Source of the DNA: a virus
Direction: 5' to 3' (one strand)
Virus record (IMG/VR): IMGVR_UViG_3300032334_000224
Coordinates: 1-54,698 of that record
Length of the DNA: 54,698 nucleotides
Positions within the stretch are counted from its first letter, which is position 1. Every line of letters starts with the position of its first letter. The position numbers and the translations under genes were made by a program. Positions 1-54,698 of the stretch are shown here, piece after piece. The notes under the pieces are model-generated. The model searched no databases and was not told where the DNA came from. It worked only from the letters and a program-made list of their open reading frames with translations.

Positions 1-1
1 A

Positions 2-424
2 TACGGTTATGGCAACTGGTATGACTACTGCGTAGGCGAGTGGGGCACCAAGTGGGATGTAGGCGCGGATGGCACAACTGATGTGCATCCAGATGGCAAG
101 ATGCTACACACCTACTTCGACTCAGCGTGGAGTCCTCCGGTAGCGGCCTACGAGAAGTTGACTGAGATGGGCTTTACCGTAGGCGCAATGTATTACGAAC
201 CAGGCATGGCCTACGCTGGGATCTACGACAGCGAGACTGGTGATGAAGAATACAACTTAGAAGGTATGAGTAGCCAGCAGGTCGCCGATGAGATCCCTGC
301 AGAACTAGACGAGGCCTTTGGCATCAGCGAATGCATCGCAGAATACGAGGCTGAGGAAACCGAAGAGCTCACAGAGTGGATCAAAGACGGTGCAGAGCAA
401 CGCACCAAGTTGGGGTTAGAGTGA
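2..424 (+). CDS. Api92/YubB-like ferredoxin-fold protein, 5'-truncated
   Basis: The reading frame is open from the first base, so the gene begins outside the window; a GTG at 83 is internal. The visible 140 residues start with YGYGNWYDYCVGEWGTKWD, the hallmark of the DUF1281/Api92-like family (YubB ferredoxin-like domain) found on phages and plasmids. The rest is acidic, with aromatic motifs and a Glu-rich C-terminus. Family function is unknown; these genes usually sit in phage early or accessory regions, as here. The stop overlaps the GTG start of the next gene (GTGA), so the two are translationally coupled. Family assignment is by motif recognition only. Confidence 0.75.
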   Translation, partial: YGYGNWYDYCVGEWGTKWDVGADGTTDVHPDGKMLHTYFDSAWSPPVAAYEKLTEMGFTVGAMYYEPGMAYAGIYDSETGDEEYNLEGMSSQQVADEIPAELDEAFGISECIAEYEAEETEELTEWIKDGAEQRTKLGLE

Positions 425-711
425 GTCTAATCAAACTCGATCGACGCTACAACGGGCACCAGCACTGGACCCATAAGTGGGAAAAGTATGGTTATGGTGC
501 TGAGGCCCGTAGCAAGATCATCCTTAACTTCTTTGACATACGGGAATACCTAACTCGAATGAACGGACTGGGCTGTTTCGAGTTTGAAGCGGGATGGCTA
601 CAGCGAGCAGGACGGGCAGTGCCTGAATGGGGCTTTAATGAGGCGGGCAACGTGTTCCTCAGAGACAGCGCATTGGTTAACTTCCGATTAGCACAGGAGA
701 AATGGCAATAA
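421..711 (+). CDS. hypothetical early protein, 96 aa
   Basis: I do not recognise this protein. The GTG at 421 is chosen as start because it overlaps the upstream stop (GTGA); a longer frame from 376 would overlap the previous gene by about 50 bases. The product is basic and aromatic, with HWTHKWEKYGYG near the N-terminus, and has no membrane segment or signal peptide. Its end overlaps the next start by 10 bases, so it belongs to the same short operon. Confidence 0.6.
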   Translation: MSLIKLDRRYNGHQHWTHKWEKYGYGAEARSKIILNFFDIREYLTRMNGLGCFEFEAGWLQRAGRAVPEWGFNEAGNVFLRDSALVNFRLAQEKWQ

Positions 712-902
712 TGGCAACTGGTAAACGAGTATTTGAGTTCAAGTTTGAAGTCATCTGTACCGGAGAGGGTACAGCGGACGAAGTGAGGATCGAGGAAATG
801 ATCGATCTCTCCATGCAGGATCTGGTCTATGACGATGAGTTCATCACCGCCCTAGACGAGAAGGAAGCAGTGACTATTCGAGTGTCTAGATTGGACAAAT
901 GA
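702..902 (+). CDS. hypothetical early protein, 66 aa
   Basis: Small acidic soluble protein, not recognised. The ATG at 702 follows an AGGAGAA-type ribosome binding site and overlaps the preceding gene; a second in-frame ATG at 711 is a possible alternative start. A promoter for the following gene begins only four bases after its stop. Confidence 0.6.
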   Translation: MAIMATGKRVFEFKFEVICTGEGTADEVRIEEMIDLSMQDLVYDDEFITALDEKEAVTIRVSRLDK

Positions 903-906
903 ATGG

Positions 907-935
907 TTGACTGTTTGGTAGCTTGATGCTACAAT
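907..935 (+). promoter_or_regulatory. sigma70-type early promoter, cassette 1
   Basis: TTGACT at 907-912 and TACAAT at 930-935 with exactly 17 bp between. It lies just after the stop of the upstream gene and reads into the gene at 991. It is the first of seven look-alike promoters in this region. Confidence 0.85.
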
Positions 936-990
936 AATAACATGCTGAATATTTGGCATAACTTTAACACACACAGAAAGAGGTAACAAA

Positions 991-1293
991 ATGGCAACTG
1001 ATAAAAAGTTTAGCGTAGCGGGTGTTTCGACACTTGAAGGCAAGACCAAGATTCGTTTCGCGAATGATACGATGCGAATCAAGATCCTTGCAAAGAACGG
1101 CCACACCAACGTGGACCTGATCAATCTCCCCAACGAGATGACCAAGGCTGAGATCGCAGCATACATGACCGCAGAAGGTTTTGGTGCTGATAAGCCTGAA
1201 GTACAAGCGGCGATCGCTTACATCGCCAAGAAGAATCCTGCGCCAGTCGCAGTGAAACAAGCAGCCCCGCAGAAAGCTGCTGTTACTGCCTAA
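991..1293 (+). CDS. hypothetical early protein, 100 aa
   Basis: Soluble lysine- and alanine-rich protein, not recognised. The start at 991 follows an AGAAAGAGG ribosome binding site. The middle reads like a compact alpha/beta fold, and the last 20 residues are low-complexity Ala/Pro/Lys, as in small DNA-associated or host-interaction proteins; the sequence shows no specific function. It has its own promoter upstream and a rho-independent terminator downstream, so it is a monocistronic early gene. That suggests high expression. Confidence 0.7.
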   Translation: MATDKKFSVAGVSTLEGKTKIRFANDTMRIKILAKNGHTNVDLINLPNEMTKAEIAAYMTAEGFGADKPEVQAAIAYIAKKNPAPVAVKQAAPQKAAVTA

Positions 1294-1323
1294 TACGGTT
1301 CGCTCCCCGTAAGGCAGTGTTGA

Positions 1324-1355
1324 AAGGCCCTACTTTATGTAGGGTCTTTTTTTTT
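1324..1355 (+). terminator. rho-independent terminator
   Basis: Stem CCCTAC/GTAGGG (1328-1333 and 1339-1344), extendable by G-U, G-C and A-U pairs, with loop TTTAT and a run of about nine T. It ends the transcript of the gene at 991 directly before the next promoter. Confidence 0.9.
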
Positions 1356-1357
1356 GG

Positions 1358-1386
1358 TTGACAAACCTAGCATCTGATGCTACAAT
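1358..1386 (+). promoter_or_regulatory. sigma70-type early promoter, cassette 2
   Basis: TTGACA at 1358-1363 and TACAAT at 1381-1386, 17 bp apart. It begins within three bases of the upstream terminator's T-run and reads into the gene at 1418. Confidence 0.9.
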
Positions 1387-1417
1387 ACAACTATCAACTA
1401 AAGAAAGTGAGCGAAAC

Positions 1418-1660
1418 ATGAATAACAAACTAAAAGCCGCAACATTTGTAGTAATCTACACATTGGGCATCGTCCTAGCAGTTGGCACAGTCCAGCTCAT
1501 CCTTAACTACCTGGATCCCACGTTGGAGCAACTGGGAGTTGGTTTCTCAGTGCTGTTGTTGGCCTACGCTATGAAGATGATGTTTGATATGCGTTTGGGC
1601 CAGCTAGAAGCACGTGATCGCTTGAACAAGATCACTGAGAACAATCCTACACTTAAATAA
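1418..1660 (+). CDS. small membrane protein, 80 aa
   Basis: The ATG at 1418 is used because a longer frame from 1358 would place the start inside the promoter. Two predicted membrane helices (about residues 8-30 and 41-55) are followed by a charged cytoplasmic tail (DMRLGQLEARDRLNKI). Not recognised. Small inner-membrane proteins are common among phage early genes that alter the host envelope or exclude superinfection, but no specific role can be read here. The next gene starts four bases after its stop. Confidence 0.7.
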   Translation: MNNKLKAATFVVIYTLGIVLAVGTVQLILNYLDPTLEQLGVGFSVLLLAYAMKMMFDMRLGQLEARDRLNKITENNPTLK

Positions 1661-1664
1661 CTGT

Positions 1665-2042
1665 ATGGAAGACATCATCTTAAACTGCCTGCTGTTCTTT
1701 GTGGCATTTGGCCTAGGCGTGTTGGCTTCAGGTCATTTCCACAGGAAAATTCTTCATGAGCTGCTGCGGGAACTTGGAATCACTCCCCAGCAACTGGAAG
1801 AACTACAGCATCGATTAGCATCACAGATCGATGCTGGAGAGAACGGTCTAGAGTTGGTTGAAATCCGTCTCGAGAAGCACCAGGGATTGATATTCGCGTA
1901 TCGCTGCGATGATCATCAATTCCTAGGCCAGGGAACATCAATTGAGGACTTGACGAAGAGTCTCAGCAATAGGCTGCAGGGAGTTCGACTTGTGATCCGC
2001 AGCGAGAACGGTGCAGATCTGTTGCAAAAAAACAACACCTAA
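1665..2042 (+). CDS. membrane-anchored hypothetical protein, 125 aa
   Basis: An N-terminal hydrophobic segment (about residues 4-23) suggests a single anchor. The following soluble part has a predicted helical stretch (LRELGITPQQLEELQHRL) and a small alpha/beta region. Not recognised. It lies in the same transcript as the membrane protein at 1418, and the next promoter begins six bases after the stop. Confidence 0.65.
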   Translation: MEDIILNCLLFFVAFGLGVLASGHFHRKILHELLRELGITPQQLEELQHRLASQIDAGENGLELVEIRLEKHQGLIFAYRCDDHQFLGQGTSIEDLTKSLSNRLQGVRLVIRSENGADLLQKNNT

Positions 2043-2047
2043 ATCGG

Positions 2048-2076
2048 TTGACAGATTGGACGCAGAGTGCTATACT
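2048..2076 (+). promoter_or_regulatory. sigma70-type early promoter, cassette 3
   Basis: TTGACA at 2048-2053 and TATACT at 2071-2076 with 17 bp between. The spacer begins with the GATTGGAC element also seen in other cassettes, and the downstream leader (ATAGTAAGTAAACAGGAGC) resembles that of cassette 4. Confidence 0.9.
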
Positions 2077-2106
2077 AGAGGCATAGTAAGTAAACAGGAG
2101 CGTAAA

Positions 2107-2190
2107 ATGTCAGACACAGAAATCCTCGTAACAACAGCAGTGGTAACAGCAATCTTCTTCGTGAAGGTCTGGATCCTCTCTAAGATCTAA
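2107..2190 (+). CDS. 27-aa single-helix membrane peptide
   Basis: ATG at 2107 is preceded by a strong AGGAGCG ribosome binding site and by promoter cassette 3. The product begins MSDTEILVTTAVV and is almost entirely one membrane helix with a Lys at each end (FVKVW, LSKI). Its position as first gene of a promoter cassette, with another gene 10 bases downstream, argues that it is real. Function unknown. Confidence 0.65.
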   Translation: MSDTEILVTTAVVTAIFFVKVWILSKI

Positions 2191-2200
2191 GGACACACAA

Positions 2201-2536
2201 ATGAAACTACACATTAGCTGTCAGTTTATGGAAAACTACGGTGCCCACGATTGGGACGGAGTAGGTCAGTGCCCGCAACACTGGAAGTTCAAGGGTGGCG
2301 AAGACTACTTCTACCCCTTAGGTGATTCAGCAGCTGATTGGGACATTCCAAAGCTGGTTGATGCGCTGCGCGGTCGGGTGGAATGGGATGAGGACTACAG
2401 CCGCCAGTACATCGTAGGTACAGCAGTTGTGGAGGACGACTTCATGACTGAATACGAGAAGAGTCAGTTAGAGTACGATGGTAAGGTCACCTACCCGGCG
2501 GTGACACTGTTAGATCTCAACGAGGAGACAGCATGA
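2201..2536 (+). CDS. conserved phage hypothetical protein, 111 aa
   Basis: Soluble, Trp- and Asp-rich protein whose N-terminus (KLHISCQFMENYGAHDWDG) I recognise as that of a hypothetical family seen in several phages; no function is known to me. It is preceded by AAGGACAC as ribosome binding site and its stop overlaps the next start (ATGA), so it is coupled to the lipoprotein gene that follows. Confidence 0.7.
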   Translation: MKLHISCQFMENYGAHDWDGVGQCPQHWKFKGGEDYFYPLGDSAADWDIPKLVDALRGRVEWDEDYSRQYIVGTAVVEDDFMTEYEKSQLEYDGKVTYPAVTLLDLNEETA

Positions 2537-2649
2537 AAGCAGTGATAGTGATCCTGGCCCTTGCGGCCCTAAGTGCCTGCTCAACAGTAGCAGGAGTCGG
2601 TAAAGATATACAAAGCTCAGCTGAGTGGACCAAGGAGAAGATGAAGTGA
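2533..2649 (+). CDS. entericidin-like lipoprotein, 38 aa
   Basis: Starts MKAVIVILALAALSAC, a lipoprotein signal with lipobox LSAC (Cys16), followed by STVAGVGKDIQSSAEWTKEK. The C-T/S-x-A-G-x-G-K-D-I pattern and length match the entericidin A/B family of small cell-envelope lipoproteins (bacterial toxin/antidote pair). In a phage early operon it could modify the host envelope or be a lysis or exclusion factor; this is inference. It overlaps both neighbours by four bases (ATGA and GTGA). Confidence 0.7.
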   Translation: MKAVIVILALAALSACSTVAGVGKDIQSSAEWTKEKMK

Positions 2650-2915
2650 AATCCCTGATAATTGCAGCCATGATTGTAGCCGGGGTCGCGCCCGTGCAAG
2701 CCCAAGACATTACTCCACGTGAGCTGCTGGGCATCACCGTGGGAGCCATCATTGGCTACGAATTGACCAAGCAGCGAGACGAACCCCGCCCGGTAATTCA
2801 GCAGCAGCAGGTCATCATAGCCCACAGACACGAGCCACGTAGGGTTTGCTGGAATCGTCAGCTCTACAACGCAGGCGGTCCCCCTGTGATCGTTCAGGAA
2901 TGTCAATACCAATAG
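2646..2915 (+). CDS. secreted glycine-zipper-like protein, 89 aa
   Basis: GTG start at 2646 overlaps the upstream stop. A signal peptide ends at about PVQAQD (cleavage after Ala), followed by a short hydrophobic Gly-containing segment (LLGITVGAIIGYEL) of glycine-zipper type, a charged Gln-rich stretch and a Cys-containing C-terminus. Predicted periplasmic or outer-membrane associated. It forms a translationally coupled envelope module with the lipoprotein before it. Family not recognised beyond that. Confidence 0.65.
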   Translation: MKSLIIAAMIVAGVAPVQAQDITPRELLGITVGAIIGYELTKQRDEPRPVIQQQQVIIAHRHEPRRVCWNRQLYNAGGPPVIVQECQYQ

Positions 2916-2943
2916 TGTTGTAAAAATACCACAGTCTTTTTGG

Positions 2944-2972
2944 TTGACATTTTGGACAACAGGTGTTATACT
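2944..2972 (+). promoter_or_regulatory. sigma70-type early promoter, cassette 4
   Basis: TTGACA at 2944-2949 and TATACT at 2967-2972, spacer 17 bp containing TTTTGGACAACAGG, closely similar to cassette 6. It reads into the gene at 3002. Confidence 0.9.
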
Positions 2973-3001
2973 ATGTACATAGTAAGAAATAAGGACAAGA
3001 G

Positions 3002-3226
3002 ATGATAAACACCTGTTTGCAATGGCTAGGAACTACAGCGTTAATCGCAATGTATGTAGTGATGAGCTTCTACCCTAACCTGCATCCACTGAACATTCTG
3101 TTGGGACTCTGCGGTGGTGTCTGCTACTTTGCTTGGAGTTACAGAGTCCGTAACAAACCTCAGCAGCTGGTTAACATGGCAGGGATCTTGGTCTGTGCCG
3201 CTGGACTATTAAAGGTATATCTATGA
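3002..3226 (+). CDS. small membrane protein, 74 aa
   Basis: Three hydrophobic segments (about residues 7-24, 29-46 and 56-73) with few charges between them, so an integral inner-membrane protein. The layout resembles small host CBU_0592-like membrane proteins, but I cannot assign a family. It overlaps the next gene by four bases (ATGA) and is first in a two-gene transcript. Confidence 0.7.
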   Translation: MINTCLQWLGTTALIAMYVVMSFYPNLHPLNILLGLCGGVCYFAWSYRVRNKPQQLVNMAGILVCAAGLLKVYL

Positions 3227-3441
3227 TACTCAACAACCTAACAGATCGTCAACGCTTGGTAGCTGATATCCTTTGGATGAGCGAAAGCAAGGAAGACCTC
3301 AACCTTAGGCTGCGAAGCCTCCCACGTGAGGATCAATTCTCCGCAGCAGCGATCACTGAATTGATGATCATGGGCGGAGACGAGGTCAGCAATACCCAGG
3401 ACGCAGCTAGGGTTTTAGCTAAGTTTCGGTTGACGAACTAG
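3223..3441 (+). CDS. hypothetical early protein, 72 aa
   Basis: Soluble, mainly helical protein, not recognised. It is coupled to the upstream membrane protein through an ATGA overlap. The -35 box of the next promoter (3430) is embedded in its last four codons, a sign of tight packing of the early cassettes. Confidence 0.65.
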   Translation: MILNNLTDRQRLVADILWMSESKEDLNLRLRSLPREDQFSAAAITELMIMGGDEVSNTQDAARVLAKFRLTN

Positions 3442-3458
3442 CATTTTGGACATATAAT
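3430..3458 (+). promoter_or_regulatory. sigma70-type early promoter, cassette 5
   Basis: TTGACG at 3430-3435, perfect TATAAT at 3453-3458, 17 bp spacer ending in TTTTGGACA. The -35 box lies inside the coding end of the preceding gene. Confidence 0.9.
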
Positions 3459-3490
3459 AGACACATAGCAACAAACAGTAGGAGCGATAT

Positions 3491-3697
3491 ATGACAATCA
3501 CAGTAGCACAAATGATCCAGGCATTGCAGGCATTGCCTCAGGACGCAGAGTTGGTAGTGACTGCCACAGGTTATTACTGTTATTCGGAGTTGGGCGACAT
3601 CATGTTGCCAGAAGCCTACACCATAGAGGGTGAGGACGAGGATATCAAGCAGGGCACACAGGTGTTCCGCATCGGCCACAGTCATCAAAGTTATTAA
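3491..3697 (+). CDS. hypothetical early protein, 68 aa
   Basis: Short soluble protein starting MTITVAQMIQALQALPQDAE, a pattern often seen in small phage proteins that opens with a helix and the turn LPQDAELVV. It carries aromatic residues in the middle and an acidic segment (EGEDEDIKQG). Ribosome binding site GGAGCG. Function unknown. Confidence 0.65.
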   Translation: MTITVAQMIQALQALPQDAELVVTATGYYCYSELGDIMLPEAYTIEGEDEDIKQGTQVFRIGHSHQSY

Positions 3698-3706
3698 GGA
3701 GCTGAT

Positions 3707-3946
3707 ATGAAAATCAATGAGATCCAGACCTACAAGACCTTCGGTACAATCCAATGCGTACTGGATGAGGATGGTCGCAAGTGCTATAACTATACGCACA
3801 CATTCTTCGGCGAAACTGTCACGGAAGACACCCTGAAAGCTGCCCGAGAGATGCTGGAATACGATCAAGAACAAGCACAGAAGATCCGTGCCGCGATCAA
3901 CACACTGCGTGTGAGAGGCTACAAAGTCTATAAAGAAATCGGTTGA
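3707..3946 (+). CDS. hypothetical early protein, 79 aa
   Basis: Soluble protein with a beta-rich first half and a helical, charged second half. The ribosome binding site AAGGAGC precedes ATG 3707. Its TGA stop (3944-3946) lies within the TTGACA box of the next promoter, so coding end and promoter are shared sequence. Not recognised. Confidence 0.65.
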   Translation: MKINEIQTYKTFGTIQCVLDEDGRKCYNYTHTFFGETVTEDTLKAAREMLEYDQEQAQKIRAAINTLRVRGYKVYKEIG

Positions 3947-3971
3947 CAGTTTGGACAACTGGTAGTATAAT
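3943..3971 (+). promoter_or_regulatory. sigma70-type early promoter, cassette 6
   Basis: Perfect TTGACA (3943-3948) and perfect TATAAT (3966-3971) separated by 17 bp: the strongest match in the window. The stop codon of the preceding gene is inside the -35 box. The leader CACACATAC is shared with cassette 7. Confidence 0.95.
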
Positions 3972-4002
3972 ACACACATACAAACGCAACTAGGAGCAGG
4001 CA

Positions 4003-4221
4003 ATGGACTACCCAAAACGCATTATCCCGGGCTTCGGTGAAGTGGGCGTAGACTCTGAAGCATCACCAGGTAACGGCAGCTACTATGTAAAGGTCTATGA
4101 CGGCAGCTACGACAGCTTGGGATTTGACACAGAAGACGAAGCCTATGCTGAACTAGTGGCCATGCGCGAGGAACTCCGTGATGCTATCCAGGCCATGCGC
4201 GAGGCAGACAGCCGTATATGA
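4003..4221 (+). CDS. hypothetical early protein, 72 aa
   Basis: Small soluble protein with a beta-rich, Gly/Ser/Tyr-rich middle (GNGSYYVKVYDGSYDSLGF) followed by a long acidic helix. Not recognised. Ribosome binding site AGGAGCAGGC. The stop overlaps the start of the 31-residue membrane peptide that follows. Confidence 0.65.
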   Translation: MDYPKRIIPGFGEVGVDSEASPGNGSYYVKVYDGSYDSLGFDTEDEAYAELVAMREELRDAIQAMREADSRI

Positions 4222-4313
4222 TGGACATCAGAGACTCAGCAGCACTGGTCTTTATCGTGGCAGTCTTGCCCACAATCCTACTAGGGTTATTGATCTTTTG
4301 GTTGACAATCTGA
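4218..4313 (+). CDS. 31-aa single-helix membrane peptide
   Basis: ATG at 4218 overlaps the previous stop (ATGA). The product has a short charged N-terminus (MMDIRDSAA) and one membrane helix to the end. The -35 box of the next promoter (TTGACA 4302-4307) encodes its last residues. Short, but coupling and composition match the other tiny membrane genes here. Confidence 0.5.
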   Translation: MMDIRDSAALVFIVAVLPTILLGLLIFWLTI

Positions 4314-4330
4314 TGTTTTGGATATACAAT
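4302..4330 (+). promoter_or_regulatory. sigma70-type early promoter, cassette 7
   Basis: TTGACA at 4302-4307, TACAAT at 4325-4330, 17 bp spacer with TTTTGGATA just upstream of the -10. The leader ACACACATACATTAACAAAC leads to AAGGAGC and the gene at 4363. Confidence 0.9.
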
Positions 4331-4362
4331 ACACACATACATTAACAAACAAGGAGCAACAC

Positions 4363-4545
4363 ATGTCAGAACGTTCAGCATTTTTCGTATTCATCGTAGG
4401 CCTGCTTATGACCATCGGCGCTGTGGGCGGCATTGAGAACTCAGTAGAGAACTCTGCATTACTGTCTAGCATGGTAGTGGCCATAGTGGGTCTGTTAGTG
4501 ATGTATTGTGGTGTGTTGGGATTGCGTAATGCAGACTTATACTAA
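4363..4545 (+). CDS. small membrane protein, 60 aa
   Basis: Two hydrophobic helices (about residues 6-23 and 32-52) separated by a short polar loop (GGIENSVENSA). The start at 4363 follows AAGGAGCAACAC. Its end overlaps the start of the next gene, giving a membrane protein plus lipoprotein pair. Not recognised. Confidence 0.65.
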   Translation: MSERSAFFVFIVGLLMTIGAVGGIENSVENSALLSSMVVAIVGLLVMYCGVLGLRNADLY

Positions 4546-4741
4546 GCTCACTGCTGTTGTGTTAACCCTAGCACTAACAGCCTGTGGCACTATACACGAT
4601 CGCAGAGATGCTCCTTGGGATCCACCCGCAGGCTCAGGACGCACACTGTTAGATCAGATCCCTAACTGGGATAACGCAGCAGCAAAGATCTGCTGTGGCC
4701 GTCTGCGTGTATGTGAAGCACATCAGAGCCCACGTTGTTAG
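4529..4741 (+). CDS. small lipoprotein, 70 aa
   Basis: The ATG at 4529 gives MQTYTKLTAVVLTLALTAC, a lipoprotein signal with lipobox LTAC (Cys19). The mature part is Asp/Pro/Trp-containing, with GRTLLDQIPNWDNAA and four further cysteines near the C-terminus. Placement after a membrane protein could suggest an Rz/Rz1-like pair, but the mature part lacks the Pro-rich character of Rz1, so I leave it as an envelope lipoprotein of unknown role. Confidence 0.65.
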   Translation: MQTYTKLTAVVLTLALTACGTIHDRRDAPWDPPAGSGRTLLDQIPNWDNAAAKICCGRLRVCEAHQSPRC

Positions 4742-4757
4742 CAGCTGAAGGACACAT

Positions 4758-4982
4758 ATGGGATACATCGTATACAACACAGCATCAGGACGTGCAGATC
4801 GCTACTATAAACTAGAGCGCACAGCACGAGCACAGGCTACAAAGCGCAACAGAGATCCCTACAGGTCAAAGTTCGAAGCCGGCGAGTACCGAGCCATCAG
4901 CTATGCAGCCTACGAAGGTGTGCTGATGGGACTCAAGGATGCCAACCTGAAGTACTGGGATTGGTTGAACTCGGCGAGGTGA
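4758..4982 (+). CDS. hypothetical early protein, 74 aa
   Basis: Basic, Tyr-rich soluble protein (GYIVYNTASGRADRYYKLER). The N-terminus looks like a small beta-hairpin domain followed by helices. Ribosome binding site AAGGACAC. It is the last gene of the cassette array. Not recognised. Confidence 0.65.
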   Translation: MGYIVYNTASGRADRYYKLERTARAQATKRNRDPYRSKFEAGEYRAISYAAYEGVLMGLKDANLKYWDWLNSAR

Positions 4983-5147
4983 TGGACGATGGTGGGGTGA
5001 TGCCTCCATGGTGGGGGTGGGGGGCATAGTGTGTGTAGTGTTGTATTTTAGCAACAGTGGTAGCAAATCACCACCCTGAAATGATAAGTACTCCACCCAA
5101 AATTTATGCGCGACCAAATTTTTATCCCTGTATACCCATTTCAGCAC
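4983..5147 (+). other. intergenic G-rich boundary region
   Basis: Non-coding stretch between the early array and the next gene. It contains G-runs at about 4985-5026, including GGGGG and GGGGGG separated by one T, that could fold as a G-quadruplex. A weak ATGCC/GGCAT hairpin spans the same block. No sigma70 promoter is evident. Confidence 0.5.
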
Positions 5148-5155
5148 AATAAATA
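5148..5155 (+). promoter_or_regulatory. T4-type late promoter box
   Basis: AATAAATA followed by five bases (TCACT) and then ATG at 5161. By T4 late-promoter geometry transcription would start at or beside the A of the ATG. Confidence 0.6.
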
Positions 5156-5160
5156 TCACT

Positions 5161-5358
5161 ATGCGTAAACTCTATCTCACACTAAATCTCACTCCCGCTC
5201 CAGTGTTTTTCTTGGGCTTTATTCACAGTTTCTATTATCCCAGCATTGTCTGCGGCACAGATCATGCCATGACTATAATGTGGTTCACCATGTTCGTTGC
5301 GCATTTGGCACCGTGGGTCATGTATCTACAGCAGCGTTACCTTTCCAGGAACACTTAG
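5161..5358 (+). CDS. small membrane protein, 65 aa
   Basis: Two hydrophobic segments (about residues 9-28 and 36-55) with aromatic and His residues. No Shine-Dalgarno sequence precedes the ATG; instead a late-promoter box ends five bases upstream, so a leaderless late transcript is predicted. Its 3' end overlaps a minus-strand frame (5326-5535). Possibly a late membrane protein related to lysis, but no family is recognised. Confidence 0.55.
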   Translation: MRKLYLTLNLTPAPVFFLGFIHSFYYPSIVCGTDHAMTIMWFTMFVAHLAPWVMYLQQRYLSRNT

Positions 5359-5535
5359 GCAACAGTGATAGTTGCCCTGTATGACACTCCACGCATCCCA
5401 GTAGTACATTTCCACTAGATCTCGACGATCTTCTACCCACATGAGATCACACATCTGTATACGACCGCCCGGACCCTGTATGACACAGTCCCAACGGTTT
5501 TGGCTATTGCGAGCATGATGTTCAAGAGTGATCAT
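5326..5535 (-). CDS. possible minus-strand gene, 69 aa
   Basis: This frame fills an otherwise empty gap and reads like a real protein: MITLEHHARNSQNRWDCV, then GPGGRIQMC and a Trp/Tyr/Asp-rich second half. The ATG at 5535 is preferred to the one at 5586 because the extra N-terminus comes from an AT-rich, promoter-like stretch. It overlaps the end of the plus-strand gene by 33 bases. No family recognised; moderate to low certainty. Confidence 0.4.
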   Translation of the reverse strand: MITLEHHARNSQNRWDCVIQGPGGRIQMCDLMWVEDRRDLVEMYYWDAWSVIQGNYHCCLSVPGKVTLL

Positions 5536-5590
5536 TACTGTATATAGCACTAGATATATAACTCTATGTATACACCCATACCCCAAGACT

Positions 5591-5619
5591 CAGTTCTAGT
5601 TGAAATCATTCTGGAACTG
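5591..5619. other. hairpin of unknown role
   Basis: Inverted repeat CAGTTCTAG (5591-5599) and CTGGAACTG (5611-5619) with one T-G pair and an 11-base loop. No T-run follows, so it is not a clear terminator. It precedes the gene at 5643. Confidence 0.4.
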
Positions 5620-5642
5620 CTAAAACTATACTCTACTACCCT

Positions 5643-5861
5643 ATGACTATTTTTATTCCAGTGTTGATTATCTGCATAAATGCTCAGTGCGAGTTCCAGC
5701 AGGCCATGACCTATTATCTTGCGGAATCACAGTGTCGCACGGTCATGCACACACAGCGAGATGCCATGCGAACTCTGACTCTACGTGCAGGCACCACAGC
5801 AGTTATAGAAGGCACCTGCATCTCTGCTGACATCAAGGCCATTAGAGGCTATTCCCTATAA
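5643..5861 (+). CDS. small secreted protein, 72 aa
   Basis: Hydrophobic N-terminus (MTIFIPVLIICINAQC) like a short signal peptide or anchor. A mature part follows with conserved-looking cysteines (AQCEF, ESQCRTV, EGTCI), suggesting one or two disulfides and a periplasmic location. Similar Cys-containing phage proteins exist, but I know no function. The next gene begins two bases after its stop. Confidence 0.55.
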   Translation: MTIFIPVLIICINAQCEFQQAMTYYLAESQCRTVMHTQRDAMRTLTLRAGTTAVIEGTCISADIKAIRGYSL

Positions 5862-5862
5862 C

Positions 5863-6066
5863 GTGGAGTTACTGTCTAGAGTTCTTCCTAAGCTGATATC
5901 TATGCTGTTGTCATGGATGGACTCCGCTAATCTACGGGATCAGATGTACTCACAGGCACAGCGTATAGAGATCCTAGAAACAGCACTGGAGGACATAGAT
6001 CGTGTTAATGCAGCTGGTGCTAAGGATGCTATAATAGCTAAAATCGTTGCTAACACTAGAAAATAA
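5863..6066 (+). CDS. hypothetical protein, 67 aa
   Basis: GTG start directly after the upstream stop. It has an amphipathic, hydrophobic N-terminal helix (LLSRVLPKLISMLLSWM) followed by a heptad-like charged helix (QAQRIEILETALEDIDRV), so probably a small membrane-associated coiled coil. Coupled to the secreted protein before it. Function unknown. Confidence 0.5.
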   Translation: MELLSRVLPKLISMLLSWMDSANLRDQMYSQAQRIEILETALEDIDRVNAAGAKDAIIAKIVANTRK

Positions 6067-6201
6067 ACTGCGTATATAATAGAAGTAAAAAAATCTGCGC
6101 TTAACACTTCGTGTAAAAAACCGTTTACGCTTCGCGCTGTCAAAATTTCTGCGCCCGGCTTCGCCTGCTGGTAAGTATATGACCCTACAAGGACAACACC
6201 T
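6067..6201 (+). other. intergenic region with three CTTCG mini-hairpins
   Basis: Contains ACACTTCGTGT (6104-6114), CGCTTCGCG (6128-6136) and GGCTTCGCC (6157-6165): three short stems closed by C-G around a TTC loop. CTGCGC is also repeated at 6095-6100 and 6149-6154. A TATAAT (6075-6080) has no matching -35. The ribosome binding site for the next gene is AAGGACAA. Confidence 0.5.
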
Positions 6202-6555
6202 ATGACACTCTCACAAATCATCGCAGCCAATCTAGCAGCACTGGTTCTGCTTTACTTGGTATATCATCGTATCACTTGGGCAAAAATCCGTGAATGCTAC
6301 GGCATGTGGTTTACCCGTGAATATTGGACAGACTATAATACTGTGGAATTTTTAAGCTGGACGGCCAAGGCCATGATCATCGTTCCTGGTTTGATCTTTG
6401 GCCTACAGATATGGTGGCTTTACTTCTTTACACTGGTAACAAGTCTGACACTGATCTGGGCCAGTGAAAAGAAACTGTTGCCCACACTGGTGGGATTTAA
6501 CACCATTTGGGCTTGGATCAGCTGCATGGTTCTAGCACAGCATTTGGTTAAATAA
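6202..6555 (+). CDS. integral membrane protein, 117 aa
   Basis: Four hydrophobic segments (about residues 5-22, 50-70, 72-88 and 93-113), with a polar aromatic loop after the first (RITWAKIRECYGMWFTREYW). Ribosome binding site AAGGACAACACC. Not recognised. Together with the smaller membrane genes upstream it supports the view that this region remodels the host envelope. Confidence 0.65.
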   Translation: MTLSQIIAANLAALVLLYLVYHRITWAKIRECYGMWFTREYWTDYNTVEFLSWTAKAMIIVPGLIFGLQIWWLYFFTLVTSLTLIWASEKKLLPTLVGFNTIWAWISCMVLAQHLVK

Positions 6556-6579
6556 TACATAGTTCAAAGAGGACTCACT

Positions 6580-6798
6580 ATGCCATTTTTAATCGTTAAA
6601 GCACGTAACACTGTCACTGGACAGACTCAAAAACAACAGGACCTAACAGGCCACAGGTTCACCATGGAACAGCGCAGTCTAGCTGAAGATCGCGCTCGTC
6701 AGTTTGCAGAAACACTGAGTCAGCGCACTGGAGATACTTGGACGGGATTAGTTGAAGAATACGAGCCCGTGGCTCGTATCATTGATACAGATAATTAA
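6580..6798 (+). CDS. hypothetical protein, 72 aa
   Basis: Soluble protein with a beta-strand start (MPFLIVKARNTVTGQT) and a central helix (SLAEDRARQFAETLSQR), then a strand (WTGLVEEYEP). This beta-alpha-beta layout is common in small phage proteins of unknown role. It is preceded by AGAGGACT and overlaps the convergent minus gene by 20 bases at its end. Confidence 0.6.
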   Translation: MPFLIVKARNTVTGQTQKQQDLTGHRFTMEQRSLAEDRARQFAETLSQRTGDTWTGLVEEYEPVARIIDTDN

Positions 6799-7213
6799 CT
6801 GAATCTGAGTTTTCTCTATAAGTTTTGGCCCCATTCCTATGATGGAACTTGCGGGCCATTTCTGTCTTTGGGCTCAGGGTAACGTAGGTGGTTACTTCAG
6901 GTTGGTCTGCTTGTATCTGTTTTTGTGCCTGTTGTATAAGCTCGCGTCCAGCACCTGCTGCATAACTCCAAATAGTGTAAAACACCGCGGTATTGGTGTT
7001 GACAACAGAGTCAGCTAGGTCTTCCACTGATTCGGGTATTTTAGCCAGGAACTTCACACAGGTCACTGCCAGAGGCTGACCATCATCATCTTTCAACACA
7101 AAGATTTTACTGTTGTCGTTGACTCGCTGTTCTCGGGGGATTTCTGGACGTACTGGGTCGTCCTTGATCAAGGCTAATAGTTGGTCTTCCAGGGAATTAA
7201 TGATGTGTAACAT
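6779..7213 (-). CDS. GNAT-like acyltransferase, 144 aa
   Basis: The C-terminal half carries TYVTLSPKTEMARKFHHRNGA and a final strand (SVNYLY), which resemble the last strands and helix of the GNAT N-acyltransferase fold in phage proteins and in malonyl-CoA decarboxylase-like domains. The N-terminal half reads as strands carrying KIFVLKDDDGQPLAVTCVKF. No clear acetyl-CoA P-loop (Q/R-x-x-G-x-G/A) is visible apart from YAAGAGRELIQ (about residues 84-94), which fits it loosely. Substrate unknown. It has its own dual early/late promoter upstream. Confidence 0.5.
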   Translation of the reverse strand: MLHIINSLEDQLLALIKDDPVRPEIPREQRVNDNSKIFVLKDDDGQPLAVTCVKFLAKIPESVEDLADSVVNTNTAVFYTIWSYAAGAGRELIQQAQKQIQADQPEVTTYVTLSPKTEMARKFHHRNGAKTYRENSDSVNYLYQ

Positions 7214-7241
7214 AGTGTGTCGTGCTCGCTTATAACAGTTT

Positions 7242-7270
7242 ATTATATGCGTATTTATCGACTATGTCAA
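7242..7270 (-). promoter_or_regulatory. nested sigma70 and late promoter
   Basis: On the minus strand TTGACA (7270-7265) and TATAAT (7247-7242) are 17 bp apart, and the late box GATAAATA (7259-7252) lies within that spacer. One site can therefore serve both host polymerase and the phage late machinery for the gene starting at 7213. Confidence 0.75.
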
Positions 7271-7274
7271 ATTT

Positions 7275-7976
7275 TTAGTTTTTTGTGTTTTCCAAACTGA
7301 GTTCGCGATCTTCCAACTCACGGATTTTCTCACTGAGCTCATCTATGACACCAGTGTTGCGGAGTGCCTTGAATGCGATGTTTTCCGTAGACCATTCACC
7401 AGCACGTTCCAGGCCTGCTTTGCGCATGTTGGTGATCTTGTCTTTGACTGCCTGCAGTCGTTTGGCATCACCTGTGATTATGGCCGCTGCAATGTCGTGT
7501 GTGACAGCAGCCACTTTGGCATCAATGGCTGTATCGTTGACATTGGGTTTGGCTTTTTTAGGTTCAATGACCCAACGATCACGCATGATGCTGTAGACGC
7601 CCGTTGAATGATGTGGTTCTGCAGAGCCCTGTATATAACACTCCACAGGCAGTCCTTTGATAGTGATGTTGTGATGTTCGCCCCAAAGAGCTTTTTTAGC
7701 TGAAAACAGCTCACGTGCTTCTTCGCTGACTTCACCTTTGACCACTAGATGTAGATCTAGATCACTGAACTTGGTCCAGTTGTAGTTGGCATTTGAACCA
7801 GTGACTGTGATGTCTATGATGTCCAAATCCACGCCCACGAACTTTTCAAATACTTCTGCGATACGTTTCAGCTTGTCGCTGACTCTGGGATCCAACTGAT
7901 CGCCGTCCCAGATCTTGGGATTCAGTGTAGAGTTAACACTGACATAATAGCTACCGGCAAACTCGTTTAGTCTCAC
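7275..7976 (-). CDS. nucleotidyltransferase-fold protein, 233 aa
   Basis: Residues 55-78 contain the pol-beta superfamily signature: a Gly-Ser turn (TVTGSNANYN, G60-S61) followed by SDLDLHLVV with paired acids D72 and D74. A third acidic position is plausible in LPVECYIQG. Such minimal nucleotidyltransferases move an NMP to RNA, protein or small molecules; the substrate here is unknown. The C-terminal 90 residues are helical. The N-terminus MRLNEF resembles the MRAxEF start of the two adjacent probable head proteins, so it may be virion-associated. It starts two bases after the next upstream gene ends. Confidence 0.7.
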   Translation of the reverse strand: MRLNEFAGSYYVSVNSTLNPKIWDGDQLDPRVSDKLKRIAEVFEKFVGVDLDIIDITVTGSNANYNWTKFSDLDLHLVVKGEVSEEARELFSAKKALWGEHHNITIKGLPVECYIQGSAEPHHSTGVYSIMRDRWVIEPKKAKPNVNDTAIDAKVAAVTHDIAAAIITGDAKRLQAVKDKITNMRKAGLERAGEWSTENIAFKALRNTGVIDELSEKIRELEDRELSLENTKN

Positions 7977-7977
7977 C

Positions 7978-8337
7978 TTATACTCCGTACTTGTTGCGTT
8001 TAAGCTGAGCCACTGGGCTCTGCGTGTCTACAGTATGCGATTCGTGGCTCTTTTTATCTGTGATAGCACGGCCATTGACCTTCATATGCTTGTTGGCCTT
8101 GTTAATGATGTCAGCATCGCCCTGTGAATAAGCAATAGTAACCATTTTGCTGCTGCTTGGCCCTACTTCAGACATGTTGGTATCTTCAGGTGAACCTGCC
8201 AGTGCTATACCGTATCTATACATGGAATAGACATTGCCGTTGTCCAGTTGCGGAAACATCTGCATGTCTGGAATAGCAGCCTTGGCGCTGCGTCTTATTG
8301 GCTTTGAGGATTCGTTGATAAACTCGCTGGCTCTCAT
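7978..8337 (-). CDS. probable internal head protein, paralog A, 119 aa
   Basis: The ATG at 8337 is chosen because it yields MRASEFINES, matching the start of its neighbour; an upstream ATG at 8406 would lie inside that neighbour. MxxxEFIxE resembles the capsid-targeting sequence of T4 internal proteins (MKTYQEFIAE), with I-N-E as a gp21-type cleavage site. The C-terminus (RAITDKKSHESHTVDTQSPVAQLKRNKYGV pattern) is paralogous to the next gene; both end K/R-N-K/R-Y-G-V. Role inferred: packaged in the head and possibly ejected with DNA. Confidence 0.6.
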   Translation of the reverse strand: MRASEFINESSKPIRRSAKAAIPDMQMFPQLDNGNVYSMYRYGIALAGSPEDTNMSEVGPSSSKMVTIAYSQGDADIINKANKHMKVNGRAITDKKSHESHTVDTQSPVAQLKRNKYGV

Positions 8338-8338
8338 C

Positions 8339-8731
8339 TTAAACTCCGTAGCGATTTTTCTTGATTTTGGCCACGGCGCTCTGGGTAGCAGTTCCTTTGG
8401 CTTCACGGCTTTTATTGTCAGTGATACGTGTGGGTTGTACGCCCATCATCTTTGAAGCCAGTTTAATGGTTTCTTCATCTTCAGGAGTGTACATGACCTG
8501 TACTAGGTTTTCTGCCCAGGATGATTCCTGTTCAAAACTCACGTCACCGGCGGCATCAGCACGAGCAGCGGCTGTGGCTACTCCCATGCGATACTGCATA
8601 TAGGGATCTGTGTTTCTTAACTGGCGCTGTACGAATACCCCTGGTAGAGCCGCATCTTTGTCTGCTGCAACAGGGGCAGCAACACCGTGGGCTTTAGCAG
8701 TATATTCTACAATAAATTCTTTTGCTCGCAT
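8339..8731 (-). CDS. probable internal head protein, paralog B, 130 aa
   Basis: Begins MRAKEFIVEY with I-V-E as a candidate prohead-protease site, then Ala-rich sequence. It shares YxxYRxGxA, a central V-x-x-x-Y-x-x-x-D segment, the ITDxKSxE motif and the terminal KIKKNRYGV with the gene downstream, so the pair arose by tandem duplication. Probably a small T4-like internal head protein. The function of such proteins in T4 includes host defence inhibition (IPI); nothing specific can be read here. Confidence 0.6.
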   Translation of the reverse strand: MRAKEFIVEYTAKAHGVAAPVAADKDAALPGVFVQRQLRNTDPYMQYRMGVATAAARADAAGDVSFEQESSWAENLVQVMYTPEDEETIKLASKMMGVQPTRITDNKSREAKGTATQSAVAKIKKNRYGV

Positions 8732-8734
8732 CCA

Positions 8735-8974
8735 TTATTTAGCCCACATTAGATGATAGTTGACAGCAGTGATTTCGTCATAGAACTCTGCTACTAACTT
8801 GCATTTGCTTGTGGATTTATCCAGCACCAGTTGGCATTGATGCTTGGGCTGTTTCAGCAGCCATTCCACATGATCTATGCCCAGGGTTTTCTGCACCTTG
8901 GGCCAATCTATGTCAATGTACTCGCCTTCACTGGGAAACCACTGCGTTAAAACAACACGTCTAGTCTTCATCAC
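8735..8974 (-). CDS. hypothetical protein, 79 aa
   Basis: Small soluble protein (two adjacent ATGs, 8974 and 8971) that overlaps the end of the helicase gene by 14 bases and so is translationally coupled to it. Trp- and Lys-rich, with a predicted beta-alpha-beta arrangement; WPKVQKTLGIDHVEWLLKQP forms the central helix. Not recognised. Its coupling suggests expression with the replication genes. Confidence 0.6.
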   Translation of the reverse strand: MMKTRRVVLTQWFPSEGEYIDIDWPKVQKTLGIDHVEWLLKQPKHQCQLVLDKSTSKCKLVAEFYDEITAVNYHLMWAK

Positions 8975-10415
8975 TGTCCATGTTATTCAGGATTTCACGT
9001 AGTTTGGTGCTTTCTACATGAGCCCGGACTTTGGGTTTGGCTAGATCAAACCCTTCTTTGGGCGTAGCACGTTCCCACTCTGTGTTTCCAGATTCTTCGC
9101 GATTCTGCTGTATTGTGGTCTTGCGTTTGATATCGTCGATGATACTGCTGGCACCACGTGATGTTGCACCACTGTGCTCCTGCTCATCTTCTGGCAGATC
9201 TGTGATTTTCAGAGATTCTAGATTGAACTCTAAGTCCACTTTCATGCCTACACCACTGCTTGAACGAGTTTTCATCAACTGTATTTGATAGCGTCCACGC
9301 TCACGCATTGCTCGACTGGTAAAGATACCAAACACGTTATCCGCAGTTTGAATCTTACTCAAGCCACCTGAAATATGACTGTGATCAAACTCAACTTCTT
9401 CAACTGCTCCACGATTCAACTGTGCCGCAGTTACAAACACACAGTTCTTTTCAACTGCCAAGTTACGCAGTTCTTCTGACACATACTTGTCTTTGATAAA
9501 CAAGTCTGCTGGTGAAATCTTTTTACTTACAGGCATCAACAAGTCCAAATAGTCAACTAACAACACGTCAACTTTGCTGCCTGTTTTGATTTCATATTCT
9601 TTCAAATAAGCTCGAATGTCATTGGCTGTTTTGCCCGATGGCATATACTTGACCTGTAGTTTGCCTGACTTCTTGCCAATGATACGAACCTTCATTTCCA
9701 CATCATCGATGTCTTTGAAAATCTCTTTGGTTGCAATACCAGTTAACATTGCATCAATACGCATAGACACCAGTTCTTCTGAAAGTTCCAATGTTAGGTA
9801 CACAACGTTCAAGCCCAACAATGCCCAGTTAACACCTAGATTTGCCAAGAACAATGATTTACCTGCTCCTGATCCGCCTGCAAAGATGTTGAGTTCTCCA
9901 CGGTTCATACCACCAAACAGTCTACGATCTAAACTAGGCCATCCTGTAGATACCTGTCCGTTCTTGTCTTTGATCTTCATCAATCGACCGCGTGGATCAG
10001 CAAAGTAATCAGTGCCCATGTCTTTGGCTAGGCCGATCTGTACTGCTTCTTTGACCATTACTTCCACAGCACCGTAGTCATGCTTTTCTAACAGATCTGC
10101 AGAGTTAATGATCGCACGTTCTAGTGCTTTGTGTCGAGTAAACTGTTCGAACTCATCCATGAACCAATCCATGTGTCCATCTTTGAGATCTTCGGGTCTA
10201 ACAAGGTCAGTTCTGCAGTTGGCATTGACCATGTTGTAGTCTGGCAACACGTTATACTCTTTGGCATAGACGTTGATAAACTCTGCCGCATCTTGTAGTT
10301 TGCGGTCAAATAGTGTGTAATCAAAAATACCTTGACAGCGTACAAATGTTTCAGCATCTGACAGCATTATTTCAAGATATAGTTTCTGTACTTCGGGTCC
10401 GTAATCTTTAATCAT
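8961..10415 (-). CDS. 41: replicative DNA helicase, T4 gp41-like
   Basis: 484 residues, close to T4 gp41 (475). This is the DnaB-family hexameric 5'-3' helicase that unwinds the fork with the primase. Walker A GGSGAGKS is at residues 180-187, Walker B VDVLLVDYLDLL at 282-293, and the H3 motif AAQLNR at 330-335; an arginine-finger region follows near RAMRERGR. The N-terminal 130 residues form the helical collar. The C-terminus is acidic and polar. A sigma70-like promoter lies directly upstream (10423-10451). The primase gene is two genes upstream on the same strand. Confidence 0.95.
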   Translation of the reverse strand: MIKDYGPEVQKLYLEIMLSDAETFVRCQGIFDYTLFDRKLQDAAEFINVYAKEYNVLPDYNMVNANCRTDLVRPEDLKDGHMDWFMDEFEQFTRHKALERAIINSADLLEKHDYGAVEVMVKEAVQIGLAKDMGTDYFADPRGRLMKIKDKNGQVSTGWPSLDRRLFGGMNRGELNIFAGGSGAGKSLFLANLGVNWALLGLNVVYLTLELSEELVSMRIDAMLTGIATKEIFKDIDDVEMKVRIIGKKSGKLQVKYMPSGKTANDIRAYLKEYEIKTGSKVDVLLVDYLDLLMPVSKKISPADLFIKDKYVSEELRNLAVEKNCVFVTAAQLNRGAVEEVEFDHSHISGGLSKIQTADNVFGIFTSRAMRERGRYQIQLMKTRSSSGVGMKVDLEFNLESLKITDLPEDEQEHSGATSRGASSIIDDIKRKTTIQQNREESGNTEWERATPKEGFDLAKPKVRAHVESTKLREILNNMDSDED

Positions 10416-10422
10416 ATGTACT

Positions 10423-10451
10423 ATTATATACTCTAGTTAAACACAGGTAAA
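10423..10451 (-). promoter_or_regulatory. sigma70-type promoter of the helicase gene
   Basis: TTTACC (10451-10446) and TATAAT (10428-10423) with a 17 bp spacer, reading into the gp41 gene. The -35 matches at four of six positions and lies in the 3' end of the carbamoyltransferase gene. Confidence 0.6.
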
Positions 10452-11905
10452 CCATACTTTTGACTCCATGTCATCGAATCGCAGATATCGTTGACCATTG
10501 GTTCACCTTTGATGTTGAGGCTGGTGTTAAGCAACATAGGACAGCCAGTTTTTGCATACCATATTTCCAATAACTCTCTAAACTGTGGATTGTCTGTTTT
10601 GTTTACAGTCTGAACTCTGCTGGTTTTATCTATGTGTACCACGGCCGGAAAAGACTCAGATTCCAAACAAGGCGCAATAAATTGCATGTAAGTCGTTGAT
10701 TTTGTTGGCATTTTAAAATAGGAATTTGCGAATTCTTCTAATATTGCAGGAGCGAAGGGTCTGAACTGCTCACGATGCTTAATATCGTTAATAAGAGCCT
10801 TAATTTCCGGACCACGCGGATCTGCTATCAAACTGCGGTTTCCTAGAGCCCTTGGCCCAAACTCAGCACGACCTCTAGCTAGTCCGCAGATTTTGTGTTG
10901 TAGAAGATAATCTACGATCTCGTGATTGTCAGTCTTATAGCCAATGTCGTAGCCTAGATAAACACCAGGCCAATCTATTGCTTGTTTTTGATGTGCCAGT
11001 ACAGCACCAATAGCACTGCCACTGTCTCCGGGTGCAGGCATGATCCAAACATTTTCAAAATACTTGTAGGCTATGGGATTAGCTGAACAGTTAAGAGCAC
11101 ATCCGCCCATCAACACTAGATTCTTGCTGTCAACTAATTTCAAAGCATAATGTAGAGTGCTTTCAAACAGCATTTCATATACTGCCTGTGTTGCCGCAGC
11201 AATGTCGTAGATATCTTGCTGTGAAGTTAAATCAGGTCTCCAATATCTACAGCCTCTATGAAGATTTTCTTTGAAATATAATAGTCCGCCCATGTCCCAT
11301 GTTGGGTAGCTTACAAAGTCGTTCATCATGTCACGAACTAACCCATTGGGGTTTCCCAATGCTGCCATGCCCATTAGGATATATTCTTCTTCGTTGGGTT
11401 TCAGTCCGCATCGCTGTGTCATTGCTGAATAAAACAGCCCTATACTATGCGGATATGATATTGAATATAGTTTTTTAAGTTTGTTACCACAGCCATGCCA
11501 TATTGACAGTGTGTCGTATTCGCCTATTGCATCTATGACAACTACACAGGCTTCGTCAAACCCTGATGTATAGTATCCTGCTGCCGCATGGCTGCGATGA
11601 TGGCTGACAGTTTTTACAGGAGCAGTGATATTAAACTTATTGAGATATCTTTTTACATTGTTATCAATCCACCCTTGTCCAGCTTCAAACTGTCTAAAGG
11701 ATTTTAACCAAGGTTTCTCATACCAACAGACAAGATCAGCAGCACCGAAGTTTTCAGTTGCATATGATACCAGCTCTGCATTAAGATCTGGGTCATTTTT
11801 GATTTTACTGAATCGTTCAGACTCACTGGCAAACACCAGTTTGTTATCATGAAATACTGCTAATGCGGCATTGTGACTAGCCGCTGATAGTCCCCAAGTA
11901 ATCAT
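10433..11905 (-). CDS. NodU/CmcH-family O-carbamoyltransferase
   Basis: 490 residues. The N-terminal Kae1-like domain shows WGLSAASHNAA at the start and SHHRSHAAAGYYTSGF at residues 101-116 (metal-binding His cluster). The C-terminal YrdC-like part carries GRAEFGPRALGNRSLIADPR. Members transfer carbamoyl from carbamoyl phosphate to a hydroxyl of a sugar, antibiotic or, in some phages, hydroxymethylated pyrimidines in DNA. It is shorter than NodU or TobZ (about 570), ending soon after LLNTSLNIKGEPM. No dCMP hydroxymethylase or TET-like enzyme is visible in this window, so a glycan substrate is equally possible. Coupled to the small upstream gene by an ATGA overlap. Confidence 0.85.
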   Translation of the reverse strand: MITWGLSAASHNAALAVFHDNKLVFASESERFSKIKNDPDLNAELVSYATENFGAADLVCWYEKPWLKSFRQFEAGQGWIDNNVKRYLNKFNITAPVKTVSHHRSHAAAGYYTSGFDEACVVVIDAIGEYDTLSIWHGCGNKLKKLYSISYPHSIGLFYSAMTQRCGLKPNEEEYILMGMAALGNPNGLVRDMMNDFVSYPTWDMGGLLYFKENLHRGCRYWRPDLTSQQDIYDIAAATQAVYEMLFESTLHYALKLVDSKNLVLMGGCALNCSANPIAYKYFENVWIMPAPGDSGSAIGAVLAHQKQAIDWPGVYLGYDIGYKTDNHEIVDYLLQHKICGLARGRAEFGPRALGNRSLIADPRGPEIKALINDIKHREQFRPFAPAILEEFANSYFKMPTKSTTYMQFIAPCLESESFPAVVHIDKTSRVQTVNKTDNPQFRELLEIWYAKTGCPMLLNTSLNIKGEPMVNDICDSMTWSQKYGLPVFN

Positions 11906-12018
11906 TTGTAAATGAACGGATCTCTTTCTCGTAGTTCTTTGAGTTTTCTTTTAAGACGATAATGATCTCTAATCGCAATGTAAGGACTTATCAGAAAATC
12001 TATAATCTTTCTAATCAT
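11902..12018 (-). CDS. conserved small basic protein, 38 aa
   Basis: A short frame, MIRKIIDFLISPYIAIRDHY then a charged helix ending KRKLKELRERDPFIYK. The pattern of a hydrophobic amphipathic start and a terminal ERDPFIYK is one I associate with small hypothetical proteins of T4-like aquatic phages. It overlaps the primase stop by eight bases and the carbamoyltransferase start by four, so it bridges the two genes. Function unknown. Confidence 0.6.
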   Translation of the reverse strand: MIRKIIDFLISPYIAIRDHYRLKRKLKELRERDPFIYK

Positions 12019-13036
12019 TTTCTTTTTCTCTCTTTAACTTGTTTTCTAAATTCTTCAAGGCCATCTGCAGTCTAATCTGTCCACGCTGTGCTGTTTTGAT
12101 TAGGTCAACGATTACAAACAGCTTGCCATATCTCTGTACAGCATCGGCACAGTCTTTTACATCTGCATCCCAGTTCGGAAATGCCACAGCCCAGTCGTTT
12201 TCTATGGCTCGATTAATCAAAATCAAACCAGCTTCATCTTGGTCAGGAACTACGATAACTTCGCTGCCTAGACTATTAATTATTCGTTCTTGCTGTTCTG
12301 CTACGTCATTGGTTAACAGTGCTACACCGCCGATTGATAATGCGTCAAACGGGCCTTCACAAACAAACACATACTTCTGTTCTTCTGATTGTGCATCTAC
12401 ATTAAAAACAAAATGCGGGTGTTGATCTGATAGATATTTAGGTTTTCCGTCCCTGATTTTACGAGCAGTACTGCCTACAATTTTACCTTCGTAGGTGAAG
12501 GCGATAATAACCCTCTCATTATATCCTGCTGCAGGAGACCAGTATAGTTGTTTACTGTTAGGATCAAATCCTCTATTGATGACATATTGAATAGTGTCTA
12601 TTAGATTTTGTCTTAGATCTTCAGTAAGACTTATTGGATCACAAGCCCATTCCCATAATGTTTTAGAGTCTTCAGGCAAATCTTTAGGCCCAAAGACAAC
12701 TTTAGCATCTTCGATCTTATGTTCGTATTCTGGACTTTCTGTTTTAAGTGCTTCAAATATCAGTGTGTTGATGTCGTCATCGCTGGCTCCTAGCCATTTA
12801 CAGAGATTTTTAAACTTGTTGGATATTGGACGACCGGGTAACCAGCTGGCTGTGAACTTGCAGTTAAAGCAGTTGAATACTATTCCTTGATCAAACCTTA
12901 GCCCTCCACGTTTACGAGTATCCGGACTATGCCCGCGATGACCGCAACATGGTGCATTGAAACTAGTCCAACCAGAAGGGCTACTCTTAGCACGAGGTGG
13001 GATTAGTGTTCGAAATTTGTCAACAACTAGAGTCAT
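12011..13036 (-). CDS. 61: DNA primase, T4 gp61-like
   Basis: 341 residues (T4 gp61 is 342). It synthesises RNA primers for lagging-strand DNA and works with gp41. The N-terminal zinc-binding module is visible as CCGHRGHS (around residues 30-37) and FNCFNC (55-59). The TOPRIM domain shows VCEGPFDALS (catalytic Glu) and VVPDQDEAG (Asp pair). The C-terminus is a basic helix. A sigma70-type promoter with perfect TTGACA lies just upstream (13043-13071). Confidence 0.92.
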   Translation of the reverse strand: MTLVVDKFRTLIPPRAKSSPSGWTSFNAPCCGHRGHSPDTRKRGGLRFDQGIVFNCFNCKFTASWLPGRPISNKFKNLCKWLGASDDDINTLIFEALKTESPEYEHKIEDAKVVFGPKDLPEDSKTLWEWACDPISLTEDLRQNLIDTIQYVINRGFDPNSKQLYWSPAAGYNERVIIAFTYEGKIVGSTARKIRDGKPKYLSDQHPHFVFNVDAQSEEQKYVFVCEGPFDALSIGGVALLTNDVAEQQERIINSLGSEVIVVPDQDEAGLILINRAIENDWAVAFPNWDADVKDCADAVQRYGKLFVIVDLIKTAQRGQIRLQMALKNLENKLKREKEND

Positions 13037-13042
13037 GCATAC

Positions 13043-13071
13043 AGTATACTATCTGTATAAGACCTTGTCAA
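13043..13071 (-). promoter_or_regulatory. sigma70-type promoter of the primase gene
   Basis: TTGACA (13071-13066) and TATACT (13048-13043), 17 bp apart, overlapping the 3' end of the upstream virion gene. Confidence 0.85.
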
Positions 13072-13861
13072 CAGTTCCTGTAGTTGGTAGGTGTTTAATT
13101 CTAAAAAAGTTCCATTTACCTACAACATTGGAATATTTTACATTGGAGTTTGTTATCGTTTGAGTGCTGATATCTACCCAGTTTTTTGGTGTAGCACCGT
13201 CATCGATACTGCCTTGAATAATCACTGTACCGGTATAGTTTGTGCTATAGATTTGAAAACTGTGTAGACTCTGCGGTGTAGCGAGTTGACCTTTACAGTC
13301 TATTAAACTACTGACATAATATTTAGGATCAGTGTATCCAGTTGTGCCTGGATTGATATATGCGAATGTGCTGACATTGAGACTTTGTTCGGCAATGCTC
13401 TCGGTGTCTCCAGATACTTCCATAGTTCCTATAACCCCGTACTGGCTGTCCATGTACATGGGTGTTCTTGAAGTCACACGATATTCTGTGGCACTAACTG
13501 TTTCACGGATTTCTTGAACAACGGTATAGTTATAGAAACCCGGTTCTAGATCTAAAAGGTCTGCTCTAGTAATAGTGGCATATACTTTGCCGGTTGCTGC
13601 TGCTACTGTTACGCAATCTTTCTTAACCACTAAGTCATTGGCCTCTCTGGTGATGATGTTAAATACCAAAACAGAGCCAGTTATGTCTGTGGATTTTTGA
13701 TCGGAATTGCGTACCTGTAGATCAATGCGATTATCTACACTACGATAAATTTTTAGATTGCGATTATACACTCTACGATACCTCTCTAGTTGCCAGGAAG
13801 CCAGCGTATTAGTAAATACGTCTATCTTATTTGGATATAAATAAACTGAATTAAGTTGCAT
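13049..13861 (-). CDS. virion structural protein, 270 aa
   Basis: Beta-rich protein with an N-terminal domain that resembles upper-baseplate or fibre-attachment modules (LQVRNSDQKSTDITGSVLVF, then Thr/Val-rich strands). The C-terminal half looks like a jelly-roll discoidin-type fold (LHSFQIYSTNYTGTVIIQGS followed by WVDISTQTI). Probably a tail or baseplate accessory protein. A late-promoter box lies 20 bases upstream, with AAAGG as ribosome binding site. Exact position in the virion unknown. Confidence 0.6.
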   Translation of the reverse strand: MQLNSVYLYPNKIDVFTNTLASWQLERYRRVYNRNLKIYRSVDNRIDLQVRNSDQKSTDITGSVLVFNIITREANDLVVKKDCVTVAAATGKVYATITRADLLDLEPGFYNYTVVQEIRETVSATEYRVTSRTPMYMDSQYGVIGTMEVSGDTESIAEQSLNVSTFAYINPGTTGYTDPKYYVSSLIDCKGQLATPQSLHSFQIYSTNYTGTVIIQGSIDDGATPKNWVDISTQTITNSNVKYSNVVGKWNFFRIKHLPTTGTVDKVLYR

Positions 13862-13881
13862 ACATTAGCGGACCTTTAAAG

Positions 13882-13889
13882 TATTTATC
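13882..13889 (-). promoter_or_regulatory. T4-type late promoter box
   Basis: GATAAATA on the minus strand, about 20 bases before the start of the virion protein at 13861. Unlike many boxes in this window it leaves room for a leader with a ribosome binding site. Confidence 0.65.
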
Positions 13890-13890
13890 G

Positions 13891-14262
13891 ATGAGAATTA
13901 CAGACAACCTGCAGGAAAACTTCCCGTTCATTAGCGTTATCAACCATGTAGATAAAGAATACGTGGGCATCATTATCAATCAAGATGCTCAAGTGACCAG
14001 CATGTACGATTATGTCGCTATACGTTCTGAAGACGAAAAACGCCGGTTTCTAGAACTAGGAGAAGCTTGGTGGTGGGAGTCTAATCGACAGATACCAATC
14101 AACATTTTCTTAAGCAAAGAGATAATCGAGTTTAGATATGTTATACGCAACTTCAGCACCAAAGACGTAAAAGTAATGCTTGGTCCTGTTACAAGCCTAA
14201 ATGACATTATTGTAAAGCGTATCAAGCGTAAGAGCATCACGCTTGTGAGAAAAGGCAGTTAA
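13891..14262 (+). CDS. conserved T4-like phage hypothetical protein, 123 aa
   Basis: Starts MRITDNLQENFPFISV and carries ELGEAWWWESNRQIPINIF in the middle. I recognise this as a hypothetical family conserved in aquatic T4-like phages, with no function known to me. It is a lone plus-strand gene between two minus-strand blocks and ends in a four-base convergent overlap with the polymerase-like gene. No Shine-Dalgarno sequence is evident, and the only nearby late box (13882-13889) is on the opposite strand, so its promoter is unclear. Confidence 0.7.
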   Translation: MRITDNLQENFPFISVINHVDKEYVGIIINQDAQVTSMYDYVAIRSEDEKRRFLELGEAWWWESNRQIPINIFLSKEIIEFRYVIRNFSTKDVKVMLGPVTSLNDIIVKRIKRKSITLVRKGS

Positions 14263-14837
14263 CTAAACTCGTAACTGATCTGTTCACAGATAAGATTCAT
14301 CTGTACCACAATAGCAGTGGCGTATGCAATAGCATGTGACTTCTTAAAAAAGTATTCGTCATTCTCGGGCTTCGTCCAGATCTCCGTCATAATCGTAGTC
14401 CATTCTTTCCCAATCAGATAACGTTTCGCCGGTCGTATCATAGCTATCACTGCCGCCAACTGGTCGATAGATTTTGGCTTGGTTTGTCTTAGAATAGACC
14501 CATGCCCATTCACATGGAACAGGTTCTGGGTAAACTCGTCTTGCTCTAGTAGATCCCATAGTGGTTCAGTCTCCATTAGTTGAATGAGATGTGCTTCATC
14601 TCTCACGCCTTTATAGATTCCAACATTGAGGAAATCTATTTTAAAATATCCTCGATCTTCTGCTTCGTTATAGGGAACAGCAGATAGTCCACTAACTGCA
14701 TCAACAGGAACTTCATGAAAATACACGCCAGTATTGTGCTTGACCAGTTTTGAATCTTCTTCTCTACTGGCCCTGATGTGTTTGAACAAACCTAATGCTT
14801 GTTCACGATCAAGAAAGTCTATGTCAATATCAGGCAT
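14259..14837 (-). CDS. miniature DNA polymerase III alpha-like protein, 192 aa
   Basis: Colinear with the C-family polymerase (DnaE/PolC) core but drastically shortened. MPDIDIDF at residues 1-8 matches the catalytic PDxDxDF motif; HNTGVYF (34-40) matches HAAGVVI; YFKIDFLNV (64-72) matches the third catalytic Asp motif (KFDFLGL); LFHVNGHGSILRQTKPKSID (106-125) matches the FQLES...LLRxLKP segment; and KKSHAIAYA (165-173) matches NKSHAAAYA of the fingers. DnaE is about 1,160 residues; the PHP, most of the fingers and the C-terminal domains are absent. Polymerase, accessory or regulatory role unknown. It overlaps the next upstream gene by eight bases. Confidence 0.7.
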   Translation of the reverse strand: MPDIDIDFLDREQALGLFKHIRASREEDSKLVKHNTGVYFHEVPVDAVSGLSAVPYNEAEDRGYFKIDFLNVGIYKGVRDEAHLIQLMETEPLWDLLEQDEFTQNLFHVNGHGSILRQTKPKSIDQLAAVIAMIRPAKRYLIGKEWTTIMTEIWTKPENDEYFFKKSHAIAYATAIVVQMNLICEQISYEFS

Positions 14838-15030
14838 TCGGTGGCACCCATTTTGCTGCTTCTGTTTTCTTCCAATAGTTATTACCGTCGGTTACATGTC
14901 CAGTATACACTTCGCCGGTTTCTTTGTCAACCAACATCCATTTTTCCGGACATCTAGTATAAACTACCAGAGTTTTTGGCTCTGGTAGTTCTTCTACTAC
15001 TGTGTTGTCGATTAACAGTCTTGTTCTCAT
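14830..15030 (-). CDS. hypothetical protein, 66 aa
   Basis: Small beta-rich soluble protein (TRLLIDNTVVEELPEPKTLVV then CPEKWMLVDKETGEVYTGH), possibly an SH3- or hairpin-like module. It overlaps the polymerase-like gene downstream by eight bases and the acidic gene upstream by one, so all three are one translational unit. Not recognised; its coupling suggests a replication-related accessory. Confidence 0.6.
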   Translation of the reverse strand: MRTRLLIDNTVVEELPEPKTLVVYTRCPEKWMLVDKETGEVYTGHVTDGNNYWKKTEAAKWVPPNA

Positions 15031-15254
15031 TAGTTAAGTCGCGTTGTTTCAAATAACAATAAGGGCAATGTATCTGCTAGAAACTGTGCGTATTCTTCTG
15101 CATCTTCATCGTCTTCAAATCCTGAAAACTTAACATATACATCTGGAGATTCGTTTCCAACAACTACTTCAATATCAATGTCATCTCTGGAAATAAATTC
15201 TTCGTTTTCTTTTAACTCTTCTTCTTCAATAATAGGTTCTGGTCTTTTTGGCAT
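15030..15254 (-). CDS. acidic hypothetical protein, 74 aa
   Basis: Very acidic N-terminal half (IIEEEELKENEEF) and a C-terminal alpha/beta segment (VYVKFSGFEDDEDAEEYAQF) ending in a helix. DNA-mimic-like charge is notable, but no family is recognised. One-base overlaps with both neighbours indicate translational coupling. Confidence 0.6.
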   Translation of the reverse strand: MPKRPEPIIEEEELKENEEFISRDDIDIEVVVGNESPDVYVKFSGFEDDEDAEEYAQFLADTLPLLLFETTRLN

Positions 15255-15937
15255 TACAGTATCTTCGCCTCCTTGATGACGTCTTTAACTAACTCGGTAT
15301 CTGCAGGCAATGCTTTAAATCTACGCACCCAGAACTGCGGATCTATCATAGGACTGACTATCTCCAACTGTTCATCATTCATGCGTTTTAACAGTTCCTT
15401 GCCTGACTTGCTATTTAATAATATCCACGGAGATATCAATCCTTCTTTAATGTCATGCGTGGCCCTGTTTAAATTTACGTATTGAAAATAGTGTTCCCAC
15501 TGCGCAGAGTTTGTGTCTGCCCAATCCATCATATTTTTAATAGTACGCTGTATTGCTCCGTCTGCAGGTTCTTTCTTTATGAGGTCTGCAATGTATTGCT
15601 CATAGAGTTCGTCTCTGCACCAGTGGTCTAGTTTAACTCCGCTTTTAATAACAAAGTCTATAAACATCTCTGGGTATATAGGAGCGGTGTTGACTAGAAA
15701 ACTACCAAACTTTACAAATGCTGTATAGAAAGAACTTGTGGAAAATTCTTCAAAAGTTTTAGGTTGTTTTGCTTTTTGTGTAAGCTCGTAGAATCTTTGG
15801 AATGTTAACAATCCCATCTGTACGTGCTTTTCGGACTTGCTTAAATGTCTACGTTTCTGTTCGCAAATATGAACTACTAAAGTTTTTTCTTTAGCAAATA
15901 GTTTGTTACAGAATTCGCATTTATAGTTTAACTGCAT
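15254..15937 (-). CDS. zinc-finger phage protein, 227 aa
   Basis: The ATG at 15937 (MQLNYKCEFCNKLFAKE) is preferred to 15970 because it puts the finger at the N-terminus and reduces overlap. Residues 6-30 form a C2H2/C2HC-like zinc finger (C-x2-C then VVHIC and RRH). The remaining 190 residues are helical and aromatic. A hypothetical family with this layout occurs in T4-like aquatic phages. Possible nucleic-acid binding is inferred from the finger only. It sits beside replication genes. Confidence 0.65.
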   Translation of the reverse strand: MQLNYKCEFCNKLFAKEKTLVVHICEQKRRHLSKSEKHVQMGLLTFQRFYELTQKAKQPKTFEEFSTSSFYTAFVKFGSFLVNTAPIYPEMFIDFVIKSGVKLDHWCRDELYEQYIADLIKKEPADGAIQRTIKNMMDWADTNSAQWEHYFQYVNLNRATHDIKEGLISPWILLNSKSGKELLKRMNDEQLEIVSPMIDPQFWVRRFKALPADTELVKDVIKEAKIL

Positions 15938-16400
15938 TGATTTGTTTTTTATCCCAACCAAGTTTCTCACAGTAGGCCTTTATTTCTTTATCAGTTGTGA
16001 TAGCTGCTAATGTTTCAATGTCTGACATTTTCATGTCTGGAAATAGTTCTGCTAAAAACTCTTCTTTTTTATTTTTTTGTCTTTTCAAAGGAAGCCATTC
16101 ATGGAAGAATGTCTTTTTAGTTTCATGACTGCATAGACAAAGTGTCTGCCAAACCAGTTTAGGATGTTTTTGAATATCATTCCAGTTCTTGTTATAGAAC
16201 TCGTTGGTAGTTAATAGAAAATGCTCTTGCAGTTCTCTATTTGAACTTTTTATGTTGCTGATATATCGATTGAGATTCCAAAAATCGCCTTTGATTTCTT
16301 TGCGACCTTCTTCGGAAGAAGCATCCCAAAGTTCTTTGATACCCATGTCAACTGCGGGTATCATGTCTTTGAAAAGGTCTACGTGTTTATTTTGTCCCAT
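15921..16400 (-). CDS. possible clamp-loader small subunit (gp62-like), 159 aa
   Basis: Helical protein with the pattern GDFWNLNRYISN, HFLLTTNEFYNKNW and HPKLVWQTLCLCS. I associate this with phage proteins annotated as clamp loader subunit A, the partner of the gp44 ATPase. The match is from memory of motif order, not alignment, and gp44 and gp45 are not in this window. T4 gp62 is 187 residues. It overlaps the zinc-finger gene downstream by 17 bases. Confidence 0.4.
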   Translation of the reverse strand: MGQNKHVDLFKDMIPAVDMGIKELWDASSEEGRKEIKGDFWNLNRYISNIKSSNRELQEHFLLTTNEFYNKNWNDIQKHPKLVWQTLCLCSHETKKTFFHEWLPLKRQKNKKEEFLAELFPDMKMSDIETLAAITTDKEIKAYCEKLGWDKKQINAVKL

Positions 16401-16683
16401 GGTCTTTGCTCAAATGATATATTAGTATAGCACGTTCTAGGGCTTCTTGTAAAGCACTATTTGTTTTGGCGGCTCGCCGAATATCGCCCCACAGCTTATT
16501 CTCCATTATATGATCGTGTAATGGGCGACCGTCGCCTGTTCTTGTATCAAACCCGGGTTTGGTAGGATCATAGTCCCATCCTATTGCTTCCCTCGTGCTT
16601 GGATCAGCACCAAATTCTCGAGCGTATGTCACACCGCCGTTTCTCTCATAAATGTAACGTGCTCCTGGTTTAAGAGTCCCCAT
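16387..16683 (-). CDS. conserved T4-like phage hypothetical protein, 98 aa
   Basis: MGTLKPGARYIYERNGGVTY and a later IGWDYDP motif mark a small family that I recognise from T4-like aquatic phages; function unknown. The C-terminal half is a helix rich in Ala and Leu. It overlaps the probable gp62 gene by 14 bases and follows the methyltransferase gene by one base. Confidence 0.65.
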   Translation of the reverse strand: MGTLKPGARYIYERNGGVTYAREFGADPSTREAIGWDYDPTKPGFDTRTGDGRPLHDHIMENKLWGDIRRAAKTNSALQEALERAILIYHLSKDHGTK

Positions 16684-16684
16684 A

Positions 16685-17221
16685 TCACTTCCTTAATACA
16701 AAATGAACGTCCGGTAATCCCGGTTTATATTCTACAGTTTCTGCAACTTCTATCTTAGAAGTTGTGAATGTTTCTTTGATTTTTTCAATCCACCAGTGCG
16801 GCTCATGCACTGACAAATGAGCATTACGACCATCGGGCAGTTTCTTTTTGGCTGGGTAACAGGCCACAATCAGCCATGCTGATTTGGTAAACAGTTGATC
16901 CATTGAGCATAGTGTTTGATCTAGATATTCCGGTTCAATATGTTCAATGACATCGTTTGATACAAGACATTCGTATGTTCTAGTTGGAAAGTTTTCATAT
17001 TCAGGTACTCCTGGATCGTATCCTTCTATAACTGATATGTTTGGAAAATCTGAGATAATCAAAGACATCATACGACCGTGAGCGCATCCAAAATCTAAAA
17101 TGCTCTGTGGCGATTCGACTGATATGAAATCTTTTATGTAAGGATACTTAGGCAGCTTTTCTTTGAAACGATGGCCTTCGGCCATAACTTGTATCTGTTT
17201 TTTATATTCTGCTGAAATCAT
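16685..17221 (-). CDS. class I SAM-dependent methyltransferase, 178 aa
   Basis: Motif I SILDFGCAHGRMM (about residues 39-51), motif II acid in IEGYDPG, and a motif IV-like SNDVIEHIEP fit the Methyltransf_11/23 type. The substrate is not visible; its neighbours are glycosyltransferases, so methylation of a sugar or glycan precursor is likely. It overlaps the GT25 gene by four bases. Confidence 0.8.
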   Translation of the reverse strand: MISAEYKKQIQVMAEGHRFKEKLPKYPYIKDFISVESPQSILDFGCAHGRMMSLIISDFPNISVIEGYDPGVPEYENFPTRTYECLVSNDVIEHIEPEYLDQTLCSMDQLFTKSAWLIVACYPAKKKLPDGRNAHLSVHEPHWWIEKIKETFTTSKIEVAETVEYKPGLPDVHFVLRK

Positions 17222-17907
17222 AAAAGGTCTTTGTTTCTAGTTAACGACAATGCGTGTATTCCCTCATCTGCATACTGAGGATGTAATCTTGCTAAACTTG
17301 GATATGTATTTTGTATATCTACGATATCTAATCCTAGCATATGATCGGTAGGCATAAATCCGTTAGTGTCAATCCATGCCAATAATTTTGCACAAGCAAT
17401 GGGTTTAATGAAATATGCATATGCACCACGAGAATACATGCCACACATTCCTAGATGCATTTCGTCAGGCGGGCGTATGACTAACTCGTCGTTGAGATGA
17501 CTTTCAATCCTTTTATTATATTTCATGTTATAGGGATTTACATTATCGAGCTTTAATACATCTGTAAATCTATCGAGTAAGTCTTCGGGTATAGATCTCA
17601 ACATATACCCGTCGTGTTCTAGTATAAGAAACGGTACATTATCTTCAACACACTTTTTCCATAGATAATAGTGACTTAAAAAACAACCGTATATTCCGGG
17701 ACTGCCTTTCTTAAACTTCTTTACCTCGTGAATATTGAGTCTTTCAAGATGCTGTTTATATTCAAGACCATTAATGGCATCGAAGTATTCCACAGCAATT
17801 CCAAACTTAGCAGCTTGCTCAACACATTCGTCAGCAACTGGTTCGGAAATACTATTTCCTTTGAGCCTTATTATAAAGGTCTTATAGGCTGTTTCATTCG
17901 TTTTAAT
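17218..17907 (-). CDS. glycosyltransferase family 25-like, apparent AUU start
   Basis: The family core is clear: FIIRLKGNS at the N-terminus, EYFDAING, GCFLSHYYLWKKC, FLILEHDG (acidic metal-binding motif) and GAYAYFI. The first in-frame conventional start (GTG 17793) would remove the first Rossmann strand and helix. The frame stays open upstream to 17937 without ATG, GTG or TTG, but AAAGGAG (17921-17915) is followed seven bases later by ATT at 17907, giving 229 residues, a normal GT25 length. I therefore place the start at ATT; a sequencing error or frameshift is the alternative. It overlaps the upstream gene by 37 bases. Confidence 0.7.
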   Translation of the reverse strand: MKTNETAYKTFIIRLKGNSISEPVADECVEQAAKFGIAVEYFDAINGLEYKQHLERLNIHEVKKFKKGSPGIYGCFLSHYYLWKKCVEDNVPFLILEHDGYMLRSIPEDLLDRFTDVLKLDNVNPYNMKYNKRIESHLNDELVIRPPDEMHLGMCGMYSRGAYAYFIKPIACAKLLAWIDTNGFMPTDHMLGLDIVDIQNTYPSLARLHPQYADEGIHALSLTRNKDLL

Positions 17908-18644
17908 AACAATCTCCTTTGCTGTTCGGCCTTGTTGTCACCCTTCTGATGAGCGAAATGATATCTTAACATAGAATGCCCGATTGGATTACTATCGCTG
18001 GCCATTACAGTATTTAGATCAAAGAATAACCATGGATCCCATGATAATCTCAACTGATCAAATAACCACGAATCGTGTGTCTGTTCGTGATCTATAAATT
18101 TTCCTGAGGTATATAGATCTTCCCATTCTTGCATAAACTTATGTATTCTAGGATGATTCATATTGAATGCCATAAATCCGCATTCTGAATATCTAGAGGG
18201 TCTGCCTACATATGTTACCATAAAGTTATCTAAACAAACTGTAGATAAAAATGGCACATCAACTTGATTGATAGTGGTTATATCGCAGTCGAGCCATATC
18301 AGCCACCCCTTAGGTGTTTGTTTTGCTCTATGCCAAATAGCAAATGTTTTGTGAGCAAACTTAATAGCATTAAACTTAAAATCATTTCCTCCTCGTCCAT
18401 TAGCACGGGGATCGTTTTTCCAAGTTTCTGCAAACTCTATGTACTCTGGACACTGTTCATAAAAATCAATCCATTGCATTCTTGATGAAAATGTTTTTCT
18501 TTCAGGTATTGATTTTAGATTTATATTATCGTAATACAAATAGATATCTTGATCTCTAGGCCAACGTTCATCGAGAAATGTCATGTTAGCACAGGCCACT
18601 TCTTCCCAATACGTTTGATTGAAGTTAGTTAGCAGTGTGTACAT
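17871..18644 (-). CDS. GT-A-type glycosyltransferase, 257 aa
   Basis: Contains a DxD-type motif in WLIWLDCDITTI, followed by a GRPSRYSECGFMAFN block and HDSWLFDQLR. The same order (LLWMDADM, GRRGKFSECGLYSMN, HDSFVFDAVR) occurs in the gene at 24001, so the two are paralogs. Such proteins use nucleotide-sugar donors in the cytoplasm. It probably builds a glycan on the phage or host surface; acceptor unknown. It overlaps the methyltransferase gene upstream by 20 bases. Confidence 0.75.
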   Translation of the reverse strand: MYTLLTNFNQTYWEEVACANMTFLDERWPRDQDIYLYYDNINLKSIPERKTFSSRMQWIDFYEQCPEYIEFAETWKNDPRANGRGGNDFKFNAIKFAHKTFAIWHRAKQTPKGWLIWLDCDITTINQVDVPFLSTVCLDNFMVTYVGRPSRYSECGFMAFNMNHPRIHKFMQEWEDLYTSGKFIDHEQTHDSWLFDQLRLSWDPWLFFDLNTVMASDSNPIGHSMLRYHFAHQKGDNKAEQQRRLLLKRMKQPIRPL

Positions 18645-19170
18645 TTTCTAAAAGATAAACGCCTATTTTTTTACCTTCCCAGTGTTGTGTTATCTGTGGA
18701 AAGGTTTCGACCATTTCTTGATGACTCCAATCATCTTTAATGTGTCTTTCATATGGGTTACCCTCTACTTCATCTTGAGGAAAATGAATGATAGGAATAC
18801 TAATAATCACACGTCTGGCACAGGTCAGTAACTTATCCATTAACTCTATCGCTTCATCTTTGGTCATATGTTCTAACACATCACCAGCAAATACAAGATC
18901 AACAGGAGCAAACTGTTGATAATCGATTAATCTAACATCCTGATTTTCTATGTGATTGTAACGATTTCTTAAATCGTATTCTATGATATACGGCTCCCAT
19001 ACTTCGACGCCGATCCATCTAGCATGTCTAAGAAGATCTGATTTATGAGAAAATAGTTTGTGGTAAGTTCCGTTGCCTACGCCTAGGTCGACTACAGTTT
19101 TTACATTTGATGAAAACTCTGTGATCCATAGGCGTATTGCTTCTTTACCTTCTTTGCTGCTAGATGGCAT
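18625..19170 (-). CDS. class I SAM-dependent methyltransferase, 181 aa
   Basis: Motif I is VVDLGVGNGTYHKLF, followed by WIGVEVWEPY, a QDVRLID segment and a motif IV region VFAGDVLEHMTKDEA. Methyltransf_11-like. It precedes the cupin gene on the same strand and overlaps the glycosyltransferase, so it is part of the glycan operon. Substrate unknown. Confidence 0.8.
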   Translation of the reverse strand: MPSSSKEGKEAIRLWITEFSSNVKTVVDLGVGNGTYHKLFSHKSDLLRHARWIGVEVWEPYIIEYDLRNRYNHIENQDVRLIDYQQFAPVDLVFAGDVLEHMTKDEAIELMDKLLTCARRVIISIPIIHFPQDEVEGNPYERHIKDDWSHQEMVETFPQITQHWEGKKIGVYLLENVHTAN

Positions 19171-19181
19171 ATAAGGTTCCT

Positions 19182-19529
19182 TTATTTTTTAGAATAGCCA
19201 ACTGTATCTCGTTGAATATCTTCGTGATCGAACTCTGCCCAATATAGTTCAAATGCCACAGTATTTTCTAGTGCTTCGAACTGATGGTATTCTCCAGGAG
19301 CAACTCGACCATAATCACCTGGTCCAAGAATAGTTTCATCTACTAGGTCGTAGTTATTTTTCCATACACGGATCAACAGTTTACCGGATTCAACAAAGAA
19401 TCCATTCCATTTAAACTGGTGTTTGTGTTTAGAACAGACGCCGCCTTTTTTGGCTTCGATACGATGGAACTCTAACACACCGTTGGCTTCAAGGAGTTCT
19501 GTTTGACCCCATACTTTACCTGCTTTCAT
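19182..19529 (-). CDS. single-domain cupin protein, 115 aa
   Basis: Cupin motif 1 is KHKHQFKWNGFFVESGKLLI, with His residues spaced as metal ligands; motif 2 is GEYHQFEAL. It resembles the small cupins of sugar-nucleotide pathways (mannose-6-phosphate isomerase or ketoisomerase type). In the glycan operon it could isomerise or epimerise a sugar intermediate. The exact reaction cannot be read. Confidence 0.75.
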   Translation of the reverse strand: MKAGKVWGQTELLEANGVLEFHRIEAKKGGVCSKHKHQFKWNGFFVESGKLLIRVWKNNYDLVDETILGPGDYGRVAPGEYHQFEALENTVAFELYWAEFDHEDIQRDTVGYSKK

Positions 19530-19561
19530 GATTCACCTTTCAGTTTGTCTTTTTACTTATC

Positions 19562-20068
19562 TTACAGTATCTTGTCTAACTGCAAAACTTCGCTCTGCCT
19601 TGAAACTTCTTTAACAAAATATGCACATGGAGGATTTGGACCATCATGTAATGGAACTGTTAATAATTGTCCATTTTTCATCTTTGGAAAATACCATTTA
19701 ACATCTTGAAAAATATTTACGATTTCGATGCTCATAAACTCTGCTTTAAAACCTTTTACTGGATTAAAAATAAATGCATCAAATCCACGCTCATTAATAC
19801 TTGTAAGTGGCAATACTTCTGGATCAAGTCCGCATTCTTTGTCGCCTACTACCATGCACCAATCTAAAGGCATTTGTATTTCATAACCACCAATCTTCAA
19901 TAGGATCGCTGGACTATTAAATGATTCAAGGAATATCAAAGGCATAAAAAAGAAATCAGGCTCGTGTGGATTGCTGTTATCTAAAACAGAAAATCTCGTA
20001 TCCTCGTCTACTTCTTCCGGTAGTTCGTTTAAGTCAAAAGACTTGTTATCTAATGTTAATATTCTCAT
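19562..20068 (-). CDS. conserved T4-like phage hypothetical protein, 168 aa
   Basis: Contains FFFMPLIFLESFNSPAILLK, then YEIQMPLDWCMVVGD and LTSINERGFDAFIFNPVKGF, a family I recognise from T4-like aquatic phages, usually near uvsW. Soluble, mixed alpha/beta. Function unknown. It overlaps the UvsW gene by four bases, so it is coupled to recombination functions rather than to the surrounding glycan genes. Confidence 0.65.
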   Translation of the reverse strand: MRILTLDNKSFDLNELPEEVDEDTRFSVLDNSNPHEPDFFFMPLIFLESFNSPAILLKIGGYEIQMPLDWCMVVGDKECGLDPEVLPLTSINERGFDAFIFNPVKGFKAEFMSIEIVNIFQDVKWYFPKMKNGQLLTVPLHDGPNPPCAYFVKEVSRQSEVLQLDKIL

Positions 20069-21519
20069 ATAGTTACCTTGGTTATTGTAAAGGGGTATTT
20101 CGCCTCCTTATAGTATTTCTTTCTCTCAGTTAAATGTCGCTTGGCATATTTGCATCCGCCAGTTATGTCCCATATTTGTACGAAGTCTTTGTCTTCCGCT
20201 TTTCTAATACCTCGCCCAATAGATTGTATAACCCTAACAAAGCTCTTTCCGGGCTCAAGAAGAACCAGATTAAAAATCCTAGGAATATTAATACCCACAG
20301 CGGCCACACCATAAGTCGCCACAATAATCTTGTTATCACTTGTTTTAATTTCGTCATATTCTTCTTTCCTGTCGTCTAGTTTCATACCACCACTAACAAA
20401 TACAGCTTCAGGAATTAAGTCTATTAACTTGTTGCCAGTATCAATTCTATTAATCAATACCAATGTATTTCCTGTCAGGCTCACTTCTTTAACTTTATTA
20501 CTAATCCATGTTAATCTTTTTTCATCAGTAACTAAAAACGTATACTCGTCTTGAAAACTTCTAAAAACTTCGATGTCGTTGGTCTGTAAAATATTAATCT
20601 GTAGATTTGCCAACACACCTTTTTCCTGTAAATCGTGTGCAGATACTTGATTAATCACAGGGCCAATGCTGGCAAGTATGCCTTGAAACTCCCACGCTTC
20701 TTTAGGTACAGTTCCTGTTAAGCCCCAGCGTATGGCACAGTTCTTAAAGTTCTGTGTAAGAAGTTTAGTCAATACTTCTGCTTTTGCCTGGTGAACTTCA
20801 TCAATGATAATGGCATTGACACCTTCGGCAAATTCTGCCAATGTCAGTGCTTCTTCGTCATAGCTTTTCTTATCTAATACATTAAGACTCTGCCACGTAC
20901 AGATTGTGTGAGTCTTGCCTAGTTCTTTTCTATCACCAAAATATACACCAACATCAAGTCCGAGATTTCGATAATCTTCTTCAGTTTGTACAACTAGTGA
21001 TTTGTTAGGAACAATAACCATTGTGCGACCATAAGGCTCACAAAGATGACTGAGAGTAGCTGTTGTAATGGTTTTTCCTGCACCTGTGGCAACCTCTTGT
21101 AGACTCTGCGGATTCTCTAGAAACTTGTTTACTACATCATATTGATAGTCACGTAGTATGATAGGTTGACCTGCATTGGGATGTCCTTTAGGCCAAGTCT
21201 TGCCTTTGTCTGCCCAGAAGTTTTCTGTTACAGGAGTAAATTTAAAGTCATGAGATGTACGAAGATCTTCAACTTCTATGTCATATCCTGCTTCGTCTAT
21301 GATAGGCAATATAATATCAAGATGTGCCAGATATCCAGTTCCGCCAATGCCAAAATATGTTTTAGTTCCGTCCCAACGACCAAGTTTGTATGCCGGCATG
21401 TGTCTTGCATAAGGTAAATCAAACTTTAACTTATTGACAATTTTTCTCCGTGTCTCTACCGACAAGCCGTCGACTTTGATGTTTACTTCATCTTTTATTG
21501 TAAGTTTACAACTCGACAA
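20065..21519 (-). CDS. uvsW: UvsW-like SF2 helicase
   Basis: 484 residues (T4 UvsW about 500). It unwinds branched DNA and R-loops and helps the switch to recombination-dependent replication. Walker A ATGAGKT at residues 144-150, DEVHQ (motif II) at 240-244, a GLTGT motif III and QSIGRGIRK motif VI near residue 437 are all intact. The N-terminal 110 residues form the substrate-binding domain. It overlaps the upstream 395-residue gene by 14 bases. Confidence 0.93.
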   Translation of the reverse strand: MSSCKLTIKDEVNIKVDGLSVETRRKIVNKLKFDLPYARHMPAYKLGRWDGTKTYFGIGGTGYLAHLDIILPIIDEAGYDIEVEDLRTSHDFKFTPVTENFWADKGKTWPKGHPNAGQPIILRDYQYDVVNKFLENPQSLQEVATGAGKTITTATLSHLCEPYGRTMVIVPNKSLVVQTEEDYRNLGLDVGVYFGDRKELGKTHTICTWQSLNVLDKKSYDEEALTLAEFAEGVNAIIIDEVHQAKAEVLTKLLTQNFKNCAIRWGLTGTVPKEAWEFQGILASIGPVINQVSAHDLQEKGVLANLQINILQTNDIEVFRSFQDEYTFLVTDEKRLTWISNKVKEVSLTGNTLVLINRIDTGNKLIDLIPEAVFVSGGMKLDDRKEEYDEIKTSDNKIIVATYGVAAVGINIPRIFNLVLLEPGKSFVRVIQSIGRGIRKAEDKDFVQIWDITGGCKYAKRHLTERKKYYKEAKYPFTITKVTI

Positions 21520-22693
21520 TTTCTTGTTTCCCTATAGTAGTTGGTTTAATATTTCCCAGATATATCACGCAATAATGCGAATCTAGCCATTGCTTTACTA
21601 GCTGGCTGCTGTTGGGAAATAAGTTATTTGTTACTAACAGTTTAACAGGTTTTTCATCGTGAAACAACCACTTAGCTGGTCTATGATTAAAAATATAAAT
21701 CCTGCCATCTTCAACTTTTCCACCATGCCCGCTTTCGCTGACCCATTGATTGAAGTTATTAGTATCAAGTTCTTTGCTTAATCTAAAACAAACACGGACA
21801 TCTTCTTTTGGTATGTTCGATTTTACTACATCTTCGGAAAATGTTCGAACCCATGCTTGTGCGTCACCGGCCCGATCTAATATAATACATACCTTTCCTT
21901 GAACTTGAGAGCAGAGTGTTAGAAATGTGGTATTGTCTTTTATCCAAAACAGATTTTGATCAGAGGATGCGATTTTTTCCACTAACGGATTTACAACAGC
22001 ATTTGGATTTTTCATATATCTGAATCCCATGCTCTTTGCCAACATCAAATCATGTTCAACAACACCGTTAGCGTTATGAGAAAACCAAGTTTCGGTTTCT
22101 ACATCGGCATTTTTCAAACTTACCCAGTCTGAAGATATTTCAGCAACTGGCAAAATGTCATCTTGTGTCTGCCAAATTTCTTCAACTTCACCTACGGCGA
22201 TCATGAAAGTATCGTCAATATCAAAGTTATGTTTTTTAGCAAACTCGTATAACTGAATGAGATTAAAATCATAGAGATTTAGTATTCTCAACTTTCTTTC
22301 ATGATCCCAAACAGAGCTAAATCTATCAATTTCTTCCTCAAACTCTTTTTTTAGTTGATAAGGAAATCTCAAACATACTACAGGAAGTCCTTGCGGATTT
22401 ATTTCTACAAATATTTTCTTGCTAAGGTCAATGACTCGAAACGGGTTCTTCCATTTAGGTTCTACCAACAGATGTCGATAGTCAAATCCTGCTACAAAAA
22501 TGAGATTTTTGTGTTTTTCTAAGATTTTTAATATGTAGTTGGCCTGTGCTTCTGTAAGCTGTTTGCCAGCCTCAATAAGATTGCAAAAGTTTGTAGCGGC
22601 AGATTTATCAAGGCGATTGATATTGATTCGTTGGTTGTCTGCAAAGTCTAAAAACTCAACAAAAACGTCTTCAATGTATTCAGATGTTAACAT
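21506..22693 (-). CDS. unrecognised 395-aa protein coupled to UvsW
   Basis: Not recognised. The N-terminal helical part has QLTEAQANYILKILEKH, typical of a small helical domain in DNA enzymes. The middle (PVVCLRFPYQLKKEFEEEI and KLRILNLYDFNLIQLYEF) and the C-terminal half resemble alpha/beta folds, with VCIILDRAGDAQAW as a possible Rossmann strand. I see no Walker A motif. Coupling to UvsW by a 14-base overlap and its own sigma70 promoter suggest a replication or recombination accessory, possibly a degenerate helicase-like partner. Confidence 0.6.
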   Translation of the reverse strand: MLTSEYIEDVFVEFLDFADNQRININRLDKSAATNFCNLIEAGKQLTEAQANYILKILEKHKNLIFVAGFDYRHLLVEPKWKNPFRVIDLSKKIFVEINPQGLPVVCLRFPYQLKKEFEEEIDRFSSVWDHERKLRILNLYDFNLIQLYEFAKKHNFDIDDTFMIAVGEVEEIWQTQDDILPVAEISSDWVSLKNADVETETWFSHNANGVVEHDLMLAKSMGFRYMKNPNAVVNPLVEKIASSDQNLFWIKDNTTFLTLCSQVQGKVCIILDRAGDAQAWVRTFSEDVVKSNIPKEDVRVCFRLSKELDTNNFNQWVSESGHGGKVEDGRIYIFNHRPAKWLFHDEKPVKLLVTNNLFPNSSQLVKQWLDSHYCVIYLGNIKPTTIGKQEIVEL

Positions 22694-22699
22694 TTTTAA

Positions 22700-22728
22700 A
22701 GTATAACACTTTAAAAAATGAATGTCAA
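22700..22728 (-). promoter_or_regulatory. sigma70-type promoter of the uvsW unit
   Basis: TTGACA (22728-22723) and TATACT (22705-22700) with 17 bp between, directly before the gene starting at 22693. The mRNA leader would be only a few bases long. Confidence 0.85.
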
Positions 22729-22735
22729 CAAAAAA

Positions 22736-23569
22736 TTACAATTTATTTTTAAGAAGTCTTGATAACGGAATGCCTTGCGATATTTCGTCAACAGTCCATT
22801 CTGTATGACAAAGTTTTGCAAACCATTCAGTTCTGTCTGGTAGTGAAATTTTCTCAAGATTTTCGAAATTTCCAGAGACAGGAGAGGCCAAACTTGAAGA
22901 ATCACAGATCACCGGAATGCCAGCTATTGCTGCCTGTACTGCCGGACCACTGTTGTGATTAATCACGCAATGATAGTTATAAAAAATATCGAAACCGTCA
23001 TAAGTGTTAGGAACACGGTTAGGAGTTTCAAAAATAATTCCTGGAATTTTCAGGGGAAAAAGTGACCGAGGATGGGGTCTTACAATAATTCTTCGATCAG
23101 TAAGTTGCCTAACTTTTGCAACCATGCCTTCAGCCCATTGACGCATGGTAGGTTGACCTTCCCATTGAAGACTTTGTTCATGTTGACAAGCTATGAGAAT
23201 TTCACCTCTTCGTTTTTTCTGTTCAGGCTCCAGAAAAATCCCCAATTTTTCATGGCGATTAGCATCTATGTCATCTGAGTTGCCAAACTCTCCTAACCCG
23301 TTGATGTTATTAAAACATAGTCTCCATGTTTCGCCTCTGCTAAGGTTTCCTACTTCGATAATGATCACTGGTTTGTTTTCAGCTCGACATTTTTCGTAGA
23401 TAGCTTTGTTGGCTAACATGCGTCCCCACCATAAAACTGACCAAATTACCGCTATATCTTCGGCATGATCTACTACTGAATGTCCTAAGGCCGACACCCC
23501 TTGTTCAAAGGCGTCGAACACCGGTCCACTGTTTAATGCGCCGTGCTCTCGATAAAGTTTGAATCTCAT
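22736..23569 (-). CDS. capsule-synthesis-like glycosyltransferase, 277 aa
   Basis: The ATG at 23569 (MRFKLYREHGALNSGPVFDA) is chosen over 23698, which would extend across the divergent gene. Motifs include an RRIIVRPHPRS strand-turn, INHNSGPAVQAAIAGIPVI and a closing LPDRTEWFAKLCHTEWTVDE. These are shared with the genes at 27405, 28282 and 29925, and they resemble the capsule polysaccharide synthesis (KpsC/Capsule_synth) type of GT-B proteins. Probably adds a sugar in the cytoplasm; donor and acceptor unknown. Confidence 0.65.
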   Translation of the reverse strand: MRFKLYREHGALNSGPVFDAFEQGVSALGHSVVDHAEDIAVIWSVLWWGRMLANKAIYEKCRAENKPVIIIEVGNLSRGETWRLCFNNINGLGEFGNSDDIDANRHEKLGIFLEPEQKKRRGEILIACQHEQSLQWEGQPTMRQWAEGMVAKVRQLTDRRIIVRPHPRSLFPLKIPGIIFETPNRVPNTYDGFDIFYNYHCVINHNSGPAVQAAIAGIPVICDSSSLASPVSGNFENLEKISLPDRTEWFAKLCHTEWTVDEISQGIPLSRLLKNKL

Positions 23570-23577
23570 TTTTGCCT

Positions 23578-23585
23578 CATAAATA
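23578..23585 (+). promoter_or_regulatory. T4-type late promoter box
   Basis: CATAAATA on the plus strand, 21 bases before the start at 23607, in the short divergent gap between two glycan genes. Confidence 0.5.
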
Positions 23586-23606
23586 ACAGAGTGTTTAATT
23601 ATAGTT

Positions 23607-23999
23607 ATGAATAAAATCGTAAAACGCCTGACAAAGCTGACAGGAATTCCAAATAACGCAGTTGTAATAGGTACTGGGTTTGGGATAATGTCTGACATAC
23701 TGGAAACCTATAAATCGGTCTTTCTTTTCTCAGATAATCCTCCAACATTTAAATCAAGAACTCTAATATATAGAGAAAACTTTGATGATATTGCACCATT
23801 ATGCGATATCACAGCCATTATTGTAGACCGAGATAAGGTCTACAGCTTGTCACACCTTAGACCCTTGTGGTCTAGAGCAAGACCTGTTATATTTGTTGAA
23901 GGCGATGAAATAATTAACCGAACTGAATCAAAAATATTATGGGACGGCGGTTACCGTCCCGTAGAACAAGTTGGCTTTTGCCACGTATGGAAACTATAA
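23607..23999 (+). CDS. hypothetical protein of the glycan island, 130 aa
   Basis: Alpha/beta protein with an N-terminal VVIGTGFGI turn that resembles a Rossmann strand-loop and a middle segment DITAIIVDRDKVYSL. No catalytic motif is clear. First gene of a five-gene plus-strand operon (two glycosyltransferases, FkbM methyltransferase, epimerase). Role unknown. Confidence 0.55.
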   Translation: MNKIVKRLTKLTGIPNNAVVIGTGFGIMSDILETYKSVFLFSDNPPTFKSRTLIYRENFDDIAPLCDITAIIVDRDKVYSLSHLRPLWSRARPVIFVEGDEIINRTESKILWDGGYRPVEQVGFCHVWKL

Positions 24000-24000
24000 A

Positions 24001-24804
24001 ATGAAAATTGCAGTAGTAACTACCTTTCACCCCGAAGGTTTAAAAAAATATGCTCAGAATATGATTCATAGCTTCTGTGAAAACTGGCCAGAGGAGGTAA
24101 CACTTCATATCTATCCAGAGGAATGCAATCCTGCGATTAGAAATCACAATCATGTGACATTAAAAAGACTAGAAGAAGTGCCAGAACTCAAGGCATTCAA
24201 AGAAAAGTGGCGAGATGTGCCAAAAGCCAACGGAGATGTCAGCGATGACCCTATAAGAAGTAAACGTCGAGACTCTGGAAAGGGATTTAAATGGGATGCT
24301 GTGAGATTTGCTCACAAAGTCTATGCTATTTTTGATTGTGCTAGGACCACAGACGCAGATATCTTGCTATGGATGGATGCAGACATGATTTGTCATAGTC
24401 CGATTACAAAAGAAACTATTTTAAGACTGTGTCCTCCAGAAAAAGATTTGTGTTTCTTAGGCCGCCGGGGAAAATTTAGTGAATGCGGATTGTACTCTAT
24501 GAATTTACGCAGTCCTGCTACTCAAATATTTTTACAGAAGTTTCAGACAATGTATGATCAAGCCGAAACTGGTATTTTTACGCTTGATGAATGGCATGAT
24601 AGTTTTGTTTTTGATGCTGTTCGGTTACAAACCAGTTTGAATGAGTTAGATTGGAGTGGGCATATCATTACTGGTGAAGGGCATCCATTAATTAACAGCG
24701 AATGGGGTGCGTATCTAGATCATCTCAAAGGCAAACGCAAGGATTACGGCAAAAGCCTAGCAACAGATTTAAAAGTTAACAGAAAAGAAGGATATTGGCA
24801 ATGA
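24001..24804 (+). CDS. GT-A-type glycosyltransferase, 267 aa
   Basis: The start at 24001 (MKIAVVTTFHPEGLKKYAQN) follows directly on the upstream stop. The DxD-type motif is LLWMDADM; FKWDAVRFAHK, GRRGKFSECGLYSMN and HDSFVFDAVR match the minus-strand paralog at 17871. Its end overlaps the next start (ATGA). Likely transfers a sugar from a nucleotide donor; acceptor unknown. Confidence 0.75.
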   Translation: MKIAVVTTFHPEGLKKYAQNMIHSFCENWPEEVTLHIYPEECNPAIRNHNHVTLKRLEEVPELKAFKEKWRDVPKANGDVSDDPIRSKRRDSGKGFKWDAVRFAHKVYAIFDCARTTDADILLWMDADMICHSPITKETILRLCPPEKDLCFLGRRGKFSECGLYSMNLRSPATQIFLQKFQTMYDQAETGIFTLDEWHDSFVFDAVRLQTSLNELDWSGHIITGEGHPLINSEWGAYLDHLKGKRKDYGKSLATDLKVNRKEGYWQ

Positions 24805-25448
24805 TAGAATCACATGGATTTTGGTTTCCGGACTATGACACACATTTTCCGAAGATGCTGGCGAAAGGAATGAAGAATGACGGCGTTGCCAGATATCAAT
24901 GGCGGGCTCGAGACGCTGCGATTGAAGCCTGCGATAATAAAAGAATATGTATTGACATTGGAGCCAATGTTGGTCTATGGGCCTGTGACCTTGTTAAATC
25001 TTTTGTAGAAGTTATTGCATTTGAACCAGTGGCAGAGTTTAGAGAATGCTTTGAAAAGAATGTTAAATCGCCTAACTATAAAATAATGCCAGTGGCATTA
25101 GGACGAGAAGAGTCATTTATTGAAATGAATGTGGTTCAAGGTAATACAGGGCACAGTCATATCAATCCGGAGTCATTTGGTAAAGGTACTATTCCATTAA
25201 AAACACTAGATAGTTATAATTTTACCAATGTTGATATGATAAAGATTGATGTCGAAGGATTCGAGGAAGAAATACTAGCAGGTGCAATAAAAACTATTAC
25301 ATTAAATAAACCTGTTATTGTAGTAGAGCAACAGAAGCATGAATACAAAGATGCTATGACTGATTTGCCTTCTATTAAAATCTTAGAAAACATGGGATAT
25401 CGAGTAATCGGACAAGTTAAGAAAGACTGGATACTTAAATGTCAATAA
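24801..25448 (+). CDS. FkbM-family methyltransferase, 215 aa
   Basis: Motif I ICIDIGANVGLWACDL and the family's VDMIKIDVEGFEEEIL block are clear, along with IPLKTLDSYNF just before it. FkbM enzymes O-methylate sugars and related hydroxyls. It is coupled by ATGA to the glycosyltransferase before it, so it likely caps or decorates the same glycan. Confidence 0.85.
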   Translation: MIESHGFWFPDYDTHFPKMLAKGMKNDGVARYQWRARDAAIEACDNKRICIDIGANVGLWACDLVKSFVEVIAFEPVAEFRECFEKNVKSPNYKIMPVALGREESFIEMNVVQGNTGHSHINPESFGKGTIPLKTLDSYNFTNVDMIKIDVEGFEEEILAGAIKTITLNKPVIVVEQQKHEYKDAMTDLPSIKILENMGYRVIGQVKKDWILKCQ

Positions 25449-25461
25449 TAAAGGAGTGACG

Positions 25462-26433
25462 ATGAAAAAAGCATTAGTATTAGGTGGGGGCGGCTTTATT
25501 GGGTCGCATATGGTAAATCGATTAAAGGCAGAAGGGTTTTGGGTAAGAGCTGTGGATTTAAAATACCCAGAGTTTTCAGAAACACAAGCCGACGATTTTA
25601 TTCAAGGGGATCTCAGAGATCCTGTTGTTTGTAGATCTGCAGTTGATCAAAAGTTTGATGAGGTATATCAGTTCGCAGCCGACATGGGTGGCGCTGGTTT
25701 TGTTTTCACTGGAGAAAATGATGCTGATATTATGCATAATTCAGCACTTATTAACCTCAATGTCTTGGAAGCATGTTTAAGACGCAACAGCAAAAAAATA
25801 TTTTATTCAGGATCTGCCTGCATGTATCCTGAACACAATCAAATGGATCCTGACAATCCTAACTGCGAAGAAAGCAGTGCTTACCCTGCAAATCCTGATA
25901 GTGAATACGGATGGGAAAAGTTATTCAGCGAAAGATTGTACATGGCATTCGCAAGAAACTATGGTTTTGAATCACGCATTGCAAGATATCATAATATCTT
26001 CGGTCCGGAAGGCACATGGCAAGGCGGCAGAGAAAAAGCACCTGCGGCTATATGTAGAAAAGTTGCTATGGCAGCAGATGGAGATGAGATTGAAATCTGG
26101 GGTGATGGTAAACAGACTAGATCTTTTCTAATCATTGACGAATGCATCGAAGGATCTTTAAAACTAATGAGGTCTGATTTTATGGGTCCTGTAAATATCG
26201 GGTCTGATGAAATGGTAACTATCAATCAGTTAGTTGATATGGTTGCTGAGGTTGCTGGTAAACAGATTATTAAAAACCATATCCCTGGACCAGAGGGTGT
26301 TAGAGGAAGAAACTCCGACAATAATCTAATAAAAGAGAAACTAGGATGGGCTCCTAGCAACTCTTTGAAATGGGGCTTAGAAAAAACATATCCTTGGATC
26401 CTAGAACAGATTAACAGAGGTAAAAATGCATAA
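25462..26433 (+). CDS. GDP-mannose 3,5-epimerase-like SDR enzyme, 323 aa
   Basis: The ATG at 25462 is chosen, with GGAG about five bases upstream. The NAD-binding loop is LGGGGFIGSH (residues 7-16), the catalytic pair is in YGWEK, and a Ser/Cys-containing SGSACMYPE precedes it. DMGGAGFVF and the signature HNIFGPEGTWQGGREKAPAA match GDP-D-mannose 3',5'-epimerase (GME), which makes GDP-L-galactose and GDP-L-gulose. It would supply an unusual sugar donor to nearby glycosyltransferases. A general nucleotide-sugar epimerase is the fallback. Confidence 0.82.
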   Translation: MKKALVLGGGGFIGSHMVNRLKAEGFWVRAVDLKYPEFSETQADDFIQGDLRDPVVCRSAVDQKFDEVYQFAADMGGAGFVFTGENDADIMHNSALINLNVLEACLRRNSKKIFYSGSACMYPEHNQMDPDNPNCEESSAYPANPDSEYGWEKLFSERLYMAFARNYGFESRIARYHNIFGPEGTWQGGREKAPAAICRKVAMAADGDEIEIWGDGKQTRSFLIIDECIEGSLKLMRSDFMGPVNIGSDEMVTINQLVDMVAEVAGKQIIKNHIPGPEGVRGRNSDNNLIKEKLGWAPSNSLKWGLEKTYPWILEQINRGKNA

Positions 26434-27418
26434 ACCCACATTAGTTATTGTCGGCGGCCATATTGATCGGCTTATGTCGTTTGGCTTTGACGAGTGTTGG
26501 AAAGAAGTAGCAACAAAATATTTTAACTTCGAACACTACGAAGAAAACAAAACATATGACAGGGCTACTACTTTCTTAATGATGGCTCAGGCATATCTTG
26601 ATCCAGGAATACGTGAAAGTTTTAAAGATAAGAAAGTTATTATTGACTTAACATGGGAAGGTAAGTATGCCAAATGGGGCGAAACGTATATTAACAAAGA
26701 ACCCCATCATATTGTGTTATACGGAAGTTATTCACCAATCGAAGAACCGGGTGCTGTATTTTCTCCAAACTTCTTTTGGTATAATACCAGCTTGGCTAAT
26801 ATCTTCAGAGGCTATCACAAGTATGTTCCTAACAGAAACTATTCTAAAAAGTTTCTCATGCCTATCGGAAGAAAACGCCAATGGAGAGATCGAGTAGTCG
26901 ACATGCTTGAACCCTATCTCGATGATGCATATTGGAGTTATCAGAGAAGAGACAAAGCATTACCGGACGATCAAGTGACAAAACGATATGACATTTATTT
27001 TCAAAATCCTATGTGGTATGACGATACTTGTTTTAGTCTTGTGCTAGAATCGTTAACTACTCAAACTATTACACACGAATCTCCAATTTTTCTAACAGAA
27101 AAAATGTTTAAACCGTTTAGTGGTCAGCAACCGTATATGGTTGTGTCCGCAGCTAACACATTGAAATTTTTATCAGATCAGGGATTCGAAACTTATGATA
27201 ACCTGTTCAATGAACAGTACGACATCGAAACAGACTTTGAGAAAAAGATGAACATCATAGTTGATAACATAAAAAACTATGAAAAAGGTCCTCATGATGC
27301 TATTACATTAGAAAAGATAGATCATAACTTTAATAGATTTTATGATGTAGAAACTATTACAGCAGGGTTTGAAAGAGAACTTGTAAACCCTATATACAAA
27401 TACATCAACTCAAATTAG
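26426..27418 (+). CDS. glycosyltransferase-like protein, 330 aa
   Basis: The C-terminal part carries the phage-typical block ESPIFLTEKMFKPF and then QQPYMVVSAANTLKFLSDQ with GFETYDNLFNEQYD. This pattern is shared with GT10/exostosin-like transferases that use a nucleotide sugar. The N-terminal half is alpha/beta with no DxD motif. It overlaps the epimerase gene by eight bases and the convergent minus gene by 14. Substrate unknown. Confidence 0.6.
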   Translation: MHKPTLVIVGGHIDRLMSFGFDECWKEVATKYFNFEHYEENKTYDRATTFLMMAQAYLDPGIRESFKDKKVIIDLTWEGKYAKWGETYINKEPHHIVLYGSYSPIEEPGAVFSPNFFWYNTSLANIFRGYHKYVPNRNYSKKFLMPIGRKRQWRDRVVDMLEPYLDDAYWSYQRRDKALPDDQVTKRYDIYFQNPMWYDDTCFSLVLESLTTQTITHESPIFLTEKMFKPFSGQQPYMVVSAANTLKFLSDQGFETYDNLFNEQYDIETDFEKKMNIIVDNIKNYEKGPHDAITLEKIDHNFNRFYDVETITAGFERELVNPIYKYINSN

Positions 27419-28316
27419 GTCGTAGCAAGCATAGGCGTTCTCGCATAAAACGCCATGCTTCGCCAAATGCGATCTCTTCTTCGTTCCAATGACTTTGAGA
27501 AATCCTATTAACCCATTCTTCTCTGTCAAATAAAATAGGATTTTCTATCGTTGATAGATCTGTATTGCAAATAGGGTTTGTCTGGCTTCTATAACTTTCA
27601 GGATCAGTGACAAACGCAGGAACACCATTTATAAGACTGGCAACTCCTGGACTGCTATTATATGTTATAGTAGCATGTGCTTTATAGAAATCTTCTACAA
27701 TAGTTGCATTAGTGCTGATCTTATAATCATTGCTGAATCTTAGTTGTTCTTGTTTTCTGTCACCTGGATGTTTTCTAACTACTATAGGCCTGTCAGTGTA
27801 TTGTCTAATAGCAGCAACAGTATTATCAAGCCATGTCTGTACATTAGTACCATCCATACTCCATCCGTCGACTCGTTGTAGGCATATGAGGATATGACGA
27901 CCTTTACTGTATGGTTTTAGTTCAATATCTAGTTTTCGACTTATTGATTCCCATCGAGTGTTATCTATTTTATTGTCAAAATAGAAACCGGTATGTGGAA
28001 ATATTCCGTTAAGACTGTATCTAAGATAATAGTTTGCTAGATTGGGGTTTGCAAACTGAAATAAGTTACTATCAATGATGATAGTATTTTCGTTATTGTC
28101 TAATACATTTCGACGCAGTTGTAGGTGTGCAGATGCAACGTCTCTATGAACAAATCCCTGTAATAACGCAACATCTGCATCAACTAATCTGTGATCAGTA
28201 ACATACTCAACAGTGTCGCCAAGAATAGATATCCCTTGACCGAATCGTCTAAGGGCTGCGATTTTAATTTCGCTTTTATTTTTAGGTACTGCTGCCAGAT
28301 ATATTGCTATTTTCAC
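27405..28316 (-). CDS. capsule-synthesis-like glycosyltransferase, 303 aa
   Basis: Carries the four-gene family pattern: TWLDNTVAAIRQYTDRPIVV, RKHPGD, ITYNSSPGVASLINGVPAFV, then an IENPILFDREEWVNRISQSHW block. This suggests a GT-B fold like KpsC or CDP-glycerol transferases. It follows the fused glycosyltransferase with a 35-base overlap. Probably cytoplasmic; sugar unknown. Confidence 0.65.
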   Translation of the reverse strand: MKIAIYLAAVPKNKSEIKIAALRRFGQGISILGDTVEYVTDHRLVDADVALLQGFVHRDVASAHLQLRRNVLDNNENTIIIDSNLFQFANPNLANYYLRYSLNGIFPHTGFYFDNKIDNTRWESISRKLDIELKPYSKGRHILICLQRVDGWSMDGTNVQTWLDNTVAAIRQYTDRPIVVRKHPGDRKQEQLRFSNDYKISTNATIVEDFYKAHATITYNSSPGVASLINGVPAFVTDPESYRSQTNPICNTDLSTIENPILFDREEWVNRISQSHWNEEEIAFGEAWRFMRERLCLLRPNLS

Positions 28317-29928
28317 TTAGGATTCCCCATGCGGTGCCATCTCTCATTTCTAGTTCTGTAAACTGACTGTATGCTAAATGGCATGCCCAGTTAAACACTT
28401 CATCCTTAGAAGGAATGTATGGTCTTTCTATTTCGGCTAAAGATTTAGAACACAATGAATGCGCAGCATTGGGACCAAGTGTGATTGCTGGTTTGCCGAG
28501 TAGCAATGCCTCAGTGGCCGCAATACTATTAAAAGTTACTAAGCAATGAACATTATTATCTAGGGCCTGTGCTAGTGTATTAGTATGAACTCTCGCAGAT
28601 CTACCTTGTTTTAATCTAATAACGATCGGTCTATCAGTGTGTTGCTTGATAGTATTAACAGTTTCTTCCATCCACTGCTCGAGATCTAAATCAAAGAATG
28701 CCATAACTTTAGCACTAGGTGGACATACTAAAATATCACGTCCTGGTCTAAACTTTTTCAGTTTGACACCACATCTCTCAAATCTATCTGCAGGACGCTC
28801 GATCACAGGATAGATATTTTGTAAGTGATTTTTTGTACAGCGATGATATGTTTTCTTTTTGCCGTTGCCAAAATATCCAGTGTCAATATAATAGAAATCT
28901 CTTTTCTTTTCCCAACAGTCATGTATCTGTTTTCGTTTAGCAATGCCACGTATAACCACAGGAGTTGTGTCATTTTCTACTTTACTATATGTGGTAATCT
29001 GGCCGCCTGATCCCATGATGAACCCGTACAGCCACGGATCATATACTGCACCTTTTTCAGCGTATCTAAATTCGCTATCAATAGCTTGGATGTTGTTGTT
29101 CTGCACTTTACTAATTTCCTCTAATAGAGTTTCCTTGGTTGTACTGTAATATTCATTTTTCGGATCAACTCGATACTCGATTAGTTTATCTATCACAGAG
29201 TTAATAGCTGGAGGGAGGTGAGCATACTTATGCGGTACTGGAGGTGATATCAAAGAGCGTTCGTATACATTTCTTTCTCTTTCCCAAAGAGCTCCATACT
29301 CACAATGTGCATAGTTGTCAAACCAAGGACCGCCTTCAGTATAGTGTATGGCCATAGGAATACCATTTTGCGGTTGTTTATAATGCCCTACTAGCCAGTT
29401 CCATTGATGGCTAATATCTCCGATCTCGTGATCTTCTAACCAACTAAATCTATGTAGGAATTGTCCATCCTGTGAGTTAACTTGTTCCGGAGTAAGGCCC
29501 TGTTTATTTTTTGGATGTCCGCAGTTAATTAACATTAGCGAGCTCCAGTTTTTACGTGGATACGGCAACTGTTGTTGTCCGTCCATCTTTGTTCCGGCTG
29601 GAGGATTGTAATCATGCTTAACAACCATCACTGCATATCGTTCATCTTTAAGATCAAATAAGTGTTTGACATCTTCAAGGAACAGGAAATCACAGTCGCA
29701 AAAAATAGCCCACCCTTCGTAGTTCATAAGATACGGCACTAAGAATCTAGTAAATGTAAACTCTGTAGAACTCATAGGATCTACTTCTCTGGTGTAGATT
29801 CCTTGCTCTCTCAACTCATCTTGCTTTAAAGGTATAACTTCTGCAGAATCTCGTCTTCTAATAATGCTGCTTCGACATACCTGATAAGCAATATCTTCGC
29901 GACTATCCCAACCAACAAAAATTTTCAT
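28282..29928 (-). CDS. bifunctional glycosyltransferase fusion, 548 aa
   Basis: The start at 29928 (MKIFVGWDSREDIAYQVCRS) overlaps the upstream stop (ATGA); a longer frame from 30015 would run into that gene. Residues 1-235 form a GT-A domain with the DxD motif WAIFCDCDFLFLED and a late HYTEGGPWF. Residues from about 300 to the end are a capsule-synthesis-like domain (LEQWMEETVNTIKQHTDRPI and LVTFNSIAATEALLLGKPAI). The C-terminal half is about as similar to the separate gene at 29925 as expected of paralogs. Two sequential sugar transfers by one polypeptide are inferred. Confidence 0.75.
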   Translation of the reverse strand: MKIFVGWDSREDIAYQVCRSSIIRRRDSAEVIPLKQDELREQGIYTREVDPMSSTEFTFTRFLVPYLMNYEGWAIFCDCDFLFLEDVKHLFDLKDERYAVMVVKHDYNPPAGTKMDGQQQLPYPRKNWSSLMLINCGHPKNKQGLTPEQVNSQDGQFLHRFSWLEDHEIGDISHQWNWLVGHYKQPQNGIPMAIHYTEGGPWFDNYAHCEYGALWERERNVYERSLISPPVPHKYAHLPPAINSVIDKLIEYRVDPKNEYYSTTKETLLEEISKVQNNNIQAIDSEFRYAEKGAVYDPWLYGFIMGSGGQITTYSKVENDTTPVVIRGIAKRKQIHDCWEKKRDFYYIDTGYFGNGKKKTYHRCTKNHLQNIYPVIERPADRFERCGVKLKKFRPGRDILVCPPSAKVMAFFDLDLEQWMEETVNTIKQHTDRPIVIRLKQGRSARVHTNTLAQALDNNVHCLVTFNSIAATEALLLGKPAITLGPNAAHSLCSKSLAEIERPYIPSKDEVFNWACHLAYSQFTELEMRDGTAWGILSENSNISGSST

Positions 29929-30734
29929 ATTGTTTCTTCTTCTAACATTGTTTTGGCTTTGCCATTTTTTAATTCTGATACATGGAACTGGCCATAGGCT
30001 AAATGGCAGGCCCACTGATATATTTTATCCATTTCTGGATAATATGGGTTTTCGATTTGAGTTAAATCTTGACTAGATACTGGACTAGCTGCATTGCATG
30101 GAGCGAGAGTAAATGTAGGTATACCGTACATTACTGCTTCTGTGGCAGCATTTGAGTTGAATGTCACTAATGCAAATACATCATTATCGAGAGCATTTTT
30201 TAATGTATCTGTCTGTACTCTATCTATTCTATTCGGCGCCCGCTCTCTTACTTCTACAGGACGATCTGTATGTTGTTTTATAATGTTAACAGTGTCAATG
30301 ACCCATTGTTCTAAATCAATATCATAGAACTTACAGGGCTTTATATCTGGCTTAGCGATTAAAATCTTGCGACCATCTTTTTTCCACGGAGTTAACTTTT
30401 TTCCAAACTGTTCCCAACGATCGCTGGGTCTTGGTACTATTTCTCCGTGTTGTAGATTGTTTTTAACTATTCGATGCCAATACTTCCACCCATTGGGATT
30501 GGCTGTTGTTTTTTCATTACCAAAGTATCCAGTGTCCATATAAAAGAAATCTCGTTGGTCGGCCCAACACTGTTTCATGATTTTATGTTTTAGGATACCA
30601 CGCAATGCGATTGGATCTGTGCTGTCGCTGTAGTTAAAATATTCAGTATTAACAGGCACGGCGTTATCAGCTGTTGCCATGGCGTTGATGTATTCATCTG
30701 TGCCGTCTTTGCTGAGGTAGATCCACTTTCTCAT
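29925..30734 (-). CDS. capsule-synthesis-like glycosyltransferase, 269 aa
   Basis: Shares DFFYMDTGYFGN, EQWVIDTVNIIKQHTDRP, LVTFNSNAATEAVMYGIPTF and YQWACHLAYGQF with the C-terminal domain of the fused neighbour, so it is a stand-alone paralog by duplication. It retains Asn-Ser and Gly-Ile-Pro turns typical of the GT-B C-terminal half. Coupled by ATGA to the fusion gene downstream and by four bases to the cytidylyltransferase fusion upstream. Confidence 0.65.
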   Translation of the reverse strand: MRKWIYLSKDGTDEYINAMATADNAVPVNTEYFNYSDSTDPIALRGILKHKIMKQCWADQRDFFYMDTGYFGNEKTTANPNGWKYWHRIVKNNLQHGEIVPRPSDRWEQFGKKLTPWKKDGRKILIAKPDIKPCKFYDIDLEQWVIDTVNIIKQHTDRPVEVRERAPNRIDRVQTDTLKNALDNDVFALVTFNSNAATEAVMYGIPTFTLAPCNAASPVSSQDLTQIENPYYPEMDKIYQWACHLAYGQFHVSELKNGKAKTMLEEETI

Positions 30735-31492
30735 CTACGCTCGATATCCTCTTCTGCGCATTCATCTCCGTATTGTATTTCTACAACCTTTAACGGTGCA
30801 TTGTGGGGATTGGTCAGTTGATGCCATTCGTGTGTTAGTATCTTAGTGTCAATATGCTTTCTAAGAATAATCGATGGCAAGGAATAACCACTAGACATTT
30901 CTCTGTTAACTAAAGCTTCACCCTCACTGACAATCCAATACTCTGCACGATTTTTATGTCGCTGCATTGATAAACTACATCCCGGATTAACTGTAAGCTC
31001 TTTAACTTTCAATCCCGGAACTTCGTGTAAGACACGATAGTAACCCCAAGGACGTTCTGTCTTAGGAGCTTTCCATTCTTGGAGAATCCAACTGCTAGAG
31101 TTGGCTTTATTAAAACCACCTATGCCAAAATGGAATTCTAGATTGTCGTCATCTATATCCATTTCTGGAATATTTTCGTCAGTGCGATCGCCACCGTTAG
31201 CGAAAATAATTTTATCGTTAGGGTAACTCTGTCGTACCATCCAGATAGCACGTTTAGCACTACCGTCACTGTCATCGAAATCGATAACAAAATCAACTCC
31301 TACAATACTTTTAACAACGGCAGATCGTTCTGGATAGGGCATAAAAGGCGCACCCTTTTTGCGTGTTAACCATGCATCTGAGTTAACACCAACAACAAGT
31401 ATGTCGCCTAGTTCTTTTGCTGCTTTGATATAAGCAATGTGACCTGAGTGGATCGGATCAAACCCACCTGTAATAAGTACAATCTTTTTCAT
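30731..31492 (-). CDS. cytidylyltransferase-cupin fusion protein, 253 aa
   Basis: Residues 1-137 form an HIGH-type nucleotidyltransferase: GGFDPIHSGHIAYIKAAKEL at 9-28, then VGVNSDAWL and a KKG-P-ER region, as in HldE/RfaE and glycerol-phosphate cytidylyltransferases. Residues 145-253 form a mannose-6-phosphate isomerase type II-like cupin: RPWGYYRVLHEVPGLKVKEL, SMQRHKNRAEYW and a final HEWHQLTNP. One protein could therefore activate a sugar phosphate and isomerise it. A late-promoter box ends five bases before its ATG. First gene of the capsule-like minus operon. Confidence 0.8.
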   Translation of the reverse strand: MKKIVLITGGFDPIHSGHIAYIKAAKELGDILVVGVNSDAWLTRKKGAPFMPYPERSAVVKSIVGVDFVIDFDDSDGSAKRAIWMVRQSYPNDKIIFANGGDRTDENIPEMDIDDDNLEFHFGIGGFNKANSSSWILQEWKAPKTERPWGYYRVLHEVPGLKVKELTVNPGCSLSMQRHKNRAEYWIVSEGEALVNREMSSGYSLPSIILRKHIDTKILTHEWHQLTNPHNAPLKVVEIQYGDECAEEDIERR

Positions 31493-31497
31493 GCAGA

Positions 31498-31505
31498 TAT
31501 TTATC
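31498..31505 (-). promoter_or_regulatory. T4-type late promoter box inside an inverted repeat
   Basis: GATAAATA on the minus strand, five bases before the ATG at 31492. It is embedded in the inverted repeat GCAGATA (31493-31499) and TATCTGC (31502-31508). Confidence 0.65.
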
Positions 31506-31513
31506 TGCGCATA

Positions 31514-32032
31514 TTACCTGCTGGTATTGATACGGAATTCTAACACAAGTTCAGCATCACTTTGCCAATCAGCAAACTGTGATCGCCACCATTCTTCATC
31601 TTTTAATAAAGCATAGGGTTTGGATTTTAAACTTGAGGGCTTCGGTGGTTGGAGTTGTAGTGTTATATAACAGAACTTTGCAGATACTCGTTCTAGTCGA
31701 GATTTTATTTCTTTTAGTTCATCTTCTGTTACAAAATATAATACATCTAAACAAATAGATCCGTCAAACTTTTGATTCCAATCTGGTTCTTTTGCTAACG
31801 GTTCATATGCAGGATCAAACTGATAAATGTTGTCTAGATCCAATCCAAACTGTTCATGTACTTTGTATTCTGTATATTGTACACCTTTTCCACACCCATA
31901 GTCTAATAGAGTTTTACAACTGTATTTGTCTATTAAATTCTTGATAGCATCAGCATATTGCATAGTGCCTTTGCCACTCCATGTGTTTTGTGTAGCATGG
32001 AAAGTTTTACTTCGTTCTAGCTGTTCGCTCAT
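31514..32032 (-). CDS. class I SAM-dependent methyltransferase, 172 aa
   Basis: Motif I is LLDYGCGKGVQYTEY (about residues 42-56), followed by FDPAYEPLA and a GSICLDVLYFV segment. Methyltransf_11-like. It overlaps the uvsY gene by four bases and so is transcribed with the recombination genes, although its partners may be the glycan enzymes beyond it. Substrate unknown. Confidence 0.8.
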   Translation of the reverse strand: MSEQLERSKTFHATQNTWSGKGTMQYADAIKNLIDKYSCKTLLDYGCGKGVQYTEYKVHEQFGLDLDNIYQFDPAYEPLAKEPDWNQKFDGSICLDVLYFVTEDELKEIKSRLERVSAKFCYITLQLQPPKPSSLKSKPYALLKDEEWWRSQFADWQSDAELVLEFRINTSR

Positions 32033-32484
32033 AGAGTTGCGTCTTCAAGTCCTGCTGTGCGCAGTTTAACAATGTTAGATACTTGCCACTGTTTAATGTC
32101 AAGTGCTTTGATAATGCCTAGCCATTTATTTCGGAGTAGAGCAAAATCATTGATAATTTTTTCAAAGTCAACTACATCGGCCTCGCCTTCTACAAACTTT
32201 TCACAGTCTCTAGAAGACAAGGACCTTTGATAGTTTTCTAAATATTTACGAAAGTGCTGACTACGAAGTCGACGAAGTTCGATATTGAGATATTCTAAGA
32301 TACCTTCAATCTCCTGTAACTGATTAAATCGGTTTTCAACGATACCTGGCATCTGTGCCGAAATCTTTTCTAAACTACCTGATACTTTGCAATCAAACTT
32401 TGCTTGAAGTAACTCAGCTTCGTAGAATGCAACTGCATCCGGAATATTAGAAATATCCTTGCTAACCTTATCGTACCAGTTCAT
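32029..32484 (-). CDS. uvsY: UvsY recombination mediator
   Basis: 151 residues (T4 UvsY 137). It helps load UvsX onto gp32-covered single-stranded DNA. Almost entirely helical; the C-terminal WQVSNIVKLRTAGLEDATL is the pattern I recognise from UvsY of T4-like aquatic phages. Context supports it: uvsX and gp32 lie just upstream on the same strand. One-base overlap with the acidic gene before it. Confidence 0.85.
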   Translation of the reverse strand: MNWYDKVSKDISNIPDAVAFYEAELLQAKFDCKVSGSLEKISAQMPGIVENRFNQLQEIEGILEYLNIELRRLRSQHFRKYLENYQRSLSSRDCEKFVEGEADVVDFEKIINDFALLRNKWLGIIKALDIKQWQVSNIVKLRTAGLEDATL

Positions 32485-32720
32485 TAATCCTCGTCTTCGT
32501 AATATTCATCTTCGTCTTCACTATAGTCTTCACCATCAGTTGCATACTCAATGGCTTGGTCTAAGTAAGGATCGATTCCTAACAGATTATCTAATACAGA
32601 CTCCTTAATACCGTGATCTAACAAAGTATTAACAAAGTCTGCGGCTACGTCTTTCTTTTGCTTTTCAGGAATATGCTCGACAACAACATTCCATAAGTCT
32701 GCAATCAAATCATCTTTCAT
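32484..32720 (-). CDS. acidic hypothetical protein between uvsX and uvsY, 78 aa
   Basis: Helical N-terminal part (DLIADLWNVVVEHIPEKQKK) and a very acidic tail (GEDYSEDEDEYYEDED). A similar small acidic gene lies between uvsX and uvsY in related T4-like phages, so it is probably linked to recombination. The acidic tail could contact gp32 or DNA-binding proteins. Overlaps both neighbours by one to four bases. Confidence 0.7.
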   Translation of the reverse strand: MKDDLIADLWNVVVEHIPEKQKKDVAADFVNTLLDHGIKESVLDNLLGIDPYLDQAIEYATDGEDYSEDEDEYYEDED

Positions 32721-33796
32721 TCAGTGACCTCCAAGTCTGATTCAACTGTAGTAGTTATCTCAGAACCGGATTTTTCACCGTGTTTAGAAATATCTTCCAT
32801 AACCTTATCAAGTCCTTGGTTGTCATTGCGTTCCCATGCCTTACGGAACTGTTTGATGATTTCACCATCAGTGGTCGTATAGACAAGACTGTTTCCTTCT
32901 TTCTTAAGCATGCCTTTGGCTTCAAACAAGTCGACCAGTCCACTATATGGATTCATACCTGTTTCATAAGGAATCTTTACTTGCACACTTTCAAACGGTT
33001 TAGCGTAGCGTGTTTTCATTACCTTACATGCGGCACGAATACCTTTTACTTCGCTAATCTTATTACCATCTTCGTCTTCTTTAAGTTTCAATTTACGCAT
33101 TGCTACTACGATTGAACTTGCATAGATAAAACCTTGACCACCTGAAATCTTGTCATCTGGATCAAACATATCTTGCGAAGCGTATGTGTGATTAGTGGCA
33201 ACTAGACCAATGTTATGACTTCCGAACATGTTAACACAGTTACGAACAAGTGCGGTTAGTGCCTTGGGCTTACGACCCATATCACCTTTTAAATCGCCTG
33301 CTTCGAACTGATTAACGTCTGTTGGCGTTAGCAACATACCCAACGAATCAATAACAAAAAGGATCTTAGGACGATCTTCTTCGTTCATTGTTTTGTATTC
33401 TGCAATAAACTCAACAATGGTTTTTGCCACGTCATCGATCATAGCCATGTTCAACTTTAACAGTTTATCAGGACTTGTATCTACGCCTAGGGCATGAAGC
33501 CATTTTTCATCTAGAGCATTTTCTGTATCGATTAAGATTGGATAAATGCCTTGTGCTTGTGCATTCTTAACTAGATTGCCTGAGCAGATAAATGATTTAC
33601 CTGCGCCAGATTCGCCAGCGAATACAGTAACCTTACCTAACGGAATACCTCGATTAAAGTCACCACTAATCAAATAGTTTAGAGCAAAGTTATTAGTTGA
33701 TACCCAGTCAGTTGGGTCATTGAAACCAATGCTCAGACCTTCAATAGATTTAGTGATTGACTTTCTAAATTTAGAAATGTCAAATGCTTTAGCCAT
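32717..33796 (-). CDS. uvsX: UvsX recombinase
   Basis: 359 residues (T4 UvsX 391). RecA-family strand-exchange ATPase. Walker A GESGAGKS at residues 61-68, the catalytic Glu region LIDTENALDE at 88-97, and Walker B ILFVIDSLGMLL at 145-156 are intact; a Gly-rich SGGQGFIYASS loop 2 follows. It begins two bases after a small gene and ends in a four-base overlap with the acidic gene. Confidence 0.95.
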   Translation of the reverse strand: MAKAFDISKFRKSITKSIEGLSIGFNDPTDWVSTNNFALNYLISGDFNRGIPLGKVTVFAGESGAGKSFICSGNLVKNAQAQGIYPILIDTENALDEKWLHALGVDTSPDKLLKLNMAMIDDVAKTIVEFIAEYKTMNEEDRPKILFVIDSLGMLLTPTDVNQFEAGDLKGDMGRKPKALTALVRNCVNMFGSHNIGLVATNHTYASQDMFDPDDKISGGQGFIYASSIVVAMRKLKLKEDEDGNKISEVKGIRAACKVMKTRYAKPFESVQVKIPYETGMNPYSGLVDLFEAKGMLKKEGNSLVYTTTDGEIIKQFRKAWERNDNQGLDKVMEDISKHGEKSGSEITTTVESDLEVTE

Positions 33797-33797
33797 A

Positions 33798-33989
33798 TTA
33801 GTTATCCAAGTCCATAGTGTTCCACTCTTTGATTACATCAAGTAGTTCTTGTTCTGTATTACAGACTGTCTTGGTAGTCTTCCAATCTTCTTTTTTATCA
33901 CGTCCACCAATTTCTACCATCCAAGCGTTGTCATAACGATTGATAGTGATCGATTCATTTACTTTTACAAGTTTAGTTAGTTTAGCCAT
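33798..33989 (-). CDS. hypothetical protein, 63 aa
   Basis: Small soluble beta-hairpin-like protein (MAKLTKLVKVNESITINRYD, then AWMVEIGGRDKK) preceded by TAGGAGAAAC as ribosome binding site. It lies between gp32 and uvsX on the same strand. Not recognised; probably a recombination accessory from context only. Confidence 0.6.
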   Translation of the reverse strand: MAKLTKLVKVNESITINRYDNAWMVEIGGRDKKEDWKTTKTVCNTEQELLDVIKEWNTMDLDN

Positions 33990-34010
33990 ATTGTTTCTCC
34001 TAAGTGATAG

Positions 34011-34036
34011 AGAGTGCGAGCGTGTGCCCGCACTCT
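34011..34036 (-). other. hairpin between gp32 and uvsX genes
   Basis: Inverted repeat AGAGTGCG (34011-34018) and CGCACTCT (34029-34036), eight perfect pairs and a 10-base loop, just after the gp32 stop. No T-run follows, so it may stabilise the gp32 mRNA 3' end or act as a partial attenuator rather than a full terminator. Confidence 0.55.
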
Positions 34037-34046
34037 TGTTTAGCTA

Positions 34047-35027
34047 TTACTGCTTCTGACGGTTACGAATCATGGCAAGGATATCTTGCGCACGACTGTT
34101 GTCACCTGCTGGTGCTGCTGCAGGAGCAGCCGCTGCCGGAGCACTGGCTACCGGTGCTGGTGTGTCATCAGCATCTTCGTCAACCGGAGCGGCTGCACGA
34201 GTAGTTGCTTTATTAGGATCACCTGTGGCTTGACCCATGCCTGCGGGTTTGAAGTATTGACCCCAACGATCCATATCATAGGGTTCACCATCTACAGATG
34301 CTTCAAACATCTCCTTCATGACCTTGAGTTCAACATCAGTTGGTTTCTTAGGCAAGAAGTCTGACAAGTTAAACAGTTGGTGAGTCTGGAGTGCTGATTG
34401 TTCAACATCAGTCAATGCACGTTCACGACGACTCCACTTTGAAGTAGAATAGTCAGCGAATCCGCCTTTGCTAGTCTTAGCAATACGGAAGTCGACACCC
34501 TTAAGGTAGTCAGTTGGCAATTCATCCAACTCTGGATCCATCAACGCACTACGAATGATTTGATAGATTTGAGGTCCGATGATAAATCTACGGATTGGAT
34601 TTTCTGGGATCTTATCTTCCTTAAGCGGATCTTCAACAATGAAGCCTTGGAAAATGTATGAACGCTTTTTCCAATACTTACGACCCATTTCTTCTAGTGC
34701 TTTGTCTTTGAACCAACCACGCACTTCGCTGAGGATAGGACAAACAGAACCGTCATTATACATTTCCACGCATGGAACTTGTACTTGAACTGGTTTAGAA
34801 TCTGTTTCACCTTTGATACCTGCGAAAGGTAGCTTGATCATTGCACGTTCTACCCAGAAGAATGTATTGGCTGTGTTGCCATCTGGAAGGAAACGGATAA
34901 CCGCTTCTTTGCCTTCTTGCATGTTCCAATGTGGGTAAATTGCGTTGTCTCCACCGCCGGTGGATTGTCCTGTGGACTTTGATTGTGCTTCTTGAAGTTT
35001 AGCACGGATTTCTGCGAGAGTTGCCAT
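34047..35027 (-). CDS. 32: single-stranded DNA-binding protein, gp32
   Basis: 326 residues (T4 gp32 301). It coats single-stranded DNA and organises replication and recombination. MATLAEIRAKLQEAQSK is the cooperative-binding N-terminus, a core with VPCVEMYNDGSVCPI (Cys pair in the zinc-binding region) and RRFIIGPQIYQII follows, then an Ala/Pro-rich linker and an acidic segment (VDEDADDTPAP). The very end (AQDILAMIRNRQKQ) is an interaction tail. A long leader with GGAGGC and a nested sigma70/late promoter lie upstream. Confidence 0.93.
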   Translation of the reverse strand: MATLAEIRAKLQEAQSKSTGQSTGGGDNAIYPHWNMQEGKEAVIRFLPDGNTANTFFWVERAMIKLPFAGIKGETDSKPVQVQVPCVEMYNDGSVCPILSEVRGWFKDKALEEMGRKYWKKRSYIFQGFIVEDPLKEDKIPENPIRRFIIGPQIYQIIRSALMDPELDELPTDYLKGVDFRIAKTSKGGFADYSTSKWSRRERALTDVEQSALQTHQLFNLSDFLPKKPTDVELKVMKEMFEASVDGEPYDMDRWGQYFKPAGMGQATGDPNKATTRAAAPVDEDADDTPAPVASAPAAAAPAAAPAGDNSRAQDILAMIRNRQKQ

Positions 35028-35083
35028 TTTAAATGCCTCCTATGTTATGCCTAAAATGTTTATATGCCTTATGCACATGTTTT

Positions 35084-35112
35084 ATTATGCGCTTTTTATT
35101 TATCAAGGTCAA
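35084..35112 (-). promoter_or_regulatory. nested sigma70 and late promoter of gp32
   Basis: TTGACC (35112-35107) and CATAAT (35089-35084) are 17 bp apart on the minus strand, with the late box GATAAATA inside the spacer. Same architecture as the site at 7242-7270. Confidence 0.75.
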
Positions 35113-35148
35113 CGATTATCTGCTGTTTTTTTGATAATGTTTTACCAA

Positions 35149-35177
35149 AAGAAAAGTGGGTCATGCCCACTTTTCTT
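35149..35177 (-). terminator. strong terminator overlapping a coding end
   Basis: Perfect 12-bp inverted repeat AAGAAAAGTGGG / CCCACTTTTCTT with a five-base loop; on the minus strand it runs into TTTTCTTTTGG. The stop codon of the gene ending at 35161 is in the loop, so the last codons form the stem. Confidence 0.85.
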
Positions 35178-35340
35178 GGTACTTTGCTAGTGCTAACTGT
35201 CTAGCTAGCCACAATCTAAATCTCACATAATCTGACAATACATCTTCGTGTACTATCTTGCCAAACTCTCTGCTTCTTAGATTGCGACCAAATGTGACTT
35301 CGTCGTCGACAACGTAGTCATCATTATCGTCGAGACCTAA
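35161..35340 (-). CDS. conserved protein lacking an obvious start
   Basis: Well-formed coding sequence: GLDDNDDYVVDDEVTFGRNL then REFGKIVHEDVLSDYVRFRL and a WLARQLALAKYQEKWA end, a pattern I associate with a short T4-like phage protein. No ATG, GTG or TTG occurs in frame until the upstream Ala-rich gene's territory (GTG at 35409, ATG at 35529). Its own start may have been lost, may be non-canonical, or the frame may be reached by frameshift. The end coordinate is therefore only the visible conserved part. Downstream is the 12-bp terminator. Confidence 0.5.
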   Translation of the reverse strand, partial: LGLDDNDDYVVDDEVTFGRNLRSREFGKIVHEDVLSDYVRFRLWLARQLALAKYQEKWA

Positions 35341-35341
35341 A

Positions 35342-35563
35342 TTACTTTGCTGCTGGAGTTGCGGCCTTTGTGGATTCGGCTGCTGCTTTAGGTGCGTCTT
35401 TCTTAGCACTGTCGCTTTTTGCAGGCTTTTTCTCGTCCTTCTTAACTTCTGCCTTAGCTGGTGCGCTTGCAGCTGGTGTTGGAGTTGCAGGAGCCTTAGC
35501 TGGTTCTGCAGCGAAAGCTGACAATGCAAAAGCTGATACGATGATTGCGATTACTGATTTCAT
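35342..35563 (-). CDS. secreted Ala/Lys/Pro-rich protein, 73 aa
   Basis: Signal peptide MKSVIAIIVSAFALSAFAAE (cleavage after AFA), then a low-complexity region of Ala, Lys, Pro and Asp. Predicted periplasmic. Such proteins are common in beta- and gammaproteobacterial genomes, so this may be of host origin, and its location among core phage genes is unusual. Ribosome binding site AAAGGAAAC. Function unknown; the Lys/Ala content resembles acid-shock or envelope-stress proteins. Confidence 0.65.
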   Translation of the reverse strand: MKSVIAIIVSAFALSAFAAEPAKAPATPTPAASAPAKAEVKKDEKKPAKSDSAKKDAPKAAAESTKAATPAAK

Positions 35564-35665
35564 TTTAAAGTTTCCTTTATGTTGTTGTACGCAAAGAATC
35601 TTCCCTGCGTATATATATAACGCTCTAGTAAGACTAAAAGTTTACAACAAAGTTTAATTTCATTT

Positions 35666-35693
35666 GTCCAAAAGAAAGGGCACCTAAGTGCCC
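35666..35693 (-). terminator. rho-independent terminator
   Basis: GGGCAC (35678-35683), loop CTAA, GTGCCC (35688-35693); on the minus strand followed by TTTCTTTTGG. It closes the transcript of the 582-residue virion gene. Confidence 0.8.
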
Positions 35694-35737
35694 AATCTAA
35701 CGAGTGCTTAATCCACTCTAACCGCAACGAACAATCT

Positions 35738-37486
35738 TTACATGCCTGATAATTCTTTAATACGAGCTAATTCTGCTAGTTCTGGATTTTGGTTGGTGCT
35801 TTGTTGTGGTGCCATTCTTTCTACCATTTTGCGAGCAACGTGTTCTGCACGTTCTCCAAACTTCTTACCTACCATTAATGCAACGCCTTCTGGACCTTTA
35901 GGGAATGTGCCTGACTCTTTGTCATAGAATGAATGAATAAACTCTGCAAGTTCTTGTACATTCATGCTGCTGTGGCCTTCTCTGCCTTCTTCGTTATCAT
36001 CACTTTGTGTAACTGGTTCTTCAGCCGGTGCTTCTTGTGCTGCTGGTTCTTCAGCCGGTGCTTCTTGTTCTGCACCTTGTGCATTAGGATCAAAATCACC
36101 AAAGTCTAGTTGTTCTAATGCTTCTGGAGCATATAGTTCTAACCAACCTTGAATCAGTCCACGTACATCGACGTTTTCATCTTCTTTTGATTGTGCTTTG
36201 ATTTGCTGTTGTAGTTGCGGATCATCGATAATGCCTTTGAGACTTTCAATGGCGTTGCTGCCATCTACACCTGCTGGAAATGCTTGGCCTACTAACTGTT
36301 GTAAGTTTTGTATTACAGCCTGTTGCTCATCTGGATCTTGACTTTGTATTGCACTTTCTTCGCCTAGTCCCATTACCCAAGATTCGAATCTGTCGAACTC
36401 GTCTTGATTCTCAATAATTTCTAGGTCTTGTGTTGTATCTTCTTGTTCTGATGTCATGTCGACTATGTCGTTGTTGCCTATTTCGTTTTCTTTCATTAGG
36501 CGATATAGTACAGGGAATACTGATGCAATGTCTTCTTTAAAGTTACGTACTGTAAATTTTTCTGTGAAATCTTCTACTACTTCTTGTGGAACTTCTAATG
36601 GTGATTGAGCTGCGAACGATTCTTTATAAGCCTCATAGTGACTTTGTTTTGAAAGAGCCTTGATCTGTTCACGCAATCTGTTTAGTGCTTCAGAGCTGCG
36701 TTCTACGATGTTATTTGTTTCTGAGTTCATTAGATCGTTACGAACAACATAGTTGCCAAAGCTTCTTAGTTGTGCAATCTCTTCACTCATCTTGATAATG
36801 CTTTCACCGACGGAGTCGTATGGTTTGCCACCGTTGGCAACGTGACGTTGCATAGCACGAGCACCTGCTAGATGAATGAAAGGATATTTAAATCTTTCAC
36901 CGTCTGCGTTTTCTACAAACAAGCCTGAAATGTTGCGGCTTCTTGCGCCAGGTGCCATGTCATCTGCTAATGCTTGACTATGCTTGATAATCAATCTTGT
37001 GTCCATTAGCTTTTGATAGCTCATGGTCTTTGAGCCATATAAGCTGCTTTCACTCATAATACTTTCTCCGACGGGGTTATTGATAGTACTTGCTGTATCT
37101 TGTTTAGGTTGAGAATTCTGTGATAAAAACTCGAAGTCACGCTTGTCTAAATTGTCTTTAGAGATATCGCGTGTATCAAAGTTTAACAGTCTGCGCTTGG
37201 CAAAGAATCTCAACTCTTTCAAAAAGCCGTACCAGTTATCTTTTTGGCTGTCATCCATTGCTTCCGTTATGCCGTGACTGAAATACACTTTCATAGAGTT
37301 AGGTTCTGCTAGGCTAATGCTAACATGTCCAACTGGTGTTTGGCCTTCCATATAATCAAAATCAAAGAATCTTGCTTCTTCAGGATTGATTGTGATTTGC
37401 CCAGTTTCAGCGCCTAGCTTTAGACCAGTGAAACGGCTTCTAATTTTATAGAATAAATCGGTTGCGATGTTGTTTGTTGCGTCCAT
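35738..37486 (-). CDS. large virion-associated protein, 582 aa
   Basis: The start ATG at 37486 (MDATNNIATDLFYKIRSRFT) is chosen; a TTG at 37501 lies within the promoter box. The block TMSYQKLMDTRLIIKHSQAL followed by ARSRNISGLFVENADGERFK and HLAGARAMQRHV marks a large hypothetical structural family conserved next to terminase genes in aquatic T4-like phages. The C-terminal third is acidic and contains a tandem EAPAEEPAAQEAPAEEP repeat. Probably in the head or scaffold. A late-promoter box ends five bases before the ATG. Confidence 0.65.
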   Translation of the reverse strand: MDATNNIATDLFYKIRSRFTGLKLGAETGQITINPEEARFFDFDYMEGQTPVGHVSISLAEPNSMKVYFSHGITEAMDDSQKDNWYGFLKELRFFAKRRLLNFDTRDISKDNLDKRDFEFLSQNSQPKQDTASTINNPVGESIMSESSLYGSKTMSYQKLMDTRLIIKHSQALADDMAPGARSRNISGLFVENADGERFKYPFIHLAGARAMQRHVANGGKPYDSVGESIIKMSEEIAQLRSFGNYVVRNDLMNSETNNIVERSSEALNRLREQIKALSKQSHYEAYKESFAAQSPLEVPQEVVEDFTEKFTVRNFKEDIASVFPVLYRLMKENEIGNNDIVDMTSEQEDTTQDLEIIENQDEFDRFESWVMGLGEESAIQSQDPDEQQAVIQNLQQLVGQAFPAGVDGSNAIESLKGIIDDPQLQQQIKAQSKEDENVDVRGLIQGWLELYAPEALEQLDFGDFDPNAQGAEQEAPAEEPAAQEAPAEEPVTQSDDNEEGREGHSSMNVQELAEFIHSFYDKESGTFPKGPEGVALMVGKKFGERAEHVARKMVERMAPQQSTNQNPELAELARIKELSGM

Positions 37487-37491
37487 AGTTA

Positions 37492-37499
37492 TATTTATC
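37492..37499 (-). promoter_or_regulatory. T4-type late promoter box
   Basis: GATAAATA on the minus strand, five bases (TAACT) before the ATG at 37486. The gp17 stop codon (37498-37500) overlaps it. Confidence 0.7.
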
Positions 37500-39084
37500 A
37501 AAAGCCGCTGCTTACAAAGATCGGCAAGGGCATCTGTTCCTCTGTGAGTTTTTCAGTCATTTTATCGTAGATCTTAGGATCCCAGTCTGCTAGTACGCCT
37601 GCCATGCGTACAACCAGCAGCGTAGAGCTTACTAGATCGTCATGCTCGCCGGTTTTAGCACCAAAGCCGACGCCATGTGCTACAAAAGTTTTTAGTTCGG
37701 AAATCAGTGCTTTTGAGTTGATTTTCATTTTCTTGGTTTCAATCATGTTTTTCAACTGACTACAAGTTGCGATTTTAGTACGGTGAGTTGTGTTAAATCC
37801 CTTTCGGAACTTGCGCATATGCCCTCTACGGATAGGTTCGCTTAGGAATAATCCATGGAAGTTTTCTTCACCTAAATCACTGATAACAATCAATGCTGCT
37901 TCGCCAAGTGTGTTGTTTTCAACAGTATAATACAGTTGAGGAGTGCCGCCTTTTTCCACACCGCGATCATTGATATATTTTAATATCTCTCGCATATGCT
38001 TGACTTGTGCTTGGATAGGAGTTAAGTTATGTCTCCACTCTGCTACCTGTATCATACTGGGCATTTCGTAGACCTGTATAGCACCGTAATCTCCGCCGGT
38101 ACCTAGGCTAGGATCTAATGCTATAAGATATGTGGCTTTGGGATCGATGTCTTTGTACCAACGTGTTTGTCCCATTGTCATCACAGGATCTATACCCTGC
38201 ATTTCTGCTAACTTGACAGCGTTGATCAGTGTTTCGTCAAAAATCAAGAACTCGCAGTCAAATTCTCGACGGAAGCGTTCTTCACCGATTTTTGCACGTT
38301 CTGTTTGTGCCCATTTCTCATCACGATCTGGATGTTCTGCCCAGTGTGCGAAGTATGGGAAGAATCCGTTTACACCTAGTTTTGTTTCGTTGCCGTATTC
38401 GTCAAACTTGTTGTTGGCTTCAGTCCAAATCATAGCAAACTGATCTTCGTCTGAGTTTGGTGTTGATGTAATAATAGCACGACCACCTGTTGACAATGTT
38501 GGTGATAGCGCAGTCCAGAACTCTTTGGCTTTTTCTGGTGGTTGCACGAATGCAAACTCATCACAGTAGATCAATGAAAGAGATTTACCACGTCCTGTGT
38601 TTTCTGTAGTTGTTGTTGCCTGTATACGGGCACCGTTATCATATTCGATGGTATTACGGTTATAGCTGATAACACCTGCACGGATAAAGTCGGGTAAGTT
38701 TTCATAACCGTAACGATAGCGGTTCATAATATCCTGCGCACCTTCATACTTGTGAGCAGCGATCAATACCTGTGCTTCCGGAACAAACATAGTGAACCAT
38801 AACAGGTATCCGCAGGCGCAGGTGGTCTTACCCATCTGACGTGGCAACATTGCAATCACGTCTTTGTGATCGTTGTATGCTTCAATTAAGCGTACTTGAT
38901 ATTCGTAAGGTTCAAACTTAATAGCACCGCGGACTGGGTGCTGTATCATTAAAAAGTTACGCATGAAATACAAGGGTCCTGTAACAGGATCCATACATGC
39001 TTCTAGATGTTTTACTTCTTCAAGGGTATAACGTTCGGGCTTGTGAGCCTTCTTGATTAATACGCCGTCTAGTGATTTTGCCAT
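37498..39084 (-). CDS. 17: terminase large subunit, gp17
   Basis: 528 residues (T4 gp17 610). Packaging ATPase and nuclease. The Walker A-like loop LPRQMGKT is at residues 80-87 and Walker B with catalytic Glu LIYCDEFAF at 171-179. The RNase H-like nuclease shows ALDPSLGTGGDYG (first catalytic Asp) and later acids in EHDDLVSS. No ribosome binding site is visible; a late box ends four bases before the ATG. gp16 lies three genes upstream. Confidence 0.95.
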   Translation of the reverse strand: MAKSLDGVLIKKAHKPERYTLEEVKHLEACMDPVTGPLYFMRNFLMIQHPVRGAIKFEPYEYQVRLIEAYNDHKDVIAMLPRQMGKTTCACGYLLWFTMFVPEAQVLIAAHKYEGAQDIMNRYRYGYENLPDFIRAGVISYNRNTIEYDNGARIQATTTTENTGRGKSLSLIYCDEFAFVQPPEKAKEFWTALSPTLSTGGRAIITSTPNSDEDQFAMIWTEANNKFDEYGNETKLGVNGFFPYFAHWAEHPDRDEKWAQTERAKIGEERFRREFDCEFLIFDETLINAVKLAEMQGIDPVMTMGQTRWYKDIDPKATYLIALDPSLGTGGDYGAIQVYEMPSMIQVAEWRHNLTPIQAQVKHMREILKYINDRGVEKGGTPQLYYTVENNTLGEAALIVISDLGEENFHGLFLSEPIRRGHMRKFRKGFNTTHRTKIATCSQLKNMIETKKMKINSKALISELKTFVAHGVGFGAKTGEHDDLVSSTLLVVRMAGVLADWDPKIYDKMTEKLTEEQMPLPIFVSSGF

Positions 39085-39088
39085 ACTT

Positions 39089-39096
39089 TATTTAAT
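39089..39096 (-). promoter_or_regulatory. T4-type late promoter box of gp17
   Basis: ATTAAATA followed by AAGT and then ATG at 39084, so transcription is predicted to start at the start codon. The terminator T-run of the upstream gene abuts it. Confidence 0.65.
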
Positions 39097-39126
39097 GAAA
39101 AAAATAGGCTCCGTGGAGCCTATTTG
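39094..39126 (-). terminator. rho-independent terminator
   Basis: Stem AATAGGCTC/GAGCCTATT (within 39103-39124) with loop CGTG, followed on the minus strand by TTTTTTT. It separates the acidic gene from gp17, which has its own late box. Confidence 0.9.
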
Positions 39127-39142
39127 GTTTTTCTGTTTATTA

Positions 39143-39823
39143 TTATTTTGCTTTAGCTTCAGCAAGTCTTCTGCCTAGTTCAGCTTTGATCATAGCACGT
39201 AGATCGCTTTCTGGCATTGCCATAGGGTTGTCGCCTTGTCGATAGCTGTGTTTTGTCATTTGCTTTGGCTTGTTTAGATCATTACCATCTGGGATAGCAG
39301 CTTTGATCCCGTAGGTTTCTGGACCAGGAGCACCTGTTGGAGCATTGCCAAATCCTTCGTCTTCTTTCTCTGCTTTGTGATCATCCATATCGTGATCGCC
39401 ATCACCGTCTACGTCTCCCATAGCTTTCTGGATAGAGTCAACAGAGTTATCGCCATCACCGTCACCACCGATGTCAATCTCCATTCCGCCTTCTGGTTCT
39501 GTGTCTAGAGGAAGCATTTTTAGAGGAGGTAGCGATGGTTTAATGCTAGCGATACTTGGCTCGGCGGAAATACCATGCAATGGTTCAGACTTTTGATTAA
39601 TCATATCTGGATTAACCTTTGTCAATAGCTTCATTAACTCAGCAATATCATCCATGCCTTGTGCATTGATGTTAACACTCATTGATGGAGGAGGAGTGTC
39701 TGGTTTGTGATCCATGCCCATTGGACTTGGCATTCCCATTGGTTCACCGCACTCTTCAATAGATGCTTCTTGAACCGGGGCATCCAGTTCTCTCATTTTT
39801 GACATTAGATCTTGAAAATTCAT
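39143..39823 (-). CDS. acidic EF-hand-like virion protein, 226 aa
   Basis: Met/Pro/Gly-rich N-terminal region, then two short Asp-rich loops (IDIGGDGDGDNSVD and GDVDGDGDHDMDD) that resemble EF-hand or dockerin calcium loops. The N-terminus MNFQDLMSKMRELDAPVQEA may serve as head-targeting helix. A similar Met-rich gene lies near terminase genes in aquatic T4-like phages and is probably a virion protein. GGGAG precedes the ATG, overlapping the end of the upstream gene region. Calcium binding is inference. Confidence 0.6.
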   Translation of the reverse strand: MNFQDLMSKMRELDAPVQEASIEECGEPMGMPSPMGMDHKPDTPPPSMSVNINAQGMDDIAELMKLLTKVNPDMINQKSEPLHGISAEPSIASIKPSLPPLKMLPLDTEPEGGMEIDIGGDGDGDNSVDSIQKAMGDVDGDGDHDMDDHKAEKEDEGFGNAPTGAPGPETYGIKAAIPDGNDLNKPKQMTKHSYRQGDNPMAMPESDLRAMIKAELGRRLAEAKAK

Positions 39824-39826
39824 TTA

Positions 39827-40387
39827 TTAACTCCCTACAGGGCTTTTAGCACCGTTTTTATCTTGTTTATTTTTTGACATCTTGTATTCTGCGCCCATGC
39901 CGTCTTTCTTACGTTGCTTGGCCGTTTTCTCTAAATCTTTTAAGAAACCTTTGTTGAAATCAGCACCAAAGTAATCTTTGTGCTTGACTTTGGTATTACC
40001 TGCGTCTAACTCTTTTTCACTTAGCAGTGCTTCACCGCTGGGCTCGTCTTCAGCAGTTGGTTCTTCAGTTGGTTCACCGCTTCCACGTACACGGAAACAG
40101 GCTTCATCTAATCCCATCTCTTTAACTATCAATGCGATCTGAGGAGATGTTGTTGGATATTCGCAAATCACTTCAAAAATTGTAACTTCACAATTTTTCA
40201 TTTGAGGGAAGTCTAGCGGAGATTCTTGTATAGGCGTTGTACTGAGCTTTTCAAGCTTCATAACTCCACAGCAATCAAGCTGTGTTTTTAACTGCTTTTG
40301 AAAGTTCTCAGGTAACTCGCCGGCAACTTTGACCTTGAAGCTATAGACTTTTTTGCTTTCGGTAAGATAATCTTTAAAAGTTTTCAT
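39827..40387 (-). CDS. probable internal head protein, 186 aa
   Basis: Starts MKTFKDYLTESKK, matching the T4 capsid-targeting sequence (MKTYQEFIAE), with L-T-E as a gp21-type cleavage site. The next region has YSFKVKVAGELPENFQKQLK and SPLDFPQMKNCEVTIFEV, a family seen in aquatic T4-like phages. The C-terminus is Lys-rich. Probably packaged in the prohead core. A late-promoter box ends five bases before its ATG. Confidence 0.65.
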   Translation of the reverse strand: MKTFKDYLTESKKVYSFKVKVAGELPENFQKQLKTQLDCCGVMKLEKLSTTPIQESPLDFPQMKNCEVTIFEVICEYPTTSPQIALIVKEMGLDEACFRVRGSGEPTEEPTAEDEPSGEALLSEKELDAGNTKVKHKDYFGADFNKGFLKDLEKTAKQRKKDGMGAEYKMSKNKQDKNGAKSPVGS

Positions 40388-40392
40388 AGTAA

Positions 40393-40400
40393 TATTTAGC
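40393..40400 (-). promoter_or_regulatory. T4-type late promoter box
   Basis: GCTAAATA followed by TTACT and ATG at 40387. It overlaps the stop region of gp16. Confidence 0.65.
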
Positions 40401-40875
40401 TCTTTTGACCTAGTTTCTTGAGTAGCTCGTTACGGTCAGTGATCACGTAGCCAACACCGTTAAGTACATCATTTGGATCTTCCGGTGAATCTTTATCCAT
40501 TTTTAACTTCTTAAGTTGTAGATCTACAGCTTTTAGTTTTTTATCAATTTTAGCAGTTTTGGCACTGATAGCGTTGCTCATCATGCTGGCAGCTACTTCA
40601 AAAATACGTCCGCTGTATCGTACTTCTACATTCATTCCTAGATCCATAAGATCATCATAGGCTTTTTCTGCTTTGTCAGCTAGATTATCCAGTTCCGAGT
40701 CGTCGATGTTGTCAAGCTCTTGAATCTGCGGCAATCCGCGGGTGATTTCCTGTACCGCTTGTAGACTTTTTTCTAGATTGTTAATCTCTTCGTGCGTGGG
40801 TTTTTCAACCGGAGCAATCTCGGGTGTGCTGTTAGCTTCTTCTAAGTTAAAAAGTTCTTCTAATTTTTTAGTCAT
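40396..40875 (-). CDS. 16: terminase small subunit, gp16
   Basis: 159 residues (T4 gp16 164). It recognises the packaging substrate and stimulates gp17. A central helical hairpin is visible: LADKAEKAYDDLMDLGMNVE, then VRYSGRIFEVAASMMSNAIS and KIDKKLKAVDLQLKKLKM, the gp16 pattern I recognise from T4-like phages. The N-terminus is acidic. It sits among head genes, three genes upstream of gp17. Confidence 0.8.
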   Translation of the reverse strand: MTKKLEELFNLEEANSTPEIAPVEKPTHEEINNLEKSLQAVQEITRGLPQIQELDNIDDSELDNLADKAEKAYDDLMDLGMNVEVRYSGRIFEVAASMMSNAISAKTAKIDKKLKAVDLQLKKLKMDKDSPEDPNDVLNGVGYVITDRNELLKKLGQKS

Positions 40876-40882
40876 ACTTTAC

Positions 40883-41323
40883 TTATTTCCGTTTGCCACC
40901 TTGATGGAAAATATCGCCTTCATTTACTATGCGAAATTTTAATCCCTGCTGCTTGCACCAAGCAGTAGCAGCTTCCCATTTTGCCATATTTTTAACATAC
41001 TGTTCTTGATTGTATCTACTTTTGCCTACTTTTTCTAAGATAGTTTGGCTTTCAGGTTTTATCTCTACTACCTCTGCATGTTTCCCACCATTCTTATCAT
41101 TGTAGACAATAAAGAAATCAGGAACATAAATCGTGTATTTTCCAGTTAGTGGATCTCTATATGGAATCTGTATACTTTCACTGGCCCATTTTTCAACACC
41201 TTGATGCTCGTCTAGCATTCTCATAAACACAAACTCCCAACTGCTGCGAGCCAACGGAGTTTTTTTCCCAACATATTTGTCAGGATTCTTCATGTCAAAT
41301 CGACCTTGTGCAAAGTTAGGCAT
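40883..41323 (-). CDS. 4: head completion protein, gp4
   Basis: 146 residues (T4 gp4 150). It finishes the packaged head; it has a nuclease-like fold. LARSSWEFVFMRMLDEH is the N-terminal motif, and YVPDFFIVYNDKNG followed by HAEVVEIKPES gives the D...E-x-K core of a restriction-nuclease fold. The gene overlaps the upstream start (TAATG). Context of gp16 and gp17 supports this. Confidence 0.85.
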   Translation of the reverse strand: MPNFAQGRFDMKNPDKYVGKKTPLARSSWEFVFMRMLDEHQGVEKWASESIQIPYRDPLTGKYTIYVPDFFIVYNDKNGGKHAEVVEIKPESQTILEKVGKSRYNQEQYVKNMAKWEAATAWCKQQGLKFRIVNEGDIFHQGGKRK

Positions 41324-41688
41324 TATGGATCAACGTGTCTATTTTGATTAGTGACTATGTTCTTGGTTCTAAACCCTAGTGTCGACGTCGGAGTTCTGTT
41401 GTTGTTTAATATTTCTCCAACCAGCTGGCTCATTTGCATGCCTGTGAAATCTTTTAATGTGTCGAGTATTTGGGCTACAGGTGTTCCATCTATCTTTGCC
41501 TGCTTTAATAAAGTAGCTGTAACTACTAATGCAGCATCTTTGTCGAATCCTTTCTTTTCAAAGAAGCTTACAGTAAAGCTATAATCATTAGCATTAAACT
41601 CTAAGGGTGCTGAACCATAGCTATCGAAAAATAGTTTAGTCGCTGCACCACTATCAGTTTGTTCGGTTATAGGAAGATTAGTTGCCAT
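41323..41688 (-). CDS. conserved virion-region protein, 121 aa
   Basis: Contains FFEKKGFDKDAALVVTATLL and then KQAKIDGTPVAQILDTLKD, a small family next to gp4 in aquatic T4-like phages. Mostly helical in the middle, with a disordered Asn/Thr-rich C-terminus. Probably structural; the exact location (baseplate or neck) is not known to me. One-base overlap with gp4. Confidence 0.65.
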   Translation of the reverse strand: MATNLPITEQTDSGAATKLFFDSYGSAPLEFNANDYSFTVSFFEKKGFDKDAALVVTATLLKQAKIDGTPVAQILDTLKDFTGMQMSQLVGEILNNNRTPTSTLGFRTKNIVTNQNRHVDP

Positions 41689-41691
41689 GCT

Positions 41692-42765
41692 TTAACCTAT
41701 CATTGTTTTTTGACTTGCGGGAGTGGTGTCTTGATTTGCTTTACTCTTAGGAAAGACCGCTCCTACTATCCCACCTACTGTAGAAATAGCTCCCGAGATA
41801 TTTCCAGGATTCGTTAAGATATTAACTGCTTCATTTTTTAGTTGATCTTTGGTTAGGCCTTTGAAGTTCTTATAGGTATTAATGGTCTTGATAGCAGTAC
41901 CGAGGAATCCACCAAAGCTGCCAAATGTTGCGCCGGATCCCACATCACCAAATATCTGTTCTAGGCCATCTAATACGCCGCCATCACCGGTAAGAGTAGC
42001 GACTCCGCCGCCTGCAACACTTAGTGGACTAGACACAGTATCATAATGTAACATGGCAAATCCTTTTGGACTATTGATTCTTACATTGCCTGCAGAATAT
42101 TGAACTGCTTCATATTCTAATGTCATTGTACTTTCGATAAAGTCACCTTCGGCATAGGCAACTGAACCGTGTTGCCATGATTTGATTCTAGGATTTATCA
42201 ATGTATACCCTAAGAAGCGTCTGCGGCTCATAGTATAGATTGATATCGATTTAAAGAAATCTACACTCTTGTCGTTGTCCATACCGTATCTAAATAGGTC
42301 TTTCTTTGTGTCAGTTGGTCTTAAATGATTTGCTTCAAACCCAGCTGATGGAACATGTCTATCAGAAACATAATAGCCATAATAAAGAGCCCACATCGCG
42401 TTAACAATACCGGCACTATCATCATGCATGGTAATATTAACATCATCATATTTGATTGATTTGTATAATAATTTTTTTCTATTATATTGATTTTTTACAA
42501 CACTTTCAAAACTAAACTTAGGAAGGTCTGCTGATTTGACTAACATACCAACTTCGTCTTTGTGCTTCTGTTGCCATTCTGCTGATTGTATTGCCGCAGG
42601 ATCTATTTCAAATCTTACATAGAAAAGAAACTTAGATCTCGGAGCGAGTCTAAATGTATCATCGACGAACATGCGGGTTGCATGTTGGAAGTTGGCGACA
42701 ATGCCCTTGGGCCGTGTTAACCCATTGACAGCACCATTTAAAAATCGAGTAAAGAAGTTGGCCAT
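41692..42765 (-). CDS. tail tube-like protein (gp19/gp48/gp54 superfamily), 357 aa
   Basis: Residues 30-240 resemble the tail-tube fold: LAPRSKFLFYVRFEIDP, then LPKFSFESVVKNQYNRKKLL and VNITMHDDSAGIVNAMWALY, the same order seen in gp19. A Gly-rich C-terminal region of 100 residues (GSFGGFLGTAIKTI) is additional. Together with gp19 downstream in the map it could be the tube initiator (gp54) or cap (gp48); I cannot decide. A late box lies five bases upstream of the ATG. Confidence 0.65.
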   Translation of the reverse strand: MANFFTRFLNGAVNGLTRPKGIVANFQHATRMFVDDTFRLAPRSKFLFYVRFEIDPAAIQSAEWQQKHKDEVGMLVKSADLPKFSFESVVKNQYNRKKLLYKSIKYDDVNITMHDDSAGIVNAMWALYYGYYVSDRHVPSAGFEANHLRPTDTKKDLFRYGMDNDKSVDFFKSISIYTMSRRRFLGYTLINPRIKSWQHGSVAYAEGDFIESTMTLEYEAVQYSAGNVRINSPKGFAMLHYDTVSSPLSVAGGGVATLTGDGGVLDGLEQIFGDVGSGATFGSFGGFLGTAIKTINTYKNFKGLTKDQLKNEAVNILTNPGNISGAISTVGGIVGAVFPKSKANQDTTPASQKTMIG

Positions 42766-42770
42766 AATAA

Positions 42771-42778
42771 TATTTATG
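42771..42778 (-). promoter_or_regulatory. T4-type late promoter box
   Basis: CATAAATA followed by TTATT and ATG at 42765. It sits between the gp19 terminator and the tube-like gene. Confidence 0.7.
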
Positions 42779-42779
42779 T

Positions 42780-42806
42780 CACAAAAAAACCCGAGTAAAA
42801 CTCGGG
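42780..42806 (-). terminator. rho-independent terminator after gp19
   Basis: CCCGAGT (42790-42796), AAA, ACTCGGG (42800-42806); on the minus strand followed by TTTTTTT. It ends the gp18-gp19 transcript. Confidence 0.93.
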
Positions 42807-42829
42807 CTTTCTTGATGTTTGCTTATTGA

Positions 42830-43471
42830 TTAAGCTGTTTGTGTACCAGCACCTGTTACAGTTGTACCAAGTGTACGGCCTACTGCTGCACCAATACCAC
42901 CTGCAATACTTGTTGTGGAAGCGCCTGCTGCCCACTGTTCCATATTATCAAAGCGGATTGTTAGAGCAACTGTTGCTGCTTCGTTTGTACCGTAGTTCAA
43001 ATCACCGTAGTCTGCGTTCTGTACAAAACAACCATAGCAGTTGATTGTTTCAAGAACGTTTGGAGCTAGAGCAGCATTGCCGCCGTCTAGAACTTCGATA
43101 CGTGTTGTAAACTTGTAATCGATACCTGAACGTGCAGAAGCCTGTTCCATGAAGTCGAACTGTTTCTGAATCTGTTGACCAACTAGCTTCTGTACTTCAC
43201 CACTTGCGTCATCACGCAATGTTAGTGTAATAGCTTCGAAGCTTGGCTTACCAGCTAGGTATACTTTGCTGTTGTAGATATCTAATGTCATTTCTTCAAA
43301 TGAAACTTTAGGTCTAGTAACATCAGAAACCTGTTTAGTAAGTTCAGTTGCTGCTGTAACGCCAAAGTTGATAAGTGTCACTCTAAAGCGATACTTTAGC
43401 TTTGGCATCAACAATACTTGTTGGCCGTTGGCTGTCGGTACTGTAAAGTTATTTAACGAGGTAATAGCCAT
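42830..43471 (-). CDS. 19: tail tube protein, gp19
   Basis: 213 residues (T4 gp19 163). It forms the inner tail tube. KYRFRVTLINFGVTA is followed by TELTKQVSDVTRPKVSFEE and LTLRDDASGEVQKLVGQQIQ, the tube-protein pattern; a CYGCFVQNADYGDLNYG stretch marks the C-terminal strands. The ribosome binding site AGGAGAGA precedes it, and it starts two bases after gp18 ends, as in T4 gene order. Confidence 0.9.
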   Translation of the reverse strand: MAITSLNNFTVPTANGQQVLLMPKLKYRFRVTLINFGVTAATELTKQVSDVTRPKVSFEEMTLDIYNSKVYLAGKPSFEAITLTLRDDASGEVQKLVGQQIQKQFDFMEQASARSGIDYKFTTRIEVLDGGNAALAPNVLETINCYGCFVQNADYGDLNYGTNEAATVALTIRFDNMEQWAAGASTTSIAGGIGAAVGRTLGTTVTGAGTQTA

Positions 43472-43473
43472 TT

Positions 43474-46400
43474 TTAAATCTCTCCTGTATTTTTAACACG
43501 TAGTGGAATGTAGATGAATTCAATAGCCTTAACTGGTTCAATAGCAACGTCTACCCACAGCTCATTACGATCGATTCTGCTGTTTGTGTTGTTTGTTTCA
43601 TCACAAACCACAGCAAAGTCATAAAGTGCTCTTAGACCTACTAGTTCTAATAACAAGCTCTCTACTGCCTGCTTGATCTCATCACGTGTGATCTTATCGT
43701 TTGGTTCAAACACATATGGACGAGCTAGCTTGTTCAACTGGCTACGTAGGTAAACTACCAAACGTGCTACGTTGATTCTATCTAATGCACTTGCGTTTCT
43801 TGCACGAGTCTTCTGACCATAGTTAACCAAGCCAACACCGTTAAAGAATGTGATTGGGTTAATCTTTAGATCATATAGTGTATCGCGTTGTCCGTTGTTC
43901 AATGCTACTGTTTGGAACTCGCCGCTTGTGGAATCTAAGTAACCAACTGCTGTTGCGTTAGTAATGCCACCGCGTCTTGTACCTGCTGGAGCAAACCATG
44001 GATATGAAACGTTGTCGCTTAGAGCGATAGTTTTCAACATCAAGTGACTTGCTGGAACAACTGCGTTTGTACCGCTTAGGTCTGTGGTAAATCCATTCGG
44101 ATAAAACACTGCCATATATTCGTCATATGTAACAATACCGTTGTCACCGTTGTCAGTGACTAAGTTGGCGTTTGTACCCCAGTTAGTCAATGATGTAGCA
44201 TCAGCTGGTAAGCGGAATGGTGTATCACCGACCACGAACGCTGTCAAGCCACGGTCGATATTCAAGTTAACTAGGTTGCTCATTAGCTCAGGATATCCTG
44301 GGCAAGCAATCAAGTTAAAGTTACGTCTTTCTTCGTCACGGATTTCAGCACTTGTGTCAACTACACTCTTCATTGCTGCTACAATAACAGCACGTTGAGC
44401 GTGGCGACCAAATGTTCCTGAACCGTCTTCGTTATTTGGTGAAGCTGTAGTCCAGCGATCAGTTGCATAAGCACTCATGCTTGCATTGTTCATGCGTGGA
44501 TTATCATCAGCTGTGTTAACATAGTTGTTGTTGTAACGTTTTACGTTACCACCACTTCTACGTAGGTTCCATAGCAACATACCTTTTGGATATAGTGCAG
44601 GATCTGGAGCGTCAAAGTCTAAGAAGTCGCTAGTTAGAAGATCTTTAATAGATGCTGCTGTGTTACCAGTTGCACCAGCTGCGCCATAACGTGCATCAGC
44701 AAACAAAATACCTTCTTCTGTTACTTGGTCAGTCTTGTCGATCTGAGTCCATTCTAAGTTAGTTGCACTCCAACGATAGATAGTTGGGAAGTCTTCTAGC
44801 GGTGCTGTGCTGATCCATAGATCGCCTTCAACTAATGCTGTACCATCGCTTTGTGTAGTTGGTTTAGTAGCAGTTACTTGTGGACCGCTTGGATCTGTAG
44901 TAGCATATCCTGCGCTGAAGTTTTTGTAACCTTTCCAAGTTGTGCCGTTGTGAATCATAATATCCACTTCGCTGAACTCTGGATTGTACCATAGTTGGCC
45001 ATCTGCTGGCTCGTTTAATGGCTCATTGCTGGTAGCATGGAACCCAGCTACGCAGAATGGTTGCCAGTTAGAAGCTAGATAATCTTCTGTTGCTGCTGTT
45101 GGCAATGCGTAGAAGTTTGCTGTGCCTGCTGAAGTATCAAGATTGAATACTGCAAACAACAATGAAACAGGAGCGCCTGTACCATCTGTGAATCTAATGT
45201 CACCACCTAACTTGTGATAAATCTGTAGTTCGTTAGCATCAGTTACAGAAGCTTCAACGTTAACAAAACCTGCTGCGTTAATAGCTGCGGCAATAGTTAA
45301 TGCGTCAGCTGCTGAGTTAGCTGCTGTAAAGCTGATTGTTTTTGCTGTGTCAAGACCAGCTTGGCCTTTGATCGACTCAGCCATTGTAAATGTTTTTGCA
45401 CCAACTGTAAGTGTACCTGTTGCAACTACTGTTGAAGTAATAGATGTATTACCAGTTGATGCTCTACGCCACATTCTAAAAGAAGCTGTTGCAGGGCTTA
45501 AATCATATCCTGATTCTTCATCAGCATTTGATTGAACTGTTAATGTGTTCACTGATAGATTTAATCCACCACCAGAACGATCTAGATAATACAAAGCAGC
45601 GTTAGTTGTAGCATAGATAGGAGCTTCTTCTGCTACCCATGATTCTGTAGAACTCTGCCAGTACTTAACTCTCCAACGTGCTCCCATGTTTGGTTCTGTG
45701 GTCTTAACCCATACTGAACCAGTTGGACGTGGATTTGTATCTGTCGACTTCCACTCTGGAACTTGAGTATGTGGAGTCATTTGTAGTGTTGGACCGTAGA
45801 ATGTACCAGCTGTTAGACCTAGCTGTGTGAAATCTGCTGTACCTGTTGCAATAACGATAGCGTTACTCTTTGTTGAATCGCCAGGACCACCTTGGGTTGT
45901 ACCAAAGTCGTTTGAGCCGTTTGTGTATAGATATAACTTGCTGCTCACTGCACGAGCTGTAATACCTGTTAGGCCTAGTCCATTGATTGTGGATACCAAG
46001 TTAGTTAATGATTGGCCGCCGCTGATATTTACAGTTGTGCCGTTGATTGTAAAGTTACCTGCAGTTAGTGTTGCTGCAGAAATAGTATTGCTTACTACTG
46101 TTGGGAGGCTTGCTGCCCAATCGTTAGAACCAACTAATACCCATTGTCCAACTGCAACACCAGCTTGTGTATTGCCTGCTGATTTCAAATAGATCTTTGC
46201 ATATTCTCTGCTGGCTGTAAATGAACCTGTGCCTTTTACAGTTTGGAATACCACAGCGTAGTCGCCGATAGAACCAACTGAAGTTCTTGGAACACCACTT
46301 AGTACTTTTGCTTCGTCGTCGTCAGTTAATACCATTGGGTCTTTGCTGGCAAATTTCTGACCGCCAGTTGTGCTAACTGCTGCACCATTCCATTCTTGGA

Positions 46401-46839
46401 TGCCGAACGCTGTGTCTTGTGTGTTTACCCACCATGCGCCGTTGTTTGGCATTGCTCCCGGGGCGTCTGCTGATCCTTCTAGCTGTGCTAGGTCGACGTC
46501 AGCACGTACTAGGAAGGCTGCGTTGCTAACTCCTAGCAAGCTGTAAGCTGCTAAAAGTCCATATTCGTTTCTTTCGCCACCGTGTACTGGATTTGCGGAA
46601 GCTGTCTTCTCGAAAAACGGTACACCAAACATATCTACTAGATCTTTTTGGCTGGTTAGTTTAAATGCTTTTCCAGCATTTGCTTTTGTGGTAGCTGCGG
46701 CAGTACCTGTGCCTGCTGCATTTGATTTGTCTTGGCCAGTTGCTACAACAATCAGTGGAGTTGTACCTGGCTCTGCAGGTGTATAAAAACTCTCATCGAT
46801 TACCGTAACGCTTACGCCGGGTGATTGTAATGTCGCCAT
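43474..46839 (-). CDS. 18: tail sheath protein gp18, greatly enlarged
   Basis: 1,121 residues against 659 in T4. The contractile sheath core is recognisable at both ends: MATLQSPGVSVTVIDESFYT at the N-terminus, and NNGQRDTLYDLKINPITFF then DRINVARLVVYLRSQLNKLA near the C-terminus. A middle insertion of roughly 450 residues holds two flagellin-IN-like repeats (for example FTINGTTVNISGGQSLTNLV) and several short Trp-containing modules (GQLWYNPEF, GDLWISTAP, GSVWVKTTE). The insertion should project outward as a decoration. A ribosome binding site (AGGAGAA) and late box precede it. Confidence 0.93.
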   Translation of the reverse strand: MATLQSPGVSVTVIDESFYTPAEPGTTPLIVVATGQDKSNAAGTGTAAATTKANAGKAFKLTSQKDLVDMFGVPFFEKTASANPVHGGERNEYGLLAAYSLLGVSNAAFLVRADVDLAQLEGSADAPGAMPNNGAWWVNTQDTAFGIQEWNGAAVSTTGGQKFASKDPMVLTDDDEAKVLSGVPRTSVGSIGDYAVVFQTVKGTGSFTASREYAKIYLKSAGNTQAGVAVGQWVLVGSNDWAASLPTVVSNTISAATLTAGNFTINGTTVNISGGQSLTNLVSTINGLGLTGITARAVSSKLYLYTNGSNDFGTTQGGPGDSTKSNAIVIATGTADFTQLGLTAGTFYGPTLQMTPHTQVPEWKSTDTNPRPTGSVWVKTTEPNMGARWRVKYWQSSTESWVAEEAPIYATTNAALYYLDRSGGGLNLSVNTLTVQSNADEESGYDLSPATASFRMWRRASTGNTSITSTVVATGTLTVGAKTFTMAESIKGQAGLDTAKTISFTAANSAADALTIAAAINAAGFVNVEASVTDANELQIYHKLGGDIRFTDGTGAPVSLLFAVFNLDTSAGTANFYALPTAATEDYLASNWQPFCVAGFHATSNEPLNEPADGQLWYNPEFSEVDIMIHNGTTWKGYKNFSAGYATTDPSGPQVTATKPTTQSDGTALVEGDLWISTAPLEDFPTIYRWSATNLEWTQIDKTDQVTEEGILFADARYGAAGATGNTAASIKDLLTSDFLDFDAPDPALYPKGMLLWNLRRSGGNVKRYNNNYVNTADDNPRMNNASMSAYATDRWTTASPNNEDGSGTFGRHAQRAVIVAAMKSVVDTSAEIRDEERRNFNLIACPGYPELMSNLVNLNIDRGLTAFVVGDTPFRLPADATSLTNWGTNANLVTDNGDNGIVTYDEYMAVFYPNGFTTDLSGTNAVVPASHLMLKTIALSDNVSYPWFAPAGTRRGGITNATAVGYLDSTSGEFQTVALNNGQRDTLYDLKINPITFFNGVGLVNYGQKTRARNASALDRINVARLVVYLRSQLNKLARPYVFEPNDKITRDEIKQAVESLLLELVGLRALYDFAVVCDETNNTNSRIDRNELWVDVAIEPVKAIEFIYIPLRVKNTGEI

Positions 46840-46873
46840 GTACCTATTCTCCTGGTAATAGTTTTGCTCAAAG

Positions 46874-46881
46874 TATTTAGC
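46874..46881 (-). promoter_or_regulatory. T4-type late promoter box of gp18
   Basis: GCTAAATA on the minus strand, about 34 bases before the gp18 start; this late transcript has a leader with AGGAGAA. Confidence 0.7.
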
Positions 46882-46933
46882 AGTTTAGACGGAAACCGGC
46901 TTCTTATACCATAAGATAAAGGGGCTGAAAAGG

Positions 46934-46941
46934 TGTAAATA
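46934..46941 (+). promoter_or_regulatory. T4-type late promoter box
   Basis: TGTAAATA followed by TCGTT and ATG at 46947, predicting a leaderless transcript on the plus strand. Confidence 0.6.
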
Positions 46942-46946
46942 TCGTT

Positions 46947-47282
46947 ATGAGACCACTTTGTAAATGCGGGCAGAGGCCAAAAGCCGTGAACTATAAGAAA
47001 GAAGGTAGAGTTTACTATCGGAGTCTCTGCGAAATCTGCATGTCACACGGAGTTAATCATGGAATACCCCGCTGGTTTAGAGCAGGGTATAAGATGAAAC
47101 CACAATGTGATAAGTGCGGATTTAAAAGTCCCCACAAAGAAGTTTTTAGAGTATTTCACATAGACGGCGATTTAAACAACTGCCGTCACAACAATCTTAA
47201 AACTGTGTGTTCAAACTGTGCTTCTGTGTTAAGCAAAGAGGGAGTTGCTTGGAGACAAGGTGATCTCACTGCTGACTTTTAA
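46947..47282 (+). CDS. zinc-binding HNH-like protein, 111 aa
   Basis: Cys-rich: CKCGQRP, CEICMSHG, CDKCGFKS and CSNCASV give up to four zinc knuckles. VFHIDGDLNNCRHNNLKTVC matches the core of an HNH endonuclease (His...Asn...Cys-x2-Cys), but the first His of the motif is not obvious, so activity is uncertain. A similar protein occurs near tail genes in aquatic T4-like phages. It is a lone plus-strand gene, convergent with dNMP kinase, overlapping it by 54 bases. Possibly a packaging-linked nuclease. Confidence 0.65.
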   Translation: MRPLCKCGQRPKAVNYKKEGRVYYRSLCEICMSHGVNHGIPRWFRAGYKMKPQCDKCGFKSPHKEVFRVFHIDGDLNNCRHNNLKTVCSNCASVLSKEGVAWRQGDLTADF

Positions 47283-47888
47283 CAGATCTGCAGACTGTGT
47301 ATACAACTGATCAATAGTACCGTTATTGTTAATGATCTGATCAAAGTCGCTACCTAACCATGCCCATTCAGATGCATGGATTCCCATACGTTTCATTTCG
47401 TTTAGAGAGATGTTTGATCCGTTATTAGCAGCAAGAGCATGTTCGTACCAATCAGGTAATGCTCCACGTTGTACCCAAACAATGGTTCCACCTGCATTTT
47501 TAATGGCTGAGATTTCGTTAGGAAAACGACAATCGCTGATTACCACATTATCTTTTGAGTTACGGATTTTATTTTCTAAGCTGGCAATCCAAATATCATC
47601 ATGGAAGCCTTTGCGACATACTTCGGTACCCCAATATTGCAGCACCCATCTAGGAGTTAGTGTAGGCATTGCCAGTCGTTCTGCCCACCAAGGATCTACA
47701 CATTCGCGCCATTCTCGAGCTTCTTTAGTTCGCCCTTCAAGCATAGTTCGATCCCAGCCAAATACATTTGCTACAGCGTCTTTAAGAGTACTGGCAAATG
47801 ACTCTCGTCTAAATTCATGGAAGTTAACTAGATAGTCAGCAACAGTGTCCTTGCCGCTGCCAATAAAACCGCATATACCTATGATCAT
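47229..47888 (-). CDS. 1: deoxynucleoside monophosphate kinase, gp1
   Basis: 219 residues (T4 gp1 241). It phosphorylates dNMPs for phage DNA synthesis. The P-loop GFIGSGKDT is at residues 7-15 and ISDCRFPNEI gives a NMP-kinase motif; WVQRGALPDWYE follows. It has its own sigma70-type promoter and an AGGAGAC ribosome binding site, so it is expressed independently of the structural genes around it. Confidence 0.88.
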   Translation of the reverse strand: MIIGICGFIGSGKDTVADYLVNFHEFRRESFASTLKDAVANVFGWDRTMLEGRTKEAREWRECVDPWWAERLAMPTLTPRWVLQYWGTEVCRKGFHDDIWIASLENKIRNSKDNVVISDCRFPNEISAIKNAGGTIVWVQRGALPDWYEHALAANNGSNISLNEMKRMGIHASEWAWLGSDFDQIINNNGTIDQLYTQSADLLKVSSEITLSPSNSLFA

Positions 47889-47907
47889 AAATGTCTCCTA
47901 TAAAGAC

Positions 47908-47936
47908 ATTATAATATAGATTAGTTATAAGGTCAA
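47908..47936 (-). promoter_or_regulatory. sigma70-type promoter of the dNMP kinase gene
   Basis: TTGACC (47936-47931) and perfect TATAAT (47913-47908), 17 bp apart; the -35 overlaps the end of the gp13 gene. Confidence 0.85.
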
Positions 47937-48691
47937 CCAGTTATCCAGGTGTAGCCGCTGCCGCCGGGAACCAATTTCATGAGATCGTCTATGAGCTTGT
48001 CCATTTCAGCTTGTGCTTCGGTTTTCATTGCAGAACCATTTAATGCACTGCCGCCACCGGGTCCTGCGATTTGAGCAAACTTTTCACGTGCTTGGCCTAG
48101 CATCATTTTGCAGTTTGCAAGTGCATAGTCTTTGATCCATTGGCCTGAATAGGCATCGTCGATGATAACAAAATCTGGTTTGATATTATAAACCATTAGC
48201 ATTACTGATTCTTCTGACCTAGGACGTTGATGTATGATCAACTTACGACTCTGTGCATTCCAGGTAAAGTTAATAAATGCACCAAACATTTTACCTACGA
48301 GTTCTTGGTATTGGCTGAATAGTTCATAGGTTAGTAGTCCGCCCATATTTGTTGATGACAGCAAATAGGTATTTGTATAGGCCATATTAAATGGCTCAAA
48401 AACAGTTCCGCCAGACCCACCGCCTGTTCTAGAACCAATGCTTCTTCTAAAAATCTGTCGAACCTGCTGTATTTCTTTAGCTAAAATGTATTCGTTTTGA
48501 TCTACTTGTAGAGTTAGAAATACATAACTTTCTTCTACAGCATTATCTGAACGTTGACGAAATACTGCAAGAGCGCGATTTAATGCTGTTTCGTAGTGGA
48601 TTGGATCGAGTTCTATATCGATCATACCATCGCCTAGCATAGCTTTGCAATAGTCGTAAACTGCTTGTTTGGATTGGTCTATTTGGCTCAT
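47933..48691 (-). CDS. 13: neck protein, gp13-like
   Basis: 252 residues (T4 gp13 309). It closes the head-tail connector. The N-terminal SKQAVYDYCKAMLGDGMIDI and a following AL-x-x-F helix resemble the gp13-type start (DYCLRxLG...). A Gly-rich loop (SRTGGGSGGT) is inserted after residue 90, and KDYALANCKMMLGQAREKFA is the C-terminal helix. It is divergent from gp14, as its partner. A late box ends five bases before the ATG. Confidence 0.75.
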   Translation of the reverse strand: MSQIDQSKQAVYDYCKAMLGDGMIDIELDPIHYETALNRALAVFRQRSDNAVEESYVFLTLQVDQNEYILAKEIQQVRQIFRRSIGSRTGGGSGGTVFEPFNMAYTNTYLLSSTNMGGLLTYELFSQYQELVGKMFGAFINFTWNAQSRKLIIHQRPRSEESVMLMVYNIKPDFVIIDDAYSGQWIKDYALANCKMMLGQAREKFAQIAGPGGGSALNGSAMKTEAQAEMDKLIDDLMKLVPGGSGYTWITG

Positions 48692-48696
48692 ACTGT

Positions 48697-48704
48697 TATT
48701 TATC
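48697..48704 (-). promoter_or_regulatory. T4-type late promoter box of gp13
   Basis: GATAAATA followed by ACAGT and ATG at 48691. Its partner box on the plus strand begins six bases away. Confidence 0.75.
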
Positions 48705-48709
48705 GTAGC

Positions 48710-48717
48710 GGTAAATA
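48710..48717 (+). promoter_or_regulatory. T4-type late promoter box of gp14
   Basis: GGTAAATA followed by seven bases and ATG at 48725. Divergent from the gp13 box, so one 30-base region drives both neck genes. Confidence 0.7.
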
Positions 48718-48724
48718 TACTACT

Positions 48725-49993
48725 ATGCCAAGACTCAGTTTATACCGTCCCGAAAAGGGCAACGATTTTAGATTTATAGATAAAACCATTTGGGAAATGT
48801 TCCAAGTTGGCGGCACGGATGTGCTAGTCCACAAGTACATAGGCCCGGGCTCATCATCTGCGGGTGCTAGCCCATCTGCTCCTACGTATTCTGGAACAAA
48901 TGAAACCCAGATACAAGATCTGTTATTTTTAGAAAATCGTGATAGAAAATACGATCCCGATGTTTATCTACTTCGCGGAGTTTACAGTATACAAGACATC
49001 GATTTTAATCTAAGTCAGTTTGGTTTATTTTTACAAAATGACACTATTTTTATTACATTCCACATCAATGATACTGTTGAGAAACTAGGAAGAAAAATAA
49101 TGAGCGGTGATGTTATTGAGTTACCGCACTTAAAAGATGAGTTCGCATTAAATGATTTTCAGTTTGCACTAAAAAGATTCTATGTCATTGAAGAAGTTAA
49201 TCGAGCAGCTGAAGGATTTTCAGTAACGTGGTATCCTCATTTATACAGAGCAAAATGTAAACCATTAGTTGATAGTCAAGAGTTTAAGCAGATCCTTGAT
49301 GGCGCTGCTGGCGAAGGCAGCAACCAAAGTCTCAGAGACATTATGTCTACCTATGAAAAAGAAATGCAGATTACTCAAGCAGTTCTTGATCAAGCAGAAG
49401 CAGATGCACCTAAGAGCGGCTTCGACACATCAAAATATTGGACTGTACAAAAAGACGGATTCGGAAATGTTGACCTAGTTACTGTTGATAGTACTGCAAC
49501 AGCAGAATACAGTGCTGACAGCGAGCTACAGGCAACAGATGAAGAAGGTAATCTGTTATTTGATACCGATGGCAATCCAGTATATGTTGGAGCCACAGCA
49601 TCAACGATGAATGTTAGCCCGGATCACAACGACTATCCCGGATATATTATCGGAGACGGTATACCAGGTAACGGTGCTCCGTTAACTTCAGGCATATCTT
49701 TCCCTTTAAATCCTCAGATTGGCCAGTTCTGTTTGAGAAAAGATTATCTACCTAATAGACTTTTTAGATACGACGGTGTACGTTGGATCAAGATAGAAGA
49801 TATTAAACGTATGACTATGAGCAATCTAGGACCAAGCGATACAGGTACCGGCGATAGATTTGAAGGACGAGATGATAGACTTACACAAAAGACCAGCTTC
49901 ATTAATAACAATAAAGAAGCTGTTATTAACAATCATGTAGTTAAAGAAAAACAAAGCCTATCTAAGGCGCTTAGACCACAGGCGGACGAATAA
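48725..49993 (+). CDS. 14: neck protein, gp14-like
   Basis: 422 residues (T4 gp14 256). It joins the neck to the tail. The ATG at 48725 avoids an extension that would run into the divergent gp13 gene. FLENRDRKYDPDVYLLRGVY, then IQDIDFNLSQFGLFLQNDT and GRKIMSGDVIELPHLKD are the pattern I recognise from gp14 of T4-like aquatic phages. The C-terminal half adds an Asp/Thr-rich extension with a small Trp module (NRLFRYDGVRWIKI). It overlaps gp15 by one base. Confidence 0.82.
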   Translation: MPRLSLYRPEKGNDFRFIDKTIWEMFQVGGTDVLVHKYIGPGSSSAGASPSAPTYSGTNETQIQDLLFLENRDRKYDPDVYLLRGVYSIQDIDFNLSQFGLFLQNDTIFITFHINDTVEKLGRKIMSGDVIELPHLKDEFALNDFQFALKRFYVIEEVNRAAEGFSVTWYPHLYRAKCKPLVDSQEFKQILDGAAGEGSNQSLRDIMSTYEKEMQITQAVLDQAEADAPKSGFDTSKYWTVQKDGFGNVDLVTVDSTATAEYSADSELQATDEEGNLLFDTDGNPVYVGATASTMNVSPDHNDYPGYIIGDGIPGNGAPLTSGISFPLNPQIGQFCLRKDYLPNRLFRYDGVRWIKIEDIKRMTMSNLGPSDTGTGDRFEGRDDRLTQKTSFINNNKEAVINNHVVKEKQSLSKALRPQADE

Positions 49994-51501
49994 TGGATTA
50001 TTTTTATGACGGTCAGATAAGACGCTATGTAACACAGTTTATGCGTGTGTTTATAGGGTTTAAGTATAAAACAGGTGGTGATGTCCCAGAAGAACGTCAA
50101 GTTCCTGTGTTGTATGGCGATATGACTCGTATGGTAGCCAGTATTATTAAAGAAAACTCAGAAAATAAAATGAATACTGTTCCAAGAATCGCTTGTTATA
50201 TCAGCGGTCTTGAACTAGATTCTACAAGATTAACAGATCCAACATTTATTAGTAAAGTTAATATAAGACAACGAGCTTACACTACAGATCAAGATACTGG
50301 TATAGTAGAGTTTCAAAACTATCAGGGCGGAAACTACACTGTTGAAAGATTAATGCCTACCCCATTTAAACTTTCAATGAAAGCAGATATATGGACTTCA
50401 AACACAGATCAAAAACTTCAGCTACTCGAACAACTTTTAGTTTTGTTTAATCCCAGCCTTGAAGTACAGACCACAGACAACTACATAGATTGGACTAGTC
50501 TTAGTGTTATTAACTTATCGAGTTTGACATTTACATCTAGAACCATTCCACAAGGTGGAGAATCTGAAATAGATGTATGCTCGATTGAGTTTGACATGCC
50601 TATATACATATCTCCTCCAACTAAAGTTAAGAAACTTGGTGTTGTAAGATCTATTATTGCCAACATGTTTAATGACGATGGTAGCATAAAAACACTTGAT
50701 GATTTGATTTATAATGTTGAAAATACAGGTGGAACTACTGGATCTGGAAATAGCTCCGGAACCAGTACCGTTAACCTATCCGTACTTGCATCTCAACGTA
50801 AAAATAATCTCAGCGGTAGGTACGGTGTTTATCTGTTTAAATCTGAAAACGGACAATCACACGACTATGATGTAACTTTAATTCTACCCACCAAAGAAGA
50901 TTTTCCAACTAACTGGAGGAAAATGTTAGAAAACTCTGGAGGTTTCATCGACGGAATTAGTAAAATATTCTTTATGCAGCCAACAGGTTATGAAATGGGA
51001 GGAACATTTATCCTCAATCCAATGGATGAATCTAAGTTAATAGTTACTCTAGAAGATATTCCTTCGAACACTAGTATCGACGGAGCATCGTATATTGATG
51101 CTATCATCGATCCTTATAAGTTCAATCCTGTTGAAGTCTATGGCGGACAGGCAAACTTTCCAGCATTACGTTATTTGATGTTAGACGATGTAAATCCAAG
51201 TTCAAATGTAGGACAATCTTATGGACAGCCTAGTGATGACAGCGTTGCTACATTATACGATGGTCCAGATGCATGGAAAGATCTCAACGGAAACGATCCT
51301 GTAATAAAAGCTAACTCTATTATTAAATGGGATACAGTTCTAAAAAAATGGATCACTATATTTGATCCAACTACTACAGACACCACGTATATTACCAACG
51401 CTAGAACCGGCATACAATACCGTTGGGATGGGGAACAGTGGCTGAAATCTTTTGAGGGCGAGTATGCGCCAGGTTATTGGAGATTGCAGTTAGACGGCTG
51501 A
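49993..51501 (+). CDS. 15: tail sheath stabiliser, gp15-like
   Basis: 502 residues (T4 gp15 272). It caps the tail at the neck end. MDYFYDGQIRRYVTQFMRVF, then VPVLYGDMTRMVASIIKENS and TPFKLSMKADIWTSNTDQKL match the gp15/terminator-protein pattern. The C-terminal 250 residues are an extension with two Trp modules (IIKWDTVLKKWITI and YRWDGEQWLKSF). It is coupled to gp14. Confidence 0.82.
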   Translation: MDYFYDGQIRRYVTQFMRVFIGFKYKTGGDVPEERQVPVLYGDMTRMVASIIKENSENKMNTVPRIACYISGLELDSTRLTDPTFISKVNIRQRAYTTDQDTGIVEFQNYQGGNYTVERLMPTPFKLSMKADIWTSNTDQKLQLLEQLLVLFNPSLEVQTTDNYIDWTSLSVINLSSLTFTSRTIPQGGESEIDVCSIEFDMPIYISPPTKVKKLGVVRSIIANMFNDDGSIKTLDDLIYNVENTGGTTGSGNSSGTSTVNLSVLASQRKNNLSGRYGVYLFKSENGQSHDYDVTLILPTKEDFPTNWRKMLENSGGFIDGISKIFFMQPTGYEMGGTFILNPMDESKLIVTLEDIPSNTSIDGASYIDAIIDPYKFNPVEVYGGQANFPALRYLMLDDVNPSSNVGQSYGQPSDDSVATLYDGPDAWKDLNGNDPVIKANSIIKWDTVLKKWITIFDPTTTDTTYITNARTGIQYRWDGEQWLKSFEGEYAPGYWRLQLDG

Positions 51502-51511
51502 TAAGTACGTG

Positions 51512-51907
51512 ATGCAACAACGTGCTGGTTTATTATTCCTCGCTAAAACTACTGGTAGAATCCTTTTGATCTTAGAAGATCAAAAATGGACAGTACCAAC
51601 TTTTCCTAGACAAAATGCACTGCTCGATGATGCACGAATATTGTTAGACCAATATGCACAGGGAAGGATATTGCCCATTGAGCTATATCTGTCAGAAGAT
51701 CGAGGATTTGAATACGGAACGTATGTCTGCTTAGTTGATGCTGAGTTTTTAACAACAGCATGTACAACTATGGCATGGTCGGATTTTGATCATTTGCCAA
51801 AACAACTTCACACTGGTCTTAAGACAACATTAAATAATCAGGTTATACGTGTGAAAATTAATACTATTATGGAGTTAGAAAATGCTACCAACTTTGGAAC
51901 AAAGTGA
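51512..51907 (+). CDS. Nudix-fold-like protein without a Nudix box, 131 aa
   Basis: GTG at 51509 or ATG at 51512 are possible starts. AGLLFLAKTTGRILLILED opens like a Nudix hydrolase, and FEYGTYVCLVDAEF followed by WSDFDHLPKQLHTGLKTTL closes like one. The region where the Nudix box (G-x5-E-x7-R-E-x2-E-E) should stand reads NALLDDARILLDQYAQGR, with no REx2EE. It is therefore probably catalytically dead or altered. It lies between tail genes, which suggests a structural or chaperone role. Assignment is by fold pattern. Confidence 0.5.
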   Translation: MQQRAGLLFLAKTTGRILLILEDQKWTVPTFPRQNALLDDARILLDQYAQGRILPIELYLSEDRGFEYGTYVCLVDAEFLTTACTTMAWSDFDHLPKQLHTGLKTTLNNQVIRVKINTIMELENATNFGTK

Positions 51908-52139
51908 AAGATTTCAGAAAGAATTTCGAGAGTTCAACGAGAAGATCACACAACTCACTGATACTACTTTAAGAAACGAAATGAACAACTGTTTGATGCA
52001 GTTATTGAGTGAGGTTCGAGCTATCGATCAACATATGTTTGATCCTAAGGCTGCTGAAGTTAGTCAGTCTAGAGATAAAATTGCAGCACTAAGAAAAAAG
52101 TTAGATAGAACTCTTAATCAAACAGTCAAAACTGTGTGA
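51882..52139 (+). CDS. small coiled-coil protein, 85 aa
   Basis: Helical throughout (SERFQKEFREFNEKITQLTD, later RDKIAALRKKLDRTLNQ), so a small coiled coil. A similar gene follows the Nudix-like protein in related phages, as far as I recall. It overlaps the Nudix-like gene by 26 bases and the convergent oxygenase gene by 22. Function unknown. Confidence 0.6.
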   Translation: MLPTLEQSERFQKEFREFNEKITQLTDTTLRNEMNNCLMQLLSEVRAIDQHMFDPKAAEVSQSRDKIAALRKKLDRTLNQTVKTV

Positions 52140-52747
52140 GTTTTTCCTGTTCCTGCGGTTCCTTTAAACCAAATATCAAATGATAAAGAATATCTCGTTT
52201 GACGAGATTGGTTAATGCCCACTTCATGCATTGTGGTTGATGGGAACATAACTAGCATTCCTGGTTTTGGAGGAATGCTGACATACGAACAGTTGGTTTT
52301 ATTGATAGATTTATAAGAAAACTCTATAGATCCAAACTTGGTATTTTGCAAATCATGTAAAATAAGATTTCCGCTGTTGGCATCTGATTGCAAATACAAC
52401 ACTCCAGATAAAACACTATTGGGATGATTATGCCTGCGCCCAAACCCTCCATGCTGTGATTTTACAAACCACGATCTGCTGATATAAAACTCTACAGGAT
52501 CAATGACTTCAAACTCTTTGAACATATAGTCATTGACATTTTTCAATATAAAAGATTCTAGGTCTACAAGTTCTAAAGTTTTTAGTATGTTTACTTCTTT
52601 GGTATAAGAAATATTTGTAGGTTCCTGTGCTACATCAGACAGGTCTAACACATATTCGGCTGTTTCAAAGGCAGACTGTTCTTGAGTAGAAAAAGATCTA
52701 CCCAAATCAGCTGTTAATATCGATTTAGAAAAAAGTTGATGTATCAT
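52118..52747 (-). CDS. 2OG-Fe(II) oxygenase-like protein, 209 aa
   Basis: Double-stranded beta-helix pattern of the TIGR02466-type family: HNHPNSVLSGVLYLQ (iron ligand His106, with His108 in place of the usual Asp), SGNLILHD, GMLVMFPSTTMHEVG (distal His174) and TRYSLSFDIW (Arg185, which binds 2-oxoglutarate). Such enzymes hydroxylate proteins, nucleotides or small molecules; T4-like aquatic phages carry several of unknown substrate. It lies next to tail genes. The H-x-H in place of H-x-D may alter iron binding. Confidence 0.72.
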   Translation of the reverse strand: MIHQLFSKSILTADLGRSFSTQEQSAFETAEYVLDLSDVAQEPTNISYTKEVNILKTLELVDLESFILKNVNDYMFKEFEVIDPVEFYISRSWFVKSQHGGFGRRHNHPNSVLSGVLYLQSDANSGNLILHDLQNTKFGSIEFSYKSINKTNCSYVSIPPKPGMLVMFPSTTMHEVGINQSRQTRYSLSFDIWFKGTAGTGKTHTVLTV

Positions 52748-52750
52748 AAG

Positions 52751-52782
52751 TTTGCTTGGACATTATTATATATCCAAGCAAA
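52751..52782. other. intergenic hairpin
   Basis: TTTGCTTGGA (52751-52760) and TCCAAGCAAA (52773-52782) form a 10-bp stem with a 12-base AT-rich loop, between the fibre gene stop and the oxygenase start. No T-run on either strand; possibly a processing or attenuation site. Confidence 0.55.
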
Positions 52783-52794
52783 CTGTGATGTTGA

Positions 52795-54698
52795 TTAAGC
52801 CTGAGCTTCACCCCAACGCACAATAACGTTAACTGGTGTCGCTGTTCCAGAAACTTTATACACGTTGATGGCCAATACGTCTGGACCGTTGGGGAATGTA
52901 CCTCGACCGCCTAGTGTAGTATTTGTGAGTTCTTTCAACTGTGCCAAACTTAACGAAATAGAATCGCCTGGGTTTGATACGAATGAAAATACCTGTTCTC
53001 CTGGCAATGCGTAAGCAGCGCCAAACTGGAATTTCAATGTGCTGGCCGCATTTACTGAGGTATTCAAACTCTGTGTAAATGCCACCCTGTAAACTGTAGT
53101 TCCGGTAATGTTACCACCACTGGTATAAGATCCGTTAGCTGTGTGACTATAAGTTACCTGTGTGGTACTGCAACTGATTACAGTATAGTTTCCGTTATAG
53201 TTAGTAGTAGCACTAACAATACCAGAAACTGTGATTGGAGACCCGACGGTAAACGGAGCCGTTGCTTGTGTGGCATAAGTCAATGTTACTGTAGAACCAG
53301 TACCAGTGGCGTTGGTTACTGTAATGCTGCTAGCACCAAATTTTCTTGCAGAAACGGCACTGACAAATGTTCCCGCTGGAAACTGTGTTTGATCGGATGC
53401 TACTTTAGTACCGATGCTGGCCAATGACGCATCCCAAGTACTTTGAGTAAAGAACAAATAGTTGGTTTTGTTATACGAAGCAGCACTACCCGCGGCAGTA
53501 ACGTTAACGGCTGCGTTGTTACCAGACCCAGTTGTAGTTGTTCCGTTTGCCACCGCTGACATTACGATACGTGTGTAGCTGACACCTGCTACCACAGTAT
53601 AACCTGTGGTAATAGCAGTGATAGTTTGACCACCGGTAATATTAGTTGTCATGCTTAGTGTATCACCAATAGCAATACTAGAAACTGCATATTCTGTGTC
53701 AGTCATTAAGAAATCATTTCTAGTTGTAGCTAGTGCTGCTGCATATGTAATAGAAGCAATAGAGTTATAGTTGACTGTGGTAGTTGCAAACGACCCAGAT
53801 GCAGTTGTGCCGTTTGCAACACCGCTCATTGTGATTCTGGTATAGGCCACACCGCTAATGGTATATGCAGATGTCTGTACTGTTGATACTGTTTGACTAG
53901 CAGTAATGTAACTGGTTAAACTTAACACATCACCGACACGTAGACCGGACGAAGCATAGTTGGTATTGCTCACCAAGAAATCTGTACGAGATGAACTAAT
54001 CGCAGATGAATAGTTATTGGCAACTGTTGACTGAATCTGCACGTTGGTAATGTTGGCACCAGCAGTGCTTGAGTTAACAGAGTTAACACTCATAGTGATC
54101 ATAGTAAAACCTGTACCATTAACTGCTCTTGTCACTGAAGTGATAGGAACTACGTTGGTATAACCGTTAACCCAAATAGTATCACCAACTACAATCGGAG
54201 TAGTCAATGCATCATAGGCAGCATTAGTAATATAAACAGTATTTCTCAAGTTTGACACTGCTTGTATAACACTTCCGTTGTTACCAACAATAGTAACAAA
54301 CTGGTTCACTGTGGCAAAACCCTGTGCTGCAATGCTACCAACACTTGTGCTAAAGCTGACTGCACGAATTTGTGTGGCAAATGCACCTTGGATCGTTGCT
54401 GTTGATGTCGTTGCATTACCTCCCCATACCACAGAACCGCCAGGCGCAATCTGAGCAAAACTAGGCTGTCCACCTGCTGCTGCGTTTGATAAACCACCCC
54501 AAGTAATATTATTTGGATCAACAGGATAGTTTTGAGGGTTTAGAACACCCTCAATAACAATCGCGCCGCCACCGCTTACACTATCTGAGGAAATCGCAAT
54601 TTCCTGCAATAGCAACTGCGCACGATTTAACAGTTCTTTTTCTCCTAGGTCACCTGTTTGTGCGTTTGAAACACTAGGTGCTAGACGAATTAAGAATG
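52795..54698 (-). CDS. repetitive tail fibre-like virion protein, 5' end missing
   Basis: The frame is open to the right edge (FLIRLAPSVSNAQTGDLGEK upstream of the TTG at 54615), so the start is outside the window; 633 residues are visible. LNRAQLLLQEIAISS and GVLNPQNYPVDPNNITWGGL are typical of a long fibre or structural family of T4-like aquatic phages. Four repeats of about 86 residues follow (beginning near 54246, 53988, 53721 and 53469), each with R-x-x-F/Y-L and IGDTL-like turns. Low charge and high Thr/Ser/Ala fit a beta-helical fibre. Late gene by context. Confidence 0.75.
   Translation of the reverse strand, partial: FLIRLAPSVSNAQTGDLGEKELLNRAQLLLQEIAISSDSVSGGGAIVIEGVLNPQNYPVDPNNITWGGLSNAAAGGQPSFAQIAPGGSVVWGGNATTSTATIQGAFATQIRAVSFSTSVGSIAAQGFATVNQFVTIVGNNGSVIQAVSNLRNTVYITNAAYDALTTPIVVGDTIWVNGYTNVVPITSVTRAVNGTGFTMITMSVNSVNSSTAGANITNVQIQSTVANNYSSAISSSRTDFLVSNTNYASSGLRVGDVLSLTSYITASQTVSTVQTSAYTISGVAYTRITMSGVANGTTASGSFATTTVNYNSIASITYAAALATTRNDFLMTDTEYAVSSIAIGDTLSMTTNITGGQTITAITTGYTVVAGVSYTRIVMSAVANGTTTTGSGNNAAVNVTAAGSAASYNKTNYLFFTQSTWDASLASIGTKVASDQTQFPAGTFVSAVSARKFGASSITVTNATGTGSTVTLTYATQATAPFTVGSPITVSGIVSATTNYNGNYTVISCSTTQVTYSHTANGSYTSGGNITGTTVYRVAFTQSLNTSVNAASTLKFQFGAAYALPGEQVFSFVSNPGDSISLSLAQLKELTNTTLGGRGTFPNGPDVLAINVYKVSGTATPVNVIVRWGEAQA
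53211..54246 (-). repeat. protein-level tandem repeats in the fibre-like gene
   Basis: Four copies of an 84-89 residue unit. The second and third are the most alike (RTDFLVSNTNYA and RNDFLMTDTEYA, each followed by a SITxxQT-like turn and YTRIxMSxVANGTT). The third-to-fourth boundary near 53469 is more diverged. Confidence 0.6.

What the first reader, a model, noticed from the sequence alone, without database searches (positions are those of the whole stretch)
14259..14837. A 192-residue miniature of DNA polymerase III alpha with catalytic aspartates kept
Five motifs of the C-family polymerase core appear in the right order (PDIDIDF, HNTGVY, FKIDFLN, the FHVNGHGSILRQTKP segment, KKSHAIAYA), but the chain is about one sixth of DnaE. 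T4-like phages use a family B polymerase (gp43), so a shrunken family C relative is unexpected. It could be a real minimal nucleotidyl-transferring enzyme, a decoy that binds host replisome parts, or a regulator. It sits in a replication cluster, coupled to two small unknown genes.
Basis: partly seen in the sequence, partly recalled or inferred. Interest (0 to 1): 0.7.

Follow-up and report, generated by a model that had tools for sequence, protein, structure and literature searches.

The report
Half of a split mini DNA polymerase
This small phage gene makes one half of a stripped-down bacterial-type DNA polymerase whose other half is encoded far away in the genomes of related giant phages; the arrangement was described in 2021, its activity has not been tested in anything I could find, and the active-site residues of both halves never vary in the sequences I compared.

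Summary
The ORF is real and on the minus strand (14837→14259, 192 aa). It is a true family C polymerase relative, but not a complete miniature enzyme. It is the C-terminal half of a catalytic palm plus trimmed fingers. The N-terminal half, with the GRGS nucleotide-binding motif, is a separate gene of about 170 aa, found 15-224 kb away in related jumbo phages. In all 92 N-half genes read, the ORF stops within 41 aa of the GxGRGS motif, where E. coli DnaE F391-L392 lies; the present protein starts at DnaE M399. The thumb is gone, and no PHP or tail domains are encoded. Across 86 C-halves and 71 N-halves the residues matching DnaE D401, D403, K553, D555 and G361-R362-G363-S364 never vary. Of 60 listed phage records with this gene, 59 also have the N-half. 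Relatives also carry a family B polymerase. I found no fused version. Best reading: two chains assemble one catalytic site that helps the family B replicase. Iyer et al. 2021 (PMC7824862) already described this split minimal Pol III alpha; my additions are split point, invariance, co-occurrence, synteny and models. Activity is inferred. The window is a fragment lacking the partner gene and polymerase B.

The parts
14259..14837 (-). Gene B: C-terminal half of the split minimal Pol III alpha (palm strands with D3/D5/D7, H34-G37, K66-x-D68; trimmed fingers with R135-P136-x-K138 and K165-K166-S-H168)
14830..14837 (-). 8-nt overlap (ATGCCTGA) of gene B start with the stop of the upstream 66-aa gene, suggesting translational coupling
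   Evidence: read from sequence
14830..15030 (-). 66-aa gene upstream, phrog_4098 C-terminal match (8.4e-10); present in 23 of 88 B loci
15030..15254 (-). 74-aa acidic small gene, no family above chance; present in 54 of 88 B loci
15254..15970 (-). phrog_11058 protein with a C2H2-like zinc finger; in 86 of 88 B loci, same strand
13891..14262 (+). phrog_11637 gene, convergent with gene B and overlapping it by 4 nt (shared TTAA double stop); in 84 of 88 B loci, always convergent
13049..13861 (-). Gene of a PHROGs 'virion structural' family between B and the primase; in 74 of 88 B loci
12011..13036 (-). T4 gp61-type DNA primase (phrog_47, Toprim); in 75 of 88 B loci
8961..10415 (-). T4 gp41-type DnaB-like replicative helicase (PF03796, 1.6e-18); in 66 of 88 B loci

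Best explanation
The gene encodes the C-terminal (metal- and template-binding) subunit of a two-chain, thumb-less, PHP-less family C nucleotidyltransferase. Its partner, gene A (N-terminal, nucleotide-binding, ending after GxGRGS...EFL), lies near the clamp-loader gene elsewhere in the phage genome. The two chains most likely associate without covalent joining, so that the GRGS loop of A meets D3, D5, K66 and D68 of B and rebuilds the Pol-beta-like palm. I infer that this heterodimer makes short stretches of DNA (primer extension, gap filling or repair) beside the phage's own family B replicase. Shown by sequence: homology, split point, invariance of the active-site residues, co-occurrence, synteny. 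Inferred: heterodimer formation, DNA synthesis, biological role.
For: Partner gene with PF07733 match found in 4/4 complete phage genomes searched first and 5/5 more phage records; 59 of 60 listed phage records with B also have A, the exception being a 109-kb record. 92/92 A ORFs read stop within 41 aa of GxGRGS. A aligns to E. coli DnaE 322-392 and B begins at M399, so they are complementary without overlap. Invariant in 86 B: D3 D5 D7 H34 G37 K66 D68 R135 P136 K138 H168 Y172; in 71 A: G134 G136 R137 G138 S139. AF2 models are confident (pLDDT 91.2 and 87.8) and both find Pol III alpha first in the PDB. Distances of A and B correlate over 23 paired genomes, r = 0.86, 0 of 5000 permutations as high. 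B sits beside primase and helicase, A near the gp44-type clamp loader in 64 of 93 A loci. Family B polymerase matches over cut-off in 4/4 genomes.
Against: No complex was modelled and no activity is known. TM-scores are moderate (0.48 and 0.47 on query length). The correlation of distances also follows from shared phage ancestry. Some long contigs have only one half: G001 (199 kb) and G005 (280 kb) lack A, G027 (349 kb) lacks B, though all are linear records that may be fragments. Loss of the thumb would be expected to weaken primer-template binding.
Confidence: 0.62

Rival explanations
1. The pair is a catalytic Pol-beta-fold nucleotidyltransferase that no longer copies a template: it adds nucleotides to DNA or RNA ends or modifies another substrate.
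For: Nucleotidyltransferase residues are invariant while the thumb is lost. The Pol beta fold is used by many non-polymerase transferases (general knowledge).
Against: Finger motifs typical of family C (RP-x-K, KKSH, invariant H168 and Y172) are kept, and the gene neighbourhood is replication.
Confidence: 0.17
2. The two proteins are non-catalytic replisome parts, or a decoy or regulator that binds host Pol III partners.
For: Missing thumb and the absence of PHP, OB and clamp-binding tail domains would suit a binding role; the phages already have a family B polymerase.
Against: All mapped metal- and triphosphate-site residues are invariant over 86 and 71 diverged sequences of the two genes, which a decoy would not need.
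Confidence: 0.13
3. Gene B is a decaying remnant of a DnaE acquired by the phage.
For: It is about one sixth of DnaE.
Against: Intact in the 86 sequences compared (mean pairwise identity 45% in the 23-pair set), same synteny in 84-86 of 88 loci, invariant active site.
Confidence: 0.02
4. The halves are joined into one chain by protein or RNA trans-splicing.
For: Split genes joined by split inteins are known for bacterial DnaE and phage proteins (general knowledge).
Against: A ends at and B begins at the polymerase sequence itself with no intein-sized extension in the 92 A and about 88 B loci read.
Confidence: 0.03

Closest known systems
Split minimal DNA polymerase III alpha of group 2.2 jumbo phages (Iyer et al. 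2021, PMC7824862)
   Different: No difference in kind; this is a further member from a metagenomic contig. Split point, residue invariance, co-occurrence counts, gene neighbours and models given here were not in the passages of that paper I read.
phrog_11778 (gene B) and phrog_11127 (gene A), both labelled 'DNA polymerase'
   Same: Window protein matches phrog_11778 at 2.6e-70 over nearly its whole length; partner genes match phrog_11127.
   Different: The two are separate families in the library.
Bacterial Pol III alpha (DnaE, E. coli; Taq 2hpi, 4iqj; M. tuberculosis 5lew, 7pu7)
   Same: Palm active-site residues D401, D403, K553, D555 and GRGS, and finger motifs, in order.
   Different: Two chains instead of one, about 360 instead of 1160 residues; no PHP, thumb, OB, helix-hairpin-helix or clamp/tau-binding parts.
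Truncated Pol III alpha CBB_328 of phage CBB (PMC5259590)
   Same: Gene A of that phage; authors noted its small size, 172 aa.
   Different: Gene B and the split were not recognised in the passages I read.

Membership tests
Split minimal Pol III alpha of jumbo phages | Stand-alone C-terminal half with DxD plus third Asp and finger region | tested here: met
Split minimal Pol III alpha of jumbo phages | N-terminal GRGS half encoded by a distant gene | tested here: inconclusive
   Met in 9/9 phage records searched and in contigs with close B relatives such as G003 and G007; not found in the window record, which is only a 54.7-kb fragment
Split minimal Pol III alpha of jumbo phages | Family B DNA polymerase in the same phage | tested here: inconclusive
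   Met in 4/4 relatives; absent from the window fragment
Split minimal Pol III alpha of jumbo phages | Phage-specific | tested here: met
   Bacterial genome contigs gave only two weak partial matches (31-34% identity), not inspected, probably ordinary DnaE
Bacterial DnaE/PolC family C polymerase | Palm catalytic residues D401/D403/D555 | tested here: met
Bacterial DnaE/PolC family C polymerase | Single-chain palm including GRGS strand | tested here: not met
Bacterial DnaE/PolC family C polymerase | PHP domain | tested here: not met
   No PHP match in gene A or B; A matches DnaE models only from about position 215-280 onward
Bacterial DnaE/PolC family C polymerase | Thumb domain (E. coli about 433-510) | tested here: not met
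   D7 and D68 are 61 residues apart against 150 between D405 and D555 in DnaE; HNTGVY follows directly
Bacterial DnaE/PolC family C polymerase | DNA synthesis activity | not testable with these tools
   no experiment found in the library

The most novel reading that the evidence does not exclude
An obligate heterodimeric DNA polymerase whose single active site is built at the contact of two unlinked gene products, without thumb or PHP, working beside a family B replicase, for example in primer hand-over from the neighbouring primase. It would be among the smallest template-dependent family C enzymes.
Probability: 0.4. Interest if true: 0.8.

Novelty: new member of a known kind. Interest (0 to 1): 0.5.

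Why it matters
If active, the pair gives a minimal family C polymerase core in about 360 residues, with the nucleotide-binding and metal-binding halves separable in the tube. That would let one ask what the thumb, PHP and tail parts of the bacterial replicase are needed for. It would also be a case of a bacterial-type polymerase working inside a family B replication system. Iyer et al. used it to argue for a relic of pre-LUCA replication. The match of gene A to DnaE sequence between the PHP domain and the palm (TIGR00594 from position 257) leans to a reduced DnaE instead, but does not decide it.

Tried and rejected
Protein search with one A sequence in viral contigs found nothing; an alignment of four found at least 199. 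A DNA pattern for a fused A-B gene was not accepted by the tool, so absence of fusions rests on the 92 A and 88 B loci read. Bacterial genomes: only two weak partial matches. Literature after 2021: no experimental follow-up found; subscription papers and preprints are not covered.

Full report
Observation. The ORF lies on the minus strand of the window, 14837 to 14259, and encodes 192 residues beginning MPDIDIDF; the plus strand there is not open. The start overlaps the stop of the upstream 66-aa gene by eight bases (ATGCCTGA). The 3' end shares a TTAA double stop with the convergent gene 13891-14262.

Homology. PHROGs places it in phrog_11778, 'DNA polymerase', E 2.6e-70, with a weaker match to the DnaE-like phrog_405. 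tblastn finds it in 63 phage records; apart from a few short partial records (86-110 kb) those listed are jumbo phages of 280-490 kb such as RaK2, 121Q, CBB, PA5oct, XacN1, SCTP-2 and Atu_ph07. At least 571 relatives exist in IMG/VR. Curated bacterial models and PDB sequence profiles match weakly, but the pieces fall in the correct order on Pol III alpha.

The missing half. Searching complete genomes of four relatives with the Pfam palm model PF07733 did not hit this gene but a second one, about 170-180 aa, far away: 34 kb in RaK2, 43 kb in Paride, about 180 kb in Atu_ph07, about 224 kb in Phosso. It ends ...GVGRGSSVASYVLFLIGIHRVNSITYELDFDEFLN and stops, the sequence that precedes the PDxDxDF strand in DnaE. 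Five further phages have it; the shortest A-B distance I saw is about 15 kb (CM1, XacN1). Of the 60 B records listed, 59 are in the list of A records; the exception is a 109-kb record.

Exact split. In 92 A loci every ORF ends within 35-41 residues counted from the start of GxGRGS. The A profile aligns to E. coli DnaE 322-392 (hhalign 323-395); B starts at the equivalent of M399. No intein-like extension and no fusion was seen.

Active site. In E. coli numbering B carries D401, D403, D405, K553 and D555 as D3, D5, D7, K66 and D68; A carries G359, G361, R362, G363 and S364 as G134, G136, R137, G138 and S139 (A numbered on L103). All are invariant, in 86 B and 71 A sequences. D7 and D68 are 61 residues apart against 150 between D405 and D555 in E. 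coli; the H34-x-x-G37 strand (HNTG, like HAAG in DnaE by my reading) follows at once, so the thumb is removed and the palm kept. Finger elements R135-P136-x-K138, H168 and Y172 are also invariant.

Structure. AlphaFold2 gives pLDDT 91.2 for B and 87.8 for an A protein. For both, the top PDB matches are Pol III alpha. TM-scores are near 0.48, as expected for halves of a domain with the thumb gone, but this is not proof of assembly.

Context. Upstream of B a zinc-finger-like protein (phrog_11058) is present in 86 of 88 loci, downstream the convergent phrog_11637 gene in 84, then primase (75) and helicase (66); A has the clamp-loader gp44 gene nearby in 64 of 93, many of the rest being cut short. 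The window also holds UvsW-like helicase, UvsX-like recombinase and single-strand-binding protein genes. Family B polymerase is present in the four relatives tested. A DnaQ-like exonuclease gene lies in the same region in RaK2, CBB and XacN1.

Prior knowledge. [quoted passage not shown] Earlier authors noted single halves. I found no experiment.

Limits. The window is a 54.7-kb fragment; its own partner gene and polymerase B are not in it. Contigs carrying close relatives of B (G003 and G007, whose B copies L040 and L063 are 74% and 73% identical to the window protein) do contain gene A. A few long contigs show only one half, unexplained but possibly incomplete. Catalysis, dimer formation and role are inferences.

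Noticed in passing
window 15254-15970 (-): C2H2-like zinc-finger protein (phrog_11058) is as tightly linked to gene B as any gene (86 of 88 loci); possible functional partner, function unknown.
   Followed up: partly
window 13891-14262 (+): phrog_11637 gene is always convergent with gene B (84 of 88 loci) although neighbours are on the other strand; in the window the two share a TTAA double stop.
   Followed up: partly
window 10433-11905 (-): Carbamoyltransferase (PF02543/PF16861) sits between the primase and helicase genes, which are adjacent in several of the phages examined.
   Followed up: no
window 16685-31492: Block of methyltransferase, glycosyltransferase-like, epimerase and cytidylyltransferase genes inside the replication region, probably sugar modification.
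   Followed up: no
Pseudomonas phage Paride OR805295.1 about 88906-92683: Family B polymerase matches lie in two ORFs (825 and 379 aa) about 2.5 kb apart, so that polymerase may also be interrupted, perhaps by an intein or mobile intron.
   Followed up: no
L004 6721-7542, L102 2730-3575, L099 10865-11458: DnaQ-like exonuclease gene in the same region as gene B in RaK2, CBB and XacN1; could proofread for the split polymerase.
   Followed up: no
G027 (contig of L153, 349 kb) and G005 (contig of L048, 280 kb): Long contigs with only one half of the pair detected.
   Followed up: partly
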